Source: Candidatus Aegiribacteria sp.
GTDB taxonomy: Bacteria; Fermentibacterota; Fermentibacteria; Fermentibacterales; JCC-6
Assembly (NCBI GenBank): GCA_013138965.1
Contig: WTBT01000102.1
Coordinates: 1-34,159 of the forward strand
Direction of reading: 5' to 3'
DNA length: 34,159 nucleotides
The notes below the pieces were generated by a model. It made no database searches. It saw nothing but the letters and a program-made list of their open reading frames with translations, and had not been told where the DNA came from. Shown piece after piece: positions 1-34,159 of this stretch (positions are counted from its first letter, which is position 1; each line of letters begins with the position of its first letter). The translations under genes were made by a program, and so were the position numbers.

Positions 1-146
1 AATGGGCATTGAGCAGAAGAGCCTCATAGCTGAGATAGAATGATTACAGATTTGAGGAGAATACTGGATGTATTTGACGATAATATGTGGTCATTATAGC
101 CAGATATGTGGTTCCTTATGCCGATGCCGCATTATCGGACAGCCTC

Positions 147-1001
147 CTAGTTGTTGTTCTCAAGATTCTTTATGATTTTACTGATAGTACTGTAGTGTAT
201 ACCAGAATGCTTAGCAATCTCCTGCTGGCTATAACCATGTTTGATATGAGCAGTATAGATAGCTTTATTGCGACTGAATCTATCTGAAGTACATGCAAAA
301 AGATACTTAAGTGAGGGGCGATTTAAGAATCTTTGGTTGCGGGGAACTTCGAGAAGATCACTGTATTGATCACTTCCGACAAGAGATTCCGCGAACCGCT
401 CTCCGCCTAGAATCAAATGACCCCTGGTCTTTTCAAAAGGGGATACAGTATCATCAGAATCGTTCACAAACAAGATATACTCCCGCTCAGCTGTAAACTT
501 ATCAAACCCGAATTGAGAAAGAATCCACTCTGTGCTAAGAAGATTGTCTTCTCGTTGATAGAGACCAGCGGTTTGTCTGTAACTGCTCCACTTATAATCG
601 TCCGGAGACTTGACAATACCGGAGCGAACAGGATTCAGTACGATATATCTGCATAACTCCAGTAGGTAGCTATCCTTCTCGACAACGATTGCTTTGAAAC
701 GTCCCTGGAATAAGTGCCCTGTACGATCATGCGAATGATTGAAGTACTGAGCATATACACTATTCAGCAGTTTCATTCCCACTGACAAATTCCCATCGGG
801 TGTCTCAAGTAGTAAATGGTAGTGATTTGACATCAGACAATACGCATGGTAAAGCCAGTTATGTCGGCATACTGTCATAAGTAATCGATCCAGAAATTTG
901 GTTCTATCGGAGTCGTTCAAGAAAATGTTCTGTCGACCGGTACCACGAGCAGTCACATGATACACAGCACCTGGATATTCTATTCGGAGTGATCTTGTCA
1001 T
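147..1001 (-). CDS. REP-associated (Y1/IS200-like) transposase with C-terminal HTH
   Basis: A 284-residue HUH-type single-strand DNA transposase of the RAYT kind. The N-terminal Y1 domain starts with the typical LRIEYPGAVYHVTARG block. It carries the HUH pair His60-Tyr-His62 in MSNHYHLLLE and the helix DSYLLELCRYIVLNPVR with the likely nucleophile Tyr112. Residues 250-280 (GYSQQEIAKHSGIHYSTIS) form a helix-turn-helix that short RAYTs lack. The frame is open further upstream to a GTG at 1061, but homology begins at the ATG at 1001, so that start is preferred although no clear Shine-Dalgarno is seen. The family acts on short palindromic REP-like hairpins and usually sits alone. No insertion-sequence ends are visible here; the only nearby palindrome is a small hairpin (5-bp stem) at 121-138. 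The reading frame is intact. Confidence 0.9.
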   Translation of the reverse strand: MTRSLRIEYPGAVYHVTARGTGRQNIFLNDSDRTKFLDRLLMTVCRHNWLYHAYCLMSNHYHLLLETPDGNLSVGMKLLNSVYAQYFNHSHDRTGHLFQGRFKAIVVEKDSYLLELCRYIVLNPVRSGIVKSPDDYKWSSYRQTAGLYQREDNLLSTEWILSQFGFDKFTAEREYILFVNDSDDTVSPFEKTRGHLILGGERFAESLVGSDQYSDLLEVPRNQRFLNRPSLKYLFACTSDRFSRNKAIYTAHIKHGYSQQEIAKHSGIHYSTISKIIKNLENNN

Positions 1002-1099
1002 AGGTGAAGCATAATGAAAATTGTGCCAAAATTCAAGATACGACCCCAATAGCCCTCCCACGCAACTCTCTTTTGTTTCTTCACCGTTGAATTATCCTG

Positions 1100-1933
1100 T
1101 TAAGTTTCGATAACGGGGGGTACGGGGGAGAGAGAATCATCCTGCTCGTCGGATTCGGCATCTGATCGATCCTCAGCTGTATCGCGGGAAAGCATCAGGT
1201 CTCTGTCCTTGAGACCTACGAATTTGCCGAAGGCTGATTTTTCGAGCAGTAGAAGCCTTGCGGCTTTCTCTACGACCTCAACGGCATCGCAGGCTGAATC
1301 GATATCCTTTCCCAGACCGAGAATTCCATGCTTCCTCCATATAACGCAGTCACTCTCGCGGAAAGCTTTGGCGGTTTCCTCGCCGAGTTCCCAGGTTCCG
1401 GGGGTCATGTAATCAAGGAACCGGACACCCCTGCTCATCAGAAGTGAGACTTCCGGATGGGATCTGTTCACGGCATCCTCCAGCATTTCCGCGGGAAGGT
1501 CACTTGAGGAGAGCGCAAGCATATGGGTGGAGTGTGTATGCACAAGAGAGGCGGTTTCCCATCCGCGGTTGGTGGCTTCCGCCAGAACCAGAAGATGTGA
1601 ACTGAATTCGGTTGTGGGCTTCTTACCTGACGCAAGTCGAATTACTTTCATTCCATCCGCCGAAACCCTCACTGGAACGATTTCGGTATCCAGTTCAAGC
1701 AGGAGTTTTCTGAACCTGCTTCCGGCGCAGGTAACCAGAAAAGTACGTCCCGCGAGTTCTGGTATTGGTGAGGGGAGGATGTCTGAAACGACATCCTCAT
1801 CCCATAACGAGTTGTCGGACCCCGCAGGCAGAAGGACGGAGATATTGCCCGCGTTGGCTTCGGCCCAGCCTGTTCTTGCAAGCTCGGTGGCGATACGGCC
1901 TATATCCTCTTTCGTCGACCTTATGAGGTCCAT
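1100..1933 (-). CDS. class II aldolase, rhamnulose-1-phosphate aldolase-like
   Basis: A 277-residue zinc-dependent class II aldolase of the adducin/RhaD family, likely cytosolic. It aligns by eye with E. coli RhaD over its length: GWAEANAGNIS near residue 22, FLVTCAGSRFR near 65, and PTTEF, which places the catalytic Glu at 109. Zinc ligands are His132 and His134 (VHTHSTH) and His202 (WRKHGILGLG). The last 30 residues are an acidic, low-complexity tail not seen in RhaD. It starts 10 nt after the lysine aminotransferase stop, with an AGAGGA Shine-Dalgarno, so the two are cotranscribed. There are no rhamnose isomerase or kinase genes nearby, so the substrate need not be rhamnulose phosphate; another phosphorylated ketose or a nucleoside-salvage product is possible. 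Confidence 0.85.
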   Translation of the reverse strand: MDLIRSTKEDIGRIATELARTGWAEANAGNISVLLPAGSDNSLWDEDVVSDILPSPIPELAGRTFLVTCAGSRFRKLLLELDTEIVPVRVSADGMKVIRLASGKKPTTEFSSHLLVLAEATNRGWETASLVHTHSTHMLALSSSDLPAEMLEDAVNRSHPEVSLLMSRGVRFLDYMTPGTWELGEETAKAFRESDCVIWRKHGILGLGKDIDSACDAVEVVEKAARLLLLEKSAFGKFVGLKDRDLMLSRDTAEDRSDAESDEQDDSLSPVPPVIET

Positions 1934-1943
1934 TCAATTCCTC

Positions 1944-3263
1944 TCAGAGAATCTTTCCGGCGGCCTTCGAAATGATATCCAGTCCCATCAGAATCTCTTC
2001 GTCGGTGATATTCAGCGGGGGTCTGAATCTGATGCTTTTCTCGCCGCAGGGAAGAATGATGGCTCCGTTTTTAAATATTTCAGCAACCATACTGTCCCTG
2101 GTTTCGCTGTCGGGAAGATCAAACGCGCACATGAGGCCTTTGCCCCTTATGTTGGAAATCTGCTCGGGGTATTTCTTCTGCAGGTTCCCCAGACCATCAA
2201 GCAGGGTTTCACTTCGAGAACGAACATTCTCAAGAATGTTCTCGTTGACCATTATATCGAGGTATTTGTTGCATCTTACCATATCCACGAGATTACCGCC
2301 CCAGGTGGAGTTCAATCTGCTGGATTCATGGAAAACGTTGTTCTCAACATTGTCGACCCGCCTGTTCGAGGCGATGCCGCAGACCTGTGATTTCTTGCCG
2401 AAGCAGAAAATGTCAGGTTCTACCCCTATTGACTGCCAGGCCCACCATTCACCGGTGAGTCCCATGCCTGTCTGGATTTCATCGAATATCAGCAGGAATT
2501 CATGTTTGTCGGCTCTATCGCGAAGCTGCCGAAGGTATTCAGGTCTGAAGTGATTGTCGCCGCCTTCTCCCTGGATAGGTTCAATAACCATGCACGCGAT
2601 ATCATGACCATACTTGCTGATGGCATCGTCTATCTGGGCGAGTGATTTCTTTTCAGCCTCGATAACCGCATCCAGATTATCCTCAAGAGGGAACACAATG
2701 GAGGGGGGATCCACCCTGGGCCAGTCGAACAGAGGGAAGTACATGTACTTCCTGGGGTCAGCGGTATTTGTCAGGGAAAGCGTATATCCCGTTCTTCCGT
2801 GGAAGGCGTGCCTGAAATGGATCACTTGCTTGCCGATCTCGCCTCTTCCGGCCTTGAGATTCTGCCTTACCTTCCAGTCGAAGGCTGTCTTCATGGCATT
2901 TTCCACTGCAAGGGCGCCGCCAGACACGAAGAAGAGGTAGGGATGACTGTCGGGAACAACCGTATCAGCGAAAGCCTCCACAAATGAGGCGAGTTCTTCG
3001 GTATAGAAATCGGAGTTGGAAGGCTTGTTTATGGCTACATCAGCAAGATGGCTTCTGAACTCTTTCGTGCAGAGAGCGGGATGGTTCATTCCAAGAGGTG
3101 CTGACGCGAAAAAGCTGAAGAGATCGAGATAATCCCTGTCTTCAGCTGCATCGTGTATGGTGCTTCCTCTGCTATTTTTGAGATCCAGTACCATATCAAA
3201 CCCGTCTGCAAGCATATGGTCTGAAATTGTGGATCTGACTTCTGATGTTGGTATGTGTTTCAT
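1944..3263 (-). CDS. lat: L-lysine 6-transaminase (lysine epsilon-aminotransferase)
   Basis: A class III PLP aminotransferase of 439 residues. It matches the lysine epsilon-aminotransferase subfamily rather than general ornithine/GABA transaminases. Diagnostic blocks are FASAPLGMNHPAL, NKPSNSDFY, FFVSGGALAVENA, FRHAFHGRTGYTLSLTNT, EPIQGEGGDNHFRPE, IFDEIQTG and CFGKKSQVCG, and the PLP lysine is the second Lys of FGKK (about residue 291). The family converts L-lysine and 2-oxoglutarate to allysine (2-aminoadipate 6-semialdehyde) and glutamate, in lysine breakdown or stress-linked lysine turnover. The frame opens at two upstream GTGs, but the strong AAAGGAG at 3272-3278 overlaps them and lies 8 nt from the ATG at 3263, which is therefore the chosen start. 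It heads a two-gene minus-strand unit with the aldolase. Confidence 0.92.
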   Translation of the reverse strand: MKHIPTSEVRSTISDHMLADGFDMVLDLKNSRGSTIHDAAEDRDYLDLFSFFASAPLGMNHPALCTKEFRSHLADVAINKPSNSDFYTEELASFVEAFADTVVPDSHPYLFFVSGGALAVENAMKTAFDWKVRQNLKAGRGEIGKQVIHFRHAFHGRTGYTLSLTNTADPRKYMYFPLFDWPRVDPPSIVFPLEDNLDAVIEAEKKSLAQIDDAISKYGHDIACMVIEPIQGEGGDNHFRPEYLRQLRDRADKHEFLLIFDEIQTGMGLTGEWWAWQSIGVEPDIFCFGKKSQVCGIASNRRVDNVENNVFHESSRLNSTWGGNLVDMVRCNKYLDIMVNENILENVRSRSETLLDGLGNLQKKYPEQISNIRGKGLMCAFDLPDSETRDSMVAEIFKNGAIILPCGEKSIRFRPPLNITDEEILMGLDIISKAAGKIL

Positions 3264-3272
3264 GTACACCAC

Positions 3273-3486
3273 TCCTTTCCAGAGATTGAAATTACTTTTG
3301 AACGCCGGTGCCCGGCTGTCTGATTACATAAGACAAAACACTTTTTGACGAATGTCTCCAAATCTCACTTCCGCAATGGTTTTTGTCAACACTTCTTGCA
3401 GGAGAGAATATGCAGGAAGTATATTCATGCTGTATTTTGAAAGCGTCACAGTACTGAACCGTGAATCATTCTTACAGGGGGCATCA
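3273..3486. other. divergent intergenic region between lat and ptb
   Basis: A 214-nt spacer between divergent genes that must hold both promoters. On the plus strand a weak sigma70-like pair TTGCAG (3398-3403) and TATATT (3422-3427, spacer 18) lies about 60 nt before ptb. A short GC-rich hairpin (GCCGG-TGC-CCGGC, 3304-3316) falls in the presumed lat leader. No riboswitch consensus was recognised. Confidence refers to the spacer holding regulatory DNA, not to the exact boxes. Confidence 0.4.
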
Positions 3487-4413
3487 ATGGAACCTATCAG
3501 AAGTCTTGAGGAAATGAAAATAATTGCCAGGAAACTCCCCTCAAAACGGGTAGCCGTTGTACGTGCCGATGAGGTTGAAACCATGGGCGCAATAGGTTCT
3601 GCAGTTAAGGATGACATGGCGGATGCTGTGCTTATCGGTCCCGAGAAGGGGATCAGGGAGGCCGCTGAAAAGGCTGGCTTCGATCTCAACGGTGTGGAGA
3701 TCATCCATGCGGAGGATGACAAAACGGCATCCTTCAAAGGTGTTGAAGTTATCCGTTCCGGCAATGCGGATCTGATAATGAAGGGTTTTGTAGCTTCAAG
3801 TACTTTTCTGAAAGCCATTCTGGACAGAGAAAAGGGGATCAGGGGCCCAGGAGTCCTGAGCCATGTTGCCGCATTTGATGTTCCCGGATACCATAAGCTT
3901 CTGATCATTACTGATGCAGCCATGAACATAGCCCCGGATTACGATCAGAAAGTCGCGATGCTCAAAAATGCCGTTATTGTGGCCAGGGCCCTTGGAATCG
4001 AACATCCCAAATCAACCTATGTGTGCGCCAAGGAAGTTCCCTACGAGAAAATGCCCTGCACCATGGAAGCTGCAAGGATGAAGGAAATGGCGGATGCCGG
4101 AGAGTTCGGGGACATTATCTTCGACGCCCCGCTTGCCATGGATCTCGCCGTATCGTCCGAAGCCTGCAGGATCAAGAAGATCGACACCCCTGTCGGAGGT
4201 GATGCGGATATCCTTGTCCTCCCTGATATAGAGGCTGCCAATATTCTTTACAAATCATTGATCTTCATCTCAGGTGGAGAGCTGGGAGCTGTTATCATGG
4301 GGGCCAACAACCCGGTAGTCCTTACATCAAGAGCCGATTCCGCTGAATCAAAACTATGTTCTATTGTCCTATCAACTGTTGTTGCCAATTATAGTGCCGA
4401 AGGGCGGGACTGA
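3487..4413 (+). CDS. ptb: phosphate butyryltransferase / phosphate acetyltransferase family
   Basis: A 308-residue member of the PTA/PTB family; the length fits phosphate butyryltransferase. The family exchanges CoA of butyryl-CoA (or other short acyl-CoAs) for phosphate. Seen here: MGAIGSAVKD near residue 35, DLIMKGFVASSTFLKAILD near 95, GPGVLSHVAAFDVPGYHKLLIITDAAMNIAPD, and a C-terminal VGGDADILVLPDIEAANILYKSL block typical of Ptb. The open frame begins at 3352, but the ATG at 3487, preceded by ACAGGGGGC, matches the family start. No butyrate kinase is next to it, so ATP recovery would need a distant kinase. It is the first gene of the long plus-strand run and overlaps rpiB by one base (TGATG). 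Confidence 0.88.
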   Translation: MEPIRSLEEMKIIARKLPSKRVAVVRADEVETMGAIGSAVKDDMADAVLIGPEKGIREAAEKAGFDLNGVEIIHAEDDKTASFKGVEVIRSGNADLIMKGFVASSTFLKAILDREKGIRGPGVLSHVAAFDVPGYHKLLIITDAAMNIAPDYDQKVAMLKNAVIVARALGIEHPKSTYVCAKEVPYEKMPCTMEAARMKEMADAGEFGDIIFDAPLAMDLAVSSEACRIKKIDTPVGGDADILVLPDIEAANILYKSLIFISGGELGAVIMGANNPVVLTSRADSAESKLCSIVLSTVVANYSAEGRD

Positions 4414-4865
4414 TGAACCTGGTCATTGCCAGTGATCATGCCGGCTTCCCTTTGAAGTGCGACCTTATCCCGTGGCTTGTCGAGAAGCTGGACCTGACCG
4501 CTACGGATCTGGGTTCTTCAGCGTCCGATTCTGTTGACTATCCCGACTATGCCGGATACCTGTGCAGGCATCTTCTGGAGGGAAAAGCTGAGCGCGGCAT
4601 CCTCATATGCAATTCGGGAATAGGCATGAGCATGAGTGCCAACAGGTATCCCGGTATCAGGGCTGCCCTGTGCCTGTTTCCACAAATGGCCTTCTACGCA
4701 AGGCATCATAACAACGCGAATGTATTGATTCTGGCGGGCGGGATAACCGCTCCGTTTCTTGCCAGGGAGATCGTAGATATCTTTCTCCGGGAGGGATTCG
4801 ACGAAGGCCGGCACAGCAGAAGAACCGGCAAGATCGAATCAGTATCGCAGGCTGATTTTCACTGA
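4413..4865 (+). CDS. rpiB: ribose 5-phosphate isomerase B
   Basis: A 150-residue RpiB/LacAB-family sugar phosphate isomerase, which interconverts ribose 5-phosphate and ribulose 5-phosphate. The latter is one of the two riboflavin precursors made further down the same run. Active-site residues are visible: Asp8-His9 (ASDHAG), Cys66 as catalytic base, His99 in ARHHNNANVL, and basic residues in the C-terminal RHSRRTGKI. The usual CGTGIG phosphate-binding loop reads CNSGIG (66-71), a small departure that may alter sugar preference. It starts by one-base overlap with ptb and is followed 16 nt later by the epimerase. A related isomerase for allose or galactose 6-phosphate is an alternative, but RpiB is more likely. 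Confidence 0.9.
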   Translation: MNLVIASDHAGFPLKCDLIPWLVEKLDLTATDLGSSASDSVDYPDYAGYLCRHLLEGKAERGILICNSGIGMSMSANRYPGIRAALCLFPQMAFYARHHNNANVLILAGGITAPFLAREIVDIFLREGFDEGRHSRRTGKIESVSQADFH

Positions 4866-4881
4866 ATCCGCGAGGAATTAA

Positions 4882-5946
4882 ATGATTGATATTGTCTGCG
4901 GGGCAAGACCCAACTTCATGAAGGTTGATCCGATAATAAGGAACATCGATCCCTCTTTCGAGATAAGGATCGTTCATACCGGGCAGCACTACGACCATAT
5001 AATGTCCCAGAGTTTTTTCGATGAGCTGGAGCTGCCGAGACCCGATATCAACCTTGAAGTCGGTTCAGCGAGCATAACCGTACAGACCGCAACCATAATG
5101 AAACGTTACGAGGATGTTATTCTCAGGCGGATGCCCGATGCCGTGGTAGTTGTCGGGGATGTCAATTCGACACTCGCCTGCTCACTTGTTGCAGTCAGGT
5201 ACGGCATACCTGTAATACATGTCGAGGCGGGGCTCAGGAGTTTTGACCGCGGCATGCCTGAAGAGGTAAACAGGGTACTCACCGACCAGCTTGCCGGCCT
5301 GCTCCTTATTACCAGTTCCGAAGCGCGTGATAACCTGCTTGCGGAAGGGAAGAGCAGTGAAATGATCAGGCTTGTAGGGAATCCGATGATCGATACACTG
5401 CTGAGGCTTCTGCCCGTGGCGATGGCCCAAGGAGAGCAGTTATCGGAAGAACCCTTCGCGCTTGTTACACTTCACAGACCTTCGAACGTTGACGATCCCG
5501 AGAGGCTGTCCGCAATACTGGAAGCACTCGGGGGTCTCGAAGACTTGAAAGTACTCTTTCCCGCGCATCCCAGAACACTGGGACACATTTTCGACTGGAA
5601 CATTGCCATCCCGGACGGGATTTTGATCGGAAAGCCCCTTTCATACCTGAACTTCATCAGGGCGCAGGCGGAGGCTTCGGTTGTAATAACCGATTCCGGA
5701 GGTGTTCAGGAGGAAACGAGTGTACTCGGAGTGCCGTGTGTTACCGTGAGAACGAGCACTGAAAGGCCGGTTACCCTGGAGCTTGGAACTAACGTTCTCT
5801 GTCCGGATGTATCTGGAATAGTGGAAGCAGTAGCGAGACAGATCGGCAACCGACCCGAATTGCCGCCGGAGATCCCGCTCTGGGATGGAAAAGCCGGTAT
5901 CAGGATTGCTGCATGCATAGAAAACTTTATTGGAGCGAAGAGATGA
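4882..5946 (+). CDS. wecB: UDP-N-acetylglucosamine 2-epimerase (non-hydrolysing)
   Basis: A 354-residue enzyme of the non-hydrolysing UDP-GlcNAc 2-epimerase family, which makes UDP-ManNAc for cell-surface polysaccharides. Family blocks in order: CGARPNFMKVDPI at the N-terminus, HTGQHYD near 32, VVGDVNST (Asp93), HVEAGLRS (Glu115), MPEEVNR (Glu127/128), TLHRPSNVD (His198), and the nucleotide-binding ITDSGGVQEE followed by GVPCVTVRTSTERP. All expected catalytic residues appear present. A clear GAGGAATTAA Shine-Dalgarno precedes the ATG. The gene overlaps the next by ATGA. It is the only sugar-nucleotide gene in this run, so it supplies a pathway encoded elsewhere; the glycosyltransferase at 12009 and pyruvyl transferase at 18146 are possible users. 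Confidence 0.93.
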   Translation: MIDIVCGARPNFMKVDPIIRNIDPSFEIRIVHTGQHYDHIMSQSFFDELELPRPDINLEVGSASITVQTATIMKRYEDVILRRMPDAVVVVGDVNSTLACSLVAVRYGIPVIHVEAGLRSFDRGMPEEVNRVLTDQLAGLLLITSSEARDNLLAEGKSSEMIRLVGNPMIDTLLRLLPVAMAQGEQLSEEPFALVTLHRPSNVDDPERLSAILEALGGLEDLKVLFPAHPRTLGHIFDWNIAIPDGILIGKPLSYLNFIRAQAEASVVITDSGGVQEETSVLGVPCVTVRTSTERPVTLELGTNVLCPDVSGIVEAVARQIGNRPELPPEIPLWDGKAGIRIAACIENFIGAKR

Positions 5947-7388
5947 AACCTGTTTTAATTACGTTATGGATTTTCGTACTTGTGCTGCCGGTTGTTGCCT
6001 GCGGATTCGGAGATGGGACCAGTGAAAGCGGGAGCCCGGGCTCCGATCTGTACGTTACCGCTGCCGACGCGGGTACTCAGAAGTTCGCGGTTTCAATTCA
6101 GGGCGACGCTGTGGGATACATGCAGCTGGATATTGCTGACCATGGAACCGATTCCCTTCTCATAACGCAGACCATCAGCTGGAACATGATACTCATGGGC
6201 AACCGGAGAGACATTGAAATGAGCTTGATCGCTGTTTCGGACAGGGAGTACAATCTGGGGCGCATGGAGATGCAGATGTCCGACGGTTCCGCAACTATTA
6301 CAATAAGGGCCTGGAGGCAGGATTCTCTTCTGCTTTCGGAAATAGGCACGGCTGGAAGGGTAATAGAGAATTCAACCGTTATCGAGGGTGATTATCTGCC
6401 GGTTCTGGCCGATCTGGCTTGCGCCTCGATGGAATGGACGGAAGGACAGGAGAGAACCTTCCAGTCCTTTGACCCCGCCAGCGGTATGATACTCTCATCC
6501 ACAGCTGTATGCTCCGGTTTCGAGGAAGTATCTCTTCTTGGCGATACCGTAAATGCGGCCAGACTGAGGCTTTCGCAGATGGGAACGAGGAATACCATAT
6601 GGGTATTCGAGGGTCAGATCATCAGAGAATACGAAGAAGGTCTCGGTATGGACATGACACGTGTCCCACCAGAGCAGGGAGGCGACATTGTGGCAACCAG
6701 AGATCTCTACGAAGTGTTTGCCGTATCCTCAACTCCGATCTCGAACCCCAGAAGCACAGAGCCCAGAATCTTCGTTCTGCAGGGAGAGATAGACTGGAGC
6801 CTGTTCCAGCTGAACATTCCGCCCATCCAGACAGCAATCGGCTGTACTGTGGCGGTTTCAAATGGCATACCTGGCCGGATCGCTCAATTCCCCCCGTCAA
6901 TACCCGAGGAACTGAGGGAATACACCCTTTCCGAGCCTATGATACAGAGCGATGATTCGGTAATTACTTCGATGGCGGCCAGTCTGACAGATGGTTCAGC
7001 CGATTCGTGGGAAGCCGCCAGAAGAATCGCTTCATTCGTTGACATCAGTGTTGAGAACAGCCCTACGGTTTCACTGCCTTCAGCTGTGGACGTGATGGAG
7101 AACCTCAGGGGAGACTGTAACGAGCACACCATACTCACTGTGGCTCTTGCCCGCGCGGCGGGTCTGCCGGCCAGGATCTGTGCCGGTATCGTATATCTGA
7201 ACGGCTCGTTCGGATACCATGCCTGGCCGATGATCTGGACGGGAGAATGGGTAGCGATGGATCCGACATTCAGCCAGTACGTTGCGGATGGAACCCATAT
7301 CATCCTGGCTACGGGAGATCTTGAATCCCAATACGTTGTCAACTCTGCAATCGGCAGGTTAAGCATTATCGAGCTGGAAAAGGACTGA
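5943..7388 (+). CDS. lipoprotein with C-terminal transglutaminase-like domain
   Basis: A 481-residue exported lipoprotein. The N-terminus is a signal peptide ending in the lipobox VVAC with lipidated Cys20, followed by a Gly/Ser-rich linker. Residues about 45-280 contain beta-rich sequence I cannot assign. The C-terminal 120 residues are a transglutaminase-like (papain-fold) domain with the triad Cys392 (LRGDCNEHT), His426 (GYHAWP) and Asp440 (AMDPTF). Such domains in bacteria may act as cysteine peptidases, amidases or crosslinkers on cell-envelope protein; the substrate is unknown. The start at 5943 overlaps the epimerase stop (ATGA) and matches the signal peptide. It ends in a TGATG overlap with ribD, so it is translated within the riboflavin run although it has no evident link to that pathway. 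Confidence 0.82.
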   Translation: MKPVLITLWIFVLVLPVVACGFGDGTSESGSPGSDLYVTAADAGTQKFAVSIQGDAVGYMQLDIADHGTDSLLITQTISWNMILMGNRRDIEMSLIAVSDREYNLGRMEMQMSDGSATITIRAWRQDSLLLSEIGTAGRVIENSTVIEGDYLPVLADLACASMEWTEGQERTFQSFDPASGMILSSTAVCSGFEEVSLLGDTVNAARLRLSQMGTRNTIWVFEGQIIREYEEGLGMDMTRVPPEQGGDIVATRDLYEVFAVSSTPISNPRSTEPRIFVLQGEIDWSLFQLNIPPIQTAIGCTVAVSNGIPGRIAQFPPSIPEELREYTLSEPMIQSDDSVITSMAASLTDGSADSWEAARRIASFVDISVENSPTVSLPSAVDVMENLRGDCNEHTILTVALARAAGLPARICAGIVYLNGSFGYHAWPMIWTGEWVAMDPTFSQYVADGTHIILATGDLESQYVVNSAIGRLSIIELEKD

Positions 7389-8506
7389 TGATTTCCCGGG
7401 CCGAAACCCATGCAATGAAAAAGGCTCTGAAACTGGCGGCGTGCGGCAGGGGCAGCGCCTTTCCCAATCCCATGGTTGGCGCGGTCATTCTTGACCGCAA
7501 TGGTAATTATGCGGGAGATGGCTTTCACAGGAAATGCGGAGCACCCCATGCCGAAGTGATCGCCATTGCGTCTGCGGGTGAGGCTTCATCGGGCGGCACA
7601 ATGGTCGTAACCCTGGAGCCGTGCTGTCATCATGGCCGTACCGGGCCATGTACCGATGAAATTATCAGGGCGGGGATCTCAAGGATTGTCGTTGCCATGA
7701 CCGATCCCGACCCGAGGGTGAGCGGCAGGGGAATAGAACAGCTCGAGTCGGCGGGAATTGAAGTAGAAACAGGACTCTTTTCGGGGGAAGCCCGCACACT
7801 TAACAGGGTATATCTACACTACCTTGAAACATCAAGAAGCTGGGTCACCCTCAAGATAGCCCTGAGCCTTGACGGCAGGACAGCAGCGGCCGATGGAAGC
7901 AGCAGATGGATATCATGCGACAAATCTCGCAGGCGGGTACACCGGATGCGAGCTTCTGTTCGGGCTGTACTGACAGGAGCGGGAACTGTACGAGCGGACG
8001 ATCCGGAATTGACAGTTCGTCTGGCTGATACCCTGCCTGGCAGGCAGCCTGTGCGTATAGTAGTTTCGTCCACCGGTGATTTTGGAGAGTCATGGAAGTT
8101 TTTCAGGAACCCCGGAAGAGTTATCATCGCTGTCCCGGAGGGTGTGGCTGCGTGCCTGACCGAATACACAAGTATACCAGGAGTGGATGTGTGGGAATTC
8201 CCCACGGATTCCGGAATCCGGGGTATCAGCCTTGCTTCGCTTTTTGAAAGAACCGCTGCGGAAGGTATCGGCTCCATCCTCTGCGAAGCGGGAAGCGGTC
8301 TTTCCACACGGCTGCTGAAGGATGAGCTGGTTGATTCGGTCAGCATTTTCACTGCGCCGGTGATATTTGGGGGGGAGGGAAGACCCGCCTTTGAATTACT
8401 TGGGATAGACAATATTGAAAATGCGATAAGGTTGGAAAATGTTTCATCCCGTCGCTCCGGGTCCGATTTTCTTACGGAGGGCTGCGTTGTTTACAGGTCT
8501 GATTGA
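7388..8506 (+). CDS. ribD: bifunctional riboflavin deaminase-reductase
   Basis: A 372-residue two-domain enzyme for the second and third steps of riboflavin synthesis: deamination of the GTP cyclohydrolase II product, then NADPH-dependent reduction of the ribosyl chain. The deaminase domain (1-145) has the zinc site His54-Ala-Glu56 and PCCHHGRTGPC (Cys79, Cys88). The reductase domain (about 150-370) begins VTLKIALSLDGRTAAADGSSRWIS and includes GAGTVRADDPELTVR and a C-terminal IFTAPVIFGGEGRP. Length is normal. It starts by a one-base overlap with the lipoprotein stop and overlaps ribE by 20 nt, giving strict translational coupling of the pathway. Confidence 0.95.
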   Translation: MISRAETHAMKKALKLAACGRGSAFPNPMVGAVILDRNGNYAGDGFHRKCGAPHAEVIAIASAGEASSGGTMVVTLEPCCHHGRTGPCTDEIIRAGISRIVVAMTDPDPRVSGRGIEQLESAGIEVETGLFSGEARTLNRVYLHYLETSRSWVTLKIALSLDGRTAAADGSSRWISCDKSRRRVHRMRASVRAVLTGAGTVRADDPELTVRLADTLPGRQPVRIVVSSTGDFGESWKFFRNPGRVIIAVPEGVAACLTEYTSIPGVDVWEFPTDSGIRGISLASLFERTAAEGIGSILCEAGSGLSTRLLKDELVDSVSIFTAPVIFGGEGRPAFELLGIDNIENAIRLENVSSRRSGSDFLTEGCVVYRSD

Positions 8507-9098
8507 AGATACGGGAAGGGTGAAAGCTGTTTCAGGCGGCAGTCTGACCATTCAGACAAAGCTCTTTGAATCAGCATCGCCCGGAGACAGCATTGCTGTG
8601 GATGGCTCCTGCCTGACGATCAGTGGCATCGGCAACCGGAGCCTGGCGTTTCACTGCTCGGCGGAAACCGTTTCAAGAACCATCATCTCCGGATACTATC
8701 CGGGCACTGAAGTGAATCTGGAACGACCCCTTGGGTTTTCGGACGGACTGCATGGTCATATTGTTACCGGCCATGTGGACGAAGCCGCGGCGGTTCTTAA
8801 AGTAAAGAGGGGCGGAGAGGGCATGACAGTATGGATATCCTGTTCCGGAAAATACTTGCCGCTTATTGTGGAAAAGGGTTCGATAGCTGTCAGCGGGATA
8901 AGCCTTACCATTGCCTCACTGGCGCCGGACAGATTCTCAGTTGTCCTGATATCGGAAACACTTGAGCGAACCACAGCGGGGAATTGGAAACCGGGTTCAC
9001 ATGTGAATCTTGAATACGATATTATCGGTAAGTACGTAAAGAAGCAGACTGACGCAGTTCTTGGAAAAAGGCGGTTGAGGAATTACCTTGAGCAGTAA
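8487..9098 (+). CDS. ribE: riboflavin synthase, alpha chain
   Basis: A 203-residue riboflavin synthase, which dismutates two molecules of 6,7-dimethyl-8-ribityllumazine to riboflavin. Two tandem lumazine-binding barrels are visible: [11 protein letters not shown] with [13 protein letters not shown] in the first, and [12 protein letters not shown] with [12 protein letters not shown] in the second. The frame opens at an ATG at 8439, but the family begins exactly at (M)FTG. This corresponds to the TTG at 8487, with GGAGG at 8476-8480 at proper spacing, so the TTG start is chosen. The gene overlaps ribD by 20 nt and ribBA by 11 nt. Confidence 0.93.
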
Positions 9099-10317
9099 CA
9101 GAATAACCGGGGCAGAGGAAGCTATAGGAGCCATCAGCAGCGGAAAAATGGTCGTTGTGGTGGACGACGAGAACAGGGAGAACGAGGGAGACCTGATAAT
9201 CGCGGCCGAAAAGTGCGATGCTGAGGCTGTGAATTTCATGGCGCTGGAAGGGAGAGGTCTTATATGTCTTTCAATGGAAGAAAAGGCCCTTGAGAGATTG
9301 GACATTCATGAGATGGTTCCCAGGAATACTTCCCTCCATGAAACAGCGTTCATGGTCAGTATCGACGCGATTGAGGGAGTGTCCACAGGTATATCCGCCC
9401 ACGACAGGGCCAGAACAATCGCAGTGGCATTGGATCCCTCTTCAGAAGCGTCCGATCTGGCCAGACCTGGTCATATCTTCCCGCTGGCCGCGAGACCCGG
9501 AGGTGTCCTTTCCAGGACAGGACATACGGAAGCCGCTGTTGACCTCGCCAGGCTGGCAGGGCTCAGACCGGCAGGGGTTATATGCGAGATCATGAACCGG
9601 GATGGTTCTATGGCAAGACTTCCGCAGCTCATTGAATTTGCTCGGAAGCACGACCTTATTCTTACATCGGTCGAGGAACTGGTTCGATACCGCAGGAAAA
9701 CCGAAAAGCTGGTCAGAGAGACAGCCAGATCAACACTGCCCACAGACTACGGCTTGTTCGACCTTCATGTATTCGAAAGCATCACAGAGGGAGATTTGCA
9801 TGTAGCACTGGTGAAAGGTGATGTGAAGGGCCGTGACAACGTACTTGTAAGGGTTCATTCCCGGTGCCTTACGGGAGATGTCTTCGCCTCCCGCAGGTGT
9901 GACTGCGGAAGCCAGCTCCACGCGGCGATGGAAAAGGTTGATAGCGAGGGGCTGGGAGTAATTCTCTACATGGCGCAGGAAGGACGTGGAATAGGCCTGG
10001 CAAACAAGATAAAAGCTTATCACCTGCAGGATCACGGGCTGGATACCGTTGAAGCCAACGAGGAACTGGGTTTCCCCGCAGACCTGAGAGATTATGGTAT
10101 CGGGGCACAGATCCTTGCTGAACTGGGCCTCACAACAATAAGGCTGATGACGAACAACCCTAAAAAGATCGTAGGGTTGAAGGGATACGGCCTGGAGATC
10201 ACGGAAAGGGTCAGAGTAGAGATTCCGCCTACGGAAGAGAATCTTCAATACCTCAGAACTAAAAAGACAAAGCTCGGACATATGCTGGAGGGAGTGGACG
10301 ATGACCTGGATTCATGA
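9088..10317 (+). CDS. ribBA: bifunctional DHBP synthase / GTP cyclohydrolase II
   Basis: A 409-residue fusion making both riboflavin precursors. The N-terminal half (1-205) is 3,4-dihydroxy-2-butanone 4-phosphate synthase, with the acidic [11 protein letters not shown] motif (27-36) and [11 protein letters not shown] (His146); it uses ribulose 5-phosphate, the product of RpiB upstream. The C-terminal half (about 210-400) is GTP cyclohydrolase II, with zinc cysteines 260, 271 and 273 ([18 protein letters not shown]) and QEGRGIGL. Both sets of active residues look intact, so both activities are likely. The start is a TTG at 9088 after a GAGGA site. It overlaps ribH by 17 nt. Confidence 0.95.
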
Positions 10318-10822
10318 GGGTCAGCTTGACGGCACAGGGATCAAACCCGCTGTTGTGGTATCAAGGTTTAATAATTTCATTACAAAGAAGCTTCTTGACG
10401 GAGCTCTTGACTGTCTGGAAAGACATGGCGTTAATACCGATGATATTAACGTTTTCTGGGTTCCGGGAGCCTGGGAGATATCCCCCGTTGCTGTTAGAAT
10501 AGCCGATACCGGGTTATTCGACTGCGTTATCTGTCTAGGTGCTGTTATACGAGGGGAAACCCCCCATTTCGAGTACGTATCCGCTGAAAGCGCAAAGGGC
10601 GTATCTCAGGCCGCCATGCTGGCGGATGTTCCGGTTATTTATGGAATTATTACCGCGGATACGGTTGAGCAGGCTGTTGACAGGGCAGGGACCAAATCCG
10701 GCAACAAGGGTTTCGACGCGGCAATGACAGCTCTCGAGATGACAGCGCTCTACGAACATGTGGCAGACCTGGAAGAATCCATTGATGCTGAAAGTGCTGA
10801 AGAGGAGTCGACTGAGGCGTAA
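10301..10822 (+). CDS. ribH: 6,7-dimethyl-8-ribityllumazine synthase
   Basis: A 173-residue lumazine synthase, the penultimate riboflavin enzyme, condensing the RibD-derived pyrimidine with DHBP. Visible motifs: [11 protein letters not shown] near 18, VPGAWEIS near 54, [15 protein letters not shown] (catalytic His89) and the C-terminal [13 protein letters not shown]. The last 20 residues are a Glu/Ser-rich acidic tail, longer than in E. coli, perhaps lining the inside or outside of the icosahedral capsid. The stop overlaps the nusB start by one base, matching the widespread ribH-nusB pairing. Confidence 0.95.
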
Positions 10823-11280
10823 TGGGTATAAGAAGCAGAGGCCGCAAAGCCCTTCTTCAGGCCAGGTATGCCATGGAAGTGAACAGCGAGTCTCTTTCGG
10901 CTAACCTGGAGGATATCAGGCTGCTTCTGGCAGACCCGGACCTGGGACTGGGCGTTCCAATGGATACTGAGGACTGGAACTGGGTATCCGACGTTGCAAG
11001 GGCAGTCCATTATAACAGAACAGAAATAGACACCAGGATCGAAGATGCTCTGGAGAACTGGACGTTGGAAAGGCTCAGCCTTGTTACACGTCTGATACTT
11101 GAACAGGCGCTGGGGGAAATGTACTATTCCGAGTCATCGACTCCAGTTCCAGTTGTTATTGACGAATCGATAAAACTGGCAAAGGCCTTCGATACGGATG
11201 AAACCCCCGGTTTTGTGAACGGAGTTCTGGACACCATCGTTAAAACCTCTAACGCAAATACATCCACCCGGAAAAAGTAA
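10822..11280 (+). CDS. nusB: transcription antitermination factor NusB
   Basis: A 152-residue all-helical NusB, which with NusE (S10) binds boxA RNA in rRNA antitermination. The N-terminal RGRKALLQARYAMEV block and the C-terminal PVPVVIDESIKLAKAFDTDETPGFVNGVLD block are diagnostic. It starts by overlap with ribH (TAATG). The pairing with ribH is conserved across bacteria and supports both calls. Confidence 0.93.
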   Translation: MGIRSRGRKALLQARYAMEVNSESLSANLEDIRLLLADPDLGLGVPMDTEDWNWVSDVARAVHYNRTEIDTRIEDALENWTLERLSLVTRLILEQALGEMYYSESSTPVPVVIDESIKLAKAFDTDETPGFVNGVLDTIVKTSNANTSTRKK

Positions 11281-11284
11281 CCGC

Positions 11285-11995
11285 ATGCTGATTAGGATGA
11301 TTTCCGATATTCACAGTAATTTACAGGCTCTTGAGGCGGTTCTGACCGACCCTCCAGGGAAAGAGGCGGACAGAACATTCTGCCTTGGTGATATCGTTGG
11401 CTACGGGGCCGACCCTTCCATGTGCATCGAGAGGGTGCGTAGTGAATGTGAAATCGTAGTTTTGGGCAACCATGACGCTGGAGTGGCGGAGCGAGTACCA
11501 CTGGACAGGTTCAACAAGGAGGGAGCCACGGCGATCAGGTGGACCAGGTCGGTTCTGATCCAGAATGAAAAGGACTGGCTTTCTCAGCTCCCGTACTACA
11601 CTGAATACGAGGATTTCTTTCTCTGCCACAGCTACCCCGCCGATCCTGAGAGCTGGACATACGTACTCCGCCGGAATCATGCCCTTGAATCCATGAGCGT
11701 AAGGCAGGGGTATATCTCGCTAATCGGTCATACTCACCTTCCAGGCTGCTGGATGGAAGACGGTAATTACACCGAGGCGTCAAAGGGAGATTTTTCAAAA
11801 GTAAGGATTGTTAATGTCGGCAGCGTCGGACAGCCCAGGGACAGGGATTCCAGGGCGGCTTACCTTCTGATTGATACTGAAGCCCGAACCTGGGAACACC
11901 GCAGGGTGGAATACAGCATCGATGACGCCGCCGCGAGAATAAGGGACGCAGCACTGCCTTCCGTTCTATGGGAGAGGCTTTACGTCGGATTCTGA
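11285..11995 (+). CDS. calcineurin-like metallophosphoesterase
   Basis: A 236-residue soluble phosphoesterase of the YfcE/MJ0936-like group. The five metal-binding motifs are present in order: SDIHSN (6-11), GDIVGYG, LGNHD, CHSYP and GHTHLP, followed by NVGSVGQPRD. The GDIVGYGADP block and the NVGSVGQPRD tail occur in proteins often annotated as diadenosine tetraphosphatase-like or as cyclic-nucleotide phosphodiesterases. The real substrate cannot be read from sequence. It lies 4 nt after nusB as the last gene of the run and ends convergently, 13 nt from the glycosyltransferase stop; no terminator hairpin is seen in that gap. Confidence 0.85.
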   Translation: MLIRMISDIHSNLQALEAVLTDPPGKEADRTFCLGDIVGYGADPSMCIERVRSECEIVVLGNHDAGVAERVPLDRFNKEGATAIRWTRSVLIQNEKDWLSQLPYYTEYEDFFLCHSYPADPESWTYVLRRNHALESMSVRQGYISLIGHTHLPGCWMEDGNYTEASKGDFSKVRIVNVGSVGQPRDRDSRAAYLLIDTEARTWEHRRVEYSIDDAAARIRDAALPSVLWERLYVGF

Positions 11996-12008
11996 CAACA
12001 CAGGGATT

Positions 12009-13112
12009 TTACCTGCGAAGAGTATCTTTCATTACCCCTATCATCCTGTCCGCGGTAATATCCCAGTTGAAACCGGCGGCCCATTCCAGACCATTTTTTC
12101 CGAGATTGGATCTGAGAGCAGTATCGTTAGCCAGCCTGTCCATTTGCGCCGCGAGATCCTCCACATTGCCATGAGGAACCAGAATGCCTGTTCTGCCGTC
12201 TCTTACCGAATCCCGCAGACCGTCGCTGTTGCTGGCTATAACAGGTGTTCCGCAGGCATTCGCCTCGATCACCGTCAGGCCCCATCCCTCCTTTTCCGAT
12301 GCGAATACTGCGGCCCAGGCTGAACGGAGCCAGTGGAGCTTGCGTTCCCGGGGTACGAAACCTTCGAAGGTGACATCACGGTTCAGACCCAGACGTAAGG
12401 CAGTCTTTTTCAGCTCCTCTTCATAATCACCGGATCCCAGCACTACAAGCCTGTAGTTTTTTCCAGCATCCCGAAGCACAGCAAGGGCGGCAAGAATGAT
12501 CTGCACGCCCTTGTACTTCTTCAATCTGCCGACGTAAAGGAATGTGCCCCGCTCCGGATCAGGTTTGCCCGGATTGTAGAAATCCGTGTCTATTCCGCAG
12601 GGAATAACCGAAATATTCTCAGCCTGGATCCCCCTTCGTGCGAGATCATCCTTCGTGGAGTCGGAAATCGCCACAAAGGGACATCTTCGGTAAATTCGCG
12701 GAATAAAGGATTCCATGAAGTTCACGTACAGCGCGAGGGGCATGGCGACTTCTCTGTACGCTGTTGTGCCGAACAGATGAGGAACGATGGTAAGAACAGG
12801 GACAGGAGACCATTGCGGGCTGTAGAAGGGTATCTTGCAGAGATCCTCGATCACAAGGTCGAAACTGGAGGCCATATCAAGGGAGAGGGCGAACTTCTTC
12901 AGCGTGAAATTGAAAGTATTCCGCCTTCCATGGCGGAGGATACGGACACCGTCTATTATCTCCTCAGCAGGGAGACCGGTTACAGCCTGTGATATCTGGG
13001 TGACCTCATGACCCTCAGCCACTGTTCTCTTGAGTATTGCATGAAGATGGATCTCCGCGCCACCGGCCTCAGGATTCTTCGGATCTCTCCAGTTAAGAGC
13101 CAGAATACGCAT
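12009..13112 (-). CDS. glycosyltransferase family 4 (GT-B)
   Basis: A 367-residue GT-B retaining glycosyltransferase. The N-terminal acceptor domain starts MRILALNWRDPKNPEAGGAEIHLH. The C-terminal donor domain has FLYVGRLKKYKGVQ near 195 and the EX7E-type EKEGWGLTVIEANACGTPVIAS. It probably adds a sugar to a lipid-linked or surface glycan at the inner face of the membrane. The frame continues upstream to 13172, but the ATG at 13112 lies one base after the stop of the preceding methyltransferase gene and fits the family start, so coupling decides the start. Donor and acceptor are unknown. Confidence 0.88.
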   Translation of the reverse strand: MRILALNWRDPKNPEAGGAEIHLHAILKRTVAEGHEVTQISQAVTGLPAEEIIDGVRILRHGRRNTFNFTLKKFALSLDMASSFDLVIEDLCKIPFYSPQWSPVPVLTIVPHLFGTTAYREVAMPLALYVNFMESFIPRIYRRCPFVAISDSTKDDLARRGIQAENISVIPCGIDTDFYNPGKPDPERGTFLYVGRLKKYKGVQIILAALAVLRDAGKNYRLVVLGSGDYEEELKKTALRLGLNRDVTFEGFVPRERKLHWLRSAWAAVFASEKEGWGLTVIEANACGTPVIASNSDGLRDSVRDGRTGILVPHGNVEDLAAQMDRLANDTALRSNLGKNGLEWAAGFNWDITADRMIGVMKDTLRR

Positions 13113-13113
13113 G

Positions 13114-13896
13114 TCAGGTATCCCGCCTTTTTCCTGCGATGATTCCAACAATGTAACCCAGTCTGGGTCCAAGGAAGGATGCTTCTATCCTTCTTCTCAG
13201 GTTGCGGCGAAGTCTGTGGACAGGGGGCAGCAGAACAGGCTTCAAAGGCATCCTGATACCCAGTTTCATCAGCAGTTCCCGGAGTATTCTATAGGCGAGA
13301 GAAGGTGAAAAGAACCTTCCGTAAGTACATTCCGGCTCCAGACCCGTTTCCCTTAGAAGTTCGGCAAGTTGCCCTGCCGTGAACTGGGTTTCCCAGCCCG
13401 CGAACCACACGTTCATGGCGATGAGAGCTTTCTTAATCAATGTGTAGATGTGAAGGGTTTGCGGGACGTCAACAAGAACTTTTCCGTCTTCCTTCAGTAC
13501 CCTTACGTTTTCACGCAGAAGAGGCAGTGGATCGCGAAAATGCTCCAGTACCCCCTGATGAAAAACAAGATCGATGGAAGCATCCCTGAAGGGCAGGGCA
13601 AGAGCGTCGCCACAGACCAGCAGTATCTGAACACCCGCTCTTTGAGCTGCCTTCCTGGCAAGCCTGAGGGCTTCATGGGAGTAATCAAGCGCTATCGAAA
13701 CAGCCCCGTATTCCGCCAGAATGACGCTGTCCCTCGCGGTTGCGGCGCCTACCTCCATTGTGACGGCGTCTCTTATGTCCATCCGCCCGAGGAGTTCCTC
13801 AGGTATACGCCCGTCGTTGTCGTAGATATCGTCAAGATCGCGATCCCTTTTCCAGAAATCGTCCCAGTGCTTACGTCCCGATGTTCTTTCAGCCAT
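13114..13896 (-). CDS. class I SAM-dependent methyltransferase
   Basis: A 260-residue Rossmann-fold methyltransferase of the UbiE/Methyltransf_11 type. Motif I is degenerate (MEVGAATARDSVILAEYGA, residues 47-65) with Ala where Gly is usual. Motif II acid is in ALDYSHEALRLA, and DALALPFRDASIDLVFHQGVLEHF is a typical motif III/IV region. The C-terminal half (about 150-260) is basic and fairly hydrophobic, suggesting membrane association or a lipid/polyprenyl or glycan substrate. It is coupled to the glycosyltransferase. The ATG at 13896 has an in-frame TAG just upstream and no Shine-Dalgarno, and it lies directly after a transcription terminator (13912-13941), which is odd. Confidence 0.82.
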   Translation of the reverse strand: MAERTSGRKHWDDFWKRDRDLDDIYDNDGRIPEELLGRMDIRDAVTMEVGAATARDSVILAEYGAVSIALDYSHEALRLARKAAQRAGVQILLVCGDALALPFRDASIDLVFHQGVLEHFRDPLPLLRENVRVLKEDGKVLVDVPQTLHIYTLIKKALIAMNVWFAGWETQFTAGQLAELLRETGLEPECTYGRFFSPSLAYRILRELLMKLGIRMPLKPVLLPPVHRLRRNLRRRIEASFLGPRLGYIVGIIAGKRRDT

Positions 13897-13911
13897 ACAG
13901 GTAATCTAAGC

Positions 13912-13941
13912 AAAAAGGGCCGGGCTTAATAGACCCGGCCC
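13912..13941 (-). terminator. rho-independent terminator after the unknown secreted protein gene
   Basis: On the minus strand an 8-bp perfect GC stem (arms 13934-13941 and 13917-13924, GGGCCGGG/CCCGGCCC) with a 9-nt loop is followed directly by TTTTT (plus-strand A run 13912-13916). It lies 22 nt after the stop of the gene ending at 13964 and only 15 nt before the methyltransferase start. Confidence 0.88.
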
Positions 13942-13963
13942 CGCAGTTGAACTTATAAGTTGA

Positions 13964-15259
13964 TCAGTTTATGAGATCTCTTCTTCCTGTCCAGCCGTTG
14001 CTCACCATCCTCCAGTATCTGTTCAGTCTCCTGGGTACTGATGCCCTGTCCCAGTCGGTAGGTCTGTAGGATCCCGGGTCGGGAACCACGAGGGAGCCGA
14101 CGTATGTACCCTGGTCGTAAACCTTCTGGATCTCTTCAGCTATCTCGCTGATATCCCGCTGAGAAGCCACACCGTTTGAAGTGGCCTTGTAGAACTGTAC
14201 CGTAACTCTAATGGGGAATTCAGGATCCCGCAAAATTTCAAGACCATCTATCTCCGTGAAAGGACCTTCCAGCTCCCCGTGTCCTATAACGGCTGCTTCA
14301 ACGTTCGATACATCTCCGCTGCTCGAACCCGCCGCACCCATCTGCGCGCACGAAGATTCGCAGCATACCACATCATCGAAATATGTGCTCCGGGGACTTC
14401 TCTGCTTCAGAGGAATCTGTATCAACAGGACCATATTGAGGTTACTCTCCTCGGAAATGTCCGAGGGATCCCCTCCGCTGTTTGCGTAATCAACCCTGAA
14501 ATCAGAAATTCTCTGTCCGGTAAAGCTGGCCCGTTGTCCGTCCTCGTTGAAGAACAATCTTTGACCCCAGCTCCATGAACCGGGGACCGCGTCCCTGGCA
14601 TTATCTATCACGGTCACGCTGGTGCCTTCTCTGGTAACCAGGATGGTGAGTACGGCCGGATTGCTTTCGTAGGACTGATAGTTGTAAAGCACAGGATTGA
14701 ATGTGGCGTTTCCCGAAGACTGAATTGGAAGGAATACACCCTGAGCGCTTACCAGAACAACGCTGTCCCTTTCCGCGAGAAGGCTGTGTTCACTGCCTTC
14801 CCATGATTCCGGATCGTGGAGATAGTACCTGATATTGTCTACAAAATCTGTCAGAGACACAGGCGCCAGCTCTTCACCTATCTCGTTGCCCACCAGCAGA
14901 TAAAAATTGTTCGGATCCAGATCCGCTGAAAGGTCATGGAAATTTGGATACCTTATCACAGGCATACAGGTAAGGTCAGGCTGTTCCGCTCCGTTCTGAT
15001 AGCTGTGAACCTGTATGGTCATATCGGAAATATTGGGCCCCCAGCATGAGCCGGAGTAACGCCCCGTATCCTCCCAGGTTACATTTACCACATCGAGCCC
15101 GTACCCGCTTGCCATTTTTCTGACGCTCCGGTCCCAGACCATCTCCGATACCCTTTGAACTACTTCCTGGTAATTATCATCCGCCGATCTGCCCGGACAG
15201 AAGTATCCGGCAACCGAAACAGAGAGAATCATCAGTGATGTCATCGTATTCAGTAACAT
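13964..15259 (-). CDS. secreted protein of unknown function
   Basis: A 431-residue protein I do not recognise as a named family. The N-terminus (MLLNTMTSLMILSVSVAGYF) is a signal peptide; cleavage near residue 25 is likely, and there is no good lipobox. The mature part looks globular. It includes a run around residues 180-265 (AQGVFLPIQSSGNATFNPVLYNYQS, then VTREGTSVTVIDN and WGQRLFFNEDGQRASFTGQRISDF) and a later VEAAVIGHGELEGPFTEIDGLEI plus IRVTVQFYKATSNG block. Their density of aromatic and glycine residues suggests conserved domains. Five cysteines cluster at DVVCCESSCAQ and upstream. A GTG at 15283 is in frame, but GGGAGG at 15266-15271 sits 6 nt from the ATG at 15259, which is chosen. 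A strong terminator follows the gene. Confidence 0.8.
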   Translation of the reverse strand: MLLNTMTSLMILSVSVAGYFCPGRSADDNYQEVVQRVSEMVWDRSVRKMASGYGLDVVNVTWEDTGRYSGSCWGPNISDMTIQVHSYQNGAEQPDLTCMPVIRYPNFHDLSADLDPNNFYLLVGNEIGEELAPVSLTDFVDNIRYYLHDPESWEGSEHSLLAERDSVVLVSAQGVFLPIQSSGNATFNPVLYNYQSYESNPAVLTILVTREGTSVTVIDNARDAVPGSWSWGQRLFFNEDGQRASFTGQRISDFRVDYANSGGDPSDISEESNLNMVLLIQIPLKQRSPRSTYFDDVVCCESSCAQMGAAGSSSGDVSNVEAAVIGHGELEGPFTEIDGLEILRDPEFPIRVTVQFYKATSNGVASQRDISEIAEEIQKVYDQGTYVGSLVVPDPGSYRPTDWDRASVPRRLNRYWRMVSNGWTGRRDLIN

Positions 15260-15342
15260 TCTCAACCTCCCGTGTGTTTTCACTGTTGTTACAGGGACAG
15301 GGTTCAGCTTATTCCATCGGGAAATAGAAAATAAGGTCCAGC

Positions 15343-15576
15343 TTACGTATCTTTCTGGTCTGGGGAAGATTCGTTACGGGAAGAAGGCTTGCCGCCGGCG
15401 CAGGTTTCCTTATGCTTGAGGATAACGCTGGAGTTGCGGATGTATTTCTGCCATCGCCGTTCTTCAGGAGGGCCGAGTATATTCTTGTCCGTTCTGAAGC
15501 TGCCGTTATAGTAAGGGGTAAGGTAGAAAAGGGGGCAGAGTCCGGGTATTTTCGGTGGAAGCCGGCCAACTTTCAA
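15343..15576 (-). CDS. possible small basic protein, unknown
   Basis: A 77-residue candidate starting at a TTG (15576) that has GGAGG at 15582-15586, 5 nt upstream. The codons use G/C at third positions much as the neighbouring genes do, especially over residues 25-65 (FRTDKNILGPPEERRWQKYI and onward). The product is basic with a proline-rich start and a Ser-rich end; no family was recognised and no signal peptide or membrane segment is evident. It lies 83 nt upstream of the secreted protein gene on the same strand, so it could share its transcript, and it overlaps an upstream extension of the Lon frame on the other strand. It could be chance. Confidence 0.35.
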   Translation of the reverse strand: MKVGRLPPKIPGLCPLFYLTPYYNGSFRTDKNILGPPEERRWQKYIRNSSVILKHKETCAGGKPSSRNESSPDQKDT

Positions 15577-15642
15577 CAACCCCTCCGGAGACTGAATCGT
15601 CGGAGAAATAGATTTCAAAAATCATGCGGGAAGGATACGCAG

Positions 15643-18021
15643 ATGGCTGTCAGCCCAATCAAACCAGAAGAACTTAAATGGAAATGCCCGTCGAAAGCTC
15701 TTGATTTCAAAACCACAGCGGACATCAAACCCACCGGAGAGATTGTAGGCCAGGAAAGGGCTATAAAAGCTATCAAACTTGGCCTTGAAATTCATTCAAT
15801 AGGGTACAACATGTTTGTAACGGGAGTATCCGGAACAGGGCGTGAGACAACCATAAAGAAAATTCTTGAAAGTATCGATACGACCACCGATGAACTGAGG
15901 GACATCATGTACGTTCGAAACATGGAGGATCCCAGAAACCCGATAGCACTCACTTTTCCTGCGGGAGACGGCGCCAGGTTCGTCGCAGCTGTTGAGGAAT
16001 GCATACAACTCCTCAAAAGCAACATTCCTGCGGTCCTCCAAAGTGAGAAGGCTGAAATGGAAAACAGGGCAATAAGGGCATCCTACCAGGATAGGAAAAA
16101 GGCTCTTATGGATACAGTCAAGAAGGAAGCTGCCGAAGCCGGCTTTTCCATAGTCAATGTACCCGCAGCGCCGGGGGAATTCAGGCCGGATGTTCTTCCC
16201 ATGATTAACGATGAAACGGTCACCTTTGACACACTGGAGGAAATGAAGGGCGAAGGGAAGCTTACACAGAAAGAGCTGAAGAAGTATACGAAGCTGCATG
16301 AAGAGCTTTTCAAAAAACTCACAAACGCCTTCAGAAAAACCCGCGATATGGAAATAGAGATCCAGATCAAGCTCGAGAAAATGTTCCGCAGGCTTGTGAA
16401 ACCTACAATATCGGGAATTGTTTCGATACTGAAGGAAATTGGCGATGATAAGGCAGACAAATGGGCTGATTCGATAGTAGAGATTATTCTGGAAAACCTC
16501 CAGGAATTTGCGGAGAGCTCGGAGAGCAAGGATCCATACGTTCTGTTTACACCGAATCTGATACTTGATAACTCGGGTAAAACCAAACGGCCGGTGGTGA
16601 TCGAGGAATTTCCCGATTCAATAAGCCTCTTCGGAAACATCGATCGAGTTGTCGTTGAGGGGAAACCCTACAGTGATCATACGATGATCAGACCCGGAGC
16701 CATACACAAGGCTGATGAAGGTTACCTTATCATGAACGCCCTGGATCTGGTAAGAGTACCGGAATTGTGGCTGAGACTTATTCAGACCCTCAGGAATCAG
16801 ACGACTGTAATAAGGAGTCATGATCCCATGGGTCTGTATCCGGTTCATCTCCATCCTGAACCGATTGATACCAATGCCAAGATTGTTCTTATCGGTTCTT
16901 CAAAACTCTATTACCTTCTTGCTTCCTACGAATCGGAATTCGGTCTTCTCTTCCGGATAAGAGCTGCTTTTGATTTTACCATGGAATCCACAGTTGGGAA
17001 TATCCGCGACTTCGCCAATGTTATCGCGGGGATCATCAAGGCTGAAGATCTGCTCCCCATGGATACGGGCGCGGTTGCAGCGGTTGTGGAAGAAAGTATC
17101 AGGCTGGCCGGCCTGCAGGACAGACTTTCTCTGGAATTTAACAGAGTCAGCGACTATCTCCGCCAGGCAAGCTACTTTGCCAGGCAGAGGAAAGATTCAA
17201 TCGTTACCGTTGACCATGTCAGGGAAGCGATACAGGAGAAAATTCACCGTTTGAATCTTGGCGAGACTTATGCCACCAGGCGAATAATCGATGACACAAT
17301 AATGGTGGATACTCAAGGAGAAAAAGTCGGACAGGTAAACGGACTTGCCGTGTATCAGGGTGTGGATTACTCCTTTGGGTTGCCGGCTAGAATATCCACA
17401 AGAGTTTCCGCCGGCAGAAAAGGATTGATAAATGTTGAGCGTGAATCTGACATGTCGGGAACTACGCATACGAAGGGAATGCTGATAATAGCAGGCTTCA
17501 TACAGGGCAAATTCGCGAGAGAGTATCCTCTTTCCCTCTCCGCCAGTGTCGTATTCGAGCAGAGTTACGGCGGAGTGGACGGGGACAGCGCATCGTCAAC
17601 GGAACTTTACGTTCTGCTCAGCGCACTCTCGGAGATTCCAATCAGGCAGGATCTTGCTGTAACCGGTTCGGTTAACCAGTTCGGAGAAATACAGGCCATA
17701 GGCGGGGTTAACGAAAAGGTGGAGGGCTTCTTTCGTGTATGCAGTGGAAAGGGATTAACGGGAACACAGGGAGTAATGATCCCGAAGTCTAACATGAAGG
17801 ATCTTCAGCTTCGCGATAACGTCATTGATGCTGTCAGAGAAGGGAGGTTCCACATTTATCCCATAGAGTTCATAGAGGATGGAGCGGAACTTCTCATGGG
17901 AACAAAGGCAGGAGAACTGATGTCTGATGGAACGTATCCTGCAGATACGATTTACGGAAAGGTTGACTGCAGGCTCAGACAGATGGCCGCAACACTGAGG
18001 GAATTCTCCTACCACGACTGA
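15643..18021 (+). CDS. Lon-related ATP-dependent protease (LonB-like, AAA plus S16)
   Basis: A 792-residue protease of the Lon-related group that lacks the classical Lon N-domain. Residues 10-75 hold a short N-terminal segment and Walker A (GVSGTGRETT, 61-70). A long helical insert follows (about 130-310, Lys/Glu rich). The AAA core then continues with NALDLVRVPELWLRL and an IGSSKLYYLL sensor block. The S16 protease domain is C-terminal, with catalytic Ser649 (GVDGDSAS) and Lys692 (GGVNEKVEG); their 43-residue spacing equals that of E. coli Lon. It degrades damaged or regulatory proteins in the cytosol. The frame opens at 15412, but the family begins near MAVSPIKPEELKWKCP, and the ATG at 15643 has GGGAAGGA upstream. 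It is monocistronic or leads into the pyruvyl transferase gene. Confidence 0.92.
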   Translation: MAVSPIKPEELKWKCPSKALDFKTTADIKPTGEIVGQERAIKAIKLGLEIHSIGYNMFVTGVSGTGRETTIKKILESIDTTTDELRDIMYVRNMEDPRNPIALTFPAGDGARFVAAVEECIQLLKSNIPAVLQSEKAEMENRAIRASYQDRKKALMDTVKKEAAEAGFSIVNVPAAPGEFRPDVLPMINDETVTFDTLEEMKGEGKLTQKELKKYTKLHEELFKKLTNAFRKTRDMEIEIQIKLEKMFRRLVKPTISGIVSILKEIGDDKADKWADSIVEIILENLQEFAESSESKDPYVLFTPNLILDNSGKTKRPVVIEEFPDSISLFGNIDRVVVEGKPYSDHTMIRPGAIHKADEGYLIMNALDLVRVPELWLRLIQTLRNQTTVIRSHDPMGLYPVHLHPEPIDTNAKIVLIGSSKLYYLLASYESEFGLLFRIRAAFDFTMESTVGNIRDFANVIAGIIKAEDLLPMDTGAVAAVVEESIRLAGLQDRLSLEFNRVSDYLRQASYFARQRKDSIVTVDHVREAIQEKIHRLNLGETYATRRIIDDTIMVDTQGEKVGQVNGLAVYQGVDYSFGLPARISTRVSAGRKGLINVERESDMSGTTHTKGMLIIAGFIQGKFAREYPLSLSASVVFEQSYGGVDGDSASSTELYVLLSALSEIPIRQDLAVTGSVNQFGEIQAIGGVNEKVEGFFRVCSGKGLTGTQGVMIPKSNMKDLQLRDNVIDAVREGRFHIYPIEFIEDGAELLMGTKAGELMSDGTYPADTIYGKVDCRLRQMAATLREFSYHD

Positions 18022-18106
18022 GATCGCCTTTTGAAGTGGGTTCGCACAGGGTTGAGATTCCATTTGGATCCGGAAGCTATTCTCTTGATGATATCAGTAA
18101 GGGCAT

Positions 18107-18145
18107 AATTGTCTGACCCTCCGGACAATTCAGTATATTCCTCTT
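18107..18145 (+). promoter_or_regulatory. promoter with inverted repeat, probably leaderless start
   Basis: A perfect 7-bp inverted repeat (AATTGTC at 18107-18113, GACAATT at 18124-18130, 10 nt apart) is followed by a good -10 box TATATT (18134-18139). A -35-like TTGTCT lies at 18109-18114 with a long 19-nt spacer. The -10 ends 6 nt before the ATG at 18146 and there is no Shine-Dalgarno, so transcription would begin at or next to the ATG. The repeat overlaps the promoter as an operator would. Confidence 0.5.
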
Positions 18146-19315
18146 ATGAAAAAAGTATTTTCTTCCTCCTGGGGGCAGCTGGAAAAAGGCGGTTCAAACG
18201 TTGGCGATGAGGCGATATTCGCCTCACAGGTCCGGGACATCTCTTCTCTTGACGGTATCCGGATAGGTGTGATGTCCGCTGTTCCGGAAAAAACGGAGAA
18301 GGTTTATGATGTGAAACCTTTCGATGTGTCGAAGGGCAAGCTCCGCGCAATGACCCGTGGTGTCAGGTGGTCCGATGTAGTGATAGTCGGTGGAGGGGAA
18401 CTGGCCCAGGACAGGTCATCACTTCTTTACACGCCCTTCAACCTGCACCCCATCAGACTTGCCAGACGTTACAACAAACCGGCTTTTGCCTGGTCAGTTG
18501 GAATCGGACAGGGGAATGAACTGGCAAGATGGACACCTGGCCAGCTCCGGAAATGGCTTGGGTACTGCAGCGGTGTTACTGTCCGGGACAGATCTTCCCT
18601 GGAAACACTCCTTGATCTCGGGCTGAATCCGGAAAAAGTCAGGCTTGCGTCAGATTCCACCTTCACCCTGGCAGGCGACTACGCGCAGCCCCACGGCACA
18701 TCTGAAATTCTTGGTGTAGCCGTAAGGAACGTATCCAACAGACAGGGAAATATTCTACCCCTTGAAATAAGAAAAAAACTCGGCTTTTACAGGGAACCGG
18801 ATGTCACCGGCATCAGAAGAGAATGGGCAAATCTTCTTGACAGGCACATCGATATTCATGGCGGGGAGATACGCTTCTTCCCCTTCCATACCGGAAGCCT
18901 TTCGAATTCAGATGATTTCGAGTGTGAAGCTGTTATGGCCATGATGAAGCACAGTGACCGTGCGACCGTAATCATGCCCACCGGCATCAGGAAATTTCTG
19001 ACAAGCATATCCGAATGCCGGGTAATCCTCACAGTCCCTCTTCACGGATCGATCCTTTCTGTAGTTACCGGCACGATTCCGATCGCCGTACCGTACGCCT
19101 CCAAGGGTTACAGATTCATGGAGGAGGCAGGTATCGCAGGCCTTGCGATCGACTCTTCTTCAGACAGCTGGGGCGAGGAATTAAGCGTATTACTCGAGAG
19201 AACCTGGGACACTTCCCAGAATATTCTGCAGGTTCTGGCCGAAAAGAGGAGTGAACTGGCTGAGAAATGCACCATGAACCTTGAACTTTTCAGGCAGACA
19301 TGCCTGCAGCCATAA
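18146..19315 (+). CDS. polysaccharide pyruvyl transferase family protein
   Basis: A 389-residue member of the polysaccharide pyruvyl transferase (CsaB/WcaK) family, which transfers pyruvate from PEP to a sugar of a cell-wall or exopolysaccharide. Seen: GGSNVGDEAIFASQ near 15, VIVGGGELAQD near 80, FAWSVGIGQG near 110, VTVRDRSSLETLLDLGL near 143, and the C-terminal LTVPLHGSILSVVTGTIPIAVPY with the conserved HG motif. The pyruvylated product could be the attachment point for surface-layer proteins with SLH-like domains, but no such protein is in the window. There is no Shine-Dalgarno at the ATG. nfo follows 7 nt after its stop. Confidence 0.88.
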   Translation: MKKVFSSSWGQLEKGGSNVGDEAIFASQVRDISSLDGIRIGVMSAVPEKTEKVYDVKPFDVSKGKLRAMTRGVRWSDVVIVGGGELAQDRSSLLYTPFNLHPIRLARRYNKPAFAWSVGIGQGNELARWTPGQLRKWLGYCSGVTVRDRSSLETLLDLGLNPEKVRLASDSTFTLAGDYAQPHGTSEILGVAVRNVSNRQGNILPLEIRKKLGFYREPDVTGIRREWANLLDRHIDIHGGEIRFFPFHTGSLSNSDDFECEAVMAMMKHSDRATVIMPTGIRKFLTSISECRVILTVPLHGSILSVVTGTIPIAVPYASKGYRFMEEAGIAGLAIDSSSDSWGEELSVLLERTWDTSQNILQVLAEKRSELAEKCTMNLELFRQTCLQP

Positions 19316-19322
19316 CTTCACC

Positions 19323-20138
19323 ATGATACCGGGAATTCACGCTTCCGTTAGGGGAGGGTTGGACAGGGCGCTTGATACACTCAATGAACTGGGGTTACCC
19401 TGTGGTCAGATATTCACATCAAACCAGCAGCAGTGGAAGGGTCGCGCTATCAAGGAAAGGGAGATTGAGAGGTACAGCGGCAGATCTGTCACAATTATCT
19501 CTCACGCTTCATACCTTATCAACCTCGCCTCAACGGACAGAAGGGTCGTAAAACTCTCCGTTCAAGCTCTGGAAGCCGAGCTGGAAAGAATGCATACACT
19601 TGAAATTGAATGGTGCGTTCTCCACCCGGGAGCCCATCTCGGCGCGGGTGAAGAAACAGGGATTGAAAAGATATCATCGATGGCTGGAAAGATACTGCTC
19701 AACTCGCCTGCGGATACGGGAATTCTCTACGAGAATACCGCTGGACAGGGAACAACTGTAGGGCATACCTTCTGGCAACTCGCACAATTGCTTGAACTTA
19801 CCGACATGCCTGCCCGGACCGGGATCTGTTTCGATACATGCCACGCCTTCGCTGCCGGTTACGACCTCTCTTCCTTCAGCGCTGTCCGGGAAACCATGAA
19901 TAGGTTCAACGATACTGTTGGAATTGAAAGAATTAAAGCCTTTCATATCAATGATTCAAAGAGAGAATGTGGAAGTCACATAGACCGTCATGCCGTTACA
20001 GGAGAAGGACTGATAGGTCTTGAACCCCTGCGATTCCTTGGGTCAATGTCCGAATTCAGAGAAATCCCCGGAATCGCTGAAACACCGGGAACGGACAGGG
20101 ACAGGGCACAGGATATACAAAAAGTACTCGAATTTTAA
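19323..20138 (+). CDS. nfo: endonuclease IV (AP endonuclease)
   Basis: A 271-residue TIM-barrel, trinuclear zinc AP endonuclease of base-excision repair, cutting 5' of abasic sites. Metal-binding and conserved blocks in order: GIHASVRGGL (4-13), SHASYLINLAS, LHPGAHLGAG, YENTAGQG, ICFDTCHAFAAGYDL, FHINDSKRECGSHIDRH and GIAETPG. The frame opens at a TTG at 19281 inside the upstream gene, but the family starts at the ATG at 19323. The last codons (20074-20138) have a diverged second copy at 24717-24782, see findings. Length is normal, so this copy is complete. Confidence 0.94.
   Translation: MIPGIHASVRGGLDRALDTLNELGLPCGQIFTSNQQQWKGRAIKEREIERYSGRSVTIISHASYLINLASTDRRVVKLSVQALEAELERMHTLEIEWCVLHPGAHLGAGEETGIEKISSMAGKILLNSPADTGILYENTAGQGTTVGHTFWQLAQLLELTDMPARTGICFDTCHAFAAGYDLSSFSAVRETMNRFNDTVGIERIKAFHINDSKRECGSHIDRHAVTGEGLIGLEPLRFLGSMSEFREIPGIAETPGTDRDRAQDIQKVLEF
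20088..20104 (+). repeat. left copy of 17-bp direct repeat in the nfo 3' end
   Basis: GGAACGGACAGGGACAG inside the last codons of nfo is repeated exactly at 24735-24751, 4.65 kb downstream. The two copies flank the restriction-remnant and glutamate decarboxylase block, so it may be an attachment-site core. Confidence 0.6.
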
Positions 20139-20173
20139 TATACATATTAGCAATATATTCACTGGGCACATAT

Positions 20174-20332
20174 ATGAAATTTAAGTTACTTGAAAGAGGG
20201 ATTGACGCATACTCCCGCTTTTCTTCCCAAGTGGACAATGTTGTTGAACTGATACTTCGAGCATATCAGAACAGTAATGATGAGAGCTACCGATCAAGGT
20301 GTCTTGATCTGGTAGACTTCCTGATGCAATGA
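20174..20332 (+). CDS. small ORF, 52 residues, possible gene tail
   Basis: An ATG frame at 20174 that ends in an ATGA overlap with the Fic remnant frame. The product (about 52 residues, ERGIDAYSRFSSQVDNVVEL and onward, ending CLDLVDFLMQ) looks like amphipathic helix and may be the C-terminal end of a larger lost protein. No family was recognised and no Shine-Dalgarno is seen. It lies in AT-rich sequence between nfo and the decayed defence genes. Probably non-functional. Confidence 0.25.
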   Translation: MKFKLLERGIDAYSRFSSQVDNVVELILRAYQNSNDESYRSRCLDLVDFLMQ

Positions 20333-20934
20333 GTGCATGGGAGAAATATATACATGCCGATTCGCTGGATCGCCTTGTTCAATTGGCTGTTCTCCATGCC
20401 GAATTCGAGGCTATACATCCATTTCTTGATGGTAATGGTAGACTTGGACGAATGCTTGTACCGTTGTTCATGGCTAAGACTGAACTACTATCTGCCCCCA
20501 TGTTTTACATTAGTGCCTATTTTGAACGAAATCGCGATGAGTATTATGAGCGGCTTCTTACTGTATCACGCGATGGAGATTGGACTCAGTGGGTAAGTTA
20601 TTTCCTGGAAGCAATAATCCAGCAGGCTGAGGAGAATCAAAGGAAAGCTGATGCTATCCTTGGTTTATATGAAAAGAGCAAAGCTGAATTCTCTAAGGTT
20701 ATTCATTCACAGTATAGCATTAATGCTTTAGACTTCATTTTCCAGAGACCGATTTTCCGATCACCGGATTTCATAAAGGATCCAGGAATACCTTCTCCTA
20801 CTGCAAGAAGAATACTGAAATTACTTAGAGATAATGGTACCCTTACGACAGTGCGACCTAGAAGTGGCCGGCGAGCGGGTATTTATGCTTTCTCGGAACT
20901 GCTTAATATTGCTGAAGGGAAGGATCTTTTTTAA
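20308..20934 (+). pseudogene. Fic-family protein, N-terminally truncated
   Basis: The last about 205 residues of a Fic (AMP-transferase) protein of the long, about 370-residue type with a C-terminal winged helix. The catalytic motif HPFLDGNGRLGR is intact at residues 30-41 counted from the ATG at 20329, and PTARRILKLLRDNGTL begins the winged helix. The family's N-terminal half, including the inhibitory region and the FVPP-type loop, is missing. Family-like residues (SGRLPDAM) continue upstream of the ATG until a TGA at 20305, which marks the break. Such Fic proteins are common passengers of type I restriction loci. The ATG at 20329 could still give a short protein, but loss of the N-terminus points to decay. 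Confidence 0.78.
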
Positions 20935-20948
20935 GTGAAATTTATGAA

Positions 20949-21028
20949 CAACAAAACTGGTTATTGCTCATTTTTCGCAAAATTTGATCAACAAACTAGT
21001 TTGTGTGTAATCTGTGAGCAACAAAACT
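20949..21028. promoter_or_regulatory. palindrome flanked by repeated half-sites, possible operator
   Basis: A perfect 14-bp palindrome ACAAACTAGTTTGT (20991-21004) sits between two copies of CAACAAAACT (20949-20958 and 21019-21028) in the same orientation; the palindrome's own left arm reads CAACAAACT (20989-20997). The region is AT-rich and otherwise empty (20935-21068). It resembles a regulator-binding cluster upstream of the former hsdR gene, perhaps for the lost regulator whose winged helix remains at 21418. Confidence 0.4.
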
Positions 21029-21068
21029 ATAGTGTTTTAATAGACAGTGAAATTAAATAAGTAAATTC

Positions 21069-21272
21069 GGATCAGAAAAGGATGCTGTTCAGATGCCCCT
21101 TATCCGGTATGCAGAAGAGATCGGTTGGACATATTTGCCGCCTTCCGAAGCTCTATCGCTTCGCCGGGGTGAAGGCGGCTTGTTATTCAATCGTATTCTG
21201 GAAGAAAAGCTGATTGAGTTGAATCCGGATTTGATTACATCAACCAATGTTAATGAAGTTATCCAGCGAAGA
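21069..21272 (+). pseudogene. hsdR: type I restriction enzyme R subunit, N-terminal fragment
   Basis: About 68 codons matching the start of a class of HsdR proteins: SEKDAVQMPLIRYAEEIGWT, then YLPPSEALSLRRGEGGLLF and ELNPDLITSTNVNEVIQR. The matching frame begins before the ATG at 21093. Homology stops at about 21272 and the frame then runs into unrelated sequence to a stop at 21305. The nuclease and helicase domains (normally some 900 residues) are gone. The fragment is joined out of frame to the tail of a peptidase gene, which shows a large internal deletion. Confidence 0.75.
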
Positions 21273-21411
21273 GGAAGATTTTCAGGAGTATGTCATCGTT
21301 CATGAATTATTGCATCTTCGTATCCCAAATCACGGAATACTCTTCAAGAATCTTATTTCTGTCTATATCCCAAACTGGGAAGAAATAGCCAATCGATCAG
21401 AAAGAGATTAA
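21271..21411 (+). pseudogene. M48/YgjP-like zinc metallopeptidase, C-terminal fragment
   Basis: A 46-codon tail in the +1 frame relative to the HsdR piece: EYVIVHELLHLRIPNHGILF followed by NLISVYIPNWEEIA and a TAA at 21409. HELLH is the zinc motif of the YgjP/DUF45 hydrolase family, which often sits beside hsdR in type I restriction loci. The N-terminal two thirds are missing and there is no start codon. Confidence 0.72.
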
Positions 21412-21417
21412 TAAATC

Positions 21418-21597
21418 CTTGAGTCTGATAGAACGTGTCATTTCATCTATGGCCTTCTGGAGAAAGCAGTATCAAAGATTCTCTTATACATCAACAAGTT
21501 TAATGATTCATATGCAACAGAGATTGCCAACCACTTCTCAATGAATCAGCAGACTGTTCAGTATCACATGGAAAAACTGGAAGCGCTGCCCTTCTGA
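21418..21597 (+). pseudogene. winged-helix regulator fragment
   Basis: Sixty codons without a start codon: LLEKAVSKILLYINKFNDSY, then ATEIANHFSMNQQTVQYHME and KLEALPF before a TGA. The pattern (helix, EIA..F, then a recognition helix Q.TVQYH..KLE) is that of ArsR/MarR-like winged helices found beside restriction or nucleotidyltransferase genes. It breaks off where the wing should follow. Likely a remnant of the same decayed cluster. Confidence 0.5.
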
Positions 21598-21634
21598 TTT
21601 CATTTTGGAACCCATTCGTGGAGTGGATGGGGGC

Positions 21635-21662
21635 TTGACCTGTATAACAGTACATTTATCAT
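21635..21662 (+). promoter_or_regulatory. putative sigma70-type promoter of the gadC-gadB operon
   Basis: TTGACC (21635-21640) and TATCAT (21657-21662) are separated by 16 nt, each one base or two from consensus. They lie about 70 nt upstream of the strong AAAGGAGGAA ribosome site of the antiporter gene. This places the promoter immediately after the decayed defence fragments. Confidence 0.5.
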
Positions 21663-21733
21663 TATCAAATTATTACTACGAAAGGATTGAATCATCCGAA
21701 ATTCTCCATAATCTCAAAGGAAAGGAGGAAACT

Positions 21734-23173
21734 ATGCCTGAATCTAAAGAGAAACGCACCTTGAGTGTTTTCGTTTTGGCGATGATGAATGTTGCCGTTG
21801 TCATGAGTCTTCGTGGGCTTCCGATGATGGCGAAGGAAGGTATGTCCATGATTTTCTACCTTCTTTTTGCGTCGATCCTGTTTCTTGTTCCGGTATCTCT
21901 CGTATCGGCAGAACTGGCAACCGGATGGCCCAGTAAAGGCGGAGTGTATGTTTGGGTAAAAGAAGCTTTTGGTTCAAAACTCGGTTTCACTGCTATCTGG
22001 CTTCAATGGATTCAGAATGTCATCTGGTATCCGACTGTTCTCGCCTTTGCCGCGGGGGCTCTGTCATATCTTTTCATGGATCAATCACTGGCAACCAACA
22101 AAATATTCAGTGTCGCTGTAATACTGATAGTTTATTGGGGCGCAACTCTTGTCAACCTTCGCGGCATGAAATCCGCTGGCTGGCTAACTACAACAGGCGT
22201 AATCGCCGGAACTCTACTGCCGGGTATTTTCATTATTCTACTGGGCATCATCTGGATATCAGGCGGAAATCCCCTGGCTTTCAAATCTGTGGGAGAAGCC
22301 AAATCCTTCCTTCCTGATTTTGGCAACCTTAACAGCCTTGCTTTTCTGGGCGGTATAGTTCTGCTTTTCGCGGGAATGGAAGTTGGTGCGGTTCATGTAA
22401 AGGAACTGAAAAATCCTAAGAAGCAGTTTCCTGCTGCTATTTTTATGGCGATGTTCATAATAATTGGTATTTTCACGCTGGGAGCATTTTCAATAGCGTC
22501 AGTTCTTCCCGCGGGCCAAATAAGCCTTACCGCCGGTATAATGCAGGGGCTGGATAATTTTCTTACGAAATTTGACATCCCATGGTTACTTCCGATTTTG
22601 GGATTTCTTATCGCTTTTGGAGCCATCGGTGGTGTAACTGCATGGATTGCGGGTCCGAGCAAAGGGCTTCTTGCCACAGCACAGGAGGGTGAGCTGCCTC
22701 CATTTCTTCAAAAAGTAAATAAGAACGGAATACAGGTACACATTCTTCTGATTCAGGGAGTAATCGTTACTCTTGTGTCACTTGTTTATCTCCTTATGCC
22801 CAATGTAAGCAGCGCTTTCTTCCTTCTGACTGCTCTTACTGCCTGCCTTTATCTGTTTATGTATATCCTTCTTTACGCGGCTGCCATCAAACTGCGTTTT
22901 TCAAAGCCGGAAGTACCGAGGTCTTTCAAAGTTCCGGGAGGAAACGCCGGCATGTGTATAATAGCCGGGATCGGCATGCTTGCCGTGCTGTTCGCTTTTA
23001 TTATCCTGTTCTTTCCGCCGAGTAACCTGCAGGTGGGAAGCCCTTTGTTCTATACACTCTTCATAGCTATAGGAGTAATAGTCTTTGTTTCTCTTCCTAT
23101 TATCATTAATCACTTCAAGAAACCCGGCTGGATGCCCGGCCAGGAACAGGAAACCGATTCGATAAGTAAATGA
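21734..23173 (+). CDS. gadC: APC-family glutamate:GABA antiporter
   Basis: A 479-residue, about 12-helix amino acid transporter of the APC superfamily, glutamate:GABA antiporter group. The N-terminus (LSVFVLAMMNVAVVMSLRGL) and the GGVYVWVKEAFG and FLGGIVLLFAGMEVGAVHVKELKNPKKQFPAA-type regions parallel E. coli GadC, although residues differ. It should exchange external glutamate for internal GABA across the cytoplasmic membrane. The frame opens at 21605, but AAAGGAGGAA at 21721-21730 fixes the ATG at 21734. The C-terminus (EQETDSISK) is shorter than the pH-gating plug of E. coli GadC, so acid gating may differ. The decarboxylase follows 15 nt downstream, which strongly supports substrate choice. 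Confidence 0.85.
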   Translation: MPESKEKRTLSVFVLAMMNVAVVMSLRGLPMMAKEGMSMIFYLLFASILFLVPVSLVSAELATGWPSKGGVYVWVKEAFGSKLGFTAIWLQWIQNVIWYPTVLAFAAGALSYLFMDQSLATNKIFSVAVILIVYWGATLVNLRGMKSAGWLTTTGVIAGTLLPGIFIILLGIIWISGGNPLAFKSVGEAKSFLPDFGNLNSLAFLGGIVLLFAGMEVGAVHVKELKNPKKQFPAAIFMAMFIIIGIFTLGAFSIASVLPAGQISLTAGIMQGLDNFLTKFDIPWLLPILGFLIAFGAIGGVTAWIAGPSKGLLATAQEGELPPFLQKVNKNGIQVHILLIQGVIVTLVSLVYLLMPNVSSAFFLLTALTACLYLFMYILLYAAAIKLRFSKPEVPRSFKVPGGNAGMCIIAGIGMLAVLFAFIILFFPPSNLQVGSPLFYTLFIAIGVIVFVSLPIIINHFKKPGWMPGQEQETDSISK

Positions 23174-23188
23174 GAAGGAGATAATAAG

Positions 23189-24583
23189 ATGCTGCATGAA
23201 AAGAATAAAGAAAATATGGAGGAGCTGATCGCTCCGGTTTACGGTTCTGAGTTCGCTGCAAAATCACTTCCTAAATACAGGATGCCTGAAGAGGATATGC
23301 CTCCTCGAGATGCCTATCGTCTTATACGTGATGAACTCATGCTCGACGGAAACTCCCGTCAGAATCTTGCCACATTCTGTACGACCTTTATAGAACCTGA
23401 AGTCCAGCAGCTTATGATCGATTGCGTTGATAAAAACATGATAGACAAAGATGAGTATCCACAAACTGCGGAGATTGAAAGCAGATGTGTTCATATTCTC
23501 GCGGATCTCTGGAACTCTCCTGAACCAGCTTCTACTCTTGGCTGTTCCACAACCGGTTCGAGCGAAGCGGCAATGCTGGGCGGAATGGCGATGAAATGGA
23601 ACTGGCGAGCCAAGATGAAAGCTAAGGGTAAACCAACCGATAAACCGAACATGGTTTGCGGTCCCGTTCAGATATGCTGGCACAAATTTGCCCGTTACTG
23701 GGATGTGGAAATTCGAGAAATCCCGATGGAAGGCAACCGCCTGATAATGACACCGGAAGAAGTTATCAAGCGGTGTGACGAGAACACGATCTGTGTTGTT
23801 CCGACGCTTGGCGTAACTTTTACCGGTCAGTACGAACCGGTCAAGGAAGTGAGTGATGCGCTTGACAAATTCCAGCAGGATACAGGATTGGATATTCCCA
23901 TTCATGTTGACGGCGCAAGCGGTGCTTTTATTGCCCCGTTCCTTCAGCCCGAACTGCTATGGGACTTCCGCCTGCCAAGGGTAAAATCCATAAATGGATC
24001 CGGTCATAAGTTCGGTCTTGCTCCTCTTGGTGTCGGCTGGGCATTGTGGCGATCGAAAGAAGACCTTCCCGAAGATCTTATTTTCTATGTGAATTACCTT
24101 GGTGGCAACATACCTACATTTGCGTTGAACTTCTCCCGTCCCGGGGGAGAAATAATCGCGCAGTACTACAACTTTATCAGACTTGGAAAAACCGGATACC
24201 GGGAAATACACAAAACCTGTCAGGATGTTGCTGTTTACCTTTCGGAAGAGATCGGCAGGATTGGTCCTTTTGAGATCATTTATAATGGCAAAGGCGGCAT
24301 ACCTGCTCTATGCTGGAAACTCAAAGAAGACAGTAAACACAACCTCACTCTCTTTGACCTTTCAGACAGACTCCGCTCAAGAGGTTGGCTTGTCCCTGCT
24401 TATTCCATGCCTGCGAACAGAGAGGATCTCGTGATACAGAGAATTCTCGTTCGTCATGGAACAAGCATGGATCTCGCAGGCCTTCTCCTTGAAGATATCA
24501 GGCGCTGCCTTGACCATTTCGAAAAACATCCTGTCAGTACGCCTCTCACTGAAAGGGAAGCCGGCGGGTTCAAGCACTCGTAA
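23189..24583 (+). CDS. gadB: glutamate decarboxylase
   Basis: A 464-residue PLP enzyme converting glutamate to GABA and CO2, consuming one proton. It is close to E. coli GadB along its full length, for example [44 protein letters not shown] and [16 protein letters not shown] with PLP-binding Lys274. The penultimate His (FKHS) corresponds to E. coli His465, which blocks the active site at neutral pH, so pH control may be kept. The N-terminal helix that mediates membrane recruitment is also present in outline. A strong AGAAGGAG precedes the ATG. With gadC it forms a complete acid-resistance or GABA-export system; only a weak 4-bp hairpin (24587-24598) follows. Confidence 0.95.
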
Positions 24584-24716
24584 CCGCCTGAAGTCAGGTC
24601 TTTACTCTTGACAATTGAGTTGAGATCCTTTGAAAATGGTGTTTGCCGGTTGTCTCTCGCCGGTACAAGTATCGGGATTTCGATAATCGATATTGTCAAT
24701 TCAGGCAGAGAATTAC

Positions 24717-24782
24717 GGAATTGCAGAAACAGCAGGAACGGACAGGGACAGAATAAAGGATATAGAAAAAGTGGTAGAATAA
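24717..24782 (+). pseudogene. nfo: diverged 3' end of a second nfo gene
   Basis: The 21 codons before a TAA read GIAETAGTDRDRIKDIEKVV plus E, against GIAETPGTDRDRAQDIQKVL plus EF at the end of the intact nfo. That is 16 of 21 identical residues and, by my count, 51 of 63 identical bases, including an exact 17-base stretch (24735-24751). Similar but weaker likeness may extend some ten codons upstream. The rest of the gene is absent. The level of divergence rules out a very recent duplication and fits a foreign or old nfo end left at the far side of an insertion. Confidence 0.72.
24735..24751 (+). repeat. right copy of 17-bp direct repeat in the nfo fragment
   Basis: Exact repeat of 20088-20104. 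Together the two copies bracket the foreign block and could be the attL/attR core of an integrated element or the crossover point of a recombination within nfo sequences. Confidence 0.6.
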
Positions 24783-24915
24783 ATATCCGCTCTCTCCGGA
24801 AAATATCATGCTTCTTATTGCTGTATAATCCTGTTATTATTCAAGACAGCTTCATCTGACTCATACACAGGAAGGTTTCTGTTTTGATTATTCAGGCTCG
24901 GCAGGTTCAATCGGA

Positions 24916-25965
24916 ATGAATGTCGCGATAACAGCGGATGTTCATCTATCTGCCGGTGGAAATCATCCAGAACGATACAGCGCTCTTGTGAATATTTTCG
25001 ATAGCCTTGTGAAGCAGGACATTAAAACACTCATAATAGCCGGGGATCTTTTCGATAAGGATTGCAGCAGTTACTCACGGTTTGAGGAGGTCTGCAGGAA
25101 ATACCCTCAGATCTGTATTCATATAATCCCCGGGAATCACGATCCGGACATATCACGGAGCGTTATCGTAGGGGAGAATATCAGGATATACGATTCACCC
25201 GCGCTGGAAGAATTTGATGGTCTGAGTTTTGTTTTCTTACCCTATTCAGCGACTTCCGGAATGGGAGAATGCATTGGGGAGTATAGATCTGAGAAACGCT
25301 GGGTTCTTGTCGGTCATGGTGATTACTTCGGTGGAATGAAACAGCGCAATCCCTACGAGAAGGGGACTTACATGCCCCTGTACAGGAAGGATATAGAGGA
25401 GTTTTCACCTTGGAGAGTCTTTCTGGGGCACATTCATAAACCTGAGAATATTGATAATCTCTACTACCCCGGTTCGCCCTGCGGAATCGACATCAACGAA
25501 ACTGGAAGAAGGCGATACCTTGTATTCAACACCGCTACCGGGCACACCTCCTCAGAAACCGTACGAACGGATGTGATCTATCTGCAGGAGAAATTCCTGG
25601 TAATCCCGGATGAGAATGAGGTTGAGAGGCTCCGAAATGATGCCGCGAAAAGAATCTCAGCATGGGGTTTGAACCAGGAGGACAGAAAAAGAGCCAGAAT
25701 CAGGATAAAAGCCACTGGATACACCAGTGATAGAGAAGTAATCATGGAATGTCTGAAAGATGTATTCGCAGAATACAGTTTCGTTAAGGATGAAGAACCT
25801 GATATCTTCTCACTGTACGTTGCGAAGGACAATCGCAGAAGCGCTATTGCCAGACGGGTTCTGGAGCTGATCGAGGAAATGGAGTGGGAATTCGGCGGAA
25901 ATGAACCTGAGAAGGAGAAAGTCATCGAAACAGCCCTATCGGTTATTTATGGAGCTGGCAGCTGA
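24916..25965 (+). CDS. SbcD/Mre11-like DNA repair nuclease (YhaO type)
   Basis: A 349-residue metallophosphoesterase of the SbcD/Mre11 nuclease family. Five metal motifs: ADVHLS (Asp8, His10), IAGDLFDKD near 43, IPGNHDPD near 74, VGHGDYFGG near 134 and LGHIHKP near 171, followed by YYPGSPCGIDINETG, typical of SbcD/YhaO. The C-terminal about 120 residues are a charged helical region where the ATPase partner would bind. The gene is 2 nt from the downstream SbcC/YhaN-like ATPase, so the two form a nuclease-ATPase complex for processing DNA ends or hairpins. No strong Shine-Dalgarno is seen at the ATG. Confidence 0.85.
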   Translation: MNVAITADVHLSAGGNHPERYSALVNIFDSLVKQDIKTLIIAGDLFDKDCSSYSRFEEVCRKYPQICIHIIPGNHDPDISRSVIVGENIRIYDSPALEEFDGLSFVFLPYSATSGMGECIGEYRSEKRWVLVGHGDYFGGMKQRNPYEKGTYMPLYRKDIEEFSPWRVFLGHIHKPENIDNLYYPGSPCGIDINETGRRRYLVFNTATGHTSSETVRTDVIYLQEKFLVIPDENEVERLRNDAAKRISAWGLNQEDRKRARIRIKATGYTSDREVIMECLKDVFAEYSFVKDEEPDIFSLYVAKDNRRSAIARRVLELIEEMEWEFGGNEPEKEKVIETALSVIYGAGS

Positions 25966-25967
25966 TA

Positions 25968-28094
25968 ATGGGTATCCGTATCGATAGAATATCCATCAAC
26001 CGCGGGGGTCCTCTGAAGGATGATTTCATCCTGGAACCTGAAGGGCTTAACCTCATCTACGGTCTTAACGAAACCGGTAAAACCTATATCGTTGAAGCCA
26101 TGATCAATTTTCTTTTCAAGACCGGGAATAATACCCCCTGGATACTGAAAAGAACTAAATCACAGGAGCCGACACTAAGAGAATGGAAGCCCGGGGGAAA
26201 GATTCTGGTTTCCGGCCTGAAGGATAAAACTACAGTCTTCACCTCCGGGGGAAGTAAGCTTGAGGATTTCAGCAGTTCCGGCAGCCGCCTGCCGGAAGAG
26301 CTGTCCCGTTTGATGGTTGTCCGGGCAGGAGATACAAGACTGTCCTCCACAGGGGATGGGGCCGGTGACAACATTCTCAGAACCTATCTCTCCGGGAAGG
26401 GAGTACTGGACGAGATTGAGAGCGGCATACAGAAAACCGTCAAAAAAGCCACTATTGAAAATGGCACAATAACTATTAATCGTGCAGGGCATCAGGATGA
26501 CAGGCTGAAGGCGGAGAAGAAAAGAAACGAGCTGGAAGCGCTTCAGCTGGAAGTTGATGAAAATGCCTCACTCTGCGCTGTCAATTCCCTTGAGAGGTTA
26601 AAAGATGAGATAGATGGGCAACTCAGTGAGCTTGATGATGCCAAAAAACACAGAGCTTTCATGATTGACCAGGAACTGAGAAAACTTGAGTTTGATATGG
26701 AAGATGTTCCTTCCGAGCAGGATCTGATAGGGCTGGGAACTGACATCAGTCTTAACAGGGCTCAATTCAAGAATCTTAGCGATGTCGAAGAAGAACTTAA
26801 TAGTACGACCGATGAAGAGAACAATTACATCTGGGTTAATAAGGCAAGGGAGGAATACCTTTCGCATGTCGAAGCTCCCTCGAATAGATCCCTGATCGAT
26901 AAGGTCACCCTGGCACTTCTTCTCTTTTTCATTCTGCTGACAGCAGCAGCCGGGTTTTTCAGCAGACCCCTGATGATAGCTGCCGCTGCAGGGGCGGTAA
27001 TCTGTCTCATCACCCGTATCAGGAATAAACCTGAACCCGTCTCGGCATCGGCCGAACTGCATAGAAAGAAACTGGAGGAGGAGTTCAGCAGAAGGTTCCA
27101 GCGAGAGCTGACGGATCCCGCCACACTGCAGGTTGAGTGTCAGAGGATGGAAACGGCGCATATTCAATCTGAGACCCTCAGGAAAAACAGAATAAAACTC
27201 AAGCAGGATATTGAAGCAAAGGAAGCAAGTATTCTGTCCAGACTTCATGCCATTACCGGGGAGGAGATTCCCGGTAACGAATGGGATCTCAGAATAGAAG
27301 AGATCAGGAAAAACAGGAAAGAAATCCGGAAAACAATCAATTCCCTTAATATTGATCTCTCTTCACTCAACATTCAGGAGGATTCGTATCTGCCTGATTC
27401 TCCTTCTGAGGAATGGGATAAGAGACGATATCTGAAACTCGAGGAAGAGTTTAAGGCTGTATCGGAGGAATTGGAGCGGGAGAAGAACAGTATTAAAACC
27501 CTGAAAACGGAGATTTCAGTGGCCACGGGAAACAAAGGGGATATCAGAGAGCTTCTTACCGCCCTGGAGGACACGATAGAAACCGCTGAAAACAAGTACA
27601 AGGACAGTACTGCGCGAATTCTGGCCGAAAATTCTGTTTACAGGGCTGTATGTGAATTCCGGTGCGCGGAGAACGAAAGGCTGGACGAAGCCCTGGGTTC
27701 CGATGAAGTTGCTGCTCCGCTTCAGCAGATCAGCGGGCACTACAATGGATTGAAAATGGACAGTAATGGATACCTTCACCTCTTTACTCCAGGAGGTGAA
27801 GAATTCCCTCTGTCACAGTTGAGTACAGGTGCCGCTGAGCAGGTTTACATCGCTCTCAGAACAGGATTCGCTGAACTCACAATGGGTGAGACAGCTTTTC
27901 TTATTTTTGATGATGCTTTCCAGCATTCTGACTGGGAGCGCAGGAAAAACCTTGTCAACCATGTTATCAAGCTGGTTAAGAACGGCTGGCAGATCTTTTA
28001 TTTCACTATGGATGATCATTTAAAGAAACTTTTTGATAAATCAGGGAAGGATCTCGGAAAGACCGGATACAAATCCGTCAGTCTGAACTATTAA
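25968..28094 (+). CDS. SbcC/Rad50-like ATPase with membrane hairpin (YhaN type)
   Basis: A 708-residue split ABC-type ATPase. Walker A is GLNETGKT (32-39). The ABC signature LSTGAAEQVYIALR (618-631) and Walker B FLIFDDAFQHSD (644 onward) are at the C-terminus, with two coiled-coil stretches (about 180-300 and 360-560) between. Instead of the zinc hook of SbcC, the middle has two hydrophobic segments (about 313-331 and 335-349) that form a membrane hairpin, as in Bacillus YhaN. It is therefore expected to work at the membrane with the SbcD-like nuclease encoded just upstream. The stop codon is the outermost base triplet of a long inverted repeat. Confidence 0.85.
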   Translation: MGIRIDRISINRGGPLKDDFILEPEGLNLIYGLNETGKTYIVEAMINFLFKTGNNTPWILKRTKSQEPTLREWKPGGKILVSGLKDKTTVFTSGGSKLEDFSSSGSRLPEELSRLMVVRAGDTRLSSTGDGAGDNILRTYLSGKGVLDEIESGIQKTVKKATIENGTITINRAGHQDDRLKAEKKRNELEALQLEVDENASLCAVNSLERLKDEIDGQLSELDDAKKHRAFMIDQELRKLEFDMEDVPSEQDLIGLGTDISLNRAQFKNLSDVEEELNSTTDEENNYIWVNKAREEYLSHVEAPSNRSLIDKVTLALLLFFILLTAAAGFFSRPLMIAAAAGAVICLITRIRNKPEPVSASAELHRKKLEEEFSRRFQRELTDPATLQVECQRMETAHIQSETLRKNRIKLKQDIEAKEASILSRLHAITGEEIPGNEWDLRIEEIRKNRKEIRKTINSLNIDLSSLNIQEDSYLPDSPSEEWDKRRYLKLEEEFKAVSEELEREKNSIKTLKTEISVATGNKGDIRELLTALEDTIETAENKYKDSTARILAENSVYRAVCEFRCAENERLDEALGSDEVAAPLQQISGHYNGLKMDSNGYLHLFTPGGEEFPLSQLSTGAAEQVYIALRTGFAELTMGETAFLIFDDAFQHSDWERRKNLVNHVIKLVKNGWQIFYFTMDDHLKKLFDKSGKDLGKTGYKSVSLNY

Positions 28095-28203
28095 TTAGGG
28101 ACGGAGGTATTTTATTTGTAATCAGGAAATAATATGTACAAAATTGTATGCATATTGTTAGATTATTTCACTTTTCTAAATAAAATACCTCCGTCCCTAT
28201 TTA
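28092..28203. repeat. long inverted repeat between convergent genes (MITE-like or bidirectional terminator)
   Basis: Perfect 22-bp arms at 28096-28117 and 28178-28199 (left arm begins TAGGGACGGAGG) extend to 26 bp with one mismatch (28092-28117/28178-28203). The 60-nt AT-rich interior contains a smaller palindrome around AATATGTACA and TGTATGCATATT. The outer triplets are the TAA stop codons of the two convergent genes. It can form a stem followed by T-rich sequence for either direction and so can terminate both transcripts. Its size and GC-clamped ends also resemble a small non-autonomous mobile element. Confidence 0.75.
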
Positions 28204-29265
28204 TTCGGCCAGTTTTTTCTGCATTCTTCTGCTCAGCGGAACGACTGCAATACATAGAAGAATACCTATCACAAGGGCAACTGCAAGCTTGAAACATACA
28301 TCAGAAAAATCAGCGCCTTTAAGTGTTATGCTGTAAAGGGGATCTATGAACCAGTAAGTAGGGAAGATCTTTGCTATCCACTGGGGCAAGCCGGTGAAGA
28401 GATAAAACAGAATCGGACCAGCAAGGAGTATGTTGAGGCTTTTCACAAGTGTGTAAAGGGTTTTTGCGTTACCTGCAAGCGTGCCGTAAATTAGCCCGAT
28501 TGCATTACAGACAACGGTTCCAGCGACGATTGTTGCCAGCAGTGCCAGTGGCTGCCCGGAAAGGGCTCCGTTGAGTGCCAGTGTGATAAAGCACATGATT
28601 ACTGTCATTGCGAAACCCAGCAGGGCTTTGGAAAAGAGAATATCGGACACCGTCACCGGAGTAACCAGAAGGGCTTTCATAGTGCCATGTTCCTTCTCTT
28701 CCACAAGCATGAACGCGGGAACGAAAATTCCCGTAATGATAAGAACGATGAGAACTACTGCAGGTATCAGTTTTTGCGCCAGGGGTATTGCCTCCTCCTC
28801 GTCTCCTGTTTGGAGAACAACTTCAACAGGAGCCTCCCTGTTCTCCATTTCCCGGAGCACGTCCAGCACAAGCAGACTGATAACGATGCGGTTTGAAGCC
28901 AGGCTTTCCCCTGAGAAAAAGTATTCCAGTTCGGGTTTCTGACCATCCCTTACCGCCTGGTCAAAACCATCCTCGATTACCAGTCCAAGATCAGCATTGT
29001 TGTTTTCTATGTACTCTTTCAGTTCTGCGGGGCTCCCTGCGCGGGAAAGTCTGATACCCTCTACTCTTTCAAGGGCCATTGTAATTTCGGATTCCCCGGA
29101 ATCGTAAATACATATCCGTGGTTCAGGGTCAAACAAGGCGATGAAAACAACCTGCAGCATAAAAGTGATCACAAAGGGCATTATCAGAAGCCAAAGAATG
29201 ATCGGAGATCGGAATCCAAGCCGGAGATCGCCAGAAATAAGGCTCCATACTCGCCTGATACTCAC
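28201..29265 (-). CDS. ABC-2 type export permease (second permease)
   Basis: A 354-residue ABC-2 membrane protein. One N-terminal helix (IILWLLIMPFVITFMLQVVF) is followed by a large extracytoplasmic domain of about 150 residues. Then come five helices around the conserved FMLVEEKEHGTMKALLVTPVT cytoplasmic loop. This is the NatB/YhaP-like layout. The frame opens at 29325, but a GTG at 29265 overlaps the upstream stop (GTGA) and fits the family start. It is the third gene of an ATPase-permease-permease unit; the two unequal permeases probably form a heterodimer. The stop lies in the inverted repeat. Confidence 0.85.
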   Translation of the reverse strand: MSIRRVWSLISGDLRLGFRSPIILWLLIMPFVITFMLQVVFIALFDPEPRICIYDSGESEITMALERVEGIRLSRAGSPAELKEYIENNNADLGLVIEDGFDQAVRDGQKPELEYFFSGESLASNRIVISLLVLDVLREMENREAPVEVVLQTGDEEEAIPLAQKLIPAVVLIVLIITGIFVPAFMLVEEKEHGTMKALLVTPVTVSDILFSKALLGFAMTVIMCFITLALNGALSGQPLALLATIVAGTVVCNAIGLIYGTLAGNAKTLYTLVKSLNILLAGPILFYLFTGLPQWIAKIFPTYWFIDPLYSITLKGADFSDVCFKLAVALVIGILLCIAVVPLSRRMQKKLAE

Positions 29266-30395
29266 AGTGATTCCACCCTTCTCCTGAGAAGAAAGAAGGC
29301 GGATCCGAGAAGGAATATATCCCACAGAACAGTTGTCATGATGTGAGGTGCCGCGAAACGTAGGCCCATACTCTCTCCCAGTACCCCGGACATTGCCTCG
29401 GTCAGGCCGTATGAGGGAAGCAGTCTGATAATCACTGATGGTCTGCCCGGGAACATGGTGGAAAGAGCGGGGATCATAAGCGGGATAACAAAGATCGTAC
29501 CGTAGAACAGTGTACCCATGAAATCCCTGCCACTGGTTCCAGACAGCATACCCACGGCTGAAGCCATACCCGCTCCGAGAAGGATAAGAACGGATACGAT
29601 CAACCAGTTAAAGACAAACCCTCCTGTGGCCAGAAGGAAAAGATATGACTGACTCATTGCAAGAATCGTTCCTGTTACACACTTGGCCGTAAGCAAATCT
29701 CCAGTTCGCGCAGGAGTAACCAGTAATGCCGTCGCAGTTCTATGTTCTATTTCCACTGAAACAAGACCTGCCAGTGCAAGGGCTTCAATAAAAAGTATCA
29801 TTATGACCAGTATCGGCCTGATCCTGTCGCGGAGGGGAACCTGCCTGCCGGCCATGTCTTCACCGAGAATTCTTGCATGCAGGTGGGGGAGCGCAACCGG
29901 CAGTGTGCTCAGTGGATTCCTTCCCGCGTAAACAGCCTGAACCGCATACGCGGTTTCCCTGACACCGCTTGCGAGAGCACTCCGCATCTCCTGCGGGACT
30001 GATTCGGATACATATACCGAAACACTGCTTTTGGAGCCTGACAGAAGCGATTCGGTGAAATCCACAGGAAGAGCAACGCCTATTGATATTTCCCCCGACC
30101 CCCGCAGAACCGCATTCGCAAGTTGATCTTCATCAGCAAAACCGATTATCTCAAGCCCCTGGAATTCACCTGTTTCACGGTCAATCAGCATGGAAAAGGA
30201 TTCCGCAAGGTATGATGGATATACGCCCAGTTTAATCGTCTCGCTTACAGTATCGGGAAGAATAAGGAAAAGCACAATCATAAAAACCAATGATATTGGT
30301 GTAAGAATCATCCAGAGGCGGTCTCGGGAAAACTCCCGGAGATCCTTGAGAACTATGGCCGCTATAATTGCCAGCCTGGATGATAGGCTTCTCAC
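29262..30395 (-). CDS. ABC-2 type export permease (first permease)
   Basis: A 377-residue ABC-2 permease, distantly like its partner. Helix 1 is MILTPISLVFMIVLFLIL near 29, followed by an extracytoplasmic domain to about 195. Five further helices start at ILVIMILFIEALALAGLV, with the loop VEIEHRTATALLVTPARTGDLL matching the partner's EKEHGTMKALLVTPVT. The start is GTG at 30395, overlapping the ATPase stop as GTGA; its own stop overlaps the next gene the same way. Drug, sodium or lipid export are all possible, and the cargo cannot be read from sequence. Confidence 0.85.
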   Translation of the reverse strand: MRSLSSRLAIIAAIVLKDLREFSRDRLWMILTPISLVFMIVLFLILPDTVSETIKLGVYPSYLAESFSMLIDRETGEFQGLEIIGFADEDQLANAVLRGSGEISIGVALPVDFTESLLSGSKSSVSVYVSESVPQEMRSALASGVRETAYAVQAVYAGRNPLSTLPVALPHLHARILGEDMAGRQVPLRDRIRPILVIMILFIEALALAGLVSVEIEHRTATALLVTPARTGDLLTAKCVTGTILAMSQSYLFLLATGGFVFNWLIVSVLILLGAGMASAVGMLSGTSGRDFMGTLFYGTIFVIPLMIPALSTMFPGRPSVIIRLLPSYGLTEAMSGVLGESMGLRFAAPHIMTTVLWDIFLLGSAFFLLRRRVESL

Positions 30396-31252
30396 ACGTC
30401 CAGTCCCCTGCCTGTGATCTCTATGAAAATATCCTCAAGAGTTGCCTCTTCCGTATGTATGGTCATGACATTATCTGAATTAATCAGTTCCCTGATTCTA
30501 TCGCCTGCATCTGCCGCTGCAAGTTCAATTGTTTCCTCACGAACATGGCTGCCGCTTCCAAGGCGGACTTTCACTGATCTTTTTCCATATTTCATTTTCA
30601 GGTTGTCGGGGGTATCCACTGCGAACAGTGTGCCCTCGTTCAGGAATGCAACTCTGTCCGAGAGTTCGTCAGCCTCCCACATGTCGTGTGTCGTGAGGAG
30701 AACAGCGGCTCCCCGCTCCGCTTGTTCCATGATGATATTGCGAATGGTTCGGCTGGATACCGGATCAAGACCCTCGGTGGGCTCGTCCAGGAAAAGTACA
30801 TCCGGACGGTTAATGATTGCCCTGGCCATCATCAGCCTCTGGCGCATGCCCTTTGAATACTTGCTTACCCTGTCGTCAGCCCTGTGAGCAAGGTCCACTT
30901 TACGGAGAAGGGCATCGGTGTCGAAATTTTTAATACCGAAGAGCCTCGAAAAGAACTTGAGATTTTCCCTCCCGGTCATATTAAGGTAGAGATTCTTTTC
31001 CTCGAAGCAGACTCCTATCCTGGCCTGCGCTTCAGGATTATCACGGGACATTTCGTTGCCCAGTAAATGAATTGAGCCGGTGTCCGGAGTAAGCAGACCA
31101 GTAAGCATTTTTATGGTTGTGGATTTCCCGGCGCCGTTAGGACCCAGAAAGCCCAGTATTTCACCTGGCCTCAGATGAAAGCTGATACCTCTGACAGCCT
31201 TCAGGTCACCGTAGGAGTAACTCAGGTTTGCAGCGAGCAGTGCCGTGTTCAT
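30392..31252 (-). CDS. ABC transporter ATP-binding protein
   Basis: A 286-residue ATPase of the ABC-2 exporter class (NatA/CcmA-like). Walker A GPNGAGKST (37-45), a Q-loop region ARIGVCFEEKNLYLNMTGREN, signature YSKGMRQRL, Walker B VLFLDEPTEGLDP and H-loop TTHDMWEA are all present. A C-terminal regulatory extension of about 70 residues follows. SD GAAGAGGA precedes the ATG. It powers the two permeases encoded downstream. It is separated by 136 nt and a terminator from the C25 peptidase gene upstream, so it has its own promoter. Confidence 0.93.
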   Translation of the reverse strand: MNTALLAANLSYSYGDLKAVRGISFHLRPGEILGFLGPNGAGKSTTIKMLTGLLTPDTGSIHLLGNEMSRDNPEAQARIGVCFEEKNLYLNMTGRENLKFFSRLFGIKNFDTDALLRKVDLAHRADDRVSKYSKGMRQRLMMARAIINRPDVLFLDEPTEGLDPVSSRTIRNIIMEQAERGAAVLLTTHDMWEADELSDRVAFLNEGTLFAVDTPDNLKMKYGKRSVKVRLGSGSHVREETIELAAADAGDRIRELINSDNVMTIHTEEATLEDIFIEITGRGLDV

Positions 31253-31345
31253 ATTTTCCTCTTCGCAAGATGTTACAAGTGCAACTGTGAATTCAGCATT
31301 TGCAACTATTCGGAAGGGTCAGCAGCGTTCGCAGCCCCTTTTCAA

Positions 31346-31373
31346 GAAGGGCGGCGCCGAAGCTCCGCCCTTC
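31346..31373 (-). terminator. hairpin terminator with UUCG loop after the C25 peptidase gene
   Basis: A 9-bp perfect stem (31346-31354 and 31365-31373, GAAGGGCGG/CCGCCCTTC). On the minus strand it is topped by an A-G mismatch, two more G-C pairs and a TTCG tetraloop, 15 nt after the peptidase stop. The following T tract is short and interrupted (CTTG). The stable tetraloop in only one orientation supports the minus-strand reading. Confidence 0.7.
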
Positions 31374-31388
31374 ATTCAGATCAGGGGA

Positions 31389-33803
31389 TTATTTACACAC
31401 TACTATCCTGCTGGTAGTAACAGACCCCGCGGGGTCGATGGATCGGACCATGTAAATGCCCTGCGGCACATCATGAGTGTTCCACGCAAGTAAATGGGCG
31501 CCAGCTTCGAGTTCTCCGGAGTGTACTCTTGCGACAGCCCTTCCGGCGGTATCGTAGATGGTCATCTCGAACAGGCCCCCGCTCGAGAGTGTAACCGGGA
31601 AGAGAACATGGCTGCTTGCCGGGTTGGGATGAGGCAATCCCACCATGGTCACTTCTCCATCAGGGTTATCCCCGATTCCAACTCCGTTGATAACACCCTT
31701 TGCGGGAAGCGCGTTATGCGAGGTAACCATCCAGCATATATCGTTCCAGCTTCCGATCGGATCGAAAGTAAGAGTAACGTTGCCTGTAGTATCGGTGACA
31801 CCGCTTGCCCAGAGGCTGTCATGCGTAATGCATACAAGGGCGTTTTCCACTGCACCGTCCAGTTCGCTCACTGAGAATGTAACCTGGGTGGAACCTCCGG
31901 GAAGACTGATGGGGGCGGTTACTGTAAGTGTATGAGGAACATCAGTTCTCATATCCATAGTGGGATCACCGAACCAGTGGAAAAGATCCCATTCCTTCTC
32001 AGTACGGTCGGTTGGATATGGACACATCGGAGCGGAAGCTTCCATCTCCATCTTCGCGCACATAAGCGCCTGGCCGGTAAGGTAGTTGCCAGTGGGGTCA
32101 GTGTACAGCGCCGGAGGGCTTGTGTACTCATCGTTGAAGGATTTGTACAGACCGTAGCAGAGGTAGTCATTCCAATAGCTGTAACTTACCTGGGTGGCTG
32201 CAAGGACGCCTACTGCTCCGCCATCCATCCGGAACAGATTCTCAGCGAAGCAATCCTGGTCGAATTTACCAGTAAGACAATTGACACTCATAACCATGGG
32301 AGTTTTATCGCCGTTCGCTAAACCTGCGAGGTCTGATATATAAAACGCCGGGTCTCCCCAACCGCTAACGCCACCGTGATCCCTGTGCTGAACCAGGAAA
32401 ACTCCGTCGTTAATGCTCGCAAGAATCCCTGCCGCGTCACCATCCCAGACGATATCACCCGGAATCTCCTGCCCTGCGCTGGGAAGGTCGGATCTGTAGC
32501 TATACGGAGGCGAAGCCAAAGTATTCTTGGTGTACTCCCGCTGAACAGTCTTTCCGTAAATGTTCATGTACGTATCGCGGACAGTTTCACAGGTGAAGCA
32601 GAACCAGCGCTCCGCGGTAGTGCTTGAGGAACTTGTGGCCTGGAAATATCCCGCACATAGTACGTTTCCCCAGAAATCCGCATCCGTCAGTGGGGCAAAC
32701 TCCCATTTGAGGATCTTTGCCTCCACAGAAGGATAGTGGTTCGTGGGAGTTACAAACCTGCTGTGGAAGATATCGGCCCTGAAATCGCTTGAACCGTCCA
32801 TACAGACGTAGCGGTTGTCACTGAATATGCCAGTGGGGGCGCTGTAGCTTATGAGGTCTCCATGATCTCCAACGAAAAGGATGAAACTTGGAGGTAAAAC
32901 CCAGTTGTCATAGGCGTTCTGTATGTAGTCCTTGATCTCTGTCTGGCTCCAGCTGCCGGCGGCCACTATGGCGGTAAGGTAGCCCTGATCCATTTTCGCA
33001 TCGATGAAAACATCCATCAATGAATTGACAAAATCATCGCCGGCGATTATCAGCAGATCGGCTTCTGTGATATCCCTTGCCTGCCTCATGCTGTAAGCTT
33101 TCATCGGCTCACTGCTTTCGGAGCTTATAGTTCTTTCAGGTTCACCAAGGATCTCCGAATTGACAAGGGTTCTGTAGGTGTTCATGAAGAACCTGCTCTG
33201 AAGCCTTGGGTCGATACTAACGCTTCCGCCAAGATCTACGGTTACACGGAGCCTGGGAGTGACTGTAAGATCGCCTGTTTCTGCATTCCAGTGGAATGGA
33301 ATGACATTGAACCGGCCTATGTTCACTCCGCGGAGGGTTCCGGAATCTTCGAACACAGCCTCCCGCGCTGGATACGAGCCATGACTGTAGGTCTCCGGAA
33401 GGTAGGCAAAGGGAATGGGATCGTAGGAGTTATCTACAGGAATGGGCTGCATGGGTGATGGAGTAATATTCCTGAATACAACGGGAGCCTCCAGTGCCTC
33501 CACGCTGATGGATACATTGGGGTTCTCCGGAATGGCGGCCATGAAGGATGCCTTTGGAAGCATTGGCGCTCCCTCCGCATCGGCGTAGGGTGTAAGGGCC
33601 GGCACGCTGATGGAATTGAATGTCATTCCATTATGAGAAACCGAGTTGTTCAGGAATCCAGGCAGTGTGATCTCCACCACAAAACCGGAGGCTGTACATT
33701 CCACCACTTCCAGACTGGCATGATCCAGGTCGGAAATGCCGAAGCTAACCCATTTTGCAGTGGCCATTGTAACCAGTACCAGCAAAACAGCGATTGTTTT
33801 CAT
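31389..33803 (-). CDS. secreted C25 (gingipain-type) cysteine peptidase with sorting domain
   Basis: An 804-residue exported peptidase. Signal peptide MKTIAVLLVLVTMATA; then a gingipain-type propeptide (about 20-235). The catalytic domain (about 245-640) has His476 in QHRDHGG and Cys509 in SVNCLTGKFD; their 33-residue spacing equals that of gingipain R. An Ig-like domain follows (640-715). The C-terminal 80 residues (PHPNPASSHVLFPV, then YDTAGRAVARV and PQGIYMVR) form a type IX secretion / FlgD-like sorting domain. It should be exported across both membranes and act on external protein for nutrition. SD AGAGGA lies just before the ATG. Specificity cannot be judged from sequence. Confidence 0.9.
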   Translation of the reverse strand: MKTIAVLLVLVTMATAKWVSFGISDLDHASLEVVECTASGFVVEITLPGFLNNSVSHNGMTFNSISVPALTPYADAEGAPMLPKASFMAAIPENPNVSISVEALEAPVVFRNITPSPMQPIPVDNSYDPIPFAYLPETYSHGSYPAREAVFEDSGTLRGVNIGRFNVIPFHWNAETGDLTVTPRLRVTVDLGGSVSIDPRLQSRFFMNTYRTLVNSEILGEPERTISSESSEPMKAYSMRQARDITEADLLIIAGDDFVNSLMDVFIDAKMDQGYLTAIVAAGSWSQTEIKDYIQNAYDNWVLPPSFILFVGDHGDLISYSAPTGIFSDNRYVCMDGSSDFRADIFHSRFVTPTNHYPSVEAKILKWEFAPLTDADFWGNVLCAGYFQATSSSSTTAERWFCFTCETVRDTYMNIYGKTVQREYTKNTLASPPYSYRSDLPSAGQEIPGDIVWDGDAAGILASINDGVFLVQHRDHGGVSGWGDPAFYISDLAGLANGDKTPMVMSVNCLTGKFDQDCFAENLFRMDGGAVGVLAATQVSYSYWNDYLCYGLYKSFNDEYTSPPALYTDPTGNYLTGQALMCAKMEMEASAPMCPYPTDRTEKEWDLFHWFGDPTMDMRTDVPHTLTVTAPISLPGGSTQVTFSVSELDGAVENALVCITHDSLWASGVTDTTGNVTLTFDPIGSWNDICWMVTSHNALPAKGVINGVGIGDNPDGEVTMVGLPHPNPASSHVLFPVTLSSGGLFEMTIYDTAGRAVARVHSGELEAGAHLLAWNTHDVPQGIYMVRSIDPAGSVTTSRIVVCK

Positions 33804-33843
33804 ATTATTCCTCTGCTTTCAATTGAATGATTTGACTCAGGCG

Positions 33844-33872
33844 ATTATACTTCAGGGTAATATTCAAGTAAA
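33844..33872 (-). promoter_or_regulatory. sigma70-type promoter of the C25 peptidase gene
   Basis: On the minus strand a consensus -10 TATAAT (33849-33844) lies 17 nt from a TTTACT -35 (33872-33867, four of six matches). Transcription would start near 33837, giving a leader of about 34 nt that contains the AGAGGA ribosome site. Confidence 0.65.
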
Positions 33873-33886
33873 GTAATTCCAATACT

Positions 33887-33909
33887 GACAGACAGATATA
33901 ATGTCTGTC
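33887..33909. promoter_or_regulatory. inverted repeat upstream of the C25 promoter
   Basis: A perfect 7-bp inverted repeat GACAGAC (33887-33893) and GTCTGTC (33903-33909), 9 nt apart, ends 14 nt upstream of the -35 box. Position and symmetry fit an activator or repressor site; a small hairpin is the alternative. Confidence 0.35.
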
Positions 33910-34070
33910 CGTGAGATGAAGTAATGCTTCGACATGTAAACCGCTGAACATGACATTAGAATAACATGAAAGATCTGCAGAGGTTCCGAGGCACATTGTT
34001 TCGCGGGAAATTATGTGCAATATTAAAATTTCCGGCTAGTACTCTGTCAGGTATTAAGTGTCGATATAAT

Positions 34071-34159
34071 GCGCCGTTATTCTGAGTTCCTGCAAGGCGC
34101 GGATGAGGGCGCATAGCAACGCTATGTAACTGAATCCGTAACGCCGCAGGGGCTCTGAA
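34071..34159. repeat. large imperfect hairpin cut by the window end
   Basis: The sequence folds around 34118-34120: CATAGC (34112-34117) with GCTATG (34121-34126), CGGAT (34100-34104) with ATCCG (34134-34138), GGCG (34096-34099) with CGCC (34142-34145), and TTCTGAG plus CCTGC (34080-34093) with GCAGG plus CTCTGAA (34146-34159). There is one mismatch and two G-T pairs in the last block. The left flank (34071-34079) has its partner beyond the window. It is either a REP/BIME-like palindromic element or a structured RNA. Confidence 0.6.

Follow-up and report, generated by a model that had tools for sequence, protein, structure and literature searches.

Genes and features of the nfo–sbcD region

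The window, by which we mean the whole stretch of DNA analysed here, spans a contig of 34 kb from an assembly of Candidatus Aegiribacteria (Fermentibacteria) that totals 2.92 Mb. Its features from csaB to sbcC are collected in Table 1, and related genomes are referred to by G numbers. The intact nfo matches TIGR00587 at 228.4 bits (cut-off 129.65), is the only nfo match in the whole assembly and ends at the base given in the preliminary description. A csaB gene lies directly 5′ of nfo, with a gap of 1–33 bp, in all 19 genus genomes. On the other side, the gene that we call sbcD-like scores 32.0 bits against TIGR00619 (sbcd), under the cut-off of 77.65 for that family. Its spacing to sbcC is 2 bp in the window and never more than that in the 13 genus genomes compared. 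A flank of ~100 bp 5′ of sbcD is kept throughout the clade, with ATCATGCTTCTTATTGCTG and CCTGTTATTATTC as its best conserved parts, and this conservation suggests that the flank is probably the sbcD promoter.

Table 1. Coordinates of features between csaB and sbcC in the window
Feature	Position	Strand	Basis or remark
csaB-like gene, left core neighbour	18146–19315	+	ORF; named from sequence
nfo, intact deoxyribonuclease IV (endonuclease IV), left anchor	19323–20138	+	TIGR00587
17-mer, copy inside intact nfo	20088–20104	+	
50 bp between nfo and defence fragment	20139–20188	+	Outside blastn matches
Broken type I restriction/Fic defence fragment	20189–21444	+	blastn to G012, G018
NACHT/STAND-like gene piece	20189–20311	+	blastn; families of intact G012 genes
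Fic piece	20309–20931 (ORF from 20329)	+	Pfam, blastn
HsdR N-terminus piece	within 20189–21444	+	Families of intact G012 genes
YgjP-like metallopeptidase C-terminus	21276–21409	+	Pfam, blastn
Stretch with ArsR-type HTH fragment	21445–21634	+	HTH_5, 23.6 bits (cut-off 22)
gadC-gadB unit, horizontally acquired	21635–24585	+	blastn match to G017
gadC	21734–23173	+	In gad unit
gadB	23189–24583	+	TIGR01788, 658.5 bits
Putative displaced 3′ stub of older nfo copy, with own stop	24698–24782	+	Homology to nfo, shuffles
17-mer, copy inside stub	24735–24751	+	
Spacer and conserved flank 5′ of sbcD	24783–24915	+	Alignment of 12 junctions
sbcD-like nuclease gene, right anchor	24916–25965	+	Metallophos above cut-off
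sbcC-like gene	25968–28094	+	Directly after sbcD

Cargo between nfo and sbcD

The block behind nfo differs in composition from its surroundings, with a GC content of 0.39–0.41 at 20.0–22.0 kb against 0.50–0.51 at 17.0–20.0 kb. It had been described as foreign DNA with decayed defence genes and a gad unit, and DNA matches to relatives bear this out. The first part is the remains of a defence locus that is intact in G012, where the order is HsdS, a 1560-residue NACHT/STAND-like protein, Fic, HsdR and a YgjP-like protein. Parts of the last four of these genes survive in the window, from which two internal stretches present in the intact loci have been deleted. By blastn, the fragment is 88.6% (123 bp), 92.3% (965 bp) and 84.1% (170 bp) identical to G012, and 90.3% (124 bp) and 93.7% (699 bp) identical to G018, while the Nfo proteins of these two genomes are only 74.3% and 73.2% identical to that of the window.

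The gadC-gadB unit matches a different relative, G017, at 85.7% DNA identity over 2967 columns, and the Nfo of G017 is only 63% identical to that of the window. Full or partial gadB matches occur in 7 of 60 relatives (two of the 7 are weak or fragmentary); in 3 of the 60, one from another genus, gadB is 86–88% identical. In G033, which belongs to another genus, gadB is 86% identical and Nfo 48%. Core genes thus diverge far more than cargo between the window and its relatives, and because cargo identity is high where Nfo of the same relatives has diverged, the block is foreign. By these matches it is also composite, with at least two separate arrivals. We considered a single mobile element and rejected it, since the relatives matched by the defence piece differ from the one matched by the gad piece, and none of these matches lies at nfo.

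A displaced nfo end and its 17-mer

Immediately before the sbcD spacer and flank lies a second nfo tail, at 24717–24779 with a stop at 24780–24782. Its earlier delimitation was exact to the base, as was its comparison with the last 21 codons of nfo (16/21 residues, 76.19%, and 51/63 bases identical). The homology extends somewhat further, beginning 19 bp 5′ of the earlier start, with a 2-bp gap. When the 110 bp that precede the flank of sbcD were compared with nfo tails, the real score exceeded 2000 of 2000 shuffles, so the tail is no chance similarity. It directly adjoins the conserved sbcD flank, and the same flank directly follows the intact nfo in G010 and G009. Because of this contiguity the stub marks the old nfo–sbcD junction; aligned with the nfo ends of relatives, the comparison that the preliminary description had proposed for finding the native end, it is the downstream tail that sits there.

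When each nfo tail at 21 loci was compared with the DNA that follows it, over as much as 6 kb, only the window clearly stood out (score 90 versus 31) and none of the other 20 did; L043 and L045 scored 36 versus 27 and 29 (20 shuffles), with gapped matches inside sbcD. Nor did any further nfo remnant rise above shuffles upstream of the firm stub of G010 described below, between gadB and the stub of the window, or within 20139–20190, which takes in the 50 bp behind nfo (108, 46, 95 and 107 of 300 shuffles; 51 of 200).

The preliminary description also reported an exact 17-bp direct repeat, GGAACGGACAGGGACAG, and it is present at both positions. No other 17-mer is repeated in the window, and this one has just two occurrences in the 2.92-Mb assembly, at nfo and at the stub. 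Together with the order of intact gene, foreign block and displaced tail, this is what would be expected had a site-specific integrative element, with an attachment site similar to the end of nfo, entered at the 17-mer, supplied nfo with a new tail of its own while pushing the native one away, and later lost its integrase. The assembly has 12 tyrosine-recombinase (PF00589) matches elsewhere, and action in trans is conceivable. Against this, the homology of the nfo ends already begins 37 bp before the 17-mer, on its 5′ side, in the window and as far back as codon ~173 in G010. An exact run of 17 or more bases arises in 13% of random placements of the matches (52/66 columns identical), and such a run between the nfo ends is unremarkable. 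No integrase (as had been noted before) or transposase was found in the interval between nfo and stub, among either its ORFs or its Pfam matches, and the window's contig has no PF00589 match. The pieces of the block, matching different relatives at other loci, do not form a unit. We therefore rejected the 17-mer as an attachment core, given the continuing homology, the ordinary run length and the lack of a recombinase in the gap. The proposal that an integrative element with such a core restored nfo did not hold up, and we consider it very unlikely.

The nfo–sbcD gap across the genus

Fourteen genus genomes, that of the window included, have nfo and sbcD on one contig. The gap is 114–279 bp in 8 of the 14 and 1.1–5.0 kb in the other 6. 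The insert is a lipoprotein-like gene with an OmpA-family gene in G015, G003, G009 and G002, and a gene for a 278-residue protein in G006; in G011 the gap would be ~8.2 kb if two contigs are bridged by a 25-base exact overlap. The inserts of G009, G003 and G015 lie inside, or replace, the sbcD flank and are not at the nfo end, which also speaks against an element that targets that end. Among the 10 of 32 listed ORFs in relatives' gaps that were scanned with Pfam, none is an integrase or transposase. A small inverted-repeat element lies in the nfo end of G016 and is absent from the window. The nfo–sbcD gap is not unique, because the lon–csaB gap also has inserts and is longer than 1.1 kb in 4 of 15 genomes. 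Variation is general among open gaps that separate transcription units, and the nfo–sbcD gap is one such case.

The closest counterpart to the window is G010. On one of its contigs, C346, the intact nfo is accompanied by a copy of the flank of sbcD and by other genes; another, C425, carries further genes, an nfo stub, the flank and sbcD. The stub consists of codons ~173–200 followed by codons ~250–270, with an internal deletion between. The ends of the two contigs overlap over 102 columns with 92 identities (90%) and with an exact overlap of 0. On this overlap, the contigs are probably adjacent, which would give G010 an anatomy like that of the window around other cargo, ~6.6 kb in total if they adjoin. 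No element gene common to the G010 cargo and the window was seen in the compared gaps. The preliminary description had proposed that, if DNA had been inserted here, some relatives should have an uninterrupted nfo–sbcD junction and others different cargo between the same repeats. The short junctions are there, and so is other cargo in further genomes; the same anatomy is no more than probable in G010.

A third stub precedes a second sbcD, 87% identical to that of the window, on contig C54 of the G006 bin. The start of an oxidoreductase-like gene lies beside it (Pyr_redox_2 under its cut-off). The bin's own sbcD lies elsewhere, and this contig may not belong to the bin. For the window, G010 and this contig, 0 of 2000 shuffles reach the score of the stub. 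In G002, G013 and G011 stubs are absent or undetectable, with 1310, 1551 and 864 of 2000 shuffles reaching the score; a G002 stub of ~11 bp picked out by eye was rejected on the first of these counts.

Origin of the stub

A local duplication followed by decay would also leave a second nfo end. Here a doubling in place of nfo, or of its 3′ part together with the flank of sbcD, would have come first, and foreign DNA would have entered between the copies later, in unrelated events. The G010 stub, which reaches back to codon ~173 and has an internal deletion, looks like a decaying gene copy; the sbcD flank is doubled in G010 too, and differing cargo between copies would be natural. However, none of the 19 genus genomes (61–98% complete) has two full nfo genes, the arrangement that the preliminary description had taken as evidence for tandem duplication over insertion. 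The spacers 3′ of the two G010 copies also differ. Between stub and flank, the window and the G010 stub agree at 21/23 bases, and the window and the more distant G018 at 16/23; the spacer register was picked by alignment, which makes its result of 0 in 2000 shuffles optimistic. The intact nfo of G010 and those of G009 and G003 all join the flank through a short spacer. Each spacer type is thus common to different species, and because the types differ, the intact copy and the stub of G010 seem to have had different lineages as their source; it is unlikely that they were produced by a simple local duplication of recent date. As an explanation of the locus, duplication with decay is a serious but clearly less probable possibility.

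G010 and G013 differ at 6/1150 positions upstream of nfo and at 117/807 within it, and because divergence jumps at nfo, a recombination tract appears to have ended there. At another locus of G010, beside an in-clade DUF2085 gene, there is a foreign nfo 3′ fragment like those of G006 and G014, carrying the gene and flank that follow nfo in those two genomes; on the evidence of this fragment, nfo ends do travel along with the DNA behind them. It also lends some colour to the idea that the stub in the window came with the cargo, as an nfo fragment on incoming DNA, and is not the old native end. Yet the stub runs on without a break into the native flank of sbcD, and its spacer is common to the G010 stub and in part to G018, so that we regard such an arrival as extremely improbable.

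On balance, we favour the reading that the nfo–sbcD gap is a gene-acquisition hotspot operating without an integrase, in which DNA recombining in nfo left the old copy behind as a 5′-truncated stub. On at least one occasion, a fragment that brought in the 3′ part of nfo and other DNA would have recombined by homology inside nfo, and its right end would have joined illegitimately to the resident nfo. The outcome would be a whole nfo with cargo behind it and a 5′-truncated stub of the old copy by the sbcD promoter. Afterwards the stub would have decayed and the cargo turned over, the defence fragment being eroded by deletions and the gad unit arriving. Incoming DNA anchored in nfo is favoured because the G010 spacers, the G010/G013 edge and the travelling nfo fragment point to it together; for the window itself, we infer these recombination steps. 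Looking for a homologous anchor gave the G010/G013 edge at nfo and a truncated stub on the right, and no donor molecule was identified.

The event would be old and its donor not nameable, because the stub is about as far from its own nfo as from others: stubs match their own intact nfo at 48 and 47 of 60 columns, and those of other species at 43–49. The window's own nfo showed no hybrid breakpoint. Mosaic triplets at p < 0.01 number 17/168 in nfo, 12/162 in csaB and 33/168 in sbcD, and without G002 they number 7/105 in nfo and 4/105 in sbcD; in this triplet test of the flanking genes, no excess mosaicism of nfo over csaB and sbcD was found. G002 and G015 are 97% identical in a bin at the nfo end, flanked by bins at 89% and 80%. 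We rejected a recent shared transfer of nfo end and cargo between them, one bin being too little. The assembly has members of the ComEC and DprA families, and their presence permits, but does not demonstrate, the DNA uptake that RecA-dependent recombination of this kind would need. A stronger generalization, which we think rather improbable, is that the 3′ end of nfo serves as a recurrent integrase-free port, where tails would travel with cargo from species to species, each arrival would create a hybrid nfo, and successive arrivals would leave datable stubs.

Comparison with known systems

Integrative elements exist that replace the 3′ end of a protein-coding gene, and the locus shares with them an intact gene, a foreign block and a displaced gene end. 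It differs from them in having no integrase, no sharp core and a composite cargo, and the G010 stub is longer than a core. A literature search on nfo as an integration site, or on integration into protein genes, turned up nothing relevant, which is not proof of absence. The case carries a caution, as a displaced gene end and a short exact repeat need not mean an attachment site.

Hotspots without mobile elements are common, and their mechanism is mostly inferred from statistics. Oliveira et al. 2017 (PMC5635113) describe hotspots of horizontal gene transfer without mobile elements, in which varied genes lie between the same two core genes, and report more homologous recombination in the flanking genes than in other core genes. 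The nfo–sbcD gap resembles these hotspots in its different gene content between the same core pair. Unlike them, it varies between species of an uncultured genus, and a stub would record recombination in the flanking gene. Mosaic signals here are alike in nfo and its neighbours csaB and sbcD. For their part, Kirchberger et al. 2017 (PMC5361080) proposed homology-facilitated illegitimate recombination for Vibrio T6SS effector/immunity arrays and for the orphan 3′ regions of Rhs genes. There, as we propose here, a one-sided homologous anchor lets a module be inserted and moves the old 3′ part downstream; in our case, by contrast, a single-copy repair gene would serve as anchor, and what has moved is a dead stub with no function.

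The host phylum is uncultured and little is known of its gene exchange. A stub of a flanking gene, if read correctly, is a physical trace of recombination and allows single events to be ordered. The locus fits known kinds of system, to which it adds the stub of a repair gene as such a trace.

Divergence at nfo and sbcDC among relatives

In relative G002 (L036), sbcC is just 51% identical to that of the window, whereas lon and csaB are 88-89% identical, which suggests that sbcDC was replaced in this genome. Relatives G010 and G013 share a near-identical csaB region, yet identity falls sharply at nfo and their sbcD genes are 85.7% identical. At another locus of G010, downstream of an in-clade DUF2085 gene, lies a foreign nfo 3' fragment that, with the following gene and the conserved flank that precedes sbcD, resembles the sequences of G006 and G014. 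The nfo-sbcD gap of G018 is AT-rich and, matched by eye, appears to have ATTAGCAATAT in common with the window's first bases after nfo.

Features at the nfo-sbcD locus and elsewhere
Feature	Source	Position	Strand	Details
IS200-like Y1 transposase family protein	window	147-1061	minus	Y1_Tnp, 39.7 bits
Putative Y2-type transposase fragment	L193, reversed	108-533		Y2_Tnp, 21.5 bits (cut-off 20.9)
Inverted-repeat element in nfo 3' end	G016 (L034)	about 8218-8376		roughly 160 bp; ends GGTCGGACRTAACAACGTACAC
Foreign nfo 3' fragment, then 278-residue-type gene and sbcD flank	G010, contig C317 (L075)	about 2606-3934
Near-identical csaB region	G010/G013 (L032 vs L031 reversed)	about 6800-8500 (L032)
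nfo-sbcD gap	G018 (L040)	9954-10235		280 bp

Transposase-like genes and an inverted-repeat element

The Y1_Tnp protein of the window may be of the REP-associated type, and the putative Y2_Tnp fragment lies close to the Fic defence locus in G018. In G016, the inverted-repeat element alters the last codons of nfo. Ends resembling those of this element are present in 9 of the 19 genus genomes, with six copies in the window's own genome, and the distance between the two ends of some pairs is about 1.1 kb, like that of a complete insertion sequence.
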